DNA from: Sorangium cellulosum | GTDB taxonomy: Bacteria; Myxococcota_A; Polyangia; Polyangiales; Polyangiaceae | Length of the DNA stretch: 64,000 nt | Assembly: GCF_002950945.1 (NCBI RefSeq) | Contig: NZ_CP012673.1 | Coordinates: 12,081,501-12,145,500 of the forward strand | Reading direction: 5' to 3' | Shown: positions 1-64,000 of the stretch, piece after piece | Numbering within the stretch: the first letter of the stretch is position 1 | How the letters are laid out: each line of letters starts with the position of its first letter | Program-made: the position numbers and the translations under genes | The notes under the pieces: generated by a model | The model's database searches: none | What the model was told of the DNA's origin: nothing | The model's input: the letters and a program-made list of their open reading frames with translations, nothing else

Positions 1-1224
1 GCGATCCTCGACGCGGCGGCGAGGCACCGGACTCCGCTCTACCTGTTCGACGGCCGCGGCTTCGCCGAGGCGCTCGCCGCGTTCTCGCGCGCCTTCGACG
101 AGCACGTGCGCGGGCACCGGCCGTTCTATGCGGTCAAATCGAACCACCACCCCCATGTCGTGGAGGGGGCGGTCCGGGCGGGTTACGGGCTCGACGTCTC
201 CAGCGGGCGCGAGCTCCGGCAGGCCCTGCAGCACGACGGCTGCTCGATCCTGTTCAGCGGGCCGGCCAAGACCGAGGAGGACCTGGAGCTCGCCGTCGCC
301 CACGCGGACCGGACGCTCGTCCACCTCGACAGCTTCCGCGAGCTCGAGCGCCTCGGCCGGGTGACGTCGCGGCTCGGCCGGCCGATCCGGGCCGGCGTCC
401 GCGTCTCGACCGCACACCACGGCGCCTGGTCCAAGTTCGGCATCCCGCTCGGCGAGCTCGCGCGCTGCTTCCGGGAGGCGCAGCAACACCCGCTCGTCGA
501 CCTCCAGGGGATCCAGCTCCACCTGAGCTGGAACCGCGACGCGAGCCCGTACCGGCGCATCATCGAGGACCTGGGGCGCTGCCTCGCGCACGATCTGACC
601 GCCGAGCAGCGCGCGCGCCTCCGGTTCATCGACGTCGGCGGCGGCTACAGGCCCCACCGGCTGGAGGGCTACTACCCCACGGACCACCCGCTCGGCCAGG
701 TGATCAGCGCGGCCGACGCACACTTCGGCGAAGACACCGAGTTCGTCCATCCTTATTACATCAAGGACTCCATCCCGGTCGACGAATACGCGCGGGAGAT
801 CGGGGCCGCGATCGATGACCATCTCAGGCCGATCGTCGACTGCGTTTATTACACCGAGCCGGGGAGGATCGTCTCGACGTATGCCATGCACATCGCGCTC
901 ACCGTCGTGGACAAGAAGCGCGACGACCTGGTGATCGTCGACGGCGGCATCAACATGGTCGGCTGGGAGAAGTACCTCCAGATCTACTGCCCGGTCGTCA
1001 ACGTCACGCGCCCGGCGGATCGCGAGATCCCGGTCCGCATCGGCGGCTCGCTCTGCGACTGCGAGGACGTGTGGGGGCTCCGCTGTTATGCCGAGGCGAT
1101 CGAGGAGGGCGACGTGCTGGTCGTCCCCTTCCAGGGCGCCTACACGTTCAGCGTCGCGCAGGAGTTCATCCGGCCGATCCCCGCGGTGTGCAGGCTCGAC
1201 GAGCCCGATGACGGGCCCCGGTAA
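1..1224 (+). CDS. Fold-type III PLP-dependent decarboxylase (diaminopimelate/ornithine decarboxylase family), 5' end cut off
   Basis: The reading frame is open from base 1, so the true start lies before the window. The visible part begins AILDAAARHRTPLYLFDG, which matches the N-terminal barrel entry of this family. PFYAVKSN (near base 121-144) carries the Lys expected to bind PLP. VGGGYRP is the glycine-rich phosphate-binding loop, EPGR follows, GGSLCDCEDVWG supplies the catalytic Cys and Asp of the DAP/ornithine decarboxylases, and GAYTFSV is the closing Tyr motif. These enzymes decarboxylate amino acids in the cytosol, for example meso-diaminopimelate to lysine. The substrate cannot be read from the sequence. 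The middle region after VGGGYRP is unusual for a housekeeping LysA, so a secondary-metabolite or polyamine role is possible. It converges with the SET-domain gene 27 bases downstream. Confidence 0.85.
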   Translation, partial: AILDAAARHRTPLYLFDGRGFAEALAAFSRAFDEHVRGHRPFYAVKSNHHPHVVEGAVRAGYGLDVSSGRELRQALQHDGCSILFSGPAKTEEDLELAVAHADRTLVHLDSFRELERLGRVTSRLGRPIRAGVRVSTAHHGAWSKFGIPLGELARCFREAQQHPLVDLQGIQLHLSWNRDASPYRRIIEDLGRCLAHDLTAEQRARLRFIDVGGGYRPHRLEGYYPTDHPLGQVISAADAHFGEDTEFVHPYYIKDSIPVDEYAREIGAAIDDHLRPIVDCVYYTEPGRIVSTYAMHIALTVVDKKRDDLVIVDGGINMVGWEKYLQIYCPVVNVTRPADREIPVRIGGSLCDCEDVWGLRCYAEAIEEGDVLVVPFQGAYTFSVAQEFIRPIPAVCRLDEPDDGPR

Positions 1225-1251
1225 GGCCCCCCGGGCTCGCCGCGGAGGAGG

Positions 1252-1602
1252 TCACTTCAGGGGGAACCAGACGGACTCGTAACGGACGGTGACCTCCTCG
1301 CCTTTCGCGATGTCGCGCAGGGCGACGACCTCCAGCTCTCTCGAGTCCAGGTGCCTGACGAGCCGCGCGTTCGGGTCGGACGTGTGGTTGTACAACATGC
1401 CGAAGCCGGTCGCGATCGCCACCGCGTCCTCGCCCCAGAGGAAGTAGTACTCATGGAGCGACGTCCTCTCGAGCAGCTCCCACTGGGGGTCCGGGAGCAC
1501 GATCACCGGCGTGCGCTCGACCGTCTCGCCCTGCGCGATGGGGGCGCGCGCGAAGACGCCGAGGCCTCTGCCTTCGCTTGAACCGATGCTGAGCTTCGTC
1601 AT
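1252..1602 (-). CDS. Minimal SET-domain protein (putative protein-lysine methyltransferase)
   Basis: This is a 116-residue protein made almost entirely of a SET domain. The N-terminal GRGLGVFA and GETV motifs, the NHTSDPNA segment (the NHxxxPN motif that binds S-adenosylmethionine) and the C-terminal GEEVTVRYE (the GEE-x-TxxY motif) are all present and in order. Known SET domains transfer methyl groups from S-adenosylmethionine to lysine side chains. There is no pre-SET or post-SET zinc region, as is common in bacterial and viral short forms. The start is the ATG at 1600-1602. It is followed on the same strand by no close partner; the upstream helicase gene ends 9 bases before it, so the two may be cotranscribed. 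The protein target is unknown. Confidence 0.8.
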   Translation of the reverse strand: MTKLSIGSSEGRGLGVFARAPIAQGETVERTPVIVLPDPQWELLERTSLHEYYFLWGEDAVAIATGFGMLYNHTSDPNARLVRHLDSRELEVVALRDIAKGEEVTVRYESVWFPLK

Positions 1603-1611
1603 GACGCGGCC

Positions 1612-4419
1612 TCAATCGGGGGTGTGCAAGGGGGCCAGCCGGCCGATCCAGGTCGTCGCCTCGTCCACGGCCATGCTGGCGAGCGCCGGGTCGAGCCGCA
1701 CGCCCGCGCGCGCGAGCGTGCCGAGGTCGTGCAGCCGCGCGAGCGCGGCGTGGGCCTCGACGGGCAGCTCGCCCGCCGGCACGAGCTCACGGTACACGAC
1801 CGCGACCAGGGCGGCGTGCGACTCGGGCGCCGGCCCCTCCAGCATGCCCGAGATCGCCTCGGCGAGCGCCTCGTAGGCCGCACGCGCCGCGTCCGCGGCG
1901 AACCCGGCGTCCAGCACCACCCGCGCGAGCCGGAGCCGGTCCTCCGCCGCCCGCTGCGCGGCCTTCGCCCTGGAGACCTCCGCCGGCGGGCCCGCCCGCA
2001 CGCCCGCATCGAGCGCGATCGGCTCCGCCGCACGGGCGAGCCGCGCCGCCGGAGCGGCGGCCTCCATCACCGCGTCGTTCGCAGGAGCGCCCGCGTCGCT
2101 CGCACGAGAGGCGCCCTCCACCGCCGCGTCGTTCGCGGGAGCGGCCTCGCTCACCAGCCACCCGGGCACCGGCGCCGGCGCACCGTGCGCCCCGGCAACG
2201 CCGCCCTCCGCGCGCACGGCGGCGCTCCCCTCTCCTGCCGTGCTCCCGTCCACCACCATGCTTCCGTCCACGATCGCGCTCCCGTCCACCGCCGCGTTCC
2301 CATCTACCACCACGTCCCCGTCTGCCGCCATCCCTCCCGCCTCCGCCGCGCCTCCTCCTGTCGCTCCCTCGCCCGCCTCCGCCAGGACCTCGCGCATGTC
2401 GCGCAGGAACATCGAAAAAGTCGGCGCCGAGAGCTCTTCCACCGCGGCGTCGGCCCGGAGCGCCGCCGCCCGGATCGCCCGTTTACCGGCCAGCGTGCCC
2501 TCGATGCCCCGCTCGATGCCCGCCTCGGCGCAGAGGTAGATCACGCTCACGTTGCGCGCCTGACCGAGCCGGTGCGCGCGCCCCGTGCGCTGGTCGAGCC
2601 GCGCCGGGTTCCACGGCAGGTCGAGGTGCACCACGTAGCTCGCCTCCTGCAGGTTGAGCCCCACGCCGCCCGCGTCCGTGCTGAGCAGCACCCGCGCCGC
2701 CTCGTCCTCGCGGAAGCGCGCGAGGAGCGCCGGGCGCCGCTCCGTGGGCACGCCGCCGTGCAGCACCAGGTGGCCGACGCCGATCCGGTCGAGCCGCTCC
2801 GCGGCGAGCGCCAGCATGCCGACCCACTCCGAGAACACGAGGATCTTGCTCCGGGGCTGCGCCGCGATCTCCGCGACGAGCGCCTCCAGCTCGTCGAGCT
2901 TCGGCGACGCCTTCTTCCCCCGCTTCGGATCACACAGCTCCAGCGCGTTGCACGCCTGCCGCGCCTTGAGGAGCAGCATCATGAGCCGGTCCATCTCCTC
3001 CTTGGTGAGCCCCCGGCGCTCCGCGATCGCCAAGAGCCGCGCCGCCTGCTCGCGGTAGTCCGCGTCGAGCTCCCGCTGCTCGCGGGTGAGCGGCGTGTAC
3101 CGCGTCTGCTCCAGCAGCGGCGGCAGGTCGCGCAGCACCTCGGACCGCTCGCGCCGGAGCACCACCTTCCGGATGCGCTCCCGCAGCGCCCCGAGGTTCT
3201 TGTAGCCGACGACCTTGCCCCGCTCGTCCTGGCGGTGGAAGTCCACGTTGAACCGCCAGAGCGGCCCGAGGAGCGCCGGGTCCACGAGCTGGAGGAGCGC
3301 GTACAGGTCGTCGAGGCGGTTCTCGACGGGCGTCCCCGTGAGCACGAACAAAAACCGCGACGGGATCGCGCGCAGGGTCGCGGCCGTCTTCGTGCGGAAG
3401 TTCTTCGCCCGCTGCGCCTCGTCGAGCACCAGCACGTCCGCGTCGAGCGCCTGCAGCCGCGACAGATCGCGCCACGTGAGCTCGTAGCTGAGCACCGTGT
3501 ACGCGGCCCCGAGCGCGAGCGCCTCCGAGCGCTGCGGCGGCGCCCCGCCGAGCACCGCGGCGCGCTCGCCCGTCCACCGCGCGATCTCCTGCGCCCACTG
3601 GTGCTTGAGCGACGCCGCCGTGACGATGAGCACACGCCGCGCCTCGCCGCGGCGGCGGAGCAGCTCGCACGCCGCGACCGCCTGGAGGGTCTTGCCGAGC
3701 CCCATGTCGTCCGCGAGCAGCGCCCGCCCGCTCCGGAAGAGGTGGAGCACGCCCTCGCGCTGGTACGGAAAGAGCGGCAGCCCGAGCTCCTCGATCGCGC
3801 GCGCGCCGCGGCCCATCCGCGCCTCGACGAGCCGCTGGCGGCGCGTGTGCCACGCCGCCCGCGCGAGCCGCTCCGCCGCCGGCGCGGCCGCGTGCACGAC
3901 GCGGGCAGCGAGGGCCGTCGCTCCCCCCGTGCCCGCCGACAGCGCCTTGAGCAGCCCGCCCGGCTGCACGAGCCGCGCGCGCTCCGCGCGGAGCGCCGCC
4001 GGCCACGCCCCCACCCCGAGCAGGCGCAGCCCGTCCTGCGCGTCGACCGTGATCGTCGGCCGCGCCGGCAGCTCGATCCGCGCGAGCGCGCGCCGCCACG
4101 ACGGGCGCTCCGCGACCGCGCGGCGCACCGCCTCGAGGTGCTTGCACGTGCCGAGCTGATTCGTGAGGAAATCCGGGCAGGTGCAGGTGTCGTACCGCGC
4201 GCTGCTATCGACGAGATCGACCAGGTACCGGCCGCCGCTCCCGCTCGTCACCGCATAGTCGCCGTCGATGCGCCCGCCGAGCGGCGCGACCGTGAACGGC
4301 TCCGTGTGCGCGCGGCAGACGCGCACCTCGAGCTCGAACCGGCGGACCACGTCGAGGCTCTCGTAATCGTCGCATTGCGGGGTATCCCAGCGGGTCGGCA
4401 GGAGCGAGACGGGGCGCAC
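1612..4419 (-). CDS. SNF2/Rad54-family helicase with N-terminal SWIM zinc finger
   Basis: Numbered from the GTG at 4419 (935 residues), the protein has a SWIM zinc finger at about 79-94 (CTCPDF then CKH, i.e. CxC...CxH). A SNF2 ATPase core follows: Walker A DDMGLGKT near residue 243, DEAQ near 333, LTGTPVENR, then the helicase C lobe with VFSEW, STDAGGVGLNLQ and the arginine-finger block QRTGRAHRLGQ. SNF2 proteins translocate on duplex DNA and remodel protein-DNA complexes. Bacterial SWIM-SNF2 proteins are little studied. A low-complexity Ala/Gly/Asp region at about residues 690-780 contains repeated VDG-S units, and a helical tail follows. An in-frame GTG at 4479 would add 20 residues; I prefer 4419 because the added residues are a basic string that looks unrelated to the fold. 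Confidence 0.9.
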   Translation of the reverse strand: MRPVSLLPTRWDTPQCDDYESLDVVRRFELEVRVCRAHTEPFTVAPLGGRIDGDYAVTSGSGGRYLVDLVDSSARYDTCTCPDFLTNQLGTCKHLEAVRRAVAERPSWRRALARIELPARPTITVDAQDGLRLLGVGAWPAALRAERARLVQPGGLLKALSAGTGGATALAARVVHAAAPAAERLARAAWHTRRQRLVEARMGRGARAIEELGLPLFPYQREGVLHLFRSGRALLADDMGLGKTLQAVAACELLRRRGEARRVLIVTAASLKHQWAQEIARWTGERAAVLGGAPPQRSEALALGAAYTVLSYELTWRDLSRLQALDADVLVLDEAQRAKNFRTKTAATLRAIPSRFLFVLTGTPVENRLDDLYALLQLVDPALLGPLWRFNVDFHRQDERGKVVGYKNLGALRERIRKVVLRRERSEVLRDLPPLLEQTRYTPLTREQRELDADYREQAARLLAIAERRGLTKEEMDRLMMLLLKARQACNALELCDPKRGKKASPKLDELEALVAEIAAQPRSKILVFSEWVGMLALAAERLDRIGVGHLVLHGGVPTERRPALLARFREDEAARVLLSTDAGGVGLNLQEASYVVHLDLPWNPARLDQRTGRAHRLGQARNVSVIYLCAEAGIERGIEGTLAGKRAIRAAALRADAAVEELSAPTFSMFLRDMREVLAEAGEGATGGGAAEAGGMAADGDVVVDGNAAVDGSAIVDGSMVVDGSTAGEGSAAVRAEGGVAGAHGAPAPVPGWLVSEAAPANDAAVEGASRASDAGAPANDAVMEAAAPAARLARAAEPIALDAGVRAGPPAEVSRAKAAQRAAEDRLRLARVVLDAGFAADAARAAYEALAEAISGMLEGPAPESHAALVAVVYRELVPAGELPVEAHAALARLHDLGTLARAGVRLDPALASMAVDEATTWIGRLAPLHTPD
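2240..2330. repeat. 18-base degenerate tandem repeats inside the SNF2 gene
   Basis: On the minus strand this stretch encodes a run of six-residue units of the form VVDGxx/AVDGSx. Neighbouring copies differ at several bases, so this is an old, expanded low-complexity linker and not a fresh duplication. It lies between the helicase C lobe and the helical tail. Confidence 0.6.
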
Positions 4420-4578
4420 GCGCGCCGCTCTGCCGCAGTCCGGTGGGGGTCGCAATGACCGGATACGTGCGGAACACACGCTTGCCGGTTGCGGAGCCCC
4501 TTCCGCTTCGACCTTACAAGTTCTCGCGAATTCGCATACTCGATCGCGCGGCGCCGCGCAGACACGGGGGCGCTCGCT

Positions 4579-6138
4579 TCAGCACCCCACGATGCGGAGC
4601 GTCTTCCCCGCGTGCTCGACCTCGCGCACGTAGAGCTTTTCCTGCCAGGTCAGCTCCTTGCGCAGATCGAACAGCACGAGCCACCCCTCCCCGAGGCCCG
4701 CGCGGTCGAGGTAGCCCGCGAGCTGGTCCAGCGCCTCGGCTTCCGTCTCCGTGTCCCGCCGGATCTTGAGCTCGATCGCGTGCCGCTCCCTCTTCCAGAA
4801 CACCATGAGGTCGAGCGCCCCGCGGCCGAGGCCGTACTCGCGCTCGATCCGCCCCCCTCCGTTGATGATCCGCTGCAGGAACGCCATGAGCAGCAGGTGC
4901 GGGCCGGCCTCTCTGTACGAGAAGCCCTCGACGGCCAGCGAGCCGTCCTTGCGCCAGAACACCTGCCAGTCCGCCATCAGCTTGCCCATGTCGAGCGAGC
5001 CGTCCTCCCCCACGTACCACGCTGGCTCGTTCGCGATGGTCACCTGCTGGCTGAAGGTGAGCGCCCGCGGGATCACCTCTCGGTAGATCGGATTGGCTAT
5101 CTCGACCGCACCGCCGCGCAGCCGCACGAGCCCGAGGCCGAGCACATAGGCGAGATCGTCGTCCAGCAGATCCCCCTGAGGCATCTCTCCCTTGAGCATG
5201 GGCTCGAGGATCCGCCGCACCCGGGGCTCGCGCAGCCGCGCCACCAGCGAGTCGATGTGAGAGCGGCGCTCCAGGATGAGCGTCTCCTTGGCCGCGTCCA
5301 CGTGGCCCCGGGTGATCGGCGCGCTCCGGTCCTCCACGTCCCAGCCGACGATCTGGTCCGCGAGCGCGTTCGTCAGCCACGGGTGCCCTTGCCCGAGCTC
5401 CGCGATGCGCGCCGCCGCCTCGGGCTCGAACCGCTGCCCCGTCGCCGTCGTGTGCTGCTCGAGCAGCTCCTCGACCTCGGCCGCCGTGAACGGCCCCAGC
5501 GTCATGGCCCCCGCCGTGATGTTGAACGGCGAGGTGGTCCCGAGCCACGACACGACCGTCGGGTCCTCCGCGCTGAGCGCGTAATCGCGCACCTGCCGCT
5601 GCCCCACCAGCGCCACGCTCGCCGGGAACGGCACCTGGCTCCGCTCGATGTAACCCTGCCGGAGCTGGGTCAAGAACGACACCATCGCCTCGCCCACCAG
5701 GCTGTCGGCCTCGTCGAGCAGGACCACCAGCGGCCGCGGCTCCAGCCCGGCCAGCCGCGTCAGGTACGCGAGCAGCGCGCTGTCGGGCAGCCGCAGCATC
5801 GCCTCGATCTCGGCCGCCTCGGGCCGCGCGAGCTCGGGATGCCGCACCGTGAGCGCGCGGTCGAGGCTGGCCAGGATGGCCGCCATGGCGCGCGGCACCT
5901 CCGGCTTCTCCCGCGCCGTCTCCAGGTCGATCCACAGCGCGCGGTGCTCTCCCGCGGCCCCGAGGTGGCGCTCCAGCCACATCAGGCAGGTCGTCTTGCC
6001 CGTCTGCCGGCCGGCGTGCAGCGTGAAGAACTTCCGCTGCTCGATCAGCCGCAGCACGCGGCCGAGCCGGCGCTCCGGCGGCAGCATGTAGTGCTCCCCA
6101 GGGATGCACGGGCCCGCGATGTTGAACGAGGGTCTCAC
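4579..6138 (-). CDS. AAA-like ATPase fused to a C-terminal PD-(D/E)XK-like nuclease domain
   Basis: A 519-residue protein. The N-terminal FNIAGPC...HYMLPPERR lead-in and Walker A HAGRQTGKTT (residues 41-50) are typical of the AAA_35-type ATPases often found with PD-(D/E)XK domains. Walker B is LVVLLDEADS near residue 158. The C-terminus has D443, then IELKI with E456 and K458, giving the D-x12-E-x-K pattern of PD-(D/E)XK nucleases. Together this suggests a nucleotide-driven nuclease or a selfish/defence-type protein. The biological role of this family is not established. The first start is the GTG at 6138, giving MRPSFNIAGPC, which preserves the conserved lead-in. PspA lies 50 bases upstream on the same strand. 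Confidence 0.8.
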   Translation of the reverse strand: MRPSFNIAGPCIPGEHYMLPPERRLGRVLRLIEQRKFFTLHAGRQTGKTTCLMWLERHLGAAGEHRALWIDLETAREKPEVPRAMAAILASLDRALTVRHPELARPEAAEIEAMLRLPDSALLAYLTRLAGLEPRPLVVLLDEADSLVGEAMVSFLTQLRQGYIERSQVPFPASVALVGQRQVRDYALSAEDPTVVSWLGTTSPFNITAGAMTLGPFTAAEVEELLEQHTTATGQRFEPEAAARIAELGQGHPWLTNALADQIVGWDVEDRSAPITRGHVDAAKETLILERRSHIDSLVARLREPRVRRILEPMLKGEMPQGDLLDDDLAYVLGLGLVRLRGGAVEIANPIYREVIPRALTFSQQVTIANEPAWYVGEDGSLDMGKLMADWQVFWRKDGSLAVEGFSYREAGPHLLLMAFLQRIINGGGRIEREYGLGRGALDLMVFWKRERHAIELKIRRDTETEAEALDQLAGYLDRAGLGEGWLVLFDLRKELTWQEKLYVREVEHAGKTLRIVGC

Positions 6139-6188
6139 GCCGAAGTACCTGGGCGCGCCGGCCGCCTGCCCGGCGGCTCCCGCCGCCC

Positions 6189-6911
6189 TCAGGACCCGAT
6201 CCGGATCTTCTTCTTCAGCGCGGCGAGCTCATCGTCGACCGCCGACCCGCCGGGCCGGTCGTCGCTGCCCGCCCCGCGGCCGTGCTCGAGGCGCGCGAAC
6301 TTCGCCTCGAGCTCCGCCGCCGACAGCCCGCCGCCCGAGATCGCCTCCTCCACCTCGCGCGACGCCGCGACCTGCGCCGCCTGTCCCTCGACCGCCTCCT
6401 CCATCCGCCGGAACTCCGCGAACGCGCTGGAGCCGCCCCGCGCCCCGAGCCCCTCGGCGCCGCCGCCCGCGCGCTGCTGCTGGATCTGCGCCGCGAGCGT
6501 GCCCTTGCGCGCCTGGAACTCCTCCTGCTTCGCCTCCATGCGCTCGAGCTCCGTCTTCATCGAGAGGACCGCCGATCGCTGCTCCGCCCGCATCGCCTCG
6601 GCCCGGTCGCGTTCGCCCACGACGCGCTTCTTCTGGACCAGCGCCTCGCGCGCGAGCGTCTCGTCCCCCGCCTTCAGCGCGAGCTCGGCGCGTTTCTCCC
6701 ACTTGTCCGCCTCGCCGTCGAGCTCGTCGACCTTCTTGCGCAGCACCTTCTCGGCCGCTACCGCGTCGACCAGCTCCTTCCGCGCCGCGCGGATCTGATC
6801 CTTCATCTCCTCGACGATGAGATCCAGCGACTTTCTCGGATCTTCCGCCTTGTCGAGGAGCGCGTTGACGTTGCTCGAGATGACCTTCCCCATGCGGTCG
6901 AAGATGCCCAT
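6189..6911 (-). CDS. pspA: PspA/IM30-family envelope stress protein
   Basis: The start MGIFDRMGKVISSNVNALLD at the ATG 6909-6911 is the signature amphipathic N-terminus of PspA/Vipp1. A long charged coiled coil follows (about residues 25-190), rich in KxE heptads, with the conserved EDPRKSLDLIVEEM segment. The 240-residue length is normal for the family. PspA binds the inner face of the cytoplasmic membrane and helps preserve the proton gradient under stress. No pspBC or pspF is adjacent. The C-terminus ends in a short acidic-to-basic segment, DDELAALKKKIRIGS, seen in many actinobacterial and myxobacterial PspA relatives. The reading frame continues open upstream of this ATG, but that part is Gly/Arg-rich noise. 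Confidence 0.93.
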   Translation of the reverse strand: MGIFDRMGKVISSNVNALLDKAEDPRKSLDLIVEEMKDQIRAARKELVDAVAAEKVLRKKVDELDGEADKWEKRAELALKAGDETLAREALVQKKRVVGERDRAEAMRAEQRSAVLSMKTELERMEAKQEEFQARKGTLAAQIQQQRAGGGAEGLGARGGSSAFAEFRRMEEAVEGQAAQVAASREVEEAISGGGLSAAELEAKFARLEHGRGAGSDDRPGGSAVDDELAALKKKIRIGS

Positions 6912-7081
6912 GCCGTTAGCGTGCACCGCCCCGCCGCGCCTGTAAAGGCGCCGGGCCCGCCGGGGCGCCGCCGGCCCCGGCAGGCCCGCCAGCGCCCGCG
7001 GCCCACGCGAGCGCCCGCGGCCACGCCAGCGCCCGCGGCCACACCCGCGGCCACCCCCGCGGCCGCGGGGAACACCGCCCC

Positions 7082-8617
7082 TCAGGGCGGCGGCGGGTAC
7101 TCCGGGCCGAAGCTCGACTCCACCGACTCCCGCGTCGTGAGCAGCGGGGTCTTCAGCACCTCGTCCTCGTAGAGCGGCCTCACCACGCAGGTGTCCTCGC
7201 CGCACTCGCCCCCGTCGATGAACGCGACGTCGGCCACGAGCCAGTACCGCGTGCTCGAGTCGCTCGACGCGAACGTGACGGGCGCCTCCGGATCGTAGAA
7301 CCCCGTCGGGCCGAGATCCGCCCCGAGGGCGCCGTGGCAGAAGATCTTGACCCGCGGGTGCACCGCATAACGCTCGCCGTGGCCCGAGTAATAATGGACC
7401 CCGATCCGCGTCCACTGCCCGACCGGCGGGAAATCGATGTTGATGTTCTCGGGCGCGCAGAAATCATCGCTGTTCGGATCCGTGACGCCCGGATCGCAGG
7501 TGATGTTGTCGACGTCGAGCCGCGGGTTGTGGCAGCCCCGGTCGAGGGCGCGCCACGCCTGCCCGGCGCCGCGAGGCGCGAAGTAGCAGGTGTTCCTCGC
7601 CTCCACCGGATCCCTGTGCCAGTTCACCGGGTCCGGGGGCGCCGCGGCGCCGCTGAACCAGCCGAGCGACGAGCCCGCGTCCATGTGGTCGACCGTGCAG
7701 TTGTTGTAGCCGCAGTCGACCGCGGAGCCGGTGACCCGCCACGGCTGCGCGTCGCCCGGCCGGTGCACGTGCAGGTCGAGATCCACCCCGCGGCCGCCGA
7801 GGTCGTGCTCCCACTCGAGCTCGACCCGCAGGCCGGGCGCGCCGACATACAGCGCGTACTCGCACGACGCCGCCGAGCCGTCCGCGCGGCGCTTCGTGTA
7901 CGTCACCCGGTACTCGCCCGACTGGAGCGGCTTGTAATCGTCCTCGGGATCCACCCCGGTCACCGCAGGGCACGGATCGATGCCTGTCGGGCAAACGACC
8001 GTCCAGGACTCCGACCCGGGCACGGCGTCCACGCTGAACGTGCCGGTCCCCTCCTTCAGGTTCACGTCGGCGAACGGCGGCGCCTGCATCGCGTGGCAGC
8101 CCACCGGGCTCTCGCTGAAGCAGGCCTCGGTCGCGTGGCGGCCGCCGACGCACGGCCCCCACGCGCCGATCTCGTCGCACAGCGCCGTGCCCGGGAAGCA
8201 CCCCTCGGCCGCGCGGTACGAGGGATCGCCCATGAAACACGCGTGCGCCTGCCCCGGGATGCAGACGCACGTCTCGTCGACCTGACCGTCGCAGTCATCG
8301 TCGGCCCCGAGGTGGACCTGATCGCAGAGCTCCTCCGGCCCGCACTCCGTGCCGCACGGGTTCACCGCGGCGTCGACCGCGGCAGATCCGGCGTCCTCGC
8401 CGGGGGAGAGCAGCCCGCCGAAGCCCTCGTCCGACCGCGCGGCCCCGGCGCCGCCGCCCCCGCCGCCCTGGCCTCCGGCGCCCCCGGACGACCCGCCCCC
8501 GCCGGCCGCGTCGAGCGGCTCCGCGGCGTCACAGCCGATCGCGACGAGAGCACCTGAGGTCGCCGCCCCCACGAGGGCGAGCAGCGCAGCGGAGACGCGG
8601 ACGCGAAGACGACGCAT
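7082..8617 (-). CDS. Exported lipoprotein with MopE-like metal-binding motif
   Basis: Starting at the ATG 8615-8617, the protein is about 511 residues. The N-terminus MRRLRVRVSAALLALVGAA ends at a lipobox, VAIGC, followed by a Gly/Ser-rich linker of the kind that spans the outer membrane region in myxobacterial lipoproteins. Next comes DDDCDGQVDETC, which matches the putative metal-binding (MopE-type) motif, then a Cys-containing region and a C-terminal beta-rich part (VELEWEHDLGGRGVDLDLHVH) with many Asp and Trp residues that resembles a secreted ligand-binding domain. The function is unknown. The C-terminus has no sorting signal I recognise. Confidence 0.75.
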   Translation of the reverse strand: MRRLRVRVSAALLALVGAATSGALVAIGCDAAEPLDAAGGGGSSGGAGGQGGGGGGAGAARSDEGFGGLLSPGEDAGSAAVDAAVNPCGTECGPEELCDQVHLGADDDCDGQVDETCVCIPGQAHACFMGDPSYRAAEGCFPGTALCDEIGAWGPCVGGRHATEACFSESPVGCHAMQAPPFADVNLKEGTGTFSVDAVPGSESWTVVCPTGIDPCPAVTGVDPEDDYKPLQSGEYRVTYTKRRADGSAASCEYALYVGAPGLRVELEWEHDLGGRGVDLDLHVHRPGDAQPWRVTGSAVDCGYNNCTVDHMDAGSSLGWFSGAAAPPDPVNWHRDPVEARNTCYFAPRGAGQAWRALDRGCHNPRLDVDNITCDPGVTDPNSDDFCAPENINIDFPPVGQWTRIGVHYYSGHGERYAVHPRVKIFCHGALGADLGPTGFYDPEAPVTFASSDSSTRYWLVADVAFIDGGECGEDTCVVRPLYEDEVLKTPLLTTRESVESSFGPEYPPPP

Positions 8618-8822
8618 GAGACCTCCAGTCGCCAGCGCGCGGTGAAGCAGCATGGGTCCAGAGCAACACCCAGCCAGACACCCGCGGAATGCGGCGAGGC
8701 GCCTGTTCTAGCAGACGCGCAGCGACGCAAAACTCGCTCGTGATGGAGAGAGCGCGCGCCCGTGAGAACGGATGTCGCGCCGATCCGCAGATGACGTGAG
8801 AGTACGTCCCGGGACGAGAAGG

Positions 8823-11603
8823 TCAGTCCGTCGCGCGCGGCCCGCGCGCGGGCCCGGCCGCGAGCGCCGCCTGCGCGGCCGCGAGGCGCGCCACGGGCAC
8901 GCGGAACGGCGAGCAGGAGACGTAATCGAGCCCGGCCCGCTCGAAGAACGCGATCGAGCCCGGATCGCCGCCGTGCTCGCCGCAGACGCCGAGCTTCAGC
9001 CCGGGCCGCGCCGCGCGCCCCCGGTCCCGCCCCATCTCCACGAGCGCCCCGACGCCGGGCACGTCCAGCGACTGGAACGGATCCTTCGCGAACACGCCGG
9101 CCTCGACGTACGCGCCGAGGAACCGGCCCGCGTCGTCGCGCGAGATGCCGAGCGCCGTCTGCGTGAGATCGTTCGTGCCGAAGCTGAAGAACTCGGCCTC
9201 TTCCGCCAGCTCGCCGGCCACGATCGCCGCGCGCGGCAGCTCGATCATCGTCCCGAACCGGAACTCGACCCTCCGCCCCTTCTCGGCGAACACCCGCTCC
9301 GCCACCCCGGAGACGAGCGCCCTCGTGATCGCGAGCTCGCGCCGCGTCATGCTGAGCGGGATCATGATCTCGGGCTCGACCTCGATGCCCGCCGCCGCCG
9401 CCTCGCACGCCGCCTCGAAGAGGGCGCGCGCCTGCATCTCGTAGATCTCCGGGGAGGTGATCGCCAGCCGGCAGCCCCGGTGGCCGAGCATCGGATTGTA
9501 CTCGGCGAGCTCCTCGTTCCTGCGCTCGAGGTCCCGCCGGCTGACGCCCATCGCCTTCGCGAGCTGCTCGAGCTGCGCCGGGTTCTCCGGCAGGAACTCG
9601 TGCAGCGGCGGATCGAGCAGCCGGATCGTCACGGGCAGGCCGGCCATCTCCCGGAAGACACCCAGGAAATCGTCGCGCTGGAACGGGAGCAGCTTCGCGA
9701 GGGCGCGCCGCCGCCCCTCGTCGTCGCCGCGCGCGAGGATCATCTCGCGCATCGCCCCGATGCGCTCCTCGTCGAAGAACATGTGCTCGGTGCGGCAGAG
9801 CCCGATGCCCTCCGCGCCGAAGTTGCGCGCCGTCCTCGCGTCGTGCGGCGTGTCGGCGTTCGCCCGCACCCGCAGGCGCCGGACCGCGTCGGCCCACGCC
9901 ATGAGCTCGCCGAACGCGCCGCTCAGCGCCGCCGGCACGGTCGGCACCGCCCCGAGGTAGACCGCGCCGGCGCCGCCGTCGAGCGTGATCAGATCGCCGC
10001 CCTTCACCGCGATCGTGCCGGTCGCGTGGCCGTGATCGTCGTAGAGCGTCACCGCCATCTGGTCGCGGCTCACGCTGATCGCCGAGCAGCCCGCGACGCA
10101 GCTCTTGCCCATCCCCCGCGCCACAACGGCCGCGTGGCTGGTCATGCCGCCGCGCGCCGTCAGGACGCCGCGCGCCGCCTTCATGCCGTGGATGTCCTCC
10201 GGCGACGTCTCGGCGCGCACCAGGATCACCGCCTTGCCCTGGCCGGCGCGCCGCTCCGCCTCGTCGGCGGTGAACACCACCTGTCCCGTCACCGCCCCGG
10301 GGCTCGCCGGCAGGCCCCGCGCGAGCAGCCGCTTCGGCGCGCTCGGGTCGATGCTCGGGTGGAGCAGCTGATCGATCGCGCCCGGATCCACCCGCAAGAT
10401 CGCCTCGCGCTGGCTGATCAGGCCCTCTTTGGCCATCTCGACCGCGATGCGCACCGCCGCCCCGCCCGTGCGCTTGCCGGTGCGACACTGGAGCAGAAAC
10501 AGCCTGTTCTCCTGGATCGTGAACTCGAGGTCTTGCATGTCGCGGAAGTGCCGCTCGAGCTTCTGCTGCACCTCGACGAGCTCCGCGTAGGCGCCCGGCA
10601 TCCGCGCCTCGAGCGAGCTCGCGTCGTCCACGCCCCCCGTCTCGTCCAGGCCGCCCCTGCCGGACCTCGACAGCGGGTGCGGCGTGCGCACCCCGGCCAC
10701 CACGTCCTCGCCCTGCGCGTTCGGCAGCCACTCGCCGAAGAAGCGCCGCTCCCCGGTCGAGGGGTCGCGCGTGAAGGCCACGCCCGTGCCCGAGTCGTCG
10801 CCCAGGTTGCCGAACACCATCGCCTGGACGTTGCACGCCGTCCCCCAGGCCTCCGGGATATCGTGCATCCGCCGGTACACCTTCGCGCGCTGGTTGTTCC
10901 AGCTGTCGAATACGGCCCGGATCGCGCCCCGGAGCTGGGCGTACGGGTCCTCGGGGAACGGCTGCCCCGTCGCCTCGAGGACGATCTCCTTCTGCCGCGC
11001 GACCAGCGCCGCGAGCGAGCCCGCATCGAGCATCGAATCGGGCACCTTGCGCTCGAGCTCCGCGGCGTTCAGGCGCGTCGTGTCGACGCCGAGCCTCGCC
11101 GCGGCCTGCGCGCGCGCGCGGCCGAGCGCCTCGTCGAACCGCGCCCGGGGCACGCCGAGCACGATATCCGCATAGGCCAGGATGAACCGGCGATACACGT
11201 CCAGCGCGAACCGCTCGCTGCCCGTGCGCCGCGCGAGCCCCCGCGCGATCTCGTCGTTCAGGCCGAGGTTCAGGATGGTATCCATCATCCCCGGCATCGA
11301 CGCGCGCGCGCCCGAGCGCACCGACACGAGCAGCGGCGCCTCCGGGCTCCCGAGCTCCAGATCGAGCAGCGACTCCAGCCGGCGGATCCCCGCCCGGATC
11401 TCCTCCTCGACGCCGGCGGGCAGCGCCTTGCGCGCGGCGTAATAGGCATTGCACACCTCGGTCGTGATCGTGAAGCCCGGCGGGACCGGGATGCCGAGGC
11501 GCGTCATCTCCGCGAGCCCTGCCCCCTTGCCCCCGAGCAGATCTTTCTGCTGTGCGTCCCCGTCTGCCTGCCCCGCCCCGAAGAAATAAACCGCTTTCGC
11601 CAT
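8823..11603 (-). CDS. ppdK: Pyruvate, phosphate dikinase
   Basis: 926 residues. This enzyme interconverts pyruvate + ATP + phosphate with phosphoenolpyruvate + AMP + pyrophosphate in the cytosol. All regions are present in order: the ATP-grasp nucleotide domain (FFGAGQADGDAQQKDLLGGKGAG onward in shorter pieces such as LLGGKGAGLAEM), SVRSGARASMPGMMDT, the phosphohistidine domain with GGMTSHAAVVARGMGK (His490) and the TIM-barrel end with CRTEHMFF and GVCGEHGG, which contains the catalytic Cys. The length is slightly above the usual 870-910. The start ATG at 11601-11603 gives MAKAVYFFGAG. It is divergent from the FKBP gene, with 141 bases between them. Confidence 0.96.
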   Translation of the reverse strand: MAKAVYFFGAGQADGDAQQKDLLGGKGAGLAEMTRLGIPVPPGFTITTEVCNAYYAARKALPAGVEEEIRAGIRRLESLLDLELGSPEAPLLVSVRSGARASMPGMMDTILNLGLNDEIARGLARRTGSERFALDVYRRFILAYADIVLGVPRARFDEALGRARAQAAARLGVDTTRLNAAELERKVPDSMLDAGSLAALVARQKEIVLEATGQPFPEDPYAQLRGAIRAVFDSWNNQRAKVYRRMHDIPEAWGTACNVQAMVFGNLGDDSGTGVAFTRDPSTGERRFFGEWLPNAQGEDVVAGVRTPHPLSRSGRGGLDETGGVDDASSLEARMPGAYAELVEVQQKLERHFRDMQDLEFTIQENRLFLLQCRTGKRTGGAAVRIAVEMAKEGLISQREAILRVDPGAIDQLLHPSIDPSAPKRLLARGLPASPGAVTGQVVFTADEAERRAGQGKAVILVRAETSPEDIHGMKAARGVLTARGGMTSHAAVVARGMGKSCVAGCSAISVSRDQMAVTLYDDHGHATGTIAVKGGDLITLDGGAGAVYLGAVPTVPAALSGAFGELMAWADAVRRLRVRANADTPHDARTARNFGAEGIGLCRTEHMFFDEERIGAMREMILARGDDEGRRRALAKLLPFQRDDFLGVFREMAGLPVTIRLLDPPLHEFLPENPAQLEQLAKAMGVSRRDLERRNEELAEYNPMLGHRGCRLAITSPEIYEMQARALFEAACEAAAAGIEVEPEIMIPLSMTRRELAITRALVSGVAERVFAEKGRRVEFRFGTMIELPRAAIVAGELAEEAEFFSFGTNDLTQTALGISRDDAGRFLGAYVEAGVFAKDPFQSLDVPGVGALVEMGRDRGRAARPGLKLGVCGEHGGDPGSIAFFERAGLDYVSCSPFRVPVARLAAAQAALAAGPARGPRATD

Positions 11604-11744
11604 GGCGGGCGAACGCTAGATCGTCCAGGGAGGCAGGTCGAGGGCCCTCGCCGGCAGCGCCGAGGACGGCCGCTCGGGGTTCCGCGATGACGGACGCGCC
11701 CGGCAGATCGGCACAAAGTACCGGCTCGCGGCGGCGAACGAGGT

Positions 11745-12692
11745 ATGAAACGGCGCATGAAACGTTGTGCCGCTCTCTTTGTTGTGATGTTCGCCGTCCC
11801 CCTCGCCGCGTGCGACCAGAAGCCAAACCCGCAGCCGGTCGCCGAGTCCCCGCCGCCCGCGGCCAGCGCGCCGGCCGCGCCCACCGCCGCCGTGCCCACG
11901 CCCACCGCGCCCGCGCAGCCCGCAGAGCCTGCCGGCTTGCCCGCGCCGCCGGACGTCGCCGCGCCGCCCGCCGACGCGGAGAAGACCGCCTCCGGGCTCG
12001 CGTTCAAGGTGCTCACGCCCGGCAAGGACAAGGCGCACCCCGGCCCCGACGACAAGGTGACGGTCCACTACACGGGGTGGACGACCGACGGGAAGATGTT
12101 CGACAGCTCCATCATTCGCAACGAGCCGGCCAGCTTCCCGGTCGGCGGCGTCATCAAGGGGTGGACGGAGGCGCTCCAGCTCATGAGCAAGGGCGAGAAG
12201 CGCCGTCTCTGGATCCCCGGGGACCTCGCCTACGGCGAGAAACCCACGCGCCCCGGCGCCCCGGCCGGCATGCTCGTGTTCGACGTCGAGCTGCTCGATT
12301 TCGCGGCCGCCCCCAAGCCGCCGCCCGTGCCGAAGGACGTGAAGGCGGCGCCGAAGACCGCGAAGAAGACCACGTCCGGGCTCGCCTACCAGGTCCTCCA
12401 GAAGGGCACGGGCACCGAGCACCCCAAGCCGACGAGCCGCGTCACCGTGCACTACACGGGCTGGACGACCGACGGGAAGATGTTCGACAGCTCCATTGTG
12501 CGCGACGAGCCGGCCACCTTCCCGCTCGGCGGCGTGATCAAGGGGTGGACCGAGGGCGTACAGCTGATGGTGAAAGGCGAGAAAGCGCGATTCTGGATCC
12601 CCGCCGAGCTCGCGTACGGCGAAAAGCCGACGCGCCCCGGCGCCCCCGCCGGCCTGCTCGTGTTCGACATCGAGCTCATCGACTTTCGTTGA
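11745..12692 (+). CDS. Lipoprotein with two FKBP-type peptidyl-prolyl isomerase domains
   Basis: The N-terminus MKRRMKRCAALFVVMFAVP ends in lipobox LAAC, followed by a Pro/Ala linker to about residue 75. Two FKBP domains follow, at roughly 80-185 and 205-315. Each has the FKBP core VTVHYTGWTTDGKMFDSS, GGVIKGWTE, KGEK and LAYGEKPTRPGAPAG. FKBPs catalyse cis-trans isomerisation of Xaa-Pro bonds, here probably in the cell envelope. The two domains are unusually alike, with several identical stretches of 15 or more residues, so they probably arose by internal duplication. Two ATGs (11745 and 11757) are possible starts. The GAGG at about 11740-11743 lies only one base before the first, so the second cannot be ruled out. 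Confidence 0.93.
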   Translation: MKRRMKRCAALFVVMFAVPLAACDQKPNPQPVAESPPPAASAPAAPTAAVPTPTAPAQPAEPAGLPAPPDVAAPPADAEKTASGLAFKVLTPGKDKAHPGPDDKVTVHYTGWTTDGKMFDSSIIRNEPASFPVGGVIKGWTEALQLMSKGEKRRLWIPGDLAYGEKPTRPGAPAGMLVFDVELLDFAAAPKPPPVPKDVKAAPKTAKKTTSGLAYQVLQKGTGTEHPKPTSRVTVHYTGWTTDGKMFDSSIVRDEPATFPLGGVIKGWTEGVQLMVKGEKARFWIPAELAYGEKPTRPGAPAGLLVFDIELIDFR

Positions 12693-12758
12693 TCGGCCTT
12701 CCGGCGCTGGACATCCGGCCGCCCGCCTGGCTACATGGAGGACCGCGAGCGGCCAGGC

Positions 12759-13988
12759 ATGCTGACATCCATTCGACTCAAGAACTTCAAGAGCTTCGCC
12801 GATGAAACGGTGGAGCTCTCCCCCCTCACGCTGCTGCTCGGGGCCAACGGCTCCGGGAAGAGCAATTTCCTCGACGCCCTGCGATTCCTGCAGGGCGTCG
12901 GGCTGGATCTCCCCATCTGCGACATCTTCCGCGGCCGCGTCGACGGGCGGCGCGAGGTCTGGCCGGGCCTGCGCGGCGGCACGCAGGGGGCCACGTACAG
13001 GGGCGCGAAGTCCTTCACCATCGAGAGCCGATGGGCGCTCGGGAAGGACGAGCTCACACACAAGATCACGTGTCAGGTCGAGCCCGACGTGATCGTGGAG
13101 CACGAGTCGCTGGAGGCGAAGGTGGCAGGCGCGCCGCTCTTCGACACCCCCACCTCCGCGCTGAAGGGCCTCGAGGGGTTCGCCTCGGGCGGCGTGATGA
13201 AGGCGTCATCCAAGAAGAGCCGCAGCATGAGGGCGGCGTCCCCGGACAGGAACCCCGCGCGGCGCAGCCTGCTCGGCCAGATCGAGCACCACCGCGGGCG
13301 CGCCGACGACGTGAGCCTCGCGGACGTGATCGCGCTCTGCAATGCGCTCCAGGTCGCGATGCGGAGCACGCTGTCGCTCGACATCGATCCTTCGCGGATG
13401 AGGGGTTACGTGCCGCACGAGATCGACAGCCTCGGCGCCGGCGGACAGAACCTCTCCGCCGTGCTCCGCCGGCTCTGCGAGGAGGCCGATCACAAACACG
13501 ACGTGCTCGGCTGGATACGGGAGATCGTCGCGCCCGAGATCGACGACATCGAGTTCGCGGAGACGGGCCTAGGCGACGTGATGATGGTGCTGGTCGAGAA
13601 GGGCGGCCACCGCGTCCCCGCGCCGTGCCTCCCGGACGGCGCGCTGCGCGCGCTCGGCAAGATCGCCGGCGTGCTCACCGCGCCCGAGGGCTCGCTCCTG
13701 CTCCTCGAGGATCCCGACGCCGGCCTGCACCCCGAGCGCGCCGGCCTGCTCGCGCAGACGCTGGAGGGGGCGGCGCGGCCTCCGCTCTGCCAGATCGTGG
13801 CGACGACGCACTCGCCGTCGCTGCTCAGGGCGGTGTCGAAGCAGACCCTCAGCCGCGCGGTCGTGTTCGAGCGCGACCCCGAGACCTCGGCGACGGTGAC
13901 GCGCCGGCTCGCGGCGCTCCCGCGTTTCGAGGACATGGCAGAGCGCGATCCGGGAGAGCTCCTCTCCTCGCGGGCGCTCGCGGGATAA
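12759..13988 (+). CDS. SMC/RecF/OLD-like AAA ATPase (AAA_21 type)
   Basis: Starting at the ATG 12759 the protein begins MLTSIRLKNFKSFADETVEL, the classic N-terminal strand of RecF- and OLD-type ATPases. Walker A is GANGSGKSNFLDAL. Near the C-terminus are GSLLLLEDPDAGLHPE (signature/Walker B) and IVATTHSPSLL (the H-loop). There is no coiled-coil arm and no TOPRIM nuclease tail, so it is the stand-alone ATPase form (409 residues). Such proteins occur in DNA repair, toxin-antitoxin and phage defence settings, and no partner is visible here. An ATG at 12735 would add eight residues, but the conserved fold starts at 12759. Confidence 0.85.
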   Translation: MLTSIRLKNFKSFADETVELSPLTLLLGANGSGKSNFLDALRFLQGVGLDLPICDIFRGRVDGRREVWPGLRGGTQGATYRGAKSFTIESRWALGKDELTHKITCQVEPDVIVEHESLEAKVAGAPLFDTPTSALKGLEGFASGGVMKASSKKSRSMRAASPDRNPARRSLLGQIEHHRGRADDVSLADVIALCNALQVAMRSTLSLDIDPSRMRGYVPHEIDSLGAGGQNLSAVLRRLCEEADHKHDVLGWIREIVAPEIDDIEFAETGLGDVMMVLVEKGGHRVPAPCLPDGALRALGKIAGVLTAPEGSLLLLEDPDAGLHPERAGLLAQTLEGAARPPLCQIVATTHSPSLLRAVSKQTLSRAVVFERDPETSATVTRRLAALPRFEDMAERDPGELLSSRALAG

Positions 13989-14182
13989 AGCGGGCGGGCG
14001 GCGCGCCCCCGCGCTGCCCGCCATTGCAGCGCCACCATTTCATTCCAGCGTTATCACTGCTCCGGGGATCGAGGATCCACCGACCGCACGAATTGCGTTG
14101 TGCTGTCGCACCACGCCTCCTACTGTGCCCCCACAGTCGCTCACGCGGCGGACGCCGCGTGACCCAACAGCGGAGAGGTCCT

Positions 14183-14827
14183 TTGATCCACCTTCAAGCT
14201 CCACGGCGATGGATTCTGTGTCTTGCTCTCGGCCTCTCGGCGGCGGCCGCCTGCTCCGATGACGACCCCGGCGACACCGGCGGGACCAGCACGGGGACCG
14301 GCACCGGCACGGGGACCGGCACCGGCACCGGCGGCGGCTCCACGACCACGACCAGCGGCACGGGCACCCCGGGCGACGGCGGCGGCGGCAGCGCCCCAGG
14401 CGACGGCGGCGGCGGCAGCGCCCCGGGCGACGGCGGCGGCGGCAGCGCCCCGGGCGACGGCGGCGGCGGCAGCGCCCCCAGCGATCCCGCCTGCGGGTCG
14501 GACACCGCGTCGTTCGCCGACGTGCAGGCCATCCTGACGCGGTCCTGCGCCACGCAGAACTGCCACGGCGGCACCGGCATGCCGGCCGCCCAGCTCGACC
14601 TCCGCGCGGCCGCGGCCGCCGGCGAGCTCGTCGAGCAGGACAGCACCACCTGCCGCGAGCGGGTGCTCGTCGTGCCGGGCATGCCGAGCCAGAGCTACCT
14701 CATCAACAAGCTGACGGACGAGGACATCTGCGATCGCACCGGCAGGATGCCCCCGGGCGGCCCGCTGCCCGAGGCCGACATCAAGAAGTTCAACGACTGG
14801 ATCTGCGCCGGCGCGCCCACGAACTGA
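14183..14827 (+). CDS. Lipoprotein with low-complexity linker and C-terminal cytochrome-like domain
   Basis: The start is a TTG at 14183 preceded by GGAGAGG at 14172-14178. The product, 214 residues, has a signal peptide ending at AAAAC, then a Gly/Ser/Thr linker (TGTGTG, then PGDGGGGSA repeated) and a compact C-terminal domain. SFADVQAILTRSCATQNCHGG looks like the start of a haem c domain with an expanded Cx4CH motif, and PGMPSQSYLINKLT and GRMPPGG resemble the region that supplies the axial Met in planctomycete-type cytochromes. If a haem is attached, it would act in envelope electron transfer. The Cys-Cys spacing is not the standard CxxCH, so haem attachment is an inference. It converges with the next gene, with two bases between stop codons. 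Confidence 0.7.
   Translation: MIHLQAPRRWILCLALGLSAAAACSDDDPGDTGGTSTGTGTGTGTGTGTGGGSTTTTSGTGTPGDGGGGSAPGDGGGGSAPGDGGGGSAPGDGGGGSAPSDPACGSDTASFADVQAILTRSCATQNCHGGTGMPAAQLDLRAAAAAGELVEQDSTTCRERVLVVPGMPSQSYLINKLTDEDICDRTGRMPPGGPLPEADIKKFNDWICAGAPTN
14385..14480. repeat. 27-base tandem repeats encoding PGDGGGGSA
   Basis: Four near-identical copies of a 27-base unit encode the nine-residue spacer of the lipoprotein gene. The copies are almost perfect, which marks a recent or actively slipping array and a length-variable linker. Confidence 0.85.
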
Positions 14828-14829
14828 GC

Positions 14830-15495
14830 TCAATACACCTTGCAGCGCGCCCCGCCGGGCGCGCGCGCATAGGGCACCTTCGACGTCTTCCCCTTCACGT
14901 AGATCGCCCCGCCCGGGGCCGGCCTCGGGATGACCGCGCCGGTCGCGAGCGGCCGGCCCGGCGGCAGGTCCTCGACCTCGACCACGATGTCGTTCCCTTC
15001 CTGATCGACCGCCGAGATCGAGGGCCGCCGCTCCGCCTCGTCCGCAGCGCCGCCCGGGCAGGGCACCCCGCGCGCGCTCAGGGCGATCGCGAGCGTGCCG
15101 CCCCCGACGTCGGGAGCGCCGGCCGCCCACTGGAACCTGGGATCACGCGCCTCCCCCACCTCCACGGCCAGGCAGCTGCAGCGCTCCTTCGGCGCGGCGG
15201 CGCGCGCGAGCCCGAGGTCGTGCCGCACCCCGACCCAGGAGCGCACCTGCTCCTCTGGCACCACGGGCGCGCCGTCGAAATCGTCGGGCGTCGAGATCGG
15301 CCTGCGCGCCGCCATCGGCTTCGCGCCTTCCTGCTCGTCCTTCTCCGGCGCGGCGGGATCGACGGTGCCTCCCGCCCAGAACTCGGCCGCGCCCGCGTGC
15401 TGGTTGCCGCCGCAGGCGAGGAGGGCGACGCCGGAGAGGAGCGCAGCGAGACGTGTGATGAGGCCGGAAGGGAGCATACGGCGCGATCTTCGCAC
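14830..15495 (-). CDS. Lipoprotein of unknown function
   Basis: The N-terminus MRRSRRMLPSGLITRL is followed by a hydrophobic stretch ending in lipobox LLAC, then GGNQHAGAAEFW. The mature part has an acidic segment, a CSCL pair and mixed beta-strand-like sequence ending GGARCKVY. I recognise no domain. The GTG at 15495 gives a basic N-terminus that suits a signal peptide. An internal ATG at 15477 is an alternative and would drop six residues. It converges with the cytochrome-like gene. Confidence 0.65.
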   Translation of the reverse strand: MRRSRRMLPSGLITRLAALLSGVALLACGGNQHAGAAEFWAGGTVDPAAPEKDEQEGAKPMAARRPISTPDDFDGAPVVPEEQVRSWVGVRHDLGLARAAAPKERCSCLAVEVGEARDPRFQWAAGAPDVGGGTLAIALSARGVPCPGGAADEAERRPSISAVDQEGNDIVVEVEDLPPGRPLATGAVIPRPAPGGAIYVKGKTSKVPYARAPGGARCKVY

Positions 15496-15660
15496 CGGCG
15501 CCGGCAGCGGCCAAGGTTTGTGCTGTGACGAGGGGAGTCGCCCCGCGCGCGGGCCGGGCTTCGGCCCGCGCGGCGGCGGAGCTACACGCGCGGCGGCGCG
15601 GCGTCAGGCGTCACGCGCGCGGCGTAGAAGACGACGCCCGGCGCGCCGCGCGACCAGCCT

Positions 15661-17406
15661 TCACTTCGGCTTGATCTCGGTGAGGACGATGAGGTAGTCC
15701 GGCGGGTTGTTCGGCGACAGCTTGGCGTACGGGTTCTCCTTGTTGGGCCACCCGACGAAGCGCTTCGTGCTGTACTCGCCCCAGGAGGGGTTCTTGAACA
15801 GCGGGATCACCGGCACCTTCTCGACGAAGATCGTCTGGAGCTCGTCGATGATGCGCTTCTGCTCCGCCGGATCCGTCGCGGACTGGAACTGCTTGAAGAG
15901 CGGCTCGGCCTCCTTGGCGCCGAAGCGGTGCCAGTTGCGCGCGGTGACCTCGCCGACCGGCTTCACGAACTCCGGGGACATGAGATCGCGGTAGAAGTTG
16001 AACGGCGTGGGCTCGGTGTTCGTCCAGCCCATCGACATGTCGAACGTGCCCTTCTGGAGCGCCTCGAAGAACGCGCTGAAGTCGTACGTCTTCAGCGTGG
16101 CCTCGATGCCGACGGCCTTCAGGTTCTGCGTGGTGATCTGGACCGCGCGCACCCAGTCGGACCAGCCGGTCACGACGTTGATGTCGAACTTCAGCGGCTT
16201 GCCGTCCTTCGCCCGGATCCCATCCGAGCCCTTGGCGTAGCCGGCCTCGTCGAGCAGCGCGTTCGCCTTGGCCACGTCGAAGGTGGTCCAGTCGCCCGCC
16301 GCCGCCGCCTTCTCGTTGCGCCAGCGCGCGTACGCGTCGTCGAGGCCCGTCGCGTCCGCGCCGACCGTGTAGCCGTTGACCGCGATCTTCGCGATCTGGG
16401 CCCGGTCGATGGCCATGCTGATGGCCTTGCGCACCTTGATGTCGTCGAACGGCTTCTTCGTCGCGTTCGGGTAGAGCGTCACGGTGCCGCCGACGAGCGG
16501 GAACCAGTAATGGTTGTTCTGCGGGTCCTTGCTGACGTAGGTCTTGTCGATGTCGGGGACGAAGTTGCCGGCCCAGTCGACCTCGCCGTTGATGAGCGCC
16601 AGGTTCGCCTGGTCGTTGCCCGGGTACGCCGGGAAGCGGAGCCCGTCGACCGCCGGCTTGCCCTTCTGCCAGTAGTGCGGGTTCTTGTGGAGCTCGTACA
16701 CCTGGTTCTGGAAGACCTTCACCTCGGTGAAGGGCCCCGTCGCGACCGGGTTCTCGTTCGTGAACGTGACCGGGTCGGCGACGTCCTTCCACTTGTGCTC
16801 CGGCACGATCGGCTGGTGGCCGATGTAGCTGAGCCCGGGGACGAAGGGCTCCTTGAGGACGAACTCGACCGTGGTGTCGTTCTTGGCCTCGACCGACTCG
16901 ACGATCTTCCACACGCCGGTGAGGTCGGTCGCGGGGAACTTCTTGAGGAGCCCGAACGTGAACGCGACGTCCTTCGCCGAGAAGGGCTGTCCGTCAGACC
17001 ACTTGACCTCGGTCCGGGTCGTGAAGGTGAGCTTCTTGTTGCCGTCGCTCCACTCGTACTTCGTCGCGAGCCAGGGCTGGAACTCGCCCTTCATCGTGTT
17101 GTACACGATCATCGGCTCGTAGATGCCCGCGAGGGTGGGGAAGCGCACGCTCCCCTCGGCCAGCAGCGGGTTGAAGTTCCGCACCCAGGACGCCTGCTGC
17201 TCCCGGGAGATCGTGACCAGCTTCGCGCCGCTCTTCGCGCCGCCCTGCGGCGTGGCCCCGGCGCCCGCGCCAGGTGCGGCCGAGCCCGCCGGCGCGTCCT
17301 TGCCGGGGGCCTCGGACCCTTTGTTGTCACACGCCGCCGTGGCGCCGACGGACAAAAGGAGCGCCGACAGGCCAAAAAAGCGGCGCGACATGGATCGACT
17401 CTTCAT
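15661..17406 (-). CDS. Family 5 extracellular solute-binding protein (peptide/nickel ABC type), lipoprotein
   Basis: A 581-residue protein with a signal sequence ending in lipobox TAAC and a short Gly/Ala linker, followed by a full family 5 binding fold. Visible segments include WLATKYEWSDGNKKLTFTTR, VKWSDGQPFSAKDVAFTFG, PVATGPF, the central INGEVDWAG and the C-terminal FDMSMGWTN and DLMSPEF. These proteins capture peptides or related solutes in the periplasm and pass them to an ABC permease. No permease or ATPase gene is next to it, so the partner is elsewhere. The start is the ATG at 17406 (MKSRSMSRRFF), with a promoter-like element about 150 bases upstream. Confidence 0.92.
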   Translation of the reverse strand: MKSRSMSRRFFGLSALLLSVGATAACDNKGSEAPGKDAPAGSAAPGAGAGATPQGGAKSGAKLVTISREQQASWVRNFNPLLAEGSVRFPTLAGIYEPMIVYNTMKGEFQPWLATKYEWSDGNKKLTFTTRTEVKWSDGQPFSAKDVAFTFGLLKKFPATDLTGVWKIVESVEAKNDTTVEFVLKEPFVPGLSYIGHQPIVPEHKWKDVADPVTFTNENPVATGPFTEVKVFQNQVYELHKNPHYWQKGKPAVDGLRFPAYPGNDQANLALINGEVDWAGNFVPDIDKTYVSKDPQNNHYWFPLVGGTVTLYPNATKKPFDDIKVRKAISMAIDRAQIAKIAVNGYTVGADATGLDDAYARWRNEKAAAAGDWTTFDVAKANALLDEAGYAKGSDGIRAKDGKPLKFDINVVTGWSDWVRAVQITTQNLKAVGIEATLKTYDFSAFFEALQKGTFDMSMGWTNTEPTPFNFYRDLMSPEFVKPVGEVTARNWHRFGAKEAEPLFKQFQSATDPAEQKRIIDELQTIFVEKVPVIPLFKNPSWGEYSTKRFVGWPNKENPYAKLSPNNPPDYLIVLTEIKPK

Positions 17407-17552
17407 AAGCTTGCTCCCTCGCGGCGACCTCGGTCGCCCGCGACGATCCTCTCACTCGACCGACAGCACGCAGCGCCGCAGCGCAGCGACAACAGCAGAC
17501 CGTACGGCGGCGCCACGGCTGCGCCGCGACTGCGGCGCCCTGACGCCGGCGC

Positions 17553-17582
17553 ACTCTACCGGCCGAGGTAGAGAAGTGTCAA
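17553..17582 (-). promoter_or_regulatory. Sigma70-type promoter for the solute-binding protein gene
   Basis: On the minus strand a perfect TTGACA (17577-17582) is followed after 18 bases by TAGAGT (17553-17558), which matches four of six positions of TATAAT. It lies about 150 bases upstream of the ATG at 17406 and points towards it. A perfect -35 hexamer is rare in DNA this rich in GC. Confidence 0.5.
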
Positions 17583-17680
17583 CCTGACGAATTGAGGGGG
17601 TTCCCTGGCCCGCCGTGCGCCCCGGGACCTGAGCGGATGCGCCCGAAGCAGCGGGTGTCCCCCCGGGGGCCGCCGGGAGC

Positions 17681-19489
<1,809 letters not shown>

Positions 19490-19582
19490 GGAGCGGATTT
19501 TAGCGCGGCGCGCCCGCGGTGGCCCTCTTCAACGCGCGCTCGCCGCGCGCGCCGCGGAGATCGCCGCCGGGCGTGCGGCGCG

Positions 19583-20077
19583 TCACGGGCAGCTCGCGCG
19601 GAACGTGTCGGAGGCGACCGGCGTCGCCCCGTCCTCCAGCGAGTCCTCGATCACGCCGGTGACGCGGATCCCCTGCTCGGCGCAGAGCGCCGCCTCGGCG
19701 TCGCCCGGGAGCAGCCCGCCGCCTTCGCTCGAGTCGAAGGTGAACGCCACCCGGACGTCGCTGCCCGGGGCGACCTCGACCGGCAGCGGGGTCGTGGTCT
19801 CCGCGGGGAGCGGCGTGACGATCGAGGTCGCCTGGTCGGCGCTCGTGATCTCGAACGTCCGCACCGCAACGCGGCTTACCCCGCTGGCCCGCGCGCCGAG
19901 GTGGAGATCGAGCGTGAAGCTCACCGTGAGCTGCGTGCCGAGCGCGCTCTTCGCGACGGTCGCCGTGGGCGAGGTGATCGAGGGATCGACGAACACGGCG
20001 GCGTCGGTGTCGATGCAGCCGGCGGCGGCCGCGGCGAGCGCCGCCGGAGCGAGGAAGTGCGCAGCACGGGCCTTCAT
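19583..20077 (-). CDS. Small lipoprotein of unknown function
   Basis: The start at the ATG 20075-20077 follows a clear GGGAGAGAG ribosome-binding site. The 164-residue product has signal peptide MKARAAHFLAPAALAAAAAGC with lipobox AAGC, then a beta-rich mature part (SITSPTATVAKSALGTQ, VSFTLDLHLG, VAVRTFEIT, VRVAFTFD) and a Cys near each end of the domain. It may be a periplasmic or outer-membrane accessory protein. It lies 92 bases downstream of the OmpA/TSP3 gene on the same strand, so cotranscription is likely. I recognise no family. Confidence 0.7.
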   Translation of the reverse strand: MKARAAHFLAPAALAAAAAGCIDTDAAVFVDPSITSPTATVAKSALGTQLTVSFTLDLHLGARASGVSRVAVRTFEITSADQATSIVTPLPAETTTPLPVEVAPGSDVRVAFTFDSSEGGGLLPGDAEAALCAEQGIRVTGVIEDSLEDGATPVASDTFRASCP

Positions 20078-20114
20078 GGATTCACTCTCTCCCGGTCCGA
20101 CCTGCGCTGTCCAG

Positions 20115-20165
20115 ACCCGCGCGCCGCGCGCGGTGTTCCGCGCCGCGCGCCGCGCGGTGTTCGCT
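20115..20165. repeat. Short GC-rich direct repeat between ompA-like and lipoprotein genes
   Basis: A segment of the form GCGCCGCGCGCGGTGTTC appears twice in tandem with small differences. Its arms are also partly self-complementary (GCGC runs), so it could fold in the RNA and separate expression of the two genes. Confidence 0.35.
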
Positions 20166-20169
20166 CCGA

Positions 20170-22239
<2,070 letters not shown>

Positions 22240-22563
22240 GGGAAGGTCCTCGGGTTCGTGAGGGTCGCAATCGGGTGGGCGCGACCTGGTTCGCGGGCTC
22301 AGCGCCACGTACCACCGCGTGAATTCCGGTGTCAAACGGACGACGCGGCCCGCGCTCCGGTGAGGCGCCTCGCCGCGGGTCCCCGCCGGCGCCCGCCGCG
22401 GCCGCGGGATCCGGCGGCGGCCGCGCCGGACGCCGGTGCCGGCCGCGGCGAGAGTTGTCCTGGCGATCGGAGACGGGTATTCCCTTTAGCTTGCTGCGAC
22501 GTGGGCTCGGCGCGCCGGGAGGGAGGCCACCGTCGCCCGCAGCGCATTCGACCGAGGGGAACG
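22240..22563. other. Divergent intergenic region, 324 bases
   Basis: It separates the OmpA/TSP3 gene (minus) from the DUF4215 lipoprotein gene (plus), so it must hold both promoters. A TTGACA-like box on the minus strand at 22330-22335 could serve the OmpA gene, but no convincing -10 is spaced from it. The middle is a GC run of CCGC/GCGG without a clear hairpin. I see no gene. Confidence 0.5.
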
Positions 22564-24402
<1,839 letters not shown>

Positions 24403-24445
24403 AAGGGCAAACGGCTTGAACCAGCCTGAAACGAGCAGAAGTTCG

Positions 24446-24538
24446 AAACGCCAAGGCGCCAAGGCGCCAAGAACGCCAAGAAGAAGATAAAATCTTGGCG
24501 TCCTTGGCGCCTTGGCGCCTTGGCGTCCTTGGCGTTTT
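24446..24538. terminator. Long CGCCAAG-unit inverted repeat (probable bidirectional terminator or dispersed palindromic element)
   Basis: The left arm (24446-24480) has four units ending in CGCCAAG. The right arm (24494-24538) is the reverse complement of five similar units. The A/T-rich centre AAGATAAAATCTT is itself nearly self-complementary. The whole forms one very long hairpin flanked by AAA on the left and TTTT on the right. It lies between convergent genes (stops at 24402 and 24581), where a terminator is expected. Its low GC and regular 8-9-base units differ from everything around it. Confidence 0.6.
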
Positions 24539-24580
24539 ATTTCTCGCTCGATCAACGTGATCGGCGTTCTAGCGGCGCCG

Positions 24581-24838
24581 CTACGGCGTGCGCGTCTTCA
24601 GGCTGTCGATCGCGTGCACGGGCGCCTGGTCGCCGGCCATCAGGTGCGCGATGGCGCTGTAGACCAGCCGCTGGCTCTCCAGCATGCTCTTGCCGGCGAA
24701 CACCGGCGACGTCACGACGAGGTTGAAGTGGCCTCCCCCGCCCGTCACCTCGGCGGTGGAGCCCTCGATCTTCTCTTCGATGGCGCGCTTCAGGGCGTCG
24801 GGGATCGACCCTTGAAATGTCGTGAGGTGGGTTCCCAT
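24581..24838 (-). CDS. bolA: BolA-family protein
   Basis: 85 residues from the ATG 24836-24838. The signature GGGGHFNLVVTSPVFAGKSMLESQRLVYSAI is seen in pieces: GHFNLVV, FAGKSMLESQRLVYSAI with the conserved R and H region, and the final LMAGDQAPVHAIDSLKT (HAxxxKT). BolA proteins bind [2Fe-2S] clusters with monothiol glutaredoxins and influence morphology and iron use. No glutaredoxin gene is adjacent here. It lies 77 bases after the thiolase gene on the same strand. Confidence 0.9.
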   Translation of the reverse strand: MGTHLTTFQGSIPDALKRAIEEKIEGSTAEVTGGGGHFNLVVTSPVFAGKSMLESQRLVYSAIAHLMAGDQAPVHAIDSLKTRTP

Positions 24839-24915
24839 GGCCGCTCTATAGGCCATCACCCCGCCGCGGGGAAGCCGGAGCGCGACGCCGCGGCGGGCCG
24901 CGCCCCGGCCTTGGA

Positions 24916-26097
24916 TCAGGCGCTCGCGCGCGCGCCGGCCAGCTCGACCAGGCCGGCGGCGCCCATGCCGCCGCCGATGCACATCGTGACCACCGCGTAC
25001 CGGCCGCCGCGGCGGCGCAGCTCGTAGAGCGCGGTCGCGGTGAGCTTCGCGCCGGTGCACCCGAGCGGGTGGCCGAGCGCGATCGCGCCGCCGTTCACGT
25101 TGAGCTTCTCCTCGGGGATCTCGAGCGCCCGCTGCACGTAGACGGCCTGCGACGCGAACGCCTCGTTCACCTCGAACAGGTCGATGTCCGCCATCGAGAG
25201 CCCCGTCCTCGCGAGCAGCTTCCGCACCGCCGGCACCGGGCCGATCCCCATGATGGCGGGGTCGACGCCGATGGTCACGAAGGCGCGGAAGTACCCGAGC
25301 GGCTTCACCCCGAGCGCGTCCGCCTTCGCCTTGCTCATCACGAGCGCGGCGGCGGCGCCGTCCGACAGCGGCGAGCTGTTGCCCGGCGTCACGCTCCCCT
25401 TCGCCGCGAACGACGGCTTCAGCCCGGCGAGCGCCTCCGCGGTCGTCTCCTTGCGGATCAGCTCGTCGGTGCGGAAGTCGAAGGTCGCGCGCTTGCCGTT
25501 CTCGTAGCGCACCCCCTTCACGGTGACGATCTCGTCCTCGAACTTCCCCGCCGCGCGCGCCGCCGCCGCCTTCTGGTGGCTCTTCAGCGCGAACGCGTCC
25601 TGGTCGGCGCGGCTCACCTGGAACCGGTTCGCCACGTTCTCCGCCGTGATGCCCATCGGCGTGTACACCGTCGGACAGCGCTCCATCGCCTCCGGCGACG
25701 CGCTCAGCTTGTTGCCGGTCATCGGCACCATCGTCATCGACTCGACGCCGCCGGCGACGGCGATGTCGACCGACCCCATCGCGATGCTGCCCGCCGCGAG
25801 CGCGATCGCCTGGAGCCCGCTCGAGCAGAACCGGTTGATGGTGATCGCGGAGCTCTCCTGCGGCATCCCGCCGAGCAGCGACACCACGCGGGCGACGTTG
25901 AGCCCCTGCTCCCCCTCCGGCATCGCGCACCCGAGGACGAGGTCCTCCACGTCCTCCGGCTTCACCTGGGGGACACGCTGGAACAGCGCGGCGATCACCT
26001 CGCCCGCGAGCTCGTCGGGGCGCTTCAGCGCGAGCGAGCCTTTGTGGGCCCGGCCAACGGCCGAGCGGACGGCCTCTGCAATTACGACGTCGACCAT
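24916..26097 (-). CDS. fadA: Acetyl-CoA C-acyltransferase (thiolase), FadA-type
   Basis: 393 residues from the ATG at 26095-26097, preceded by AGGTG, which overlaps the stop of the FadN gene. The enzyme splits 3-ketoacyl-CoA with CoA to acetyl-CoA and a shortened acyl-CoA. The acylated Cys is in [10 protein letters not shown] (Cys91), followed by GGVESMT and the [23 protein letters not shown] and [10 protein letters not shown] motifs that carry the second Cys and the His of the active site. The gene follows fadN with the two in one operon, so the pair does the last three steps of beta-oxidation. A GTG at 26106 would start three residues earlier. Confidence 0.94.
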
Positions 26098-26106
26098 GGC
26101 GTTCAC

Positions 26107-28479
<2,373 letters not shown>

Positions 28480-28727
28480 GCAGAATCCTCCGAGATGGAT
28501 AGGGGCGCAAACCATTGGCGCAAAGGGCGCCGAGCGCAAGCGTATCCGGGGTGGACGGCCGGGAGGTGAGCGAGCGAGTGTGCGCTTCGTTAAGGCCGCG
28601 GGCGAGGGATTGTGGGGCACGAAACGACATGTCCCGAACGTCCGCCTATGACGCCCGGGACATGGGGGGACACGCGCGGGGCGTACGGTCCGACGTCACC
28701 CCGCGCGACCCCGCGCGCGGGGTCGGC

Positions 28728-29012
28728 TCAGTGCCACGCCGGGGCCGACTGCACGGGTTTCCCGGTGCGGTCGTGCTCGGCCAGGAGGCGCCGCGACATG
28801 TCGACGCACTCGACGCAGGAGGCGAAGGTCGACTTGTGCTGGCACGTGATCCACGTCGCCGTCCCCTGGGCGCCGAACTGGACCGCATCGAGGTGCTTGC
28901 CGCAGGCGACGCAGTGGATGTGCTGGTGCTGGTGGCCGCCGGCGGCCGCCGCGGGGCGCGCCGGGGCGAGCGCCTTCCGCTCGCGCTTGGTCAGTCGCTT
29001 CTCTCGTTTCAT
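28728..29012 (-). CDS. Small protein with zinc-binding-type Cys motifs
   Basis: 94 residues from the ATG at 29010-29012, which has a good GAGGTG site. A very basic N-terminus (MKREKRLTKRERKALAP) and a His-rich spacer (GGHQHQHIH) lead into CVACGKHLD, then TCQHKSTFASCVECVD. Two CxxC pairs plus His would fit one zinc ion. An RNA- or DNA-binding role is plausible from the basic N-terminus, but I recognise no family. Confidence 0.65.
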   Translation of the reverse strand: MKREKRLTKRERKALAPARPAAAAGGHQHQHIHCVACGKHLDAVQFGAQGTATWITCQHKSTFASCVECVDMSRRLLAEHDRTGKPVQSAPAWH

Positions 29013-29861
29013 GATCACCTCGGTCGTGTGGGGGCGCCGTGCAACGTCGTGCCTGGCTCCGCCCAAGCTACCATGCGGCGCTCCGCGAGGGCGCGGGCGG
29101 GCTGCGCGGAGGAGCAGCGGCGCGGCGGGCCGGGCGAGCTGACGCCTCGCCGCCCCGCCGGCGGACGAGCCGGCGGCGGTGCCCGGCTTGACTTTCCAGG
29201 GGCGCTGTGCACCGGCGGCGCGGAGAACGGCGGCGAGCGCGGCGTCGATTGCGTGGCTGCGTGGCGCGCTGCGCGGAGCGCCCGCGGGCCACGTGCAGGG
29301 GACGTGCGAGGGAGGCCGGAGCGCTCGCTTTCAGGACTCCCACCATCACGTGGCGCTCTGGCTCATGAATCGCGTCTCCCGTTTTCCGATCACGGATCCA
29401 CCTGCCTGCGAGGCTCGATGGGCGCGAGGAGGAAAGCACGAAGACGGCGCGAGGGCGCGAGGGCCAGGACGTGCCTGACCATTGATGACCTGCCCAGCTC
29501 ACGTGAGCTCTCCGGGCGATGGGACCACGCCCCCAGCGACGAGGACATGGAAACACACCGGCCCTCCTGCTCAATGATGGTTCAGGGACGTGGACATCCG
29601 TGGCGTTGAAGGCAGTGGACGTCCTCAACGTTGAGGAGAGATACGTGTCCGAGACGGTCTCTTTAATCGAGAGACAGCAATGTCCGCCGCAGACGGAGGT
29701 GGCCCCGTGTTTCCGCGCGGAGATCCATGGAGGACATCGGAGCCACGCGCCCAGAGGTCCACCGTAATCGCCACGCCTTCTTGAAATTCCGTTAGCCGGG
29801 ACACACCATAGACTCACAGGGGGACGTCGCCGCGCGTGTAGCGTCGAGTCGCCCGATCCAT
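29013..29861. other. Gene-poor stretch before the kinase gene
   Basis: No reading frame here has a plausible start and protein-like composition; the longest (minus strand) is Arg/Pro/Ser noise. The GC content falls towards the right end. A perfect 14-base palindrome CCTCAACGTTGAGG lies at 29623-29636, and GTCTCT-TTAATCG-AGAGAC just after it forms a small hairpin. These could be regulatory sites of the kinase gene. Confidence 0.45.
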
Positions 29862-32800
29862 ATGCCCTCTTCTCTCTACCGCGAAGAGCCGCAGCGGGCC
29901 AGCGCGCCCGCGATGCAGCGTTGTCTGGGGTGCGGACGCCGTATCACGGTGTGTTGCCCGCTCCACGGCGACCTCGGTTTCTCTGGAGGGGCTCCCGACA
30001 CGTTGCAGGCGACGGGCGTCGCCACCCCGCGCATCGGCGGCTACCGCGTGCGGCGGCTCGTGGCGCGCGGCGGCTTCGGCCTCGTGTTCGAGGCCGGGCG
30101 CGAGCGCGACGGAGCGCGGGTCGCGATCAAGGTCGCCCGCGAGGACCGGAACGGCGCGCCCGCCTACCTGGAGCACGAGATCGCGGCGCTCGCGCGCGTC
30201 GTGGGGCCGCACGTGCCTGCCGTCCACGAGCACGGGCGCACCGCCGGCGGCGCGCCGTACCTGGTGATGGAGTACATCGACGCGCCGCCCCTCGCCGATC
30301 GCCTCGTCGACCGGCCGGAGCCGGTGCCGGTCAGCGAGGCCGTCGCGCTCGCGGACGCGATCCTGCGCGCGCTCGCGGCGGTCCACGCGCGCGGCTGCCT
30401 GCACCGCGACCTCAAGCCGGAGAACATCCTGGTCGACCGCACGCTGCACGTGACCTTGATCGACTTCGGCCTCACGATCCCGCTCCGATCCGAGGACGCC
30501 TCGGCGGAGGTGACGGCGGAGGGCGCCGGCGTGGGCACCGCCGAGTACATGGCCCCGGAGCTGTGGGAGGGCGCCCTCGACCTCGATCGCCGCGCCGATC
30601 TCTACGCGGTGGGCGCGATCCTCTTCGAGATGCTCGCAGGCTCCCCGCCCTTCTGGGGCCCGCGCCCCGTGGTCCGTGAGGGGCACATGAGCCGCCGCCC
30701 GCCGCGCATCGGCGCGCCGAGCCGCGAGCCGAGCGTCCTCTCGGCGGTGGAGGAGGTGGTGTCCCGCTGCCTCGCGAAGGAGCGCCGCGAGCGCTTCGAC
30801 ACGGCCGACGAGCTCCGCGCCGCGCTCGACGCCGCGCTGCGCGAGGCTCCGACCTTGCGGTGCACACGCCCGGGCCCGCCCGCGGCCGCGCCGGGTGCGC
30901 CCGCGGCCGCGCCGGAGACCCCTGCGGCCGCGCCGGGTGCACCCGCGGCCGCGCCGGGCCCGCCCGCGGCCGCGCCGGCGGGCGATCCGCGCGGCGATCG
31001 CGTCACCGTGGGGCTGCTCTTCTTCGACACCACGCTCGACATGGCGGCCCTCCAGGCGCGCCTGAAGGCGCTCGGCGGGCAGCTTGGCCGGGCCTCGGCC
31101 GGCCGGTGCGCCGCCGTCTTCGCGTACGACGTCTCCGAGAACCCCGCGCGCCACGCCCGGCGCGCCGCCGAGGAGCTCCTGCGGCTCGGCGTCTGCGAGC
31201 GCGCGCGCGTCGATCTCGCGCCCGTCTTGGTGCAGATTAAGCGCGACGGCACGCGGCGCTTCCTCAGCCCGCTCTTCTCGCGCGCCGAGCGCTTCCCGGC
31301 CGCGGGTGATCCGGTCGGCGTGGCGATCGCCCCCGCAGCGGCCGCCGTGCTCCACGATCTCCCGGACACGGCCCGGTCCGGTGCCCGGTCGTCTTCGTCC
31401 GGCCCCCTGTCGCTTCCGTCGGGTGCCCCGTCCGCCTCGCGCCACGACGCGCCGGCCCCGATGGCCCCGTCGCTCCCGTCCAGCGCCCCGTCGCTCTCGT
31501 CCGACGCCCTGTCGCTCTCGTCCGGCCCCCTCTCGCTCTCGTCCGACGCCCTGTCGCTCTCGTCCGGCCCCCTCTCGCTCTCGTCCGACGCCCTGTCGCT
31601 CTCGTCCGGCCCCCTCTCGCTCTCGTCCGACGCCCTGTCGCTCTCGTCCGGCCCCCTCTCGCTCTCGTCCGACGCCCCGGCGCTCTCGTCCGACGCCGCG
31701 TCCGCCGCGCGCCACGACGTGCCGGACGCGCTCGACCCCGACACATGGCCCCTCTTCGGCCGCGACGTGGTGCTCGCGGCCCTCGCCGAGAGCGCGCTCG
31801 CCGCCGCGGCCGAGGGCGTGCCCACGGTGGTCAGCGTCATCGCCGAGCCCGGCCTGGGGAAGAGCCACCTCGCCCGCGCGCTCCTGGCGCGGCTCGCCGC
31901 GGCCGTGCCCGGCGCCCGCGTGCTCGCGCTGCGCGCCCTCGAGCCGGCGCTCGGCCACGCCGATCAGGCGCTCGCCGAGCTGCTCGAGCGCGTGCTCGAT
32001 CTACCGCCCGGGCCGCCGCGCGACGGCGGCGCGGCGCTGCTGCGCGAGCGGCTCGCGCCGACGAGCGGCGACCTCATGCCCGCCGTGGCCCTCACGCTCG
32101 GCTGGGTGACGCCCGGCGCCGAGGGCGCGCCGCTCCGGGCCGCGCTGCGCCGGCTCGACGCGGCCCCGGGCGCCCTGCGCACCGCGCTGACGGTGGCGGC
32201 CGGCGGCGCCGTCCGCCGCGCCGCCGCGCGCACCCCGCTGCTCGTCGTCGTCGATGACGCCCATTTCGCCGGCGACGCGCTGCTCGCCGCGCTCGAGTAC
32301 GCCGCGCTCGCCGGACCGCGCCTCTCGCTCTGGATCTGCGCGCTCGGCCGGCCCGAGCTGGAGCAGGAGCGCCGCACGTGGGGCGACGGCGCCGCCCGCC
32401 GCGAGCGCCACCGCCTCGGCCCGCTCGACGCGGCGAGCGCGGACGCGCTCTGCCGCCGGCTGCTCCTGCCGGTCGAGAGCCCGCCCGAGTCCGCCGTGCA
32501 GCAGCTCGTGGCGCGCGCGGAGGCGATCCCGCTCTTGCTCGTCGAGCTCCTGCGCGGCCTCCGGCGCGAGGGCATCGTGCGCAAGAGCCCGAAGGGCGAG
32601 GCGTGGTACCTCGCCACCGACGAGCTCGATCGGCTCCCCGATCTGCCGCTCATCGAGTGGCTCGCGCGCCGCGAGCTCGACGCCCTCGCGCCCGCGCTGC
32701 GCAGCCACGCCCGCCTCATCGCGCTCCTCGGCGACCAGGTGACCCTCGACGAGATCAAGGGCCTGCTCGGCCTGCTCGAGCGGGAGGGCGCCGACGCGGA

Positions 32801-34388
32801 GTTCCCGCTCGACGCCAGGGTCGGCACCGCGCGCCTCCTCGCCGCGCGCGTCGTCGTGGATCACGGCGCCGGGCGGGTCGGCTACCGCCACGCGCTCGTG
32901 CGCGAGTCGGTGGCGCGGGCCGTGCCGGAGGCGCAGCGGCGGCGCATCCACCGCGCCGCCGCCGCGTACTACGCGCAGGGCCGGCCGGGGCTCGGCGAGG
33001 AGCGGCGGATCGCGCAGCTCGCCCGCCACGCGGGCGCGGCCGGCCTCGCCGATCTCGCGGCGCACTCGTTCTTCGCGCTCGCCGAGCGCGCCCGCGCGCG
33101 CCACGCCTACACCGACGCGGAGCGCCTCTACAGCCGCGTCCTGGAGCAGTCCGCGGGCGAGGCGGGCGAGGCGGGCGAGGTGTCGGTCGACCGCCGCGCC
33201 ACGTACCGCGGGCGCGGCCTGATGCGTTACCGCATCGGCCGCTACCACGACGCGCTCACGGATCTGTCCTGCGCGCGGGAGCTCGCCGCGCAGGCAGGCG
33301 ACGTCGCGGAGCGGGTCGAGCTCCTCCTCGACGAGGCCACCGCGCTCGACTGGATGGACGACTTCGAGGCGTCGCAGGCCCGGGTCGAGGAGGCGCGGGT
33401 CGAGGAGGCGCGCGCGCTCCCGCCCAACGCGCGCTCGCCGCTCCTCGAGGCGCGCCTCCTCCTCGCGTGCGGCCGTTCCGCCTTTCGCTTCAGCCGCAAC
33501 GACGAGGCGGCCGCGCTGCTCGAGCGCTCCGCCGCCATCGCGGAGCACCTCGGCGACGACGGCTACGAGACGCTGGTCATCGCCCTGACGCTGCTCGGCT
33601 TCCTCCTCGCGGGGATCGGCCGGCCTGACGACGCGCGGGCCGCGCTCGACCGGGCGGTCGACCTGGCCGAGTCGCGCGGCGATCAGCTCCAGCTCGGCGC
33701 GGCGCTCAACGTCCGTGCGCTCTCGGCGGCCAACTGCGGCGACGAGGACTGCCTCATCGCCGACATGGAGCGCTCGCTCGCCGTGGCGCGCGAGCTCGGG
33801 CAGCGCTCGCTCGAGCTGATGGGCGAGTACAACCTCGGCGAGTACCTGCTCCTGCTCGACAACGCGCCGGCGGCGGAGCCCCACGTCCTGCGGGCGCTCG
33901 CGCTCGATCGCGCGATCTCGGGCGAGCCGGGTCGCGCCGTGGTGGCGTTGCTCGAGGCGCGGCTTCGTTTTCATCGTGGCGAGGAGGAGGCGGCGCGCGA
34001 CGCGGTGGCGCACATCCGCGCCCTCCAGGCGGAGGCGCGCGCCCGCGGCGAGGCCGGCGCGCTCCTCTCGCCGTCCGAGGACGTGCTCTGCTCCGCCCTG
34101 GAGCTCGCCACGGCGGCCGCCGCGGAGGACGCCGCGTGGGAGGTGCTCGAGGCGCGCGCCGCGCGCTTCTCCCTGGGCCAGGAGCGGATCGAGGTGGTCG
34201 AGGCGCGCAGCGTCTCCGCCGCGCGCCGCGGGCGCCGGGAGGAGGCGCTGCGCCAGATCGATCGCGCGCTGGAGCTCTCGTGCCGCGTCCCGAGCGCCAT
34301 ACTCCGCCGGCTCGCCCGGCGGCGCGCCGATCTCGAGAAGGGGGATCACTACGTGTCTCTGGTGTACCCCGAACACGAACGTCGTTAG
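29862..34388 (+). CDS. Ser/Thr protein kinase with AAA ATPase and TPR-like sensor region
   Basis: A 1508-residue protein. An N-terminal zinc-ribbon-like segment (CLGCGRRITVCCPLHG, about 21-36) precedes the kinase: GGFGLVFEAG loop, VAIKVAR (Lys), HRDLKPEN catalytic loop, DFGL, APEL. A Pro/Ala spacer follows, then an array of DALSLSSGPLSLSS repeats (about residues 540-610). The ATPase part has Walker A EPGLGKSH and Walker B LLVVVDDAH, and the C-terminal half is rich in helical TPR-like units. This order (kinase, ATPase, TPR) is common in large myxobacterial signalling proteins. It probably senses a partner through the TPRs and uses phosphorylation as output. Start ATG 29862. Confidence 0.92.
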   Translation: MPSSLYREEPQRASAPAMQRCLGCGRRITVCCPLHGDLGFSGGAPDTLQATGVATPRIGGYRVRRLVARGGFGLVFEAGRERDGARVAIKVAREDRNGAPAYLEHEIAALARVVGPHVPAVHEHGRTAGGAPYLVMEYIDAPPLADRLVDRPEPVPVSEAVALADAILRALAAVHARGCLHRDLKPENILVDRTLHVTLIDFGLTIPLRSEDASAEVTAEGAGVGTAEYMAPELWEGALDLDRRADLYAVGAILFEMLAGSPPFWGPRPVVREGHMSRRPPRIGAPSREPSVLSAVEEVVSRCLAKERRERFDTADELRAALDAALREAPTLRCTRPGPPAAAPGAPAAAPETPAAAPGAPAAAPGPPAAAPAGDPRGDRVTVGLLFFDTTLDMAALQARLKALGGQLGRASAGRCAAVFAYDVSENPARHARRAAEELLRLGVCERARVDLAPVLVQIKRDGTRRFLSPLFSRAERFPAAGDPVGVAIAPAAAAVLHDLPDTARSGARSSSSGPLSLPSGAPSASRHDAPAPMAPSLPSSAPSLSSDALSLSSGPLSLSSDALSLSSGPLSLSSDALSLSSGPLSLSSDALSLSSGPLSLSSDAPALSSDAASAARHDVPDALDPDTWPLFGRDVVLAALAESALAAAAEGVPTVVSVIAEPGLGKSHLARALLARLAAAVPGARVLALRALEPALGHADQALAELLERVLDLPPGPPRDGGAALLRERLAPTSGDLMPAVALTLGWVTPGAEGAPLRAALRRLDAAPGALRTALTVAAGGAVRRAAARTPLLVVVDDAHFAGDALLAALEYAALAGPRLSLWICALGRPELEQERRTWGDGAARRERHRLGPLDAASADALCRRLLLPVESPPESAVQQLVARAEAIPLLLVELLRGLRREGIVRKSPKGEAWYLATDELDRLPDLPLIEWLARRELDALAPALRSHARLIALLGDQVTLDEIKGLLGLLEREGADAEFPLDARVGTARLLAARVVVDHGAGRVGYRHALVRESVARAVPEAQRRRIHRAAAAYYAQGRPGLGEERRIAQLARHAGAAGLADLAAHSFFALAERARARHAYTDAERLYSRVLEQSAGEAGEAGEVSVDRRATYRGRGLMRYRIGRYHDALTDLSCARELAAQAGDVAERVELLLDEATALDWMDDFEASQARVEEARVEEARALPPNARSPLLEARLLLACGRSAFRFSRNDEAAALLERSAAIAEHLGDDGYETLVIALTLLGFLLAGIGRPDDARAALDRAVDLAESRGDQLQLGAALNVRALSAANCGDEDCLIADMERSLAVARELGQRSLELMGEYNLGEYLLLLDNAPAAEPHVLRALALDRAISGEPGRAVVALLEARLRFHRGEEEAARDAVAHIRALQAEARARGEAGALLSPSEDVLCSALELATAAAAEDAAWEVLEARAARFSLGQERIEVVEARSVSAARRGRREEALRQIDRALELSCRVPSAILRRLARRRADLEKGDHYVSLVYPEHERR
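31491..31690. repeat. 42-base tandem repeat array inside the kinase gene
   Basis: Nearly five copies of a 42-base unit code for DALSLSSGPLSLSS. Some copies are identical. It separates the kinase part from the ATPase part and is likely to vary in length between strains. Confidence 0.85.
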
Positions 34389-34619
34389 CGGATCACGCCG
34401 GAATGAGATCGTATCCGCCGTGGCAGCTGTTGCGGACACCGGATAGAGATGTATTGGTCATCATGGGAGGGATTCCATGATGAGCCTCAAGCGCAGACTC
34501 GCGCCCATTCCGGTGGCGGCGTTGTCCCTCGCGGCCTGTGTCGCGGAGACGGACATCGGTGAGCCCCTCAGCGCGGATGTGAGCGCGCTGGCGACTAAAA
34601 TGCGCTGATCCCGAACGCG
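34284..34619. repeat. Tandem segmental duplication, left copy
   Basis: It runs from the last codons of the kinase (RVPSAI... end), through the intergenic region, to the leader of a lipoprotein gene. It is matched by the right copy (34626-34986), which lies about 342 bases further on. The right copy carries 25 extra bases before the start codon. Confidence 0.8.
34477..34608 (+). pseudogene. Frameshifted leader copy of the NALIP-repeat lipoprotein
   Basis: Reads MMSLKRRLAPIPVAALSLAACVAE... for 43 residues with lipobox LAAC and a GGGAGG ribosome-binding site. It matches the intact gene at 34844 up to VSALA. One base is missing relative to ACAGACAAT in the intact copy, and TGA follows at once. 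It may still yield a short lipopeptide, but as a gene it is broken. It comes from the tandem duplication described here. Confidence 0.8.
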
Positions 34620-34625
34620 CCCGCA

Positions 34626-34986
34626 CGCGTCCCGAGCGCCATCCGCCGCCAGCTCGTCCGGCGGCGCGCCGATCTCGAGGAGGGGAGTCACTACGTGTCT
34701 CGGGCGCGCCCCGGTCACGAACATGAATAGAAAATCACCGTATGAAGAAATGGTATCCGCCATGACAGGAATCGCATTGCGGCGGAATCTACTGTTGCGG
34801 ACGCCGGACAGAGGGGTGTATTGGTCATCCTGGGAGGGATTCCATGATGAGCTTCAAGTATAGACTCGTGCCGATTCCGGCGATGACGTTGTCCCTGGCG
34901 GCCTGTGTCGCGGAGACGGATATCGGTGAGCCCCTCGGTGTGGAGGTGAGCGCGCTGGTGACAGACAATGCGTTGATCCCGAACGC
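34626..34986. repeat. Tandem segmental duplication, right copy
   Basis: The first part still reads as a kinase C-terminus (RVPSAIRRQLVRRRADLEEG ending in stop at 34728-34730), followed by the intergenic part and the real start of the lipoprotein gene. Identity to the left copy is high but imperfect. Confidence 0.8.
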
Positions 34987-35698
34987 GCTGATCCCGAACG
35001 CGCTGATCCCGAACGCGCTGATCCCGAACGCGCTGATCCCGAACGCGCTGATCCCGAACGCGCTGGATCCTGCTTCGCTCGGGGCCATCCGGGATCCTGG
35101 GCAGCTGGGCGAGGTGTCGCGGCAGTTCCTGAGGTATGCGGTGGGTTGCGCGCTCGGCGCCACGCAGGTGTTCAGCTTCTCGTGGACCGACGCCGGCGGC
35201 GTCGTGCACGGCGAGGTCTACCCTGGCGTCCTCGGCATCGCGCCGTCGTGGGCGACGCAGCCTCTCAACGACGTCACGAAGCAGCGGCTGGTCTCGGGCT
35301 GCATTGCCAGCCGCGCCAACTACTTCGGGGTGAACGTGGTCATCTCGCTGCGCTCGCCCCAGAACCCGCTGAGGAGGCTGGTGCCCGAGGCCGAGGTCGC
35401 CGCGTATCCGGTCATCGAGGGCGCCTTCTGGGGCAACCTGTTCACCGCGAGCCCGTCGATCCGCGCGTGTTATCACGCCGCCGGCGTTGCGACAGCGCGC
35501 GCCGCCCTGCGGGAATGCGCCGTGGGTCACCTCGACGCCGCTGGCGGCGTCGTCCCCTGCGGCCCCATCGCCCTCGCGGGCGCGTGCGACGTCCCGTGTC
35601 CGAACATCGACCGATCGGGTCGTTACTACACAGGATGCAGCGATCCGTCCGGCAGCGGCAACGTGATGCAGGAGGTGATCACGACGGCCCTGCCCTGA
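34844..35698 (+). CDS. Lipoprotein with NALIP pentapeptide repeats and Cys-containing C-terminal domain
   Basis: 284 residues. Two ATGs overlap at the start (34844, 34847) behind GGGAGGGATTCC. Signal peptide MMSFKYRLVPIPAMTLSLAAC has lipobox LAAC. From about residue 42 there are six to seven copies of NALIP, then a domain with FLRYAVGCALGATQVFSF, SGCIASRANYFGVNVVISL, NLFTASPSIRACYHAAG and CDVPCPNIDRSGRYYTGCSDPSGSGN. Paired Cys suggest disulfides outside the cytoplasm. I recognise no known family. The leader and upstream region were duplicated, and the upstream copy is broken. Confidence 0.75.
   Translation: MMSFKYRLVPIPAMTLSLAACVAETDIGEPLGVEVSALVTDNALIPNALIPNALIPNALIPNALIPNALIPNALDPASLGAIRDPGQLGEVSRQFLRYAVGCALGATQVFSFSWTDAGGVVHGEVYPGVLGIAPSWATQPLNDVTKQRLVSGCIASRANYFGVNVVISLRSPQNPLRRLVPEAEVAAYPVIEGAFWGNLFTASPSIRACYHAAGVATARAALRECAVGHLDAAGGVVPCGPIALAGACDVPCPNIDRSGRYYTGCSDPSGSGNVMQEVITTALP
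34972..35068. repeat. 15-base tandem repeats encoding NALIP
   Basis: AACGCGCTGATCCCG is repeated about six times, almost without change. This places a Leu every fifth residue, similar in rhythm to pentapeptide-repeat proteins. Confidence 0.9.
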
Positions 35699-36295
35699 TC
35701 CACGCGGCTGGGAGGGACGGTCGGCGGCGCATCCTCTCGCGCTGCGCTGCGAGAGGCGGCCGCGAGGGCGTGCTCTCCCTCCCCGCCGGGGTCGCCCGCG
35801 TGCTGGCCAGGGAGCTCGCGGACCGCACCGCGATACGCGCCCTCGCGGGGGGTCGGCCGCGCTCGCCCCACATGGCCCCCGGAGAGGGCGTTCCGGTGGG
35901 GTGTCGCTCGACGAGCGGGTCCGCGGCGCCGACGGTGCTCGACTGTGGCAGCGGCGCCGCAGGGCCGGCGACACCGCTCCTCGCCGGAAGACACCAGAGC
36001 ACAGGAGAGCCATGCGCTCCGCAGGGCAGAATCGGATCTCTGCTCGCGGCTCATGGAAATGGCTAGACAGGCCGGCTCGGCAGAGAATAGATTGAACACT
36101 GGAACTCTGCGCATCCACCCTCGAATCGAGGAAGGCGCTCCCGCGTGCCGGTTCTGAGACCGAGCAGCCGCGGGGCGCTGCTCGATGAGAGCCCGTGAAA
36201 CATCGATCTCGCCTGGCCCCTGCGTCACGGCGCCTGCTACTCGGATGACGCTCCAGCGGTGGTTCGCCACGCCCATGAACCAGAAGGAGCAATCA
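35699..36295. other. Intergenic stretch, no gene seen
   Basis: About 600 bases between the NALIP lipoprotein and the DNRLRE protein. No frame has protein-like content. The right end holds AAGGAG just upstream of the next ATG. I see no repeat or RNA gene. Confidence 0.5.
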
Positions 36296-37870
36296 ATGAA
36301 ACAGGCCGTCATCATCTCATCCGCCGCGCTCGCGGCGCTGTTCGCCACGTCCACCAGCGTCGCCAGCACCCCCGGTTCACCCACGCCCACCTGCGACGTC
36401 ATCCAGCGGGGCGTCCTCGGCGACGTGCGTGACGCGGAGATCTGGAGCCTCAACGCGAGCTACCATGTGCCCGACGCCTACGAGGTGAACACCGGCTACT
36501 CGAGCGCCTACGGCGAGAAGCGAGCCCTGTTCGGGTTCGATCTCGGCTCGATCCCCGGAGGCTCGTTCATCTCGTCGGCCAGATTCTATGTCTCCACCTA
36601 CAGCAGCACCACCCAGGCCGTGCGTGTCCACCGGGTGCTCGCCCCCTGGAGCGAGGCCGACGTCACCTGGGACAACCTCGGCGGCGTCGACCCCGCGGCG
36701 GTCGCGTCGTTCGAGTCCGGCGGCAGCGCGTGGCGCGAGATCGTCCTCACGGGGCTCGTGCAGGACTGGGTGAGCGGGGTCGTGCCCAACCACGGCATCC
36801 TGCTCGAGCAGGACCTCGGCGGGAAGACCTCGTACAAGAGCAGCGATCACCCGGACCCGGACAACCACCCGTTCATCGAGGTGTGTTATCTGGCGCCGAG
36901 GGGCTCGATCGGCGGCGCGGTGTGGCTCGACGGCGACGCGGACGGGCTCTACGAGCCGGAGCTCGGCGTGGACGGCGCCGTCGTCGATCTGTTCCTCGAC
37001 GGCACGCTCATCGACAGCGCGGTGACGGGGTCCAGCCCCTCGACAGGCCAGCCGGGCTTCTACCACTTCGACGGCCTGCTTCCGGGCACCTACACCGTGG
37101 CGATCGCGCCCGAGAATTTCGTGGCCGGCGGGCCGCTCGCCGGGCATGAGCCGACGGTGGACCACGACGGCGGCGCTGACGGCGTGGCCGTCGTCTCGCT
37201 CGCGCCAGGCCAGGATCTGCACGACGCCGGCTTCGGTTACCAGCCCTCCTGCGGCAACGGCGTCTGCGGCGGCGACGAGAGCTGTTCGACGTGCGCCGCC
37301 GACTGCGGGGTATGCCCGCCCGTCTGCGGCGATGGCGCCTGCGGAGCCGGCGAGTCCTGCTCGAGCTGCGCGGCGGACTGCGGGGCCTGCCCGCCCGTCT
37401 GCGGCGACGGCGTCTGCGCGGAGGGGGTCGAGGGCTGCTCGAGCTGCGCGTCCGATTGCGGCGTGTGCGAGTGCACGTCCCCCGGCACGGCCTCACCCGC
37501 CGAGTGGGCAGCCGACTCGAGCGGCTTGCGCGTCCTGTTCCTGACGATCGGCGGCAGGCTCTACCTGAACCTCCAGCTCCTCGGCATCCTGCTCCGTCCG
37601 GACCAGGGCGACATGAGTTATCTCCTCGCGAAGCAGCTCATCGCCGCCAAGCTCAACATCGGCCTCGGCAACCAGTCGATCTGCATCGAGAGCACCATCG
37701 CCGCGGCCGAGGCCTGGCTCAGGATCTACCCGGCCGGCAGCAACGTGACGGAGGGCTATCGACCCTCGGCATGGGAGAGCGGCAGGCCTCTGCTCGAGAG
37801 GCTCGAGGCGTACAACTACGGCGAGCTCTGCGCGCCTCACCGCGATGACGTCCACTGCGACGACGATTGA
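36296..37870 (+). CDS. Exported protein with DNRLRE-like domain, SdrD-B-like domain and Cys repeats
   Basis: 524 residues from ATG 36296, which follows AAGGAGC. A signal peptide MKQAVIISSAALAALFATS ends at SVAS. Residues about 30-190 form a DNRLRE-type beta domain (LFGFDLGSIPGGSFISSARFYV, VTWDNL, WVSGVVPNHGILLE). SdrD-B/carboxypeptidase-regulatory-like sequence follows (IGGAVWLDGDADGLYEPELG, GFYHFDGLLPGTYTVAI). Three Cys repeats of the form CGDGACGAGESCSSCAADCG come next, and finally a helical C-terminus (LYLNLQLLGILLRPDQG, LLAKQLIAAKLNIGLGNQS). It looks like a cell-surface or secreted carbohydrate- or protein-binding factor. Confidence 0.82.
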   Translation: MKQAVIISSAALAALFATSTSVASTPGSPTPTCDVIQRGVLGDVRDAEIWSLNASYHVPDAYEVNTGYSSAYGEKRALFGFDLGSIPGGSFISSARFYVSTYSSTTQAVRVHRVLAPWSEADVTWDNLGGVDPAAVASFESGGSAWREIVLTGLVQDWVSGVVPNHGILLEQDLGGKTSYKSSDHPDPDNHPFIEVCYLAPRGSIGGAVWLDGDADGLYEPELGVDGAVVDLFLDGTLIDSAVTGSSPSTGQPGFYHFDGLLPGTYTVAIAPENFVAGGPLAGHEPTVDHDGGADGVAVVSLAPGQDLHDAGFGYQPSCGNGVCGGDESCSTCAADCGVCPPVCGDGACGAGESCSSCAADCGACPPVCGDGVCAEGVEGCSSCASDCGVCECTSPGTASPAEWAADSSGLRVLFLTIGGRLYLNLQLLGILLRPDQGDMSYLLAKQLIAAKLNIGLGNQSICIESTIAAAEAWLRIYPAGSNVTEGYRPSAWESGRPLLERLEAYNYGELCAPHRDDVHCDDD

Positions 37871-37996
37871 CGTCGTGACGAGGATCGTCCCCGAACGCTG
37901 ACGGTGAGCGGGCAAGCTTCCCGCTCACCCTCCGGCGCACGCCCTGTCGCACGGCTCGCCGCCGCGGTCGATCCGGAGCTCGTCCCCGTTCTCGGG

Positions 37997-38387
37997 CTGT
38001 TCGCCCGCCATGCCCTCACGTGCGCCACGAAGTCCGCCCGCGCGACCACCACCCCGCCGCTCACGTCCTCCTCTCCAGCGCCCCGATCACCACGTCCGCA
38101 TACGCCGCATACGGGTCACTCCCCTCGTCAAACGCACCCTCCACCTCCGAGGTAGTTCCACAGGTCGTCCGGGTCCCACCCTCGCTGTTGGTCGTCGACG
38201 AAGACGGTTCTGAAAGGGCGATTGACGGTTCCGAGAGAGCGGATGCCCACCCCCGGCCCGTGCTCGGCGCTCCGCGCCTGCGCGCGGTCCGCCCCTCCCT
38301 AATCGCGCGCTCCGCGCGCTCAGGGAGGGGTGCGCCGTCGGGGACCTGCGGCCGGGGTGCGAGGTTTGGAGATGGGAAAGCGTGCAC
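37997..38387 (-). pseudogene. Decayed third toxin-module fragment
   Basis: From the GTG at 38387, just after the second candidate immunity gene, the frame reads the linker also seen before toxin 2 (AFPSPNLAPRP, GAPLPERAERAIREGRTA) and then TTSEVEGAFDEGSDPYAAYADVVIGALE, matching both toxins. A deletion removed the GESDVPWVE segment, and a short insertion shifts the frame just after IGALE. Beyond it, in another frame, SGGVVVARADFVAHVRAWRAN continues to about 37997, where homology ends. It is a broken copy of the module. Confidence 0.85.
38293..38330. repeat. Cassette linker hairpin, copy in front of the third module
   Basis: CCCCTCCCT and AGGGAGGGG form the outer stem around GCGCGC blocks. The identical structure occurs at 40795-40833. 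It is transcribed within the operon and could act as a partial terminator or RNA-processing site between modules. Confidence 0.7.
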
Positions 38388-38395
38388 GACGCGCG

Positions 38396-39454
38396 TCAGG
38401 ACATCAGCCCGAGCACGAAGAGCGCGTCGGCCCAGAGCGGCCAGAGCGTGCGGTACGGGTGGGTCGCCAGCATCACGCCGCCGCTCGGCAGGCGGCGCAC
38501 GTGGAAGGGGGCGTGCTCTTCGAGGAAGCGGACATGCCCGGGTGACGTGATCTTTGCCCGTAAGGCCGGCGGCCCCTCTCCCTCGGCGGCTTCGTCGAGC
38601 TGACGGAGCAGCTCCATGATCTCCTGCGCCTTTGGCTCGGCGGCACGCCACGCGTCGTCGGGCACCGCCGCGGCCTCGAGTGCTTCGAGCAGCGTGGCCG
38701 GCGGCGTCGCGAGCGCCTTCAGGACGGTCTCGCGCGAGAGCGAGCCCGCGAGCTCGCCGCCGCCTTTCATGGGTACGCGCGCGCCGCGCGGCGCGGCTCC
38801 CACCCGCGCGCGGAGCGCCGAAAGCGACATGCCCGCGATGCGCGGGACGCTCGCCTTGTCGTGCAGGTGCACCCACGACAAGGCGAGATCGCGCGCGAGC
38901 TCCGCCGCGTTCGCGTTGTAGGTCGCGCACATCGCGACCGGGGCGAGCCAGTCCTCCTTGTCCGTGCAGGCGCCGGTCGGCACGCGCGCGCTCCCGTCCG
39001 GCGCGCAGACGCGGAGCAGGAGTTCCTCGATGTCGCCCTGAACCAGGTGATACGCGACCGCGGCCTCTGCCTCCACAGCGCGCGGGCCGCCGCCCACGGG
39101 GATCTCATACGGATAAAAATCCCACTTGCGTTCGCCCGCTTCTAATCTGATCGGGCCGAACGGATGGCGACGTTCGCTTTCTTCGGGGTAGCACGCAGCG
39201 CTGAAAACCATGGTGCGTTCGGAATCGTTCAGCATCACGCCGGACAGCACGTGAGCGCTGTTCCGTCCTCCAAAGTGGGCGCGAATCATCGCGAGCGCCT
39301 CGTCCATGGAGGACGTCTTGCACCAGATGTCGGTGCTCATGTCCACCGAGATGAGATCCCCTGGGATAACTAGTGCAGACAGCGCCACCGCGAACGCATC
39401 GACCCGTTCTGGCTCGTCACACCAGGCGAAGAAGTGAGGTCTTGATTCGCTCAT
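38396..39454 (-). CDS. Candidate immunity protein 2 of the toxin array
   Basis: 352 residues, starting with the ATGA that overlaps the stop of toxin module 2. It has no signal peptide or membrane segment, so it is probably cytoplasmic, as an immunity protein against an internal nuclease should be. The ends resemble those of the first candidate (start FFAWCDEPERVDAF, end HVRFLEEHAPFHVRRLPSGG and LWPLWADALFVLGLMS), and the middle (about residues 60-200) is clearly less alike. I recognise no named immunity family; the role is inferred from position and paired divergence. It could instead be a chaperone or regulator. Confidence 0.65.
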   Translation of the reverse strand: MSESRPHFFAWCDEPERVDAFAVALSALVIPGDLISVDMSTDIWCKTSSMDEALAMIRAHFGGRNSAHVLSGVMLNDSERTMVFSAACYPEESERRHPFGPIRLEAGERKWDFYPYEIPVGGGPRAVEAEAAVAYHLVQGDIEELLLRVCAPDGSARVPTGACTDKEDWLAPVAMCATYNANAAELARDLALSWVHLHDKASVPRIAGMSLSALRARVGAAPRGARVPMKGGGELAGSLSRETVLKALATPPATLLEALEAAAVPDDAWRAAEPKAQEIMELLRQLDEAAEGEGPPALRAKITSPGHVRFLEEHAPFHVRRLPSGGVMLATHPYRTLWPLWADALFVLGLMS

Positions 39455-40890
39455 AGATAGAACTTCGCCCCCTGCTCCATGATGAGCTCGACCCGTTGCA
39501 CGTCACCGGCCAGCCCCTTCCTCTTCACCGCCTCCATGGCGTTCGTGAGCTGGTTGCGCACGTCGCTGACCGGGATCGTTCCGCCCTTCGCCTCGCTGAT
39601 GATGAGCTTGTGCCCGCTGGACACTGACACAAAATCGGGCGCCATTCCCTCGATAGTACCATGGCGTGACTCGCTCGGAATGCCGAGCACCCTGCGCACA
39701 CCGTCGTCGCCGACCCCGAGGATCGACCTGTCGTCGTACACCAGGAACTTAGCCGCTTTCTTCTCGAAGATGTTCACCGGCTTCGTCGTGACCGCCCCGT
39801 CGAGGTTCTTGTACGCCTTGCGGCGGTTCGTGCGCAGGATCTGGACGAACGCCTCCTCGATCTCGGCGATCTCCCCGGCCACCCGGATCGCGGACGGCCT
39901 GAGCCCCCCGCTGGTCTTGATCACCCGCCACATCGGTCCGATCGCCGCGACCCCGAACCCCAGCCCCGAGAAGATCCTCTCCTCGTCGCTCAGCTCCTGC
40001 CCTCCAGGCAGGCAGAACGCCTTACCCGTCACCGCCTCGCACAGGTCCAGCGCCGGCCCCACCACCGGCACGAACCCCACCGCGAGCCGCGTCGTCGCGT
40101 GCACCAGCGTCTGCATCGTCTCGACGTAGACGTCGACCCCTTCACCGACCGTCGACATCGCCCCCGCGAACGCGCTGATCGTCTGGTAGAGCTGCGTCTG
40201 CTCCAGGTCGAGCCCCTCCCCCGTCCACAGGTTGAGGCTGTCCTTCATCTGGTCCGCGAGCGCGTCGAACCTCGGCTTGAGCACCGCGTCCACCTGCGCC
40301 CACAGGTCCGCCGGCACCGGCGTGTCCTCGAACCAGTCCGACGCATCCATGTACCGCCGCACGTACCCGGCGATCCGGTTCTGCGCGTTCAGGAACGCGT
40401 TCGTCTCCGCCCGCGACACCCCCATTCGGTCGCGCATCGCGATCTCCAGCGCCGCGCTGTTCGCCCGCCATGCCCGTACGTGCGCCACGAAGTCCGCGCG
40501 CGCGACCACCACCCCGCCGCTCACGTCCTCCTCCAGCGCCCCGATCACCGCGTCCGCGTACGCCGCATAGGGATCCCTCCCCTCGTCAAACGCCCCGTCC
40601 ACCTCCGAGATGTCCGGCACCTCCACCCACGGCACGTCGCTCTCTCCGAGCGCGTACGCCATCGGGTCGTCCGGGTCCCACCCCTCGCTGTTGGTCGTCG
40701 ACGAAGACGGTTCTGAAGCCGCGGCGGGCAGTTCCGAGAGTGCGGATGCCCACCCCCGGCCCGTGCTCGGCGCTTCGCGCCTGCGCGCGGTCCGCCCCTC
40801 CCTAATCGCGCGCTCCGCGCGCTCAGGGAGGGGTGCGCCGTCGGGTACCGGCGGCCGGGGTGCGAGGTTTGGAGATGGGAAAGCGTCCAC
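39451..40890 (-). CDS. Orphan polymorphic-toxin module 2 (pre-toxin TG motif + nuclease-like C-terminus), lacks export region
   Basis: I place the start at the GTG 40890, eight bases after the first immunity gene. The first 70 residues are linker, then the protein matches residues about 291 onward of toxin 1: SDVPWVEVPDISEV, RIAGYVRRYMDASDWF, FVPVVGPALDLCEAVTGK (the PT-TG motif) and LSDEERIFSGLGFG. The C-terminal domain diverges more and ends earlier than in toxin 1, with PDFVSVSSGHKLIISEAKGG keeping the D...ExK pattern. There is no signal peptide, so this is either a silent donor module or an internal toxin. An in-frame GTG at 41145 would overlap the upstream gene by 247 bases and is unlikely. 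Confidence 0.72.
   Translation of the reverse strand: MDAFPSPNLAPRPPVPDGAPLPERAERAIREGRTARRREAPSTGRGWASALSELPAAASEPSSSTTNSEGWDPDDPMAYALGESDVPWVEVPDISEVDGAFDEGRDPYAAYADAVIGALEEDVSGGVVVARADFVAHVRAWRANSAALEIAMRDRMGVSRAETNAFLNAQNRIAGYVRRYMDASDWFEDTPVPADLWAQVDAVLKPRFDALADQMKDSLNLWTGEGLDLEQTQLYQTISAFAGAMSTVGEGVDVYVETMQTLVHATTRLAVGFVPVVGPALDLCEAVTGKAFCLPGGQELSDEERIFSGLGFGVAAIGPMWRVIKTSGGLRPSAIRVAGEIAEIEEAFVQILRTNRRKAYKNLDGAVTTKPVNIFEKKAAKFLVYDDRSILGVGDDGVRRVLGIPSESRHGTIEGMAPDFVSVSSGHKLIISEAKGGTIPVSDVRNQLTNAMEAVKRKGLAGDVQRVELIMEQGAKFYL
40795..40833. repeat. Cassette linker hairpin, copy in front of module 2
   Basis: Same stem as at 38293-38330: CCCCTCCCT paired with AGGGAGGGG around GCGCGC blocks. 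It lies in the roughly 200-base linker between immunity gene 1 and toxin module 2. Confidence 0.7.
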
Positions 40891-40898
40891 GGCCTGCG

Positions 40899-41951
40899 TC
40901 AGGACATGAGTCCGAGCACGAAGAGCGCGTCGGCCCAGAGCGGCCAGAGCGAGCGGTACGGGTGGGTCGCCAGCATCACGCCGCCGCTTGGGAGGCGGCG
41001 CACGTGGAACGGCGCGTGCTCTTCGAGGAAGCGGACGTGCCTGCGCGTGGTCGTGTCCACCCGCCACGTGGGCAGGTCTGCGATCTCCTCGATCTGGCTT
41101 GTCAGCTCCAAAATCTCTCTCGCGCGCGGCGCGGCGGCGCGCCACGCGTCGTCGGGCACCGCCGATGCTTCGAGCGCGTCGAGCAACGCGGAGGGCGGTG
41201 CTGCCAGCGCCTTGAGGACGGTCTCGCGGGAGAGCGAGCGCGCGTGCTCGCTGCTACCTTGCATGGCGACGCGCGCACCGGCCGGTGCGGCGTCCACGCG
41301 GGCGTGGAGCGCAGCGAGCGACATGCCTGCGGCGCGCTGGACCTTGCCCTTGTCGTGGAGGTGCACCCACGACAGGGCGAGATCCCGCGCGAGCTCCGCG
41401 GCGTTCGCGTTGTAGGTAGCGCACATGTCGACCGGTGCGACCCAGTCCCAAGCGTTCGTGCACGCGCCGGTCGGGATCCGTCCGCTCGCGTCCGGCGCGC
41501 AGAAGCGGAGCAGGAGGTCCTCGAGGTCGTCCTCAATCACGAGCCACGCCACCGCAGCCTCGGTCTCGATCGAGCGCGGGCCCCTGTCCAAGACGAGATC
41601 GAGATCAGGACTGAGAAAGTCCGACTTGTCGCACACGCGCAAAACGAGGGGGCCGGATGCATGGCGGCGTTCGTATTCTTCCGCGAAGCATGCGATGCCG
41701 AAGCAGACGTCACGCTCCGGGTGGCGCAGCATGACACCGGAGGCTACATCCGCGTTGATCCATCCGGAGAAGTGGGCGCGGACGGTCGCGACCGCCTCGT
41801 CGATGGAGTGCGTTTTGTACCGGATGTCATTGTCCATCGCCACGCGGATGAGGTCCCCTGGGATCATCACCGCAGACAACGCTGCCGCGAGCGCGTCGAC
41901 CCGGTCTGCCTCGTCACACCATGCGTAGAACATGGGACCTGCTTCGCTCAT
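40899..41951 (-). CDS. Candidate immunity protein 1 of the toxin array
   Basis: 350 residues, starting in an ATGA overlap with the toxin stop (41948-41951). No signal peptide, no membrane segment. Start MSEAGPMFYAWCDEADRVDA and end HVRFLEEHAPFHVRR...ALFVLGLMS are shared with the second candidate; the residues between differ much more. Candidates in the middle include WDWVAPVDMCATYNANAAEL, seen in both. I infer it neutralises the C-terminal nuclease domain of the gene before it. The size is larger than most immunity proteins, which is the main reason for caution. Confidence 0.68.
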   Translation of the reverse strand: MSEAGPMFYAWCDEADRVDALAAALSAVMIPGDLIRVAMDNDIRYKTHSIDEAVATVRAHFSGWINADVASGVMLRHPERDVCFGIACFAEEYERRHASGPLVLRVCDKSDFLSPDLDLVLDRGPRSIETEAAVAWLVIEDDLEDLLLRFCAPDASGRIPTGACTNAWDWVAPVDMCATYNANAAELARDLALSWVHLHDKGKVQRAAGMSLAALHARVDAAPAGARVAMQGSSEHARSLSRETVLKALAAPPSALLDALEASAVPDDAWRAAAPRAREILELTSQIEEIADLPTWRVDTTTRRHVRFLEEHAPFHVRRLPSGGVMLATHPYRSLWPLWADALFVLGLMS

Positions 41952-44152
41952 AGCCGGATCACCATGATGGACTTGTTGCCCACGGTGACGGGTTTGCCCG
42001 TGAGCAGGTTGACCATGTAGCCGTCCCGTACGCCGATGTTCTTGTTATGAAACGTCGCCCCCTGCTTCATGATGAGCTCCAAGCGGGCAACGTCGCCATC
42101 GAGCCCCCACTTCGTCTTCAGCGTGTCCATCGCGTTCGTCAACTGGTCGATCACGTCCTCCACGATTACGCTGTCCCCACCTTTTGCCTCGCTGAGAATC
42201 AGATCGTTCCCTCCGCGTAGCGAGACGAAGTCGGGCGCCATCCCCTCGATAGTACGAGGGCGTGACTCCTTTGGTATGCGGAGCACCCTCCGCACTCCAT
42301 CATCGCCAACCCCGATCAGCGCTCGTCCGTCGTCCACCAGGAACTTGGCCGCCTTCTTCTCGAAGATATTCACCGCCTTGGTCGTGATCGCCCCGCGGAG
42401 GTTCTTGTAACCCCTGACGCGGTTCGTCTTCACGATCCGGGCGAAAAACTCCTCGATCTCGGCGATCTCCCCGGCCACCCGGATCGCGGCCGGCCGCAGC
42501 CCGCTGCTGGTCTTGACCGCGCGCCACATCGGTCCGACCGCCCCGAGCCCGAACCCCAGCCCCGAGAAGATCCGCTCCTCGTCGCTCAGCTCCTCCCCCG
42601 ACGGCACGCACCACGCCTTACCCGTCACCGCCTCGCACAGGTCCAGCGCCGGCCCCACCACCGGCACGAACCCCACCCCGAGCCGTGTCGTCGCGTGCAC
42701 CAGCGTCTGCATCGTCCCGACGTAGACGTCGACCCCTTCGCCCACCGTCGACATCGCCCCCGCGAACGCGCTGAGCGTCTGGTAGAGCTGCGTCTGCTCC
42801 AGGTCGAGCCCGTCCCCGGTCCACAGGTTCAGGCTGTCCTTCATCTGGTCCGCGAGCGCGTCGAACCTCGGCTTGAGCACCGCGTCCACCTGCGCCCGCA
42901 GGTCCGCCGGCACCGGCGTGTCCTCGAACCAGTCCGACGCATCCATGAACCGCCGCACGTACCCGGCGATCCGGTTCTGCGCGTTCAGGAACGCGTTCGT
43001 CTCCGCCCGCGACACCCCCATCCGGTCGCGCAGCGCGATCTCCAGCGCCGCGCTGTTCGTCCGCCATGCCCGCACGTGCGCCACGAAGTCCGCCCGCGCG
43101 ACCACCACCCCGCCGCTCACGTCCTCCTCCAGCGCCCCGATCACCGCGTCCGCGTACGCCGCATAGGGATCCCTTCCCTCGTCGAACGCCCCCTCTACCT
43201 CCGAGATGTCCGGCACCTCCACCCACGGCACGTCGCTCTCTCCGAGCGCGTACGCCCCAGGGTCGTCCGGGTCCCACCCTTCCGCGCGCGCGTCCTGCGT
43301 CACGAGGTCCGCCACCTCGTCCGCCTGCGCGCCGAACTCGTCCATCAGCCGCGCGAGCTCGTCCTCCAGGTCGCTCACGCTCTGCTTCAGGTCGTCGATG
43401 AGCTGCTCCAGCGCCGCGCGCGTCTCCGGCGCGACCACGTCCTTGTACCGGTCGAGGATCGCGTCGAGGTCGGTCCGCGAGATCTCGTCCAGCGGCCGGC
43501 TGACCAGGTCCTTCAGCTCGGTGTCGAGCTGCTGGAGCAGATCCATCGTCTCCGCCAGGCGCTCCACGCGCGGCGCGTTCGCCACGAGCTCCTTGCGCTC
43601 CTTGGCGATCTCCGCCAGCAGGATCTCGATGTCGCGCGCCAGCGCCGGATTGATCTCCGCGAGGCTCAGGTCGACCGCGGTGTCGCCCTCGAAGCCGGTC
43701 CCATCGCGGCGGATGTCGAAGAGCGGCTTGTTGAGCCCGAGCGGCTCCGAGACCAGGTGCGCCACCTCGTGCGCGTGGGTACACCAGTCGCTGCCGTTCG
43801 TCGTGTGGACCCGGAAGCGAAACTCGTTCTCGCCCATGAAGAGCAGCACCGAGTCGAACTCTGCCTCGAGCGTGTTGCTTCTGGAGCCGTCGCCGTGGAT
43901 CGCCAGCGCGCCCGGAACCCCGTAGGTGGGCAGCGGCGTCTGGTTCACCTCGAACATCGCGCTGCCCTCCGTCTTCAGCTCGGGGATCCCGCACGAGGCG
44001 GCGTCATGGTGGCTGCTCCAGAGCACACTGTACGGCGTGCCCGCCCACGCGAACGACGGCGCCAGCACCGCCAGCATCGTGACCAGCGCGACGGCCTTGT
44101 GCAGCGCCGCGGCGCTCCGGCCGCGCCGCGCGACATCCTTCGACCCTCTCAT
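41948..44152 (-). CDS. Polymorphic toxin with signal peptide, coiled coil, pre-toxin TG domain and PD-(D/E)XK-like C-terminus
   Basis: 734 residues. A Sec-type signal peptide ends at SFAWA (cleavage after about residue 37, no lipobox). A beta-rich segment follows to about 165 with WCTHAHEVAHLV (HExxH-like, 128-132), then a long coiled coil (about 170-285). After a variable-free central region, GFVPVVGPALDLCEAVTGK (about 494-512) and the following SDEERIFSGLGFG match the pre-toxin TG (PT-TG) domain known from secreted polymorphic toxins. The C-terminal domain has D641, E655 and K657 in PDFVS...LILSEAKGG, the D-ExK core of PD-(D/E)XK nucleases. The likely target is DNA or RNA in a rival cell. 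It starts inside an ATGA overlap with the lipoprotein gene and ends in one with the candidate immunity gene. Confidence 0.85.
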   Translation of the reverse strand: MRGSKDVARRGRSAAALHKAVALVTMLAVLAPSFAWAGTPYSVLWSSHHDAASCGIPELKTEGSAMFEVNQTPLPTYGVPGALAIHGDGSRSNTLEAEFDSVLLFMGENEFRFRVHTTNGSDWCTHAHEVAHLVSEPLGLNKPLFDIRRDGTGFEGDTAVDLSLAEINPALARDIEILLAEIAKERKELVANAPRVERLAETMDLLQQLDTELKDLVSRPLDEISRTDLDAILDRYKDVVAPETRAALEQLIDDLKQSVSDLEDELARLMDEFGAQADEVADLVTQDARAEGWDPDDPGAYALGESDVPWVEVPDISEVEGAFDEGRDPYAAYADAVIGALEEDVSGGVVVARADFVAHVRAWRTNSAALEIALRDRMGVSRAETNAFLNAQNRIAGYVRRFMDASDWFEDTPVPADLRAQVDAVLKPRFDALADQMKDSLNLWTGDGLDLEQTQLYQTLSAFAGAMSTVGEGVDVYVGTMQTLVHATTRLGVGFVPVVGPALDLCEAVTGKAWCVPSGEELSDEERIFSGLGFGLGAVGPMWRAVKTSSGLRPAAIRVAGEIAEIEEFFARIVKTNRVRGYKNLRGAITTKAVNIFEKKAAKFLVDDGRALIGVGDDGVRRVLRIPKESRPRTIEGMAPDFVSLRGGNDLILSEAKGGDSVIVEDVIDQLTNAMDTLKTKWGLDGDVARLELIMKQGATFHNKNIGVRDGYMVNLLTGKPVTVGNKSIMVIRL

Positions 44153-45458
44153 GTCCCCTCCGCGCCGCGCACCGCGGCGTCATACGCGATCGCGGCGCCC
44201 TTCACGTCGCCCGCGTCGAGCCGCGCCTGCGCTTTGTCGAGCGCCACCGCGGCCATCCCCTTCTCCCGCAGCTTCTCCAGCCCCGCCGCGATCTTCCGCG
44301 GCAGCCCCGTCCTGAGCTCGGCCTCCGCGGCCTCGAACCGCTCCCGGAGCGCCGCGCACCCCGCCTCGCGCCACGACGACGACGCGGCCTCGCAGAGCGG
44401 CCGCATCTGGAGCAACGCCGTCAGCTCCCCGCATCGCTCGGCGAGCAGCGGCAGCCCGAGCCGCTCGCTCACCGGCGGCGCCGCCGACAGCGCCTCCGCC
44501 CGCGCGCGCGCCCGTTCCCCGAAGGTCTCCGACGCCTTGCGGATCCGCGACCGCGCGATCGCCTCGCGCGTCCCCTCGTCCATCTCCAACACGCGAAGCG
44601 CCTCCCGGCGCAGCGCGATCCCGCCGAGCAGCGACGTCGCCGTCGCGTCGCTCCGGGCGACCCGCCGTTGCGCATACCCCAGCATCGCGCTCAGCGACCG
44701 CAGCGCCCCCGAGGTCATGTCCGGCAGCATAGCGCCGTGCGTGGCGAGGAACTCCCGGTGCGGCGCCATCGCCTCCTCAAACGACGCCGCGAAGACCTGG
44801 AGCTCCGCCGCCAGCGCCATCACCTCCGCCGCGAGCTCGTTCGGCGCGCGGCTCGCCTCGCGGGCCGCCTCGAGCACCGCCTGCTCCACGCCGTCGAGGC
44901 CTTCGCTGTCCGACCGCGACGCCTGCTCCGAGAGCGCCGCGTACGCCGCCGTCTCCGCCGCCTCGGTCGCGCGGTACGCGGCGAACCGCGCCGCGGCGCC
45001 CGCGCCGCGTCGACCGGCGTCTGCGCGAGCAGCGCCCTCTGCCGGTCCGTCGCCTCGTCGAGCAGCGACGCGAGCTTGCCCGAGAGCGTCGCCCGCAGCG
45101 ACTCGGCGTTCCTCGCGTCGTCCCGCACGTACTCGATCGCCTCGTCCAGGTGGCCAAACCACTGGTCGAGCCGGTGCGTGCGCGCGACCACGTCGTCCAG
45201 TGTCTTGTCGCCCGGCCACGTGGCCCACATCTCGATCGGCAACGAGCCATCCTTCTCGGCCTTGCTCCACGCGTTGCCCGGGCCCAGGTTCTCGCCGACG
45301 CAATGCTCCTCGCCGCCCACGGCGGCGGCGCAGAAGCTCCCGAGCGTGTGATCCCCGCGCTTCCACAGGCACCCTGACCCCAGCGCGCCGAGCGCCAACG
45401 CGGCAAGCGCCGCCACGACCATCACCTTCCGTCGCCTCGTTCTCCTTCTCATACTCAT
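44149..45458 (-). pseudogene. Lipoprotein gene at the head of the toxin operon, interrupted by one frameshift
   Basis: The ATG at 45456-45458 follows GGTGGAGGC. The first frame gives MSMRRRTRRRKVMVVAALAA and lipobox GSGC, then LWKRGDHTLG and helical sequence down to ALLAQTPVDAA. From about 45010 the protein continues only in another frame (RFAAYRATEAAETAAYAALS) to the stop at 44149, which overlaps the toxin start. Adding one base in the GC run near 45000-45015 joins both halves into a 436-residue, helix-rich lipoprotein. Either the base call is wrong or the gene is newly broken. Myxobacterial SitBAI toxin operons also begin with a lipoprotein gene, but homology is not shown here. Confidence 0.75.
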
Positions 45459-45768
45459 TGCCTCCACCCTGCGATTCTTGTCGCGCGCGCAAGCTCGCCC
45501 CCTCCTCCTCCCGGTGCAAGCGTCATTGCGGGAGCGATAGGACATTGCCCAGCCGAGGAGCGCGCCGAGACGCGCCCCGAGATCCATTCCCTCCGTCCTC
45601 GGCGCACAGGCCGCCGCCGTCGAGCGTGCCACTCCGAGAGAGCAAAGAACCGACGGCCGCCGGGCCGCGAGCGCTCAAGAATCCTCTTCCAATCGCTGAA
45701 ACTCCCATTGTAACTTCCGCCCTCATTGCCGCCGTCCGGCGTTGCCGGCCGGCAGGGAGGAGATCAGC
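45459..45768. other. Divergent intergenic region at the head of the toxin operon
   Basis: 310 bases between the operon (minus) and the unknown plus-strand gene at 45769. It must hold both promoters. GC drops near 45680-45730 (around CATTGTAACTTCC), which fits a promoter, but I cannot assign -35/-10 boxes. No gene is seen. Confidence 0.45.
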
Positions 45769-46566
45769 ATGGAATACTCGGATGTAGTCCTCGAGGGCAC
45801 GCCGGAGCGCGCCACCAAGCTCCTGATGGGGATTGGCGCCGTCGCCGCGATTCGCACGTTGATGGCCGGGGCAGGGATGACCGACGACGATATCCTGGAG
45901 GGCCGCGCGCTCCTCCTCGACGTCCTCGCCGCTCCCCGCAAGACCGCCGGCGCGCCGGCCGATACCGACGATGCCAGGGCACAGCGCGCCGCGACCGGGG
46001 AGCTCGATCAATGGGACGAGCCCAACTTCGCCCGCCACGGTGCCGCGCTCCGCCGGCGCTTCCCCGACGTGCACGATTACGTGTTCAAGGACCTCGCGCC
46101 CTCCACCGGCACCGCCGCCGTCCGGGGAGTGGCCACCTTCCTCGCGCGGCTCGACGCTCTCGAGAACGGCACCGACCCGGACCGCGCCGGGACGAAGCAG
46201 AGCGACAAGAAGGCAGTCGCATTCCTCGCCACCCGCGGCCTCGACAAGGCCGAGCGCAAGCGCCTCAAGGGCCTTGTCGACGTGGCCCTCGGCCCGACAT
46301 CACCTCTGCCCGAGACAACCGAGCTGCCGGAGGCCGCGCGCCGGCGCGAGGCGCTCGTCAAGCTGCGCGCCTGGTTCGACGAGTGGTCGACCACGGCCCG
46401 CGCGGTCACCAAGAAGCGCAGCTATCTCATCCGCCTTGGCCTCGCGAGCCGCAAGGCGCCCCAGCGCAAGCCCGCGACCACGCCGCCCAAGCCGAGCAAG
46501 CCCACCGCCACGCCGTCCGAGCCGACAGCGCCGGGTGAAGAGACCGGCGGCGCCGTTTTCGAGTAA
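45769..46566 (+). CDS. Unknown protein with basic Pro/Lys-rich tail
   Basis: 265 residues from ATG 45769 with a strong GGGAGGAG site. The N-terminal part (MEYSDVVLEGTPERATKLLM, GAGMTDDDILEGRALLLDVL) and middle (FLATRGLDKAERKRLKGLVD) are helical. The C-terminus is a disordered run rich in Lys, Pro and Thr (RKAPQRKPATTPPKPSKPT). I recognise no family. It has no signal peptide. Its place next to the divergent toxin operon may be incidental. Confidence 0.6.
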   Translation: MEYSDVVLEGTPERATKLLMGIGAVAAIRTLMAGAGMTDDDILEGRALLLDVLAAPRKTAGAPADTDDARAQRAATGELDQWDEPNFARHGAALRRRFPDVHDYVFKDLAPSTGTAAVRGVATFLARLDALENGTDPDRAGTKQSDKKAVAFLATRGLDKAERKRLKGLVDVALGPTSPLPETTELPEAARRREALVKLRAWFDEWSTTARAVTKKRSYLIRLGLASRKAPQRKPATTPPKPSKPTATPSEPTAPGEETGGAVFE

Positions 46567-46599
46567 TTCACCACACAATCCAGGCATCCCGCGCGCGCC

Positions 46600-46955
46600 C
46601 GAGACCTTCGCGCACGCGCGGGAAGCTTCGCACGCGCTCCGGAAGCTTCGCGCGCGGCTCAGAGCACGAGGTTTCGCGTACTTAGAGGCGTCCGCCGCGC
46701 CTTCGGCGCCGTCCGGCGCGCGCCGGGGGACGAATTTCCCGGGAAATTCGACCCTCCGGACCGCGCGCGAAGCTTCTGGACCGCGCGCGAAGCTTCCGGA
46801 CCGCGCGCGAAGCTTCCGGCCGGCCCCGCAAACCTTTCGGCCGGCCCCCTCAAGCCTTCCCGCCGGCCCCGCATGCCTTCCTGCGGGCCCCGCATGCCTT
46901 CCCGCCGACGCCGGAAGCCTTCGTGCCGGCTCCGCATGCCTGCCTTTCCGCCGAC
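46600..46955. repeat. Degenerate 21-base tandem repeats in a convergent intergenic region
   Basis: Two runs of about 21-base units, each centred on AAGCTTC or a variant (AAGCCTTCC, ATGCCTTCC), flank a unique middle. Examples are CGGAAGCTTCGCGCGCG and CCGCGCGCGAAGCTTC. The units drift steadily along the array. There are no protein-like frames, so this 400-base gap (46567-46966) appears non-coding. Confidence 0.75.
46731..46750. promoter_or_regulatory. Perfect 20-base palindrome
   Basis: CGAATTTCCCGGGAAATTCG is its own reverse complement without a loop, a form typical of binding sites for dimeric regulators. It sits in the middle of the repeat region between two convergent genes, an odd place for an operator. 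Confidence 0.6.
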
Positions 46956-46966
46956 GCCGCCGCCCC

Positions 46967-48133
46967 TCAGCGCGCCGCCGACTCGAACCGCGGCGCCGCC
47001 TCGAACGTGTCCGCCAGCGTCCGCCGGTACTCGTCGGCGATCTGCACGAGCCCGTCGATGAGCAGCGCCGCGTCGTGATCCGAGAAGCCCTCCAGCGACG
47101 CCACACACGACACCGACACCTCGTCGCCCGCGACCGACACGCGGAACTCCCCCGTCGTCTGGTCGTTCATCGTGAGCAGGAACCGGTAAAACGGCTCGTG
47201 GTGCGCCGCCGGCAGGCCCACGACGGGCGCGCGCAGGATCAGGAGGCAGCCCGCCTCGTCGATCTCGATGTCCACCTGCGTCGCCATCTCCGCCGACGGG
47301 AACGGCCGCTGCGCGATGCGCCACGCCCTCGGGCCGACGCGCGCCCGGTTGGCGGCGATCCCGAGCGCCGACAGCGCCTGCCGGATCACCCGCTCGACGC
47401 CCGCGCGCGCCGGCGACGGCGCGAACGCGTGCGGCAGGAGCCGGCCGCAGCCGAGGCAGCGGTCCTCCTCGATGTCGAACGGCTCCTCGCACGCCGGGCA
47501 CCGGTACACCGGCGCCCGATCCCGGAGCTCGAGCAGCGACCGGTCCAGCGGCGCGAGCAGCGGCTGGAGCAAGCCCGCCGGGAGCACCACGCTGTGGCCG
47601 GGCAGCTCCCCCGCGGCGAACGAGGGCGCCGCCACCAGCCCGAGCACACGCCCGTCCACGTCGAGCACCGGCGCGCCGAGCGGCGCCGCGAGATCGAGCT
47701 CGAACGCGGGCAAGAGGCCGTCGATCTTGCGCTGCACCTGGCAGACCCGGGCCACGGCGAGGCGCAGGCTCTGCCCGGGGAGGCAGCTCAGCACCGCGAC
47801 GCGATCGCCGAGCCGCGGCTCGGCCGGCGCACGCACGGCGAGCGCCGGCACGCCGGTCGGCTCCCCCGGCGCGACGAGCGCCACGTCCCGCGAGACGTCC
47901 GCGGCGATCACCCGCCCCGGCAGGCTCCGCCCGTCCTCGAAGACCAGCGCGACCTCCGTCGGGTAGCCGAGCCCGCGCCGGCTCGCCGCCACGACCCCGT
48001 TGCCGAGCGCCACCCAGCCCGTCGTCGAGAGCGCGCCGGCGCGGATCGCCACGATCGAGCGGCGCGCGCGGGCGACGCGCTCGTGGAGCAGCGCCAGATC
48101 GCCGTCGCCGTGCGCCGCGATCTGCCCCGTCAT
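46967..48133 (-). CDS. Trypsin-fold protein with apparently lost catalytic residues, zinc ribbon and C-terminal YbjN-like domain
   Basis: 388 residues. Residues about 30-190 follow the HtrA/S1C pattern (RSIVAIRAG, GNGVVAAS, SRDVALVA, LGDRVAVLSC, DLAAPLGAPVLD, GRVLGLVAAP). The His position reads ASRRG instead of the usual NAHV, and the Ser position reads LGAPVLD instead of GNSGGP, so the protease is probably inactive. A zinc ribbon follows (CPACEEPFDIEEDRCLGCG), then a C-terminal beta/alpha domain (VDIEIDEAGCLLIL, YRFLLTMNDQ) like the YbjN/type III chaperone fold. The ATG overlaps the upstream gene's stop (ATGA, 48130-48133), so the two are translated together. Confidence 0.78.
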   Translation of the reverse strand: MTGQIAAHGDGDLALLHERVARARRSIVAIRAGALSTTGWVALGNGVVAASRRGLGYPTEVALVFEDGRSLPGRVIAADVSRDVALVAPGEPTGVPALAVRAPAEPRLGDRVAVLSCLPGQSLRLAVARVCQVQRKIDGLLPAFELDLAAPLGAPVLDVDGRVLGLVAAPSFAAGELPGHSVVLPAGLLQPLLAPLDRSLLELRDRAPVYRCPACEEPFDIEEDRCLGCGRLLPHAFAPSPARAGVERVIRQALSALGIAANRARVGPRAWRIAQRPFPSAEMATQVDIEIDEAGCLLILRAPVVGLPAAHHEPFYRFLLTMNDQTTGEFRVSVAGDEVSVSCVASLEGFSDHDAALLIDGLVQIADEYRRTLADTFEAAPRFESAAR

Positions 48134-49971
48134 TGGGCCACGATCCTCGAGAGCGCCGTCATCAGGAGATCGATCGTGCCCGGCTTGGCGCCGTCGCGCT
48201 GCGCGTACGCGACGATGTCGCGCAGCCGCTGCTCCGTCTTGGCGGGCAGCTTCGTGCGCACGAGCAGCTCCGACAGCGCGCCGATCGCGAGGAAGTGGCG
48301 GAGCATCGGATCGGCCGGCGCGCGCTCGATCTCGCGCAGGTAACGGCCGAGGTGCTCGCGCGCGAGCGCCGCCGTGGTGAGCGGGTCGATGTGCAGCGGC
48401 TTCTCCTCGGGCACCTGGCCGCGCGCGGCGACGAGGCGCTCCATCGCCACGAACGCCGGCTCCGCCACGCCCGCGGTGCTCGCGCGGCGCGCGCCGCCCT
48501 CCGCCTGGACGAGCTCCCGGGTCGCGGCCGCCGTGCAGCGGTAGAGGTGCGCCACCGCGTCCGGCAGCGCGTCGCCGTAGTCGAGGATCGCCCGGAACAC
48601 GGTGCACCGGATGAGGAGCACCATGACGCCCGGCCGCTCCTGGAAGCTCAGCGCGTTGCCGAGCAGCTGCGCGTCGCGGAGCAGCTGGCAGAACCGATCC
48701 GCCGTCGTGTTCGGCGACTCGGGGCGGGACGGGAGACCCCGGCGCGAGGGAGGCTCGATCTCGACCTCCGGCAGCGCGGGCGGGCGCACCGACACCGGCG
48801 TCACGGCGGCCATGGCCAGGTTCGAGGCCGAGCGGCGGAACGGGACGGTGCGCGCATTCCGGCGATCGCTGGCCTGCGCCGGGGCGTCCGCCGCCGGCTC
48901 GGACGAGACCGGCGCGGCGGGCGGCGTGGCCGGCGCGACGGGCGGCGTGGCCGACGCGGCGGACGCCGCCGAAAGCTTCGCCGCGCCCCCCTCGGACGCC
49001 GGGAGCCCCACGCCGCCGAGCGACTTCGGCGCGGCGCCCCCGTCCTGCGCGGGAGGGAGGATGCCGCCCCGGGACGGCGCGCCGCCGTTCCGGCTCGACG
49101 TGATCGGCGCCGGCACCGACACGAACGAGGGGGACAGGATGTCGGGGATCGCGTCCACGTCGCGGCTCGGGCGCGCGACCGACTCCGGCAGGCGCGGCAA
49201 GGGGGGCGCGGCCCACGCCGAGGGCTCGCCCGAGAGCGGCTCGTGCGGCGCCCGCACCACCGAGACCGGCGGCGGGGCCGCGGCGACCCGCACCGACGGC
49301 GGGCTCGCCGGGCGGCCCGGCCCCGGCGGGAGCGAGAAGCTCTTGAGCGGCCGCGCGCGGCCCGCCGACGCCCACGTCAGGCTCGCCCGCTGCTCCTCGG
49401 AGAACGGCGGGCGCGCATCGAACCAGGCCGCCATCGTCGCCTCGAGCCGCGACGCCGCCTCGCCGCTCTCGCGCAGCGCGCGCCGCAGCGCCTCCGGCGT
49501 GAACGACGCGACCCGGCCGACGCGGCGCAGCAGCACGAGATCGTCCCGGATGCAGAGCCGGAACGGCTCGGGGCCGCCGGACAGCTCCAGCGCCGTCCGG
49601 AGCAGCGGCATCCGGTGCCGCTCCGCGATGCGCGCGACCGGCGCGTCGATCGACATCCGCTCGTTCGCCGCGTCGAGCGCGACGAAGAGCGTCGCCTCCG
49701 CGAGCGGGACGATCCACCCCACGCCGTCCTGCAGCGTCGTCGTCTGGACGTTCGTCCCCGCCTCCGCCGAGGCGCAGTGGGCCACGAAGCGCACCGGATC
49801 CCGCGTGCGCCACGCCTCGACGGAGCCCACGTCCCGGTCCACCTCCGCCGGGGGCGGCTTGCGGGAGACCGCCGGCGACCGGTCGACCCCGCACGCCTCG
49901 CACCGCGGCCCGCGCAGCGGAAAGCCGCACGCTGCGCAGAAGTCGGAGGCCGGGCTCGAGGGGACCGCCAC
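48130..49971 (-). CDS. Zinc-ribbon protein with YbjN-like domain, partner of the inactive trypsin-fold protein
   Basis: 613 residues. An N-terminal zinc ribbon (CAACGFPLRGPRCEACG) is followed by an alpha/beta domain of about 130 residues (VGWIVPLAEATLFVAL, PFRLCIRDDLVLLRRV) of the same general type as the C-terminal domain of its partner. A long Pro/Ala/Ser-rich region and a helical C-terminus (about 420-613: LGNALSFQERPGVMVLLIRC) complete it. The function is unknown. Gene overlap and the shared zinc-ribbon/YbjN theme suggest that the two proteins form one complex. Confidence 0.7.
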   Translation of the reverse strand: MAVPSSPASDFCAACGFPLRGPRCEACGVDRSPAVSRKPPPAEVDRDVGSVEAWRTRDPVRFVAHCASAEAGTNVQTTTLQDGVGWIVPLAEATLFVALDAANERMSIDAPVARIAERHRMPLLRTALELSGGPEPFRLCIRDDLVLLRRVGRVASFTPEALRRALRESGEAASRLEATMAAWFDARPPFSEEQRASLTWASAGRARPLKSFSLPPGPGRPASPPSVRVAAAPPPVSVVRAPHEPLSGEPSAWAAPPLPRLPESVARPSRDVDAIPDILSPSFVSVPAPITSSRNGGAPSRGGILPPAQDGGAAPKSLGGVGLPASEGGAAKLSAASAASATPPVAPATPPAAPVSSEPAADAPAQASDRRNARTVPFRRSASNLAMAAVTPVSVRPPALPEVEIEPPSRRGLPSRPESPNTTADRFCQLLRDAQLLGNALSFQERPGVMVLLIRCTVFRAILDYGDALPDAVAHLYRCTAAATRELVQAEGGARRASTAGVAEPAFVAMERLVAARGQVPEEKPLHIDPLTTAALAREHLGRYLREIERAPADPMLRHFLAIGALSELLVRTKLPAKTEQRLRDIVAYAQRDGAKPGTIDLLMTALSRIVAQ

Positions 49972-50089
49972 GGCGACAGCATACCTCAGCGCACGGCCGA
50001 GGTGGCACCGGGGTTTGCGCCCGGGGGATCCGGCCGGCGACGCGCGAAGCCGGCCCCGCGCTGAAAGAGCCGACGCGGGGGGCGTCGCC

Positions 50090-52081
50090 TCACAGGAACG
50101 GGTTCAGGTGGAGCGCGACCTTCGCCTGCCGGAGGTTGTACTGGACCCTGCGGACGAAGTGGATCATCAGGTACACCCACACCGCGAAGGTCACCACGCT
50201 GATGACGAGCTGGACCGTCGGGCTGACGTCCACGCCGACCACCATCCAGAGCGCCGTCAGCAGGAATGCCCCGAACGAGAGCGGGACGAACCACTTCCAG
50301 CAGAGGTTCATCATCTGGTCGATCCGGACGCGCGGCAGCGTCCAGCGGATCCAGATGACCACGAAGACGAGCGTCCAGCTCTTCAGCAGGAAGAGGAACA
50401 CACCGAGCAGCTGGAGCGCGAAGCTCGCCTCCTGCTGCGCGGGCGACACGCCGGGGATCTGCCAGCCGCCGAGGAAGAGCGCGCTCGCGATGCCGCACAT
50501 CACGAAGACGTTCGCCCACTCGGCGAAGAAGAAGAACAGGTACCGCATCCCCGAGTACTCGGTCGAGTAGCCGGCGACGAGCTCGCTCTCCGCCTCGGGC
50601 AGGTCGAACGGCGCGCGGTTGCCCTCCGCGAGCGCCGTCGTGAAGTAGAGGAAGAACAGCGCGAACGTGATCGGGTTGCGGAAGACGAACCAGTACCAGG
50701 GCCAGCCGCCCACCTCGAGGAGCGACGCCCCGCTGCCCCCCTGCGCGCCGATGATGTCCTGGAGCCGCAGCGAGCCCGTCATCATCACGACGCACACGAT
50801 CGCGACCGCGCCGGGGATCTCGTAGCTGATGATCTGCGCCGCCGAGCGGATCCCGCCGAGCAGCGACCACTTGTTGTTCGAGGCCCAGCCGCCCGTCATG
50901 AGGCCGATCGTGACCAGCGAGGTCACGGCGATGACGAAGAGGATGCCGATGTCGAGGTCGGCCGCGATGAGGTACTGCCCGAACGGCATCACCACGAACG
51001 TGGCCGAGACGCCGACGAAGACGAGGTAGGGCGCGAGCCGGAAGAGCGTGCGGTCGCTCTCGGCCGGGATCACGTCCTCCTTCAGGATCGACTTGATCCC
51101 GTCGGCGATCCACACGAGGAAGCCCTGCGGCCCGGCGCGGTTCGGGCCGATGCGCGACTGCATCCGCGCCGAGACGCGGCGCTCGACCCAGGTGATGATC
51201 CCCGCGGTCGGCGCCATGAAGAGCAGGATGATCGCCGCGGCGATCCCGAGGAGGATCCCGGCGCCGAGCAGATCGGTCGGGGCGCTCGCGTGGAACCCCT
51301 CGGTCGAGATCTGGAGCTCGACCGGCGCCCCGCCCCGCCGGACGCCCACGGCCGCGAGCCGCTCGTGGCCGCTCGGGATCACGTCGCCCCGCGAGAGCAC
51401 CTTCACGCCCTCGAAGCTCGTGAGGACGTCGCCCGGGAGGATCTGCGCCCGCTCCGCCGGGCTCGCGGGGCGCACGCGCGCTACGACGAGCCCGCCGGAG
51501 GGCGGCGCGTCGGCCGCGACCTCGACGCCGAGGAACTCGAGCGCGCGCGCGCCCTCCTTCTCACGCGCCTCGATGACGGCGCGGCGCGGGGTCGGCGGGA
51601 TGAAGTCGATCGTGACGCCCCGCACCGTGCCGGCCACGGGCAGCGCCCCCTGCAGGGTCGCCGGGATCTCGACGATCACGTCCCCCTGGAAGGTCGTGTG
51701 CACCGCGTCGTCACCGCGGCCGGCGAAGCGCGCCTCGAGCCCCTCGGAGAAGGTCAGCGAGACCTTGTTGCTGCTGACCTGCGCGCCCTCGATCTGGATG
51801 TTCTGCTGCGTCAGCGGCGCCTGGCCGGGGCGCCGGAGCGTCCCGCGGAACGTCACGGTCGCCTCCTTCGCCTCCGTCGTGGGCAGGTTCGTCCCCAGGA
51901 TCTCGATGCGGTCGCCGAGGTCGACCTCGCGCGGCACGACGTCGACGACGTTCAGGAGCTCCGGCGCCGTCCGGCTCCGGCCGCAGCCGGCGCCGAGCAG
52001 CGCGACGAGGGCCAGGAGGTAGTACGGCAGGACGCGGCGAGGGAGCGCGCAGGAGGCTCCGGGGCGTGTCGATCCGCGCAT
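50090..52081 (-). CDS. nuoH: NADH-quinone oxidoreductase subunit H with N-terminal lipoprotein/PDZ extension
   Basis: 663 residues, about twice the normal NuoH. Residues 1-33 form a lipoprotein signal ending in LLGAGC (Cys33). Residues about 45-190 are beta-rich and IPT/TIG-like (VPREVDLGDRIEILGTNLP). Residues about 200-280 look like a PDZ domain (GLVVARVRPASPAERA, PGDVLTSFEGVKVLS). NuoH follows from about 285: ITWVERRVSARMQSRIGPNR, GPQGFLVWIADGIKSILKED, ISYEIP, EGNRAPFDLPEAESELVAGY, and eight membrane segments. NuoH forms part of the quinone site and proton path of complex I. No other nuo gene is in this window. It starts 8 bases after the ABC ATPase gene. Confidence 0.88.
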   Translation of the reverse strand: MRGSTRPGASCALPRRVLPYYLLALVALLGAGCGRSRTAPELLNVVDVVPREVDLGDRIEILGTNLPTTEAKEATVTFRGTLRRPGQAPLTQQNIQIEGAQVSSNKVSLTFSEGLEARFAGRGDDAVHTTFQGDVIVEIPATLQGALPVAGTVRGVTIDFIPPTPRRAVIEAREKEGARALEFLGVEVAADAPPSGGLVVARVRPASPAERAQILPGDVLTSFEGVKVLSRGDVIPSGHERLAAVGVRRGGAPVELQISTEGFHASAPTDLLGAGILLGIAAAIILLFMAPTAGIITWVERRVSARMQSRIGPNRAGPQGFLVWIADGIKSILKEDVIPAESDRTLFRLAPYLVFVGVSATFVVMPFGQYLIAADLDIGILFVIAVTSLVTIGLMTGGWASNNKWSLLGGIRSAAQIISYEIPGAVAIVCVVMMTGSLRLQDIIGAQGGSGASLLEVGGWPWYWFVFRNPITFALFFLYFTTALAEGNRAPFDLPEAESELVAGYSTEYSGMRYLFFFFAEWANVFVMCGIASALFLGGWQIPGVSPAQQEASFALQLLGVFLFLLKSWTLVFVVIWIRWTLPRVRIDQMMNLCWKWFVPLSFGAFLLTALWMVVGVDVSPTVQLVISVVTFAVWVYLMIHFVRRVQYNLRQAKVALHLNPFL

Positions 52082-52089
52082 GGGGCCGC

Positions 52090-52950
52090 TTATAGATCGC
52101 GCCGCTCAGGCGGTCGAGATTGCGGCGGGAGGCGCTCCGGCTCGGCCGGAGACGGGCCGCGCGCGCCGCGGACCGGGAGGAAGTACCGGCTGCCGTCGAG
52201 CTCGTTGACGCCGACGTAGAGCTCCGCGTCGAACGCGTCCTTCAGCCGGCGGTAGGTCATCACCTCCTCGATGGCGCCGTGGGCGAGCAGCCGCCCGTCC
52301 TTGAGGAGCGCCACCCGGTCGGCGTACTGGGCGGCCGCGTTGAGGTCGTGCAGCACCGTCACGCAGGCGAGGCGCCGCTCGGCCACCTCCCGGCGCACGA
52401 CCTCGTGCACCTCGATCGCATGGCGGATGTCGAGGTGGGCCCCGGGCTCGTCGAGGATCAGCACCCGCGCCTCCTGCGCGAGCGCGCGGGCGATGGCGAC
52501 CCGCTTCTGCTCTCCCCCGGAGAGCTCGGCCACCGGCCGCCCCGAGAGATCGAGGAGGTCACACCCGCCGAGCGCGCGCAGGACGGCCTCCTCGTCGCGG
52601 CCGGAGGCGCGCATCCAGGCGCCCTGGTGCGGCGCGCGGCCCATCATCACGACCTCGCGCACCGTGAACCCGGGCGCCGAGGGGATCCCCTGCGGCACGA
52701 CCGCCACGCACCGGGCGATCGCCCGCCGGTCCATGCCGGCGAGCGGCCTCCCCAGGAGCCTCGCCTCCCCCCGCGCCGGGCGCAGCGCCCCCGAGAGCAC
52801 CCGGACCAGCGTCGATTTTCCGGCGCCGTTCGGCCCGAGCACCACGCACAGCTCGCCCGCGCGCACATCGAAGCAGATCCCCTCCAGCGCCAGCCTCCCG
52901 GCGGGATAACGCGCGGTCACGTCACGCAGCTCGATCGCCGGCTCCTCCAC
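52090..52950 (-). CDS. ABC transporter ATP-binding protein, iron-chelate/haem/B12 type
   Basis: 286 residues. Walker A GPNGAGKST, Q-loop VVPQG, signature LSGGEQKRVAIARALAQ, Walker B VLILDEPGAHLD and the His switch TVLHDL are complete. The sequence around RAPHQG and HDLNAAAQYADR resembles the FecE/BtuD/HmuV group that powers uptake of iron chelates, haem or cobalamin. No permease or binding protein is adjacent. The nuoH fusion gene begins 8 bases downstream, so they are probably cotranscribed. Confidence 0.9.
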   Translation of the reverse strand: MEEPAIELRDVTARYPAGRLALEGICFDVRAGELCVVLGPNGAGKSTLVRVLSGALRPARGEARLLGRPLAGMDRRAIARCVAVVPQGIPSAPGFTVREVVMMGRAPHQGAWMRASGRDEEAVLRALGGCDLLDLSGRPVAELSGGEQKRVAIARALAQEARVLILDEPGAHLDIRHAIEVHEVVRREVAERRLACVTVLHDLNAAAQYADRVALLKDGRLLAHGAIEEVMTYRRLKDAFDAELYVGVNELDGSRYFLPVRGARGPSPAEPERLPPQSRPPERRDL

Positions 52951-53039
52951 GCGCCCTCTCTTTGTCGAGTGATTATCGAGTGATCTTCCCTTGCGCGAGG
53001 TATCCGTCGGTGGTCCAATCGTCTCGAGGCGTAGAGGAG

Positions 53040-53777
53040 ATGGAAACGGCGAAGGAGACCCTGGGAAGCGGCGAGGTACCGCGTCGCGTTATTAAGCGCT
53101 ACTCCAATCGGAAGCTCTACGACACGAAGGACAGTCGCTACGTCACCCTGCAGCAGATCGGGGAGATGGTGCGGGCCGGCGAAGAGGTCCAGATCATCGA
53201 CAACGCGACCAAGGAGGACAAGACCGAGGTCACGCTGGCGCTGATCATCTCGGAAGACCTCAAGTCGCAGCCGCGGTCGGTCCCCCTCGGCACGCTGCGG
53301 GATCTGATCCAGGAGCGGGGCGAGCGGCTGCTGTCGCAGCTGCGCGAGGGCCCCATCGGCCGGCTCATCCCCGGCGCGACTGGCGAGGGCGGGCAGGCGG
53401 TGCCGGGGGCGGCGCAGCCCGCCGCGCCGGAGGCCCCGGCCACGGCGTCGCCGTCGCAGCCGCCCGGCGCGGCGGACGTGGACCGGTCGAGCCACGCGAA
53501 GGGGCGGCTGAGCGGGATCGTCGAGAGCTCGAAGCAGACGCTCGATCAGTGGCAACAGGCCGTCGACGAGCGGGTCCTCTCCATCCTGCCGGGCCTCGGG
53601 CTGGTCCGCGATCTCCAGTCCGATGTCAAGCGTCTGTCGCAGCGCATTGACGAGCTGGAGGCGCGACTCCAGGGTGTTTCGGGTGGACAGGGCGAGCCCG
53701 CCGCTCCCCCGAACGGAAGCTCCGCTGCGGACGAACCCGCAGGCCCGGGCGAGAGCGGCGGGAGTCGGCTGGAATAG
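53040..53777 (+). CDS. phaR: PhaR-like polyhydroxyalkanoate synthesis regulator
   Basis: 245 residues from ATG 53040 (METAKETLGS). The N-terminal PHB/PHA accumulation regulator domain is clear: RRVIKRYSNRKLYDTKDS, RYVTLQQIGEMVRAGEEV, QIIDNATKEDKT and VTLALIISE. In other bacteria it binds DNA and PHA granules and represses phasin genes. A Pro/Ala linker (about 110-150) leads to a helical C-terminus with a coiled coil (LVRDLQSDVKRLSQRIDELEARL). No pha biosynthesis gene is close by. It is divergent from the ABC ATPase gene with about 90 bases between. Confidence 0.87.
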   Translation: METAKETLGSGEVPRRVIKRYSNRKLYDTKDSRYVTLQQIGEMVRAGEEVQIIDNATKEDKTEVTLALIISEDLKSQPRSVPLGTLRDLIQERGERLLSQLREGPIGRLIPGATGEGGQAVPGAAQPAAPEAPATASPSQPPGAADVDRSSHAKGRLSGIVESSKQTLDQWQQAVDERVLSILPGLGLVRDLQSDVKRLSQRIDELEARLQGVSGGQGEPAAPPNGSSAADEPAGPGESGGSRLE

Positions 53778-53811
53778 CCTGCGGCGCTCCCCTGTTCCCC
53801 AGGTCGAGCCC

Positions 53812-54498
53812 ATGCCGTTCTTCTTCAGCAAGAAACCTGCGTCCATAGCGCAGGACTATTCGTTGGCCACCACCGACAGCGGTCGCGCTGACGCCTTCGA
53901 GGTCGAGCTGCTCGGCCATCTGGACACGCTTTACGGCGTGAGCTGCCGGATGACGAAGAGCTCGACGGAGGCCGAGGACCTGGTCCAGGACACCATCGTC
54001 AAGGCGATGCGCGCCCGGGATCAGTTCGAGCCCGGCACGAACCTCAAGGCCTGGCTGCTCCGGATCTTGACCAACACGTTCATCAACCGGTACCGCCGCG
54101 GGGGGCTCGAGCGCGGCATCTTCGAGGGCCCGGACGCCGAGCCGCTCACCGACGGCTGGGTCGGGGCGACGACGATGCGGGCGATGCGCGACCCGGAGAC
54201 CCAGGCGCTCACGCCGCTCGTGGAGGCGGAGGTGCAGCGCGCCCTCGACGAGCTGCCCGAGGAGTTCCGCCTGGCGGTGGTGCTGTCGGACATCGAGGAG
54301 CTCTCCTACAAGGAGATCGCCGAGGCGATGGGGTGCCCGATCGGCACGGTGATGTCGCGGCTCCACCGGGGCCGCAAGCTCCTCCAGAAGACGCTGCGTG
54401 AGCACGCGGTCCTGATGGGCATCGTCAGCGAGGACGCGCCGAAGGAGGCGCCCGCCGACCTCGACGCCTATCGCAAGCGGAAGCGGGGTGTCGCATGA
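53812..54498 (+). CDS. ECF-type RNA polymerase sigma factor
   Basis: 228 residues. Region 2 (EDLVQDTIVKAMRARDQFEPG, LKAWLLRILTNTFINRYRR) and region 4 (ALDELPEEFRLAVVLSDIEEL, SYKEIAEAMGCPIGTVMSRLHRGRKLL) are intact. The start ATG at 53812 (MPFFFSKKPAS) lies 35 bases after the phaR stop. The stop overlaps the anti-sigma gene by ATGA, which couples synthesis of the pair. It directs transcription of an envelope- or redox-responsive regulon whose targets cannot be seen here. Confidence 0.93.
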   Translation: MPFFFSKKPASIAQDYSLATTDSGRADAFEVELLGHLDTLYGVSCRMTKSSTEAEDLVQDTIVKAMRARDQFEPGTNLKAWLLRILTNTFINRYRRGGLERGIFEGPDAEPLTDGWVGATTMRAMRDPETQALTPLVEAEVQRALDELPEEFRLAVVLSDIEELSYKEIAEAMGCPIGTVMSRLHRGRKLLQKTLREHAVLMGIVSEDAPKEAPADLDAYRKRKRGVA

Positions 54499-55358
54499 GC
54501 GCCGCGAAGTCGATCGAGAGCTGCGCGCGGTTCGACTACGCGCTGTCGGCCTACGTCGACGGCGAGCTGGATCCGGACCACGCGGTCGATCTCGAGTCCC
54601 ACCTCGTCCAGTGCCCGCCGTGCTTCGAGCAGGTGAAGCTGCTGCGCTCGCTGCGGGCGAGCCTGAAGCGGGCGAAGCCCGCGGGCTGTCCGGACGTGCT
54701 CAGGGCGCGCGTCGCCGCGGCGGTCGCGCACGAGCAAGCGCGCGGCGCGGCGCGCGCCGCGGCGCAGGCGGAGCCGAAGCCGCGGCTCATCCACAAGGGG
54801 TACGCGGCCGCGCTCGCCGTGGCCGCGGGCGTCGTCTTCGTGGTGGGCGTGGCGCGGCAGAAGCCCGTCACCTCGCCGCAGGAGGTCGCGAAGGCGCAGC
54901 TCGGAGGCTCGGGCAACGAGAGCGTGGAGGTCCTGCTCGACGATCTCGTCACGCAGCACGCGCAGCCGCTCCCGCCCGAGACGACCGACCCGGAGGATCT
55001 CCCGCGCTTCGACCCGTTCGTCGGCGTGCCGGTCCGGCGGCCGGAGTTCCAGTCGATGCCCGTGAACTTCATGGGCGCGCGCGTGCACACGATGCGCGAT
55101 CGGCGCGCGGCGCTGCTCCAGTACGTCGTGCGGGGCAAGCACCGCGTCACGGTCTACCTCTTCAACTCGCGCGCGGTCCCGGTGCAGAAGGCGCAGCCGA
55201 TCCTCCAGCCGCGCGTGGTGCGCGAGCGCCCGGTGTACGTCGGCAAGATCAACGGCTACTCCGTGGTCGCCGCCGAGGACAGCGGCGTCGGCTACGCGCT
55301 CGCCTCCGACCTCGGCGACGACCTGAGCACGCAGCTCGTCCTCGCCGCGATGCAGTGA
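54495..55358 (+). CDS. Zinc-binding anti-sigma factor
   Basis: 287 residues. The zf-HC2 anti-sigma domain is at the N-terminus: SCARFDYALSAYVDGELD then HLVQCPPCFEQ (HxxxCxxC). One predicted membrane helix (AAALAVAAGVVFVVGVA, about 97-113) leaves the rest outside, in the periplasm (FDPFVGVPVRRPEFQ, VYLFNSRAVP). It likely holds the sigma factor inactive and releases it on stress. The overlap with the sigma gene supports the pairing. Confidence 0.92.
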   Translation: MSAAKSIESCARFDYALSAYVDGELDPDHAVDLESHLVQCPPCFEQVKLLRSLRASLKRAKPAGCPDVLRARVAAAVAHEQARGAARAAAQAEPKPRLIHKGYAAALAVAAGVVFVVGVARQKPVTSPQEVAKAQLGGSGNESVEVLLDDLVTQHAQPLPPETTDPEDLPRFDPFVGVPVRRPEFQSMPVNFMGARVHTMRDRRAALLQYVVRGKHRVTVYLFNSRAVPVQKAQPILQPRVVRERPVYVGKINGYSVVAAEDSGVGYALASDLGDDLSTQLVLAAMQ

Positions 55359-55451
55359 GCACGCCGGCGCCCGCCCGCGGGCGCCGCCTCCTCCGCCTCG
55401 GTCACTCACCCCACCCCCACCTCACCCCCCACCCTCACCTCCGAGAGCCGC

Positions 55452-56414
55452 ATGCGTTTCGTCTTCCTCATGGATCCGCTGAGCCGCGTGACGCACGACA
55501 AGGACACGTCGTTCGCCTTCATCCGGGCGGCGCAGGCGCGCGGGCATGAGAGCTACCACTGCCTGCCGCGCGACCTCTCGATCGAGGGCGGCGAGGCGTA
55601 CGCCTCGGCGTGCCCGGTGGTCATCACCGACGCGCCCCCGTACATCGCGCTGGACCTCGCGGAGGGGCCGCGCCGGCTCCGCCTCGCGGACGTCGACGCG
55701 ATCTTCATCCGCAAGGACCCGCCGTTCGATCGCAGCTACCTGTACGCGACGCTGATGCTGGAGCGCGCGCGGCGGTGCCCGCTCATCGTGAACGATCCGC
55801 GGGGGCTGCGCGACGCGAACGAGAAGCTCTACGCGCAGAACTTCCCCGAGTGGACGCCGCGGACGCTGGTCACCGCCGATCGCGAGCAGATCCACGCGTT
55901 CGTGCGCGCGCTCGGCGGCCAGGCGGTGATCAAGCCGCTCGACGGCGCCGGCGGGCTCGGGGTGCTGCAGATCAGCGAGCGCGACAAGAACGCGCGCGCC
56001 ATCGCGGACATGATGACGAACGAGGGGCACCGCCTGGCGATGATCCAGGAGTACCTCCCCGCCGTCGTCGAGGGCGACAAGCGCATCCTGCTGCTCGACG
56101 GCGAGCCGCTCGGCGCGATCCTCCGGGTGCCGCGCGACGACGACCACCGCTCGAACATCCACGTCGGCGGGCGCGTGGTCGCGACCGAGCTGACGCCGCG
56201 CGAGCTCGAGCTGGTCCGGGCGCTCGCGCCCCGCCTGCGCGCCGACGGCCTCTTCTTCGTCGGCCTCGACGTCATCGGCGAGCGGCTCACCGAGGTGAAC
56301 GTCACGAGCCCGACCGGCATCCAGGAGCTCGGGCGCTTCACCGGCACGGATCCCGCGGCGCGGGTGATCGCCTGGGCCGAGGAGCGGGCGCGCGGCCGGT
56401 CCGCGAGCGCCTGA
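55452..56414 (+). CDS. gshB: Glutathione synthetase
   Basis: 320 residues, the usual GshB length. The N-terminal FVFLMDPLSRVTHDKDTS, the ATP-grasp part IFIRKDPPFD, NDPRGLRDANEKLYA, AVIKPLDGAGGLGV, MIQEYLPAV, GDKRILLL and the ligand-binding EVNVTSPTGIQE are all conserved. It joins gamma-glutamylcysteine and glycine with ATP in the cytosol. The neighbouring genes are not part of glutathione synthesis, and gshA is not in the window. Start ATG 55452. Confidence 0.95.
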   Translation: MRFVFLMDPLSRVTHDKDTSFAFIRAAQARGHESYHCLPRDLSIEGGEAYASACPVVITDAPPYIALDLAEGPRRLRLADVDAIFIRKDPPFDRSYLYATLMLERARRCPLIVNDPRGLRDANEKLYAQNFPEWTPRTLVTADREQIHAFVRALGGQAVIKPLDGAGGLGVLQISERDKNARAIADMMTNEGHRLAMIQEYLPAVVEGDKRILLLDGEPLGAILRVPRDDDHRSNIHVGGRVVATELTPRELELVRALAPRLRADGLFFVGLDVIGERLTEVNVTSPTGIQELGRFTGTDPAARVIAWAEERARGRSASA

Positions 56415-56479
56415 CCCCGCCGCGCCCCCGCGGCGCCGGGAAGTTGGCCCGACGGCCCGGGGTCTGCGAAGGCTCCCTC

Positions 56480-56839
56480 ATGGGCGAGTCAATCGAGCGT
56501 TGTGCCGTATGTGAGGACTGCGAGCCGGGCGAGAGCGGGGCGCCCGGGGATCCTCGCGCGCGCTCGCGCATGGCCCGTGTGGTCATCCAGGGGCGCGCGC
56601 TGAGCCTGTGCCGGTCGCACGCGGCGACCGTGGCCGTCGAGATGCCGGAGACGTTCGAGGAGATGCGCGCCCTGTTCGTGGGGCTCAAGCGGGCCGTGCA
56701 GCCGGCGCCGGGCGAGCCTGCCCTCGAGCGCCGCTCCCCGATCGCGCGCCGCAACCCCGAGGATCGGCGCGTCTTCCCCCCGCGGCCGGAAGGCCGGCGG
56801 ATGGGCGGCGGGCGCCGCGCCACGGATCCGCGGGAGTGA
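56480..56839 (+). CDS. Small CxxC protein of unknown function
   Basis: 119 residues from ATG 56480. MGESIERCAVCEDCEPGE has CxxCxxC near the start, and LSLCRSHAATV adds Cys and His, so one zinc ion could bind here. The tail is Arg/Pro-rich (RRMGGGRRATDPRE). Its stop overlaps the GTG start of folK by four bases (GTGA). I recognise no family. Confidence 0.65.
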   Translation: MGESIERCAVCEDCEPGESGAPGDPRARSRMARVVIQGRALSLCRSHAATVAVEMPETFEEMRALFVGLKRAVQPAPGEPALERRSPIARRNPEDRRVFPPRPEGRRMGGGRRATDPRE

Positions 56840-57345
56840 GCGCGGCCGTGGGCTCCGCTCGGCGTGTCGTCCTCGGGCTGGGGTCGAACCTCGGCGATCG
56901 CCTCGGGACCCTGCGCGCGGCCGTCGAGGCGCTCGGCGCCGATCCCGCTCTCGACGTGCTCCAGGAGTCGCCGCGTTACGAGTCGCCGCCCGCAGGCGGC
57001 CCGCCGCAGGGGAACTACGTGAACGTCGCGGTGCTGCTCGCCACGTCGTTGCCCGCGCGAGAGATCCTCGTGCGCACCCTGGCCGTCGAGCGCTCGCTCG
57101 GGCGGACGCGCCCCGACGCGGTGCGCTGGGGGCCGCGGACGATCGACATCGACGTGCTCTGGATCGAGGGAGAGTCCGTGGCGGAGCCGGACCTCGAGGT
57201 GCCTCACCCGCGGCTCTGCCTGCGCGCCTTCGCGCTCAGGCCGCTGCTCGACGTCGCGCCCGACGCGCGGGATCCGCGCACGGCCGAGCCGTACGCCGCG
57301 CTGCCCGCGGCGAGCGCGCCGCTCCGCCGGCTCGACGAGGTCTGA
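56836..57345 (+). CDS. folK: 2-amino-4-hydroxy-6-hydroxymethyldihydropteridine diphosphokinase
   Basis: 169 residues. GLGSNLGDRLGTLRAAVEAL at the start, the metal-binding RWGPRTIDIDVLW and PHPRLCLRAFALRPL are the FolK signatures. The enzyme transfers pyrophosphate from ATP to the pterin in folate synthesis. The GTG start at 56836 overlaps the upstream stop, so the two genes are coupled. Confidence 0.94.
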   Translation: MSAAVGSARRVVLGLGSNLGDRLGTLRAAVEALGADPALDVLQESPRYESPPAGGPPQGNYVNVAVLLATSLPAREILVRTLAVERSLGRTRPDAVRWGPRTIDIDVLWIEGESVAEPDLEVPHPRLCLRAFALRPLLDVAPDARDPRTAEPYAALPAASAPLRRLDEV

Positions 57346-57377
57346 CCGCCGCCGGCCGTCGGCGCGGCGCCCGCCGC

Positions 57378-57953
57378 TCATCCCCCGGGTCGGGGCGCGC
57401 CGGCGGCAGCGCGGCGCCGGAGGCCGGCGACGCCGCCCGCGTACGCGGCCGCGCAGCCGATCGCGGCCATCACCACGAGCAGGAACGCCGACCCGAGCGC
57501 GCCCGCCAGGGCGCCCTGGGCGAGGGCGAACGCCCAGGCGATCGCCGCGACGGCCGCGCCGCTCGCCGCGGCCTCGCGCCGCCCCGCGCGCCCGCCGAAC
57601 CGTCCCACCAGATACCCCCCGGCGACGGCGGAGATCACGAACGCGAGCACGTTGATGAGCGCGAGCGTCGCGAGCCGCGCCGAGGGCGGCGCCGCGGCGT
57701 CGCCGGTCGGCTCGAGCGCCCGGAGCAGCAGCGTGTTCGCGAGCCCGGCCAGCGGCAGCCACACGAGGAAGATCGCCACCGCGCCGAGGGCGATCCAGTG
57801 CCACGGCGGGCGGTCCTCGCCCTCGTCCTCGCCGCTGCTCTGCAGCACGGGGAGCCTGCGCTTCTCCGGTCCTGCCGCCCCACCTCGCGGGGGCGGCGCC
57901 GCGCCGTGCGCTCCGCCGACCAGAGGGAGGCGTCGCTTCGGCCCGTCGACCAT
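57378..57953 (-). CDS. Membrane protein of unknown function, four predicted helices
   Basis: 191 residues. After a cytoplasmic Pro/Arg-rich N-terminus there are four hydrophobic segments (WIALGAVAIFLVWLPLAGLA, LINVLAFVISAVAGGYLVG, AIAWAFALAQGALAGALGS, LLVVMAAIGCAAAYAGG). GGYLVGRFGG between helices is a Gly-rich turn. It resembles other small 4-helix proteins found in myxobacteria, and its role is unknown. It follows the DEDDh exonuclease gene on the same strand, 4 bases later. Confidence 0.7.
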   Translation of the reverse strand: MVDGPKRRLPLVGGAHGAAPPPRGGAAGPEKRRLPVLQSSGEDEGEDRPPWHWIALGAVAIFLVWLPLAGLANTLLLRALEPTGDAAAPPSARLATLALINVLAFVISAVAGGYLVGRFGGRAGRREAAASGAAVAAIAWAFALAQGALAGALGSAFLLVVMAAIGCAAAYAGGVAGLRRRAAAGAPRPGG

Positions 57954-57957
57954 GACG

Positions 57958-58734
57958 TCAGCTCGGCTTCGAGGTCCGTGGATCCGCGGCGGCGGGCGCC
58001 TTCCGCCAGAGCTTCCGCGCCTCGTCCTGCATGCGGACGAGCCGCCGTTGCTCCTGGATCAGGCCGCCGTAGGCGCGGGGCACACGCGGGTCCTTCGCGA
58101 ACGCGTACAGGACCCGGAGCGCCGCCTCGGCGTCGTCCGTCGCGCGGTGCGCCTTCTCCAGCGTGATCCCGAGCCGCGCGGCCATCTCGCCGAGGGCCCG
58201 GCTCTCCTCGTTCCGGTAGAGCTCGCGGGCGAACGTGAGCGGATCGATCCAGTCGACCTCCCGCCGCATCGCGGGCGGCGGCTCCGGCGGGCGCATGCCC
58301 ACGCGCTCGAGCTCGGCCAGGAGGAACGAGCGATCGAAGGCGGCGTTGTACGCCGCGGGGATCGCCCCCCGGAAGCAGGCGAGGATCTCCTCCGCGACCT
58401 CGGCGAACGACGGCTTGCCCTCGACGTCCGCGTCCTTGATCCCGTGGATGGCGGTGCTCTCCGCGGGGATCGGCCGGCCGGGATGGATGAGCCAGTTGTA
58501 GCGGGTCAGGATCTCGCCGGCGCGGCCGATCACGATGCCGAGCTCGATGATCCGATCCCCCGCGGGGTCACGCCCCGTGGTCTCGACGTCGATGAAGGCG
58601 ATGGGCTGGTCGATCCACGCGCTGCTCGCGTCGATCTCGGAGGCGACGCCGACGGCGCGCACCTTGAGGAGGTGCGCGATCCCTGGGTAATGCCGGCCCG
58701 TCGGGAAACAGCCGCACGGGTCGGCGACCTTCAC
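57958..58734 (-). CDS. 3'-5' exonuclease, DEDDh (DnaQ-like) family
   Basis: 258 residues. Exo I FIDVETTGRDP, Exo II YNAAFDRSFLLAEL and Exo III HRATDDAEAALRVLY give all DEDDh catalytic positions. It hydrolyses nucleic acid ends, with a role in proofreading, repair or RNA turnover. The start is a GTG at 58732-58734 that overlaps the stop of the DsbA-like gene (GTGA). A short N-terminal Cys segment (VADPCGCFPTG) precedes the fold. Confidence 0.88.
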   Translation of the reverse strand: MKVADPCGCFPTGRHYPGIAHLLKVRAVGVASEIDASSAWIDQPIAFIDVETTGRDPAGDRIIELGIVIGRAGEILTRYNWLIHPGRPIPAESTAIHGIKDADVEGKPSFAEVAEEILACFRGAIPAAYNAAFDRSFLLAELERVGMRPPEPPPAMRREVDWIDPLTFARELYRNEESRALGEMAARLGITLEKAHRATDDAEAALRVLYAFAKDPRVPRAYGGLIQEQRRLVRMQDEARKLWRKAPAAADPRTSKPS

Positions 58735-59846
58735 GGGGTCCTCGGCTGGGCAGGCTGGGCGGGGCGCGCCGAGCCGGCGGCGGGCGCGGGGCGCGCCGAG
58801 CCGGCGGCGGGCGCGCCGCTGCCGGAGCCCGCGGGGGCCGCGCCGGCGGCGGGCGCGCCGCTGCCGGAGCCCGCGGGGGCCGCGCCGGCGGCCGCGGGCG
58901 TGTCGGTCGCGCCCGTCGCGCCCGCGGGCTTCGGCGGCGCGGGCCGCGGCGTGTGGCCGAGGAGCTCCAGATCGAGCTTCAACCACGCCTCGAGATCCGA
59001 GGCCGGGTTCGTGAGCAGCTGCAGGTCGACCTCGCGGCCGTTGATGTAGATGAGGGGCGTCCCCTCGAGCCCGACCTCGTCGGCCTGCTTCTTGTCCCTG
59101 TCGATGCGCGCCTTGGTCTCGGGCGAGACCAGATCGGCCCGGAACTTCACCATGTCGAGCTTCAGGCGCTGCGCGTAGCGCTCGATGTCGGCCTGCTCCA
59201 GCTTGTCCTGGTTCTCGAAGAGGAGGTGGTGCATCTCCCAGAACTTGCCCTGGTTCATGGCGGCGGCCGCCGCGCGCGCGGCGGGCTCGCCGTGGACGTG
59301 CGCGGAGAGCGGGTAGAACTTGAAGACCAGCCGCACCTGCCCGTCGAAGCGCTTCACGAGGTCCTCGAGCAGCGGCGACATCAGCCGGCAGAAGGGACAC
59401 TCGAAGTCGGCCCACTCGACGATCGTGACCGGCGCGTCGGACGCCCCCATCTCGGGCGAGCCGTCGGTGACGATCGTCTTCACCTTGGCGGGGTCGAACC
59501 GCATGCGGAACGCGTCCTCGCGCTCCTTCTTCGACCGGCCGTCCTTCACCTGCTGGAGCAGGAGCTGCGCGGCGGGGAGGCACGCCTTGCAGGGGCGCTG
59601 CTCCTTCACGCACTGCGCGATGCTCACCGGGGTGTCCGGGCAAGGCGAGAGGAGCTCGGAGACTTGGGCGGCCCACTCTCGACGCTCGCGGGGTGTGAGC
59701 GAGGAGGTGTCCACGCCGGCGAGCGAGACCGATACCTCCGGGGGCGGGGCAGGTTTGGGGTCGCTAGGACCCGAATTCCCAGGGCAGCCCGTGACGCTGA
59801 TCGAGAGCAGCGCGAGGAGCAGCGGCATCCAGCGCAGGAACGACAT
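58731..59846 (-). CDS. DsbA-like thioredoxin-fold lipoprotein
   Basis: 371 residues. Signal MSFLRWMPLLLALLSISV ends in lipobox VTGC. A Cys-containing segment (SPCPDTPVSIAQCVKEQ, PCKACLP) precedes the thioredoxin domain (VTIVEWADFECPFCRLMSP, active site CPFC; cis-Pro in GLEGTPLIYINGRE). It probably makes or transfers disulfides in the periplasm. The C-terminal 80 residues are an Ala/Pro/Gly repeat (GAPAAGAAPAGSGS twice). It overlaps the exonuclease gene by four bases, a pairing with no obvious meaning. Confidence 0.85.
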   Translation of the reverse strand: MSFLRWMPLLLALLSISVTGCPGNSGPSDPKPAPPPEVSVSLAGVDTSSLTPRERREWAAQVSELLSPCPDTPVSIAQCVKEQRPCKACLPAAQLLLQQVKDGRSKKEREDAFRMRFDPAKVKTIVTDGSPEMGASDAPVTIVEWADFECPFCRLMSPLLEDLVKRFDGQVRLVFKFYPLSAHVHGEPAARAAAAAMNQGKFWEMHHLLFENQDKLEQADIERYAQRLKLDMVKFRADLVSPETKARIDRDKKQADEVGLEGTPLIYINGREVDLQLLTNPASDLEAWLKLDLELLGHTPRPAPPKPAGATGATDTPAAAGAAPAGSGSGAPAAGAAPAGSGSGAPAAGSARPAPAAGSARPAQPAQPRTP

Positions 59847-59906
59847 CGCGGCGCGGAGCTTAGTCGGACCCTTTGCGAGATGCTAGCGCGGGTGTAGCGT
59901 CACGGG

Positions 59907-60740
59907 GTGCGGAGCGTCCTCTACCGCTTCCCGGATCTGCGGCAGTTCGAGCAGATCGTCTGCGATCCAGGGGGCGGCGACCCCGAGCTCGGCCTTCCCG
60001 CGGGGGAGGTCGTCACCGATGGCGAGTGGGTGCTCGCCATCTTCGAGCTGGGCGAGAACCGCCGCGCCACGTCGGCCGCGGCGTGCGCGTCCGTCTCTCC
60101 GGAGGGCGCGCGGCTCACGTTCGAGCCCCGCGACTGGCGCCGGCTCGTCCACTTCGCGCAAACCGAGGCGACCCGCCCCGGGTCCATGCCCGACACCGAT
60201 ACGGCCGCGCTCGCCGGCGCGGGCAGCGCGGGCAGCGCGGGCGGCAAGGTGACGGCCGGCGCGGCGGCCCCGCCCGCCGCGCCGGCGCAGGCCCAGGCCG
60301 CCGGCCCGGCGGACCGCGTCGCCATGCGCCCCGCGCCCCCTCGCTTGAGGGGCAAAGGCTCCCGGGTCCTCGTGGTCGACGACGACCCGGACATCCGCGA
60401 CATGGTGTCCACGATGCTCGAGGCGGTCGAGCTCGTCGTCGTGTCCGCGGCCAGCGCGGAAGAGGCGCTGGAGCACGTCCGTGGCGCGCCCTTCGAGCTC
60501 GTGGTCCTCGACTGGAACCTCCCGCGGATGACCGGCATCGACCTCTGCCGGACGCTGCGGCAGGAGCCGGAGCTCAGCGATCTGCCGGTCCTCTTCCTCA
60601 CGGCGAACGCCTCGCCGCAGGACATGGCCCACGCCTTCGCCAGCGGCGCGGACGATTACCTGGTGAAGCCGTTCCGCGCCCCCGAGCTCGGCGCGCGCAT
60701 CTTCAGCCTGCTCCGCCGCGCCCGGCGCGGCGCCCCCTGA
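59907..60740 (+). CDS. Response regulator with N-terminal PilZ-like domain
   Basis: 277 residues. The N-terminal 100 residues are a small beta-rich domain (VLYRFPDLRQFEQIV, EWVLAIFELGENRRA), possibly PilZ-like. A Gly/Ala linker follows, then a receiver domain at about 150-270: VLVVDDDPD, the phospho-Asp in LVVLDWNLPRM, LFLTAN (Thr) and LVKPFRAPEL (Lys). There is no DNA-binding output. It is probably part of a phosphorelay. The GTG at 59907 is 60 bases from the divergent DsbA-like gene. Confidence 0.85.
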   Translation: MRSVLYRFPDLRQFEQIVCDPGGGDPELGLPAGEVVTDGEWVLAIFELGENRRATSAAACASVSPEGARLTFEPRDWRRLVHFAQTEATRPGSMPDTDTAALAGAGSAGSAGGKVTAGAAAPPAAPAQAQAAGPADRVAMRPAPPRLRGKGSRVLVVDDDPDIRDMVSTMLEAVELVVVSAASAEEALEHVRGAPFELVVLDWNLPRMTGIDLCRTLRQEPELSDLPVLFLTANASPQDMAHAFASGADDYLVKPFRAPELGARIFSLLRRARRGAP

Positions 60741-60765
60741 GGCGGCTCGCGCCGCGCCGGCCCCG

Positions 60766-61962
60766 TCACGCGAAGGCCTCCGTCACGGCGGCGCCCTCGA
60801 GCTCGATCAGCGTGATCTCGGACGGCGCGCCGACGCGCATCGGCGGCCCCCAGTAGCCGGTGCCACGGCTCACGTAGATCTGCGTCTCGCCGTGCGACGA
60901 CAGGCCGGCCACGTACGGCTGATCCAGCCGCACGAACAGACCCCAGGGGAAGATCTGGCCACCGTGGGTGTGCCCGCTGAGCTGCAGGCCGACGCCCATC
61001 TCCGCCGCCTCGAGGATCTGCTTGGGCTGGTGCGCGAGCAGCACGAGCTCGCGCGACGGATCCCGCCCGGCGAGCGCGCGCGCGAGGTCGGGGCCGTGGC
61101 CGTGGCCCATGCCCCTGGCGCCCCAGTCGTCCACGCCGGCCAGGTCGAAGCTGTGATCGCCGTCGCCGATCGCGACGCGCTCGTTGTGCAGCACCTTCAC
61201 GCCGAGCCGGCCGAGCTCCTCGATCCAGGCGTCGACGCCGGAGTAGTACTCATGATTGCCCGTCACGAAGTAGACCCCGTACCTGGCGCGCAGGTCGGCG
61301 AGCGGGGCCGTGTGGTCGCGGAGCTCCTCGACGGACCCGTCCACGAGATCTCCGGTGATGGCCACGAGATCCGGCTTGAGGGCGTTCACGCGCGCAACGA
61401 CGCGCTCCAGCCACTCTCGCCCGATCATCGGGCCGATGTGAAGGTCGGTGAGCTGGACGACGCGAAAGCCGGACATGGCCCTGGGGAGGCGGCGGAGGCG
61501 GACGCGCAGGGGGCGGACGGCGACGTCGCCGAGGGCGCTCGCGGCGCCGGCGAGGCCGAGGCCCACGGCGAGCGCGCCGACGACGCCCGCGATGGTGCGC
61601 GACAGGAAGGTGCGGCGATCGCCGTCGAGCGGCCGGCTCAGGAGCGCCGTGACGCCGTGGGCGCCGAGGCGGACGAGCTCGGAGGTGAGCAGCAGGAAGA
61701 AGAGCAGGACGGCGAGCCCGACCCACGTGTAGACGACGCTCGCGACGACGCTGGCGATGTGCCGGGGCAACGAGCGGGTGAGGAGCAGGCCGAGCGGCAC
61801 CAGCGACGCGAGCCCCACCAGGGCCACCGTGCCGGCGCGGTGCCACGACGGGCCGAGCTCGGTCGCGCGGATCAGGCGATGCCAGAGGTAGTAGTGAACG
61901 CCGGCCACGATGGCGCTGAAGATGCCGATGAAGAGGACGAACGAGAGGAGCGGACGCTGCAC
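60766..61962 (-). CDS. Membrane-anchored metallophosphoesterase (YkuE-like)
   Basis: 398 residues from GTG 61962. Four N-terminal membrane helices (about 1-140) precede a metallophosphoesterase: VVQLTDLHIG, ITGDLVDGS, VTGNHEYYSG, LLAHQPKQI and LSGHTHGGQIF hold the metal-binding Asp, Asn and His. It cleaves phosphoester bonds outside or on the face of the membrane; the substrate is unknown. It converges with the receiver gene. Confidence 0.88.
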   Translation of the reverse strand: MQRPLLSFVLFIGIFSAIVAGVHYYLWHRLIRATELGPSWHRAGTVALVGLASLVPLGLLLTRSLPRHIASVVASVVYTWVGLAVLLFFLLLTSELVRLGAHGVTALLSRPLDGDRRTFLSRTIAGVVGALAVGLGLAGAASALGDVAVRPLRVRLRRLPRAMSGFRVVQLTDLHIGPMIGREWLERVVARVNALKPDLVAITGDLVDGSVEELRDHTAPLADLRARYGVYFVTGNHEYYSGVDAWIEELGRLGVKVLHNERVAIGDGDHSFDLAGVDDWGARGMGHGHGPDLARALAGRDPSRELVLLAHQPKQILEAAEMGVGLQLSGHTHGGQIFPWGLFVRLDQPYVAGLSSHGETQIYVSRGTGYWGPPMRVGAPSEITLIELEGAAVTEAFA

Positions 61963-62083
61963 GACCCCAGCATGACCACGGCCGCACGCGCCCGCCGCCT
62001 GGATCCACGCGGCGGCGAGGCGACGGCACACTTTTTCATGGAGGGACCTCGGCCGGCGAGGCCACGCGCCGGCGGGCTGGCGC

Positions 62084-62995
62084 CTACCGCGCGCCGCCGA
62101 CGCAGACCCCGAACCCGGGGGGATAGACCGCGCTGCCGCCCTGGCACTTCGCGCCGACGCCGCAGTCGGACGGCCCATCGTCGATGCGGCAGAGCTGCTT
62201 GCACGTGTTGTTCAGCCTCGAGCACACGAAGCCGGGCGCGCAGGGGCACGGATCGTCCGCTCGCCCGGGGCCGGGCTCCACGCAGCTCGTGGTCCCGTCG
62301 TCGCGCACGATCGTGCAGGTGAGGCCCGACGCGCAGGTGCTGTCGTTCAGGAGCTCGCAGTTCTCCGCGGGCATGCAGACCGCGATCCGGGGCGCATCCG
62401 GCCCCTCGTCGGCCGACTCGGCCATCCGCCGCGCGTCACAGTACGCTCCAGGCGCGCAGCTCTCGGTGTTCAGGCAGCAGTGCTCCCGGCACACGCCGCC
62501 CTGCCCGCCCACCGCCGCGCAGCCCAGGCCGGACGCGCAGTCCGCGCCGGTCTGACAGGGGTCGCCAGCGCCGAAGTGGCCCGCCGGCATGCACCTCGGC
62601 TCGACGACGCTGCCCACCAGCGTGAGCTGGCAGCTCGCCGTGGGCGCGGACGGAAGCCCGGACCCCGTACCGCCGCTCGACATACATTCGCTCGGGTCGC
62701 CCCCGGGGGTGCACTCGCCCGAACCGCAGAGGTAGGCGAAGCGCGTCGAGGAATCCTGCGCGCTCCCGGGGGCTTCCGGGATGTTGATGTCCCCCTGCAC
62801 CACGCCGCCGCCGCCGCCCGCGCCGCCCGAGAACGAGCTGTAGTCGCCGGTTCCAGCGGCCCCCCACCCGCCGCCCCCCCACACCGCGCCATCATCCATG
62901 GCAGCGCCGCTGTCGGCATCCCCCGCGCACGCGGAGAGCGCGGCGAACATCACCGCCGCGAGGCCAGGGACCAGCAGGAGGCAACGGGCGCTCAT
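62084..62995 (-). CDS. Cysteine-rich lipoprotein
   Basis: 303 residues from the ATG 62993-62995. The signal peptide ends at LSAC. A Gly-rich linker (GGGGWGAAG) precedes a domain with about 24 Cys (CGSGECTPGGDPSEC, CQTGADCASGLGC, CREHCCLNTESC, CASGLTCT, CPCAPGFVC, CKQLC). The spacing resembles EGF-like or myxobacterial surface repeats. No enzyme is visible. Confidence 0.75.
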   Translation of the reverse strand: MSARCLLLVPGLAAVMFAALSACAGDADSGAAMDDGAVWGGGGWGAAGTGDYSSFSGGAGGGGGVVQGDINIPEAPGSAQDSSTRFAYLCGSGECTPGGDPSECMSSGGTGSGLPSAPTASCQLTLVGSVVEPRCMPAGHFGAGDPCQTGADCASGLGCAAVGGQGGVCREHCCLNTESCAPGAYCDARRMAESADEGPDAPRIAVCMPAENCELLNDSTCASGLTCTIVRDDGTTSCVEPGPGRADDPCPCAPGFVCSRLNNTCKQLCRIDDGPSDCGVGAKCQGGSAVYPPGFGVCVGGAR

Positions 62996-63273
62996 TCCAG
63001 GTTCACTGGAAAAGCACAAGCGGAGTGAGCTCATCATGTCCCTCACCGGCATTCATAGAACATGCCGGGCCAGTGTGCCCTCCGCCAGGTCGCGGAGACG
63101 GTGTGGGCAGAGCGCGAGGCGACGCGTTGCACCAGCATCCGCCGGCGCAGCGGCGGCGCGCCCGTCGCCGCTTCTGGCTCAGGCATGACGCCGGTGTCGC
63201 GCCGAGCTCGGATCGCCCCGCGCCGAGCGCGGCTCACGCGCGCCTGCCCGACGGCGGCGGCGGGTGATCGCGC

Positions 63274-64000
63274 CTACCGCGCCTCGATGTCGCGGGTGAC
63301 CACGTTGCCCGCGCTGTCGTAGGCGCGCACCGCGAGCAGGTGTGAGCCGGGGGGCACGATCGCGCCGAGGTCGGCGCTGAACGGCTCCGCCGGCTCATCG
63401 AAGATGCCGTCGGTCGGGAAGATCGGGCGCCACTCCTCCAGGCCGGCGATCGAGACCTCGACGCGCGCGATCGGGCCGAGCCCGTCCGCGACCTCGCCCG
63501 TGAGCCGGCGTCCCTGCAGCGCGAGCGCGCGGAACACCGGCGGCGTGTTGTCGACGAGCACGGTGCCCGACTCGAGGCTGTGGCGCTGCGTGCGCTCGGG
63601 CGGGTTCGCCAGCTCGTCGCTCGCCTCGACGAGGATGCGGTACTCGCCCTCGGGCAGGGCCGTCGTGTCCCACGTGTGCTCGGGGCGCGTCACCTTCTCG
63701 CCCGGCTTCAGCATGCTCCGCCAGGTCGCCTGGCCCTCCATGCGGTAGGAGAGGCGGTAGCGGAGGTCGTCCTGGTCCGGGTTGTCGACCTTCCACGTTA
63801 CCTGCAGCGCGCTCACCGGCTTCGGCGCCTCCCCGCCCGACGGCGGGAGGTTCGAGCGAGGCGGCTTCGTCTGCCCCTTCGGGACGGCGTCGATCGAGGT
63901 GACCACGGCGCGCGCGTTGTCGGTGACGAACGAGAGCTTCACCTCGCGGAGCACGGCGCCGGGATCACGGCTCCAGCGCGCGCGGATCTGCACGAAGCGC
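63274..64000 (-). CDS. C-terminal part of an Ig/FN3-like beta-sandwich protein, 5' end outside the window
   Basis: The frame stays open beyond the right edge, and the GTG at 63993 is inside the protein. The visible 240 residues have beta-sandwich features: VSALQVTWKVDNPDQDDLRYRL, GEYRILVEASDELANPP, VDNTPPVFRALAL, GLGPIARVEVSIAG and HLLAVRAYDSAGNVVTRD. The last pieces resemble bacterial Ig-like domains that follow NHL or WD beta-propellers, but the propeller itself is not in the window. Confidence 0.7.
   Translation of the reverse strand, partial: RFVQIRARWSRDPGAVLREVKLSFVTDNARAVVTSIDAVPKGQTKPPRSNLPPSGGEAPKPVSALQVTWKVDNPDQDDLRYRLSYRMEGQATWRSMLKPGEKVTRPEHTWDTTALPEGEYRILVEASDELANPPERTQRHSLESGTVLVDNTPPVFRALALQGRRLTGEVADGLGPIARVEVSIAGLEEWRPIFPTDGIFDEPAEPFSADLGAIVPPGSHLLAVRAYDSAGNVVTRDIEAR

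What the first reader, a model, noticed from the sequence alone, without database searches (positions are those of the whole stretch)
37997..45458. Tandem polymorphic-toxin/immunity cassettes in one overlapping operon
Reading the minus strand: lipoprotein (45458-44149), exported toxin (44152-41948), candidate immunity (41951-40899), second toxin module (40890-39451), second candidate immunity (39454-38396), decayed third module (38387-37997). Three junctions are exact ATGA overlaps: lipoprotein to toxin 1, toxin 1 to immunity 1 and toxin module 2 to immunity 2. Toxin 1 alone has a signal peptide and coiled coil; module 2 begins where the export region of toxin 1 ends (about residue 291). This is the arrangement expected if silent cassettes downstream can recombine with the expressed toxin, as known for CDI and Rhs orphan modules and, in myxobacteria, for SitBAI toxins delivered by outer-membrane exchange. 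The toxin here has no lipobox, so it is not simply a SitA.
Basis: partly seen in the sequence, partly recalled or inferred. Interest (0 to 1): 0.85.

Follow-up and report, generated by a model that had tools for sequence, protein, structure and literature searches.

The report
Sorangium toxin operon with spare cassettes
This soil myxobacterium carries an operon for an exported, probably DNA- or RNA-cutting toxin and its immunity protein, followed by spare toxin-tip/immunity cassettes, and comparison with related strains shows that toxin tip and immunity gene are exchanged together between loci, which could make a readily changeable weapon for competition between close relatives.

Summary
The locus is real and is a polymorphic toxin/immunity locus, with corrections. 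The 'lipoprotein' at 45458-44149 is not one frame: intact relatives encode ~485 aa; the window copy lost 151 nt and is frameshifted. The 'starts' of modules 2 and 3 lie in a spacer holding a ~97-bp hairpin repeat; toxin homology begins at residue 291. The three ATGA overlaps are exact. Fifteen such loci lie in four Sorangium genomes, the window's included; a sister genus has the family too. Toxin C-terminus and immunity gene accept one tree (AU p about 0.3 each way); the export part has another (rejected at p<=0.002 in all four comparisons). The lipoprotein follows the export part. At one chromosomal site in three species, C-terminus and immunity differ more than the toxin's middle. The C-terminus models as a PD-(D/E)xK-like fold; the immunity model's best fold matches include an Imm52 protein. 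Toxins and lipoproteins are often broken, immunity genes rarely. It is not a SitA (no lipobox on the toxin); the closest analogue is Neisseria MafA-MafB-MafI with silent cassettes, without detected sequence relationship. Killing, pairing and delivery are inferred, not shown.

The parts
44149..45458 (-). Upstream lipoprotein gene, frameshifted here by a 151-nt internal deletion (junction about 45003/45004); N-terminal half with lipobox (LGSGC), C-terminal half in another frame, ending in the ATGA overlap with the toxin
   Evidence: 11 intact relatives of 480-489 aa with invariant lipobox Gly-Cys
41948..44152 (-). Full-length exported toxin, 734 aa: Sec signal peptide by eye (about residues 1-37, AWA|G), variable N-terminal part, conserved middle (about 200-540, weak Pre-toxin TG match 492-546), variable C-terminal nuclease-like domain (about 565-734)
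41948..42460 (-). C-terminal domain with E598, D641, E655-x-K657, Q670 pattern; PD-(D/E)xK-like fold in the model
40899..41951 (-). Immunity 1, 350 aa; best fold matches include an Imm52 protein
40744..40840 (-). 97-bp structured repeat (three helices with compensatory changes) in the spacer between immunity 1 and module 2
39451..40686 (-). Silent toxin module 2: homology starts at toxin residue 291 (GWDPDD motif), no signal peptide, catalytic pattern present, about 32 C-terminal residues missing
38396..39454 (-). Immunity 2, 352 aa, 67% identical to immunity 1, closest (84%) to the immunity protein of L047 in another Sorangium genome
38241..38337 (-). Second copy of the 97-bp structured repeat
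37993..38184 (-). Remnant of a third module (start of the conserved toxin region, broken frame, similarity ends at 37993)

Best explanation
A lineage-restricted polymorphic toxin/immunity system of Sorangium and one sister genus. A lipoprotein, presumably of the outer membrane, and a Sec-exported toxin are made from one overlapping operon together with an immunity protein that stays in the cell. The lipoprotein and the toxin's N-terminal two thirds form the delivery block; the C-terminal ~170 residues, probably a PD-(D/E)xK nuclease, and the next one or two genes (Imm52-like by fold) form the exchangeable weapon block. Downstream modules that begin at toxin residue ~291 and lack an export signal are silent spares: ~600 nt of 95-99% identity on the 5' side and ~130 nt of 95% on the 3' side give homology for crossing-over or gene conversion onto the expressed gene, and immunity genes left downstream keep protecting against the old toxin. 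Shown: anatomy, block-wise exchange, decay pattern. Inferred: killing, cognate neutralisation, nuclease activity, use of the neighbouring spares as donors, delivery (the lipoprotein acting as secretion partner like MafA, or transfer of outer-membrane content by TraAB), and competition among relatives as purpose.
For: Mantel correlations of protein distances, 19 Sorangium pairs of 23: C-terminal domain vs immunity r=0.84 (0 of 5000 permutations); N-terminal part vs immunity -0.26 (10 loci), middle vs immunity 0.11 (15 loci). AU tests on 10 loci: C-terminal and immunity data accept each other's tree (p 0.285 and 0.334); the export-part tree is rejected by both (lnL 371 and 856 worse, p 4.7e-5 and 1.3e-23), and the export-part data reject both of theirs (p 0.002 and 8e-6). 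The switch lies at residues ~520-580, after the Pre-toxin TG stretch. Lipoprotein tracks N-terminal part (0.70) and middle (0.75), not C-terminus or immunity (about 0; 9 loci). Direct swaps: L050/L053 98% in N-part, 42% C-terminus, 45% immunity; L053/L056 72%, 90%, 94%. Same site in three species: flanks 79-94% nt, middle 81-82% aa, C-terminus 46-49%, immunity 59-65% against the window. Folds: immunity pLDDT 89, five best rows Z 7.8-8.2 include an Imm52 protein and chains of two toxin-immunity complexes, next unrelated 5.0; the C-terminus matches EndoMS, FokI, Card1 and EcoO109I. Pre-toxin TG at E<=0.01 in 13 of 15 toxins, under the cut-off for the window's. Broken among 15 Sorangium loci: lipoprotein 5, main toxin 6, first immunity 1; of 18 further immunity genes 1 is partial (my tally). 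TraA/TraB-like gene pair in this genome.
Against: No experiment shows toxicity, protection, secretion or transfer. The second, toxin-less immunity genes track the toxin C-terminus as well as the first ones do (r 0.785 vs 0.792, 10 loci), so co-divergence shows co-transfer, not cognate binding by itself. With the sister genus included, middle vs immunity also correlates (r 0.56, permutation p 0.0002, 19 loci) and N-part vs immunity weakly (0.20, p 0.098, 12 loci), as expected from species divergence, but still below C-terminus vs immunity (0.87, 23 pairs). At the shared site the N-part is only 66% identical (window vs L048), hardly more than immunity, and L048/L051 C-termini are 70%. Fold matches are moderate (Z about 8; immunity Foldseek E 0.08; C-terminal domain Z<=7.7), and no Pfam or NCBIfam toxin or immunity family matches above cut-off. 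The lipoprotein is broken in this strain, so delivery from this locus may be off, or supplied by the intact copies at L011 and L012. All C-termini aligned here are one homologous family, narrower than CDI or Rhs.
Confidence: 0.78

Rival explanations
1. The downstream modules are only debris: displaced old toxin tips whose toxin part decays while immunity is kept, never recombined back into the expressed gene. (Compatible with the toxin/immunity reading; it denies only the use of the spares.)
For: Module 2 lacks about 32 C-terminal residues yet keeps the ATGA junction to immunity 2; module 3 is a remnant; 11 of 15 loci have toxin-less extra immunity genes (my tally). Immunity arrays by effector displacement are known in Vibrio (PMC5361080, abstract and passages).
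Against: The silent C-terminus of L052 is full-length; the toxin part of module 2 has dN/dS 0.29-0.50 in four comparisons, similar to comparisons among expressed copies; blocks are exchanged between loci, though the donor need not be the neighbouring spare.
Confidence: 0.4
2. A SitBAI system delivered by TraAB outer-membrane exchange.
For: Three-gene overlapping operon with accessory, toxin, immunity order; TraA/TraB-like pair in this genome; Sorangium TraAB reported (PMC6372800 and PMC3325183, passages).
Against: SitA orthologs all carry lipoboxes and SitB a type I signal (PMC5562445, sections 9 and 12); here it is the reverse: toxin type I signal, upstream gene lipobox.
Confidence: 0.12
3. 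The C-terminal domain is a housekeeping or phage-defence nuclease regulated by the downstream protein, not a weapon against neighbours.
For: A nuclease-like fold alone does not show a toxin; nearest folds include DNA-repair enzymes. PADLOC gave three weak toxin hits (best E 0.026), all in the helical stretch 167-286.
Against: Sec signal, Pre-toxin TG stretch, immunity-type fold matches, multi-copy variable loci and frequent loss of the toxin with retained immunity; no PADLOC hit on the C-terminal domain or on immunity 1.
Confidence: 0.08

Closest known systems
Neisseria MafA-MafB-MafI islands (PMC4287609: passages; PMC7738311: abstract, passages, section 18)
   Same: Lipoprotein gene directly upstream; toxin with signal peptide, conserved N-part and variable C-terminus; immunity gene next; C-terminal cassettes downstream, some without start codon. 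MafA is needed for MafB secretion.
   Different: No sequence relationship found: no DUF1020 hit on the toxin, no Pfam hit for the lipoprotein; lipoprotein is ~485 aa against a 34-kDa MafA; the C-termini here belong to one nuclease-like family. Maf was reported as Neisseria-specific in 2015 and found more widely later.
CDI and Rhs orphan modules (PMC3150448, passages)
   Same: Orphan C-terminus/immunity pairs downstream, starting at a fixed peptide motif (VENN or PxxxxDPxGL there, GWDPDD region here), mostly without translation start.
   Different: No filamentous haemagglutinin or YD-repeat hit, no CdiB-type transporter in the operon; the conserved arm after the boundary is ~250 residues, and the tree switch lies ~250 residues beyond the boundary.
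SitBAI (PMC5562445, sections 7, 9, 12 and passages)
   Same: Myxobacterial three-gene overlapping operon; nuclease-type C-terminus; host has TraAB-like genes.
   Different: Signal types of upstream protein and toxin are swapped; toxin has no lipobox.
Tox-REase-5/Imm52 pairs (PMC3482391, table passage)
   Same: Restriction-endonuclease-type toxin paired with an alpha+beta immunity protein; the immunity model matches an Imm52 structure.
   Different: Neither Pfam family appears in the sequence scans; immunity here is 350 aa against 228-235 residues in the matched chains; delivery differs.

Membership tests
Polymorphic toxin/immunity system | Conserved trafficking part and variable C-terminal toxin part with an adjacent immunity gene that varies with it | tested here: met
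Polymorphic toxin/immunity system | Downstream toxin-tip/immunity cassettes without export part | tested here: met
Polymorphic toxin/immunity system | C-terminus toxic, neutralised by its immunity protein | not testable with these tools
   needs expression experiments
SitA | Lipobox on the toxin | tested here: not met
   By eye: type I signal, no lipobox Cys, in the 11 of 15 aligned toxins whose signal region is present
SitA | One of six N-terminal escort-domain families | not tested
   no SitA sequences or profile at hand
SitA | Host has traAB | tested here: inconclusive
   A candidate pair: Cys-repeat protein over the TIGR04201 cut-off followed by a protein with an OmpA domain; orthology not tested by tree, no Pfam hit on the TraA candidate
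Maf (MafA-MafB-MafI) | DUF1020 domain on the toxin | tested here: not met
   not among Pfam hits of 15 toxins at E<=0.01 nor of the window toxin at E<=1
Maf (MafA-MafB-MafI) | Lipoprotein upstream needed for secretion | not testable with these tools
   lipobox Gly-Cys in 11 of 11 aligned lipoproteins; role needs experiment
Imm52 | Pfam/NCBIfam profile match | tested here: not met
   no Imm52 hit in 32 members at E<=0.1 nor in NCBIfam at E<=1 for the two window proteins
Imm52 | Imm52 fold | tested here: inconclusive
   9owg Z 8.2, rmsd 4.9, 185 aligned; tied with 9oz0_A, 6d7y_B, 4rho_B, 7drg_A
PD-(D/E)xK nuclease | D...(D/E)xK residue pattern | tested here: met
   D66 and K82 of alignment A3 invariant, E80 at 90% or more (Gln in L046), 23 sequences
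PD-(D/E)xK nuclease | Fold | tested here: inconclusive
   Nuclease rows at Z 6.3-7.7 on residues ~565-734; EcoO109I first in Foldseek, E 0.04; middling values
CDI/Rhs toxin | Haemagglutinin or YD repeats, CdiB partner | tested here: not met
   no such Pfam hits at E<=1 on the window toxin, none at E<=0.01 on 15 toxins or 11 lipoproteins

The most novel reading that the evidence does not exclude
A fourth kind of myxobacterial kin-discrimination weapon beside outer-membrane exchange, T6SS and Rhs: a Sec-exported toxin carried across the outer membrane by a dedicated lipoprotein unrelated in sequence to MafA, with spare warheads that are exchanged among several loci of one genome by homologous recombination.
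Probability: 0.35. Interest if true: 0.78.

Novelty: new variant of a known kind. Interest (0 to 1): 0.62.

Why it matters
A 2023 review names three known kin-discrimination systems in myxobacteria (PMC10433427, passages); that paper's text does not mention Sorangium. This locus family gives a compact, testable system in which delivery and weapon blocks are cleanly separated by phylogeny, the swap point is mapped to about 60 residues, and several warheads coexist in one genome. If the lipoprotein proves to be the export partner, the Maf-like layout (lipoprotein, exported toxin, immunity, silent cassettes) exists in two groups without detected sequence relationship, and one can ask directly whether spares are used or merely remembered as immunity.

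Tried and rejected
Attachment-site idea: the 97-bp hairpin element before silent cassettes (5 of the 7 downstream modules) looked like a cassette recombination site. In G000 only the two cassette copies are strong matches (40 of 251 candidates scored), but other Sorangium genomes and three further genera of the family carry it in unrelated intergenic places, so it is a dispersed repeat and not toxin-specific; Rfam has no match at E<=1 in window 37900-46100. Plasmid search for the toxin: no match. Profile searches against solved structures gave hits that I take for noise (best E 0.0015, designed ankyrin proteins over a 27-residue stretch). 14-3-3 fold matches of the toxin come from a mostly low-confidence stretch, 317-404, and were ignored. 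The left-flank query 33-37 kb found no match at the orthologous sites, where that stretch is absent; part of it matches G003 elsewhere. The name 'Polyangiaceae', the readings 'VgrG-like' and 'phosphatase-like' and the taxonomy of the sister genus are recalled or by eye.

Rows dropped: L049 and L057 (broken C-terminal or immunity parts) and the remnants (window module 3, L011 and L053 ends, L123 end) were left out of the pair analysis, leaving 23 pairs; four of these, from the sister genus, were left out of the Sorangium-only tests; tree tests used 10 loci with contiguous main toxins, one of them (L058) lacking its signal region.
Full report
1. Observation. The minus-strand frames exist as described for toxin 1, immunity 1, module 2 and immunity 2, and the sequence shows exact ATGA overlaps at 44152-44149, 41951-41948 and 39454-39451. 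The first gene does not: 45458-44149 is 1310 nt, its frame stops after 212 codons, and alignment with the intact genes at L012 and L011 shows a 151-nt internal loss. The lipobox-bearing N-terminal half and the C-terminal half are in different frames. The GTG 'starts' of modules 2 and 3 lie just after the stop of the immunity gene, in a spacer; homology with the full toxin starts at residue 291 in module 2 and at the same point in module 3. Module 2 ends about 32 residues early, module 3 is a remnant with two stops.

2. The family. The window lies in a 14.56-Mb single-contig genome (G000) of the same genus as S. cellulosum So0157-2 (G004; contig length 14,782,125). In G000 there are three loci: the window, L011 (13.10 Mb) and L012 (7.40 Mb). 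Of 59 genomes searched (own included), 6 have the toxin: 5 of 6 in the genus, own included, and one of another genus. In a phylum-wide draw at E<=1e-6, 4 of 377 genomes match: own plus three of that other genus (two candidates per genome were scored, so weak relatives could be missed). Plasmid records: none. I examined 21 loci (window, L011, L012, L046-L063); 15 are full or broken operons in four Sorangium genomes (window, L011, L012, L046-L054, L056-L058): lipoprotein, toxin, immunity, in 13 of 15 with one to three further immunity genes. L059-L063 belong to the other genus; L055 has only a short C-terminal match.

3. Domain anatomy. By eye, toxins have a type I signal ending AWA|G in the window's. 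Among 10 full-length Sorangium toxins the N-terminal part is variable, the middle conserved (0.85-0.89 mean identity for windows within 201-540) and the C-terminus variable (0.49-0.62 for windows from 541). Thirteen of 15 toxins match Pre-toxin TG at E<=0.01; the window toxin lies under the curated cut-off. The full-length model is poor (pLDDT 51.8), but blocks from residue 581 on are at 71-92; this part resembles PD-(D/E)xK enzymes (a Pyrococcus repair endonuclease, EndoMS, Card1, FokI; Z 6.3-7.6, with a protein of unknown function first at 7.7; EcoO109I first in Foldseek, E 0.04). Glu, Asp, Glu-x-Lys and Gln positions are conserved (L046 has Gln for the second Glu). The immunity model is good (pLDDT 89.3, pTM 0.87); its five best VIA-align rows (Z 7.8-8.2, 149-199 aligned) are an Imm52 protein, a chain of the PA3907-PA3908 effector-immunity complex, a chain of a CdiA-tip complex, PA0821 (called a T6SS protein) and a hypothetical protein; that the two complex chains are the immunity partners is my inference. 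The sixth row is unrelated at 5.0. Foldseek's best is the CdiA-complex chain, E 0.08. Z values near 8 are middling, so this is a lead that fits, not proof.

4. Block-wise exchange. Distances of the C-terminal domain and the following immunity protein correlate at r=0.84 in 19 Sorangium pairs (0 of 5000 permutations), while N-part vs immunity is -0.26 (10 loci) and middle vs immunity 0.11 (15 loci). With the sister genus added the values are 0.87 (23), 0.20 (12) and 0.56 (19; p 0.0002), the last two raised by species divergence. A sliding window puts the switch at residues 520-580. The lipoprotein follows N-part (0.70) and middle (0.75), and neither C-terminus nor immunity (-0.02, 0.01; 9 loci, the broken window copy included as two halves). 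In AU tests on 10 loci, C-terminal and immunity alignments accept each other's trees (p 0.285, 0.334); the export-part tree is rejected by both (p 4.7e-5 and 1.3e-23) and the export-part alignment rejects both other trees (p 0.002 and 7.9e-6). Within one genome L050/L053 share 98% of the N-part but 42% of the C-terminus and 45% of immunity; L011/L012 95, 49, 46; between species L053/L056 share 72, 90, 94. Against cognate pairing as the only reading: the second, toxin-less immunity genes correlate equally well (0.785 vs 0.792, 10 loci), so the travelling unit is C-terminus plus one or two immunity genes.

5. Same site in relatives. The window locus sits between the same flanks as L048 (G003) and L051 (G004): window 24.6-29.1 kb on one side and 45.1-51.9 kb on the other, 79-94% nt in the aligned pieces. 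At this site the middle regions are 81-82% identical to the window's, the C-termini 46-49%, immunity 59-65%; the N-part is 66% for L048, and L048/L051 compare at 79, 70 and 60% for middle, C-terminus and immunity. L048 and L051 have a lone second immunity gene where the window has modules 2 and 3 plus ~8.9 kb of other genes (29.1-38.0 kb; among them a kinase and a CBM96/SdrD_B protein by Pfam). G002 has only the right-hand flank, up to window position 45639, in the stretch read, and no toxin match on that contig.

6. Spare cassettes. Seven downstream toxin modules lack a signal: window 2 and 3, a second copy and a remnant in L011, a second copy in L052, remnants in L053 and L123. All but the second L011 copy start at about residue 291 (281-293 by tblastn; five aligned). 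Window cassettes 1 and 2 are 95-99% identical over the first 600 nt, 62-91% between, and 95% over the last 134 nt: two homology arms around a divergent centre. dN/dS of module 2 and immunity 2 in six comparisons is 0.26-0.50, like the 0.23-0.51 among expressed copies, so it does not look like old junk, though recent transfer would give the same.

7. Decay. Among 15 Sorangium loci the lipoprotein is broken in 5 (window, L049, L050, L051, L054), the main toxin broken or truncated in 6 (L049, L051, L052, L054, L057, L058), the first immunity gene in 1 (L049); of 18 further immunity genes 1 is partial (L049) (my tally). L051, L052 and L054 of one genome share the same small partial duplication that breaks the toxin frame, although L051's counterparts at the same site (window, L048) read through that point: sequence has been copied between loci, by conversion or duplication. 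Sequencing error is possible for single lesions but unlikely for a shared one.

8. Mechanism and comparison. Most likely the lipoprotein helps the toxin across or onto the outer membrane and the C-terminus acts in a neighbour's cytoplasm; this is inference from the Maf analogy (MafA needed for MafB secretion, PMC7738311 abstract; silent cassettes, PMC4287609 passages). Outer-membrane exchange is an alternative: this genome has a TraA/TraB-like pair and Sorangium TraAB are reported (PMC6372800, PMC3325183 passages). The toxin is not a SitA: the signal types of toxin and upstream protein are the reverse of SitA and SitB. My literature searches that named Sorangium together with polymorphic toxins or immunity proteins listed no paper that I recognised, from titles and abstract openings, as describing this family; the library is open-access only, and the SitA family survey (PNAS 2019) was not read.

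Noticed in passing
window 40744-40840 and 38241-38337 (-); also G001-G005, G008, G013, G018: A ~97-bp dispersed intergenic element with three helices and compensatory changes: 45 cells changed on both sides and 96.5% of cells paired (0 of 500 shuffles each), 31.7-53.2% paired when slid; the counts of pairs and of pair types with such changes (6 and 8) do not exceed the shuffles (318 and 317 of 500). 9 of 30 genomes have it (139 candidates scored per genome); no Rfam match. In G002, G003 and G004 it recurs at about 3-7 kb spacing in tandem clusters with phosphatase-like, VgrG-like and repeat-protein genes (names by eye). Role unknown: terminator, regulatory RNA or mobile repeat.
   Followed up: partly
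L051, L052, L054 (G004), toxin residue ~199: Three toxin loci of one genome share the same frame-breaking partial tandem duplication, pointing to copying between loci.
   Followed up: partly
L121 (G000:C1 about 5671764-5675806): Candidate traA-traB pair in the window's genome.
   Followed up: partly
window 29122-37993: About 8.9 kb (kinase with AAA/TPR regions, CBM96/SdrD_B protein) present here but absent at the same site in G003 and G004.
   Followed up: no

Follow-up and report, generated by a model that had tools for sequence, protein, structure and literature searches.

The window analysed here, a stretch of 64,000 nucleotides from the soil myxobacterium Sorangium cellulosum, holds a gene in which the complex I subunit NuoH stands behind a lipoprotein signal, a beta domain and a PDZ domain, and this raises the question of which enzyme such a subunit belongs to and what its head may be doing there. 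Complex I is usually pictured as a strictly conserved redox-driven pump, with few additions to the outer side of its core subunits in bacteria.

Architecture of the fused gene

The frame of the gene, hereafter the fused nuoH, runs exactly over the coordinates in Table 1, starts with ATG and has no internal stop in the open frame list and its translation; the fusion is real. As the initial annotation had proposed, a complete NuoH lies in frame behind a lipobox and a PDZ-like domain, and Pfam matched NADHdh (PF00146) to the core with 373.6 bits (curated cut-off 27) and PDZ_2 to the head with 33.4 bits (cut-off 27). Its description of the gene was right except for the strand, which is minus, the name IPT and the term orphan. 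A cysteine in a lipobox follows a hydrophobic signal, the sequence criterion for a lipoprotein, and this pattern was present in 29 of 36 closer and 16 of 20 distant members against 10 of 131 control genes, with the Cys33 column nearly invariant in an alignment of 26 sequences.

The domain behind the signal is predicted with high confidence to be a compact beta domain (AlphaFold2 model of the N-domain, mean pLDDT 93), which upholds the beta part of the earlier label. The IPT part was not upheld, as the Pfam search of the fused protein gave no IPT/TIG match, and the fold search with the N-domain was dominated by PDZ domains and yielded no nameable family. The PDZ domain resembles those of DegS and HtrA2 (VIA-align Z about 11, rmsd 2.0-2.6 over about 80 residues) and the glycine of its carboxylate-binding loop is invariant among the aligned homologues, so that profile, fold and binding loop are all those of an HtrA-type PDZ. 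In the full-length model (pLDDT 78) a helical membrane domain comes after the head, and the closest solved relatives of the core are NdhA/NuoH (E 1e-78). The window protein, the NuoH of the organism's other complex I (set A, below) and cyanobacterial NdhA are identical at 85 core positions, which include the GPxRxGPxG loop region and the PFDxPEAExELVAGY loop.

Table 1. Features of the fused nuoH locus, in window coordinates
Feature	Position	Strand	Basis or remark
Fused nuoH gene	50090..52081	minus	663 aa; open frame; homologues across Polyangiales
Signal peptide, residues 1-32 (predicted helix 17-30)	51986..52081	minus	PROSITE-type lipobox pattern
Lipobox Cys33 codon, predicted lipidation site	51983..51985	minus	Alignment column
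Predicted extracytoplasmic beta domain, residues 44-160 (about)	51602..51952	minus	AlphaFold2 domain model
PDZ domain, Pfam stretch 184-257, carboxylate-binding loop around Gly185	51311..51532	minus	PDZ_2
NuoH core, residues 282-610	50252..51238	minus	PF00146
Cytoplasmic quinone-site loop TM1-TM2, residues 303-345, contains RIGPNRAGPQGF...KSILKED	51047..51175	minus	Residue comparison
Acidic loop, residues 485-517, contains RAPFDLPEAESELVAGYSTEYSGM	50531..50629	minus	Residue comparison
Metal-chelate-type ABC ATPase	52090..52950	minus	8 bp upstream of the fused nuoH; conserved neighbour

Two complex I sets in one genome

The genome, a single contig of 14.56 Mb, contains exactly two NuoH genes. 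One of them belongs to set A, a full 14-subunit complex I encoded at two loci (nuoABCDGHI at ~1.02 Mb and nuoEFJKLMN at ~7.21 Mb). The initial annotation had suggested looking for an ordinary nuoH inside a full nuo operon; a second NuoH does exist in a full complex I, but it carries a multi-helix insert and its set is split over two loci. In this set A NuoH (589 aa; L004:8803-10572, genome position 1.027 Mb) the quinone-site loop is interrupted immediately behind GPNRA by an insertion of about 140 residues, for which several hydrophobic helices are predicted, and partial-match patterns suggest that the insert recurs across the order. Set A NuoL (L051:10388-12916) ends in a tail of about 90 residues of beta-type sequence.

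The other set, B, is encoded as nuoABCD at ~14.268 Mb, nuoIJK at ~12.896 Mb (12.897) and nuoLMN at ~12.186 Mb, and together with the fused nuoH of the window it amounts to four loci with one gene each for A, B, C, D, H, I, J, K, L, M and N. As set B is complete but for NuoH, the window gene is the NuoH left over for it; by gene content it is the only NuoH available to this second complex I of the 11-subunit type, whose NuoB, NuoD and NuoI are present in the same genome. The claim that the gene is an orphan thus holds only for its surroundings: no other nuo gene lies in the window, where the genome-wide searches with NuoD, NuoL/M/N, NuoJ, NuoK and NuoF gave no second complex I match. A single NuoF gene was found genome-wide, and set B may share the NADH module of set A. 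We infer the assembly of set B into one complex from its gene complement, its co-retention and the gene clusters of relatives, since nuoIJKLMN of set B form one cluster in two relatives with an intact core (G137 and G141) and the order nuoH-L-M, with the fused nuoH, recurs in several. The fused nuoH adjoins other nuo genes in no live genome examined (live and dead are defined below). A partial second copy of the set B NuoD (85%) was seen in one relative at G134:C2:1003334-1003657, a few kb from nuoABCD.

Additional domains on NuoL and NuoM

Beyond what the initial annotation had covered, two further membrane subunits of set B carry extra, predicted outer domains. Where the fused NuoH has a head of about 270 residues, NuoM has at its N-terminus a signal-like segment with about 130 residues of beta-type sequence and NuoL an insertion of about 150 residues, and both add-ons were also found in relatives. 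Neither matched a Pfam family above cut-off, with weak DUF1573/HYDIN-like matches only, and a PEGA-like identity considered for the NuoL insert got no support. Charged loops mark the likely orientation of all three proteins: nine Lys/Arg residues in the TM1-TM2 loop after the head of NuoH, RYQDDRKLR after TM1 of NuoM, and KKASAGMKAFVVNR ahead of the helix that precedes the insert of NuoL. The three heads are accordingly predicted on the outer (periplasmic) side, in agreement with the outward-facing N-terminal half first proposed for the fused protein, whose lipobox is conserved in relatives.

Live and dead forms among the relatives

We scored the homologues of the fused NuoH at the 85 positions defined above and called them live or dead, the latter term meaning that complex I chemistry looks lost and nothing more. 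Twelve live genomes keep 93-100% of the positions, all 12 acidic residues and the whole LPEAE loop, whereas 20 dead genomes keep 20-69% and have their loops eroded or deleted. The two functional loops were also compared: 85-100% of the 13 canonical positions of the quinone-site loop are kept in the 12 live genomes and 15-62% in the dead ones, and the acidic loop retains 19 of 19 canonical positions in every live genome against 5-42% in the dead, with single acidic residues still kept in a few dead cores. The identity of the N-domain to that of the window overlaps between the two states (45% in the live G137, 60% in the dead G108).

The state of the core is matched by that of the redox arm. Set B NuoB, NuoD or NuoI occurred in 12 of 12 live genomes at 64-99% identity, and all three in nine; the other three are fragmented (220-510 contigs), G092 and G115 showing only NuoI and G110 only NuoB/NuoD. 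None of these three set B proteins was found in the 28 dead genomes searched, where the best matches (NuoD at most 46%, NuoB at most 56%) are as expected for set A or a third set, nor were set B NuoJ and NuoK found in the eight dead genomes checked. Gaps in metagenome-assembled genomes could hide genes, though several of the dead genomes consist of one contig. The quinone cavity of the E. coli enzyme is formed by NuoH together with NuoB and NuoD (PMC8357420); because NuoH shares this cavity, we take the disappearance of NuoB and NuoD along with the NuoH loops to mean that quinone chemistry was lost. In several dead-type genomes there is also a third set of complex I genes, whose NuoH is of the ordinary standalone kind (G057:C3:247-274 kb; similar in G051, G063 and G034).

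What the dead genomes retain is the fused NuoH and often the decorated NuoL and NuoM, that is, the subunits with outer domains. At the nuoLM locus that the dead, single-contig G131 shares with the window genome, the decorated NuoL and NuoM are kept and NuoN is gone. Dead NuoL and NuoM have lost most or all of the lysines, histidines and glutamates of the proton path, Glu144 being lost from NuoM in all eight dead genomes examined and from NuoL in all but G131. The decorated NuoM was not found in the dead G120, G126 and G136, beside the fused nuoH or beyond it, so the three decorated subunits do not necessarily work together in every case.

The metal-chelate ABC ATPase that had been reported just upstream is indeed there on the same strand, and it adjoins the fused nuoH in many live and dead genomes. 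It has no permease beside it, and in G098 it overlaps the fused nuoH. The conserved adjacency raised the idea that the two form a transporter pair, which found no direct support. An uncharacterised gene (48130-49971) lies downstream of the fused nuoH and occupies the same place in G134, G109, G131 and G098.

Descent and selection

The distribution of states could be read in two directions. Degenerate forms are spread through most of the order and reach into parts of the class, live forms being confined to a part of family f1, and this would suit a degenerate ancestor onto whose beta-PDZ protein a canonical NuoH core was later spliced when complex I was acquired in part of the family. Such replacement by recombination is the main rival to repeated loss, and we regard it as rather unlikely. 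In the core tree, live and dead cores form one clade (support 100/100) separate from NdhA, from set A and from 14 standalone NuoH of this order, the dead branches being long and the live ones short. Against the same rival, live and dead cores have in common the stretch AQGG-PW-W-FRNP, which is absent from standalone NuoH, and the LPEAE motif can still be traced, in eroded form, in dead cores.

These sequences are best explained by repeated loss from a live ancestor, because a canonical core once lost is unlikely to be rebuilt. On the N-domain tree the live and dead states need four changes, at least three of them forced by supported branches, and G131 and the genus of G098 are placed among live genomes. 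The gene for a mannose-1-phosphate guanylyltransferase lies next to nuoABCD in six live genomes and next to the fused nuoH in dead genomes from several families, a pattern that differing erosion of one ancestral cluster would be expected to leave.

Selection was gauged by simple pairwise Nei-Gojobori estimates of dN/dS, which gave 0.07-0.16 for the core and 0.15-0.56 for the N-domain in live pairs, the core being more constrained, and 0.06-0.31 and 0.04-0.34, respectively, in dead pairs. On these estimates the dead proteins are maintained under purifying selection and are not decaying. That the fused NuoH has already become non-respiratory in the window organism, like its degenerate relatives, might be argued from its distance to the other nuo genes and from relatives that live without the redox arm. 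This is quite improbable in view of the intact canonical residues, the slower evolution of the live core relative to the N-domain, and the matching A-D, I-K and L-N genes, which are intact in the same genome and in relatives. An orphan pseudogene is ruled out by the intact residues and by dN/dS well below 1.

A profile of the N-domain gave full-length matches in most sampled genomes of the order Polyangiales and also, elsewhere in the class, in families f17 and f18; in the rest of the phylum it matched PDZ segments only. The distant members keep the beta-PDZ head and usually the lipobox, and hardly anything in their membrane part apart from PW-W-F-P and LGGW can be recognised as NuoH. A GTDB-wide scan returned deltaproteobacterial/Myxococcota records only, using a single peptide pattern from a narrow alignment that misses many members. 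It is very improbable that the added domains are neutral passengers without function: the N-domain does evolve faster than the core in live genomes, but it is retained throughout the order and also by two distant families of the class, and under purifying selection in dead pairs it outlives the enzyme. An assembly or annotation artefact, which the initial annotation had linked to absence of the fusion from relatives, has virtually no chance of being right, as the same in-frame fusion occurs in dozens of independent assemblies, nothing was found in its favour, and a frameshift is excluded by these assemblies and the absence of stops.

A putative periplasmic platform

From the fusion, its domain content, the gene complement, the pattern of loss and the signs of selection, it is likely that the fused nuoH encodes the NuoH of the set B complex I and bears a periplasmic platform separable from respiration, the enzyme having later been lost in most relatives. 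The N-terminal signal would be exported and most likely lipidated at Cys33, the beta domain and the HtrA-type PDZ would then be periplasmic and stay above the membrane arm at its heel, with the rest of the chain passing into the membrane as an ordinary NuoH. The NuoH head, the NuoL insert and the N-terminal domain of NuoM may together form the platform on the membrane arm, where the PDZ would probably take hold of the C-terminal peptide of a client protein in the envelope or the membrane, thereby docking complex I or holding a separate complex. The enzyme half seems intact in the window organism. Most relatives appear to have lost the redox arm and the proton path and to have kept the fused NuoH, often with the decorated NuoL and NuoM, under selection without the enzyme, which favours a platform task separable from respiration. 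For most Polyangiales we lean slightly towards a periplasmic machine that neither pumps nor carries out redox chemistry, built of degenerate NuoH together with NuoL and NuoM where these are kept; complex I would have been exapted repeatedly for another task, and the live form of the window would represent the intact ancestor type.

Three of the four largest membrane subunits bear extra domains predicted to lie on the outer face, and across a bacterial order the enzyme appears to have been lost more than once, with selection continuing to act on the decorated subunits. These proteins may serve as natural separation-of-function variants that show which tasks complex I subunits can perform when electron transfer is absent, and they caution that annotation of NuoH, NuoL and NuoM in these genomes does not equal complex I activity.

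Comparison with known systems

NuoH, PDZ domains and lipoproteins are each known already. A 2025 survey of complex I variants covers fused B, C and D subunits, its main text being without Myxococcota or Polyangia (PMC12361115). Our search of the open-access literature found no description of the fused NuoH or of a degenerate complex I in myxobacteria, nor did it turn up the combination of NuoH, PDZ and lipoprotein, the matching add-ons of L and M or the repeated persistence of these subunits once the enzyme was lost.

With NuoH/ND1/NdhA (PF00146) the window protein shares a complete core, intact quinone-loop and acidic motifs and the predicted helix pattern (about 268 bits to cyanobacterial NdhA), but it differs in its lipoprotein-beta-PDZ head and in a gene that lies apart from other nuo genes. 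Set B, with A-D and H-N and no second NuoF, resembles the 11-subunit complex I without NADH module of the cyanobacterial and plastid NDH-1 type; unlike that type, it is spread over four loci, has predicted outer domains on H, L and M, and shares its genome with the 14-subunit set A, a potential source of NuoEFG. The PDZ of the fused NuoH has the fold and carboxylate-binding loop of the HtrA/DegS type, whereas it is joined to a multi-helix membrane protein and has no protease domain.
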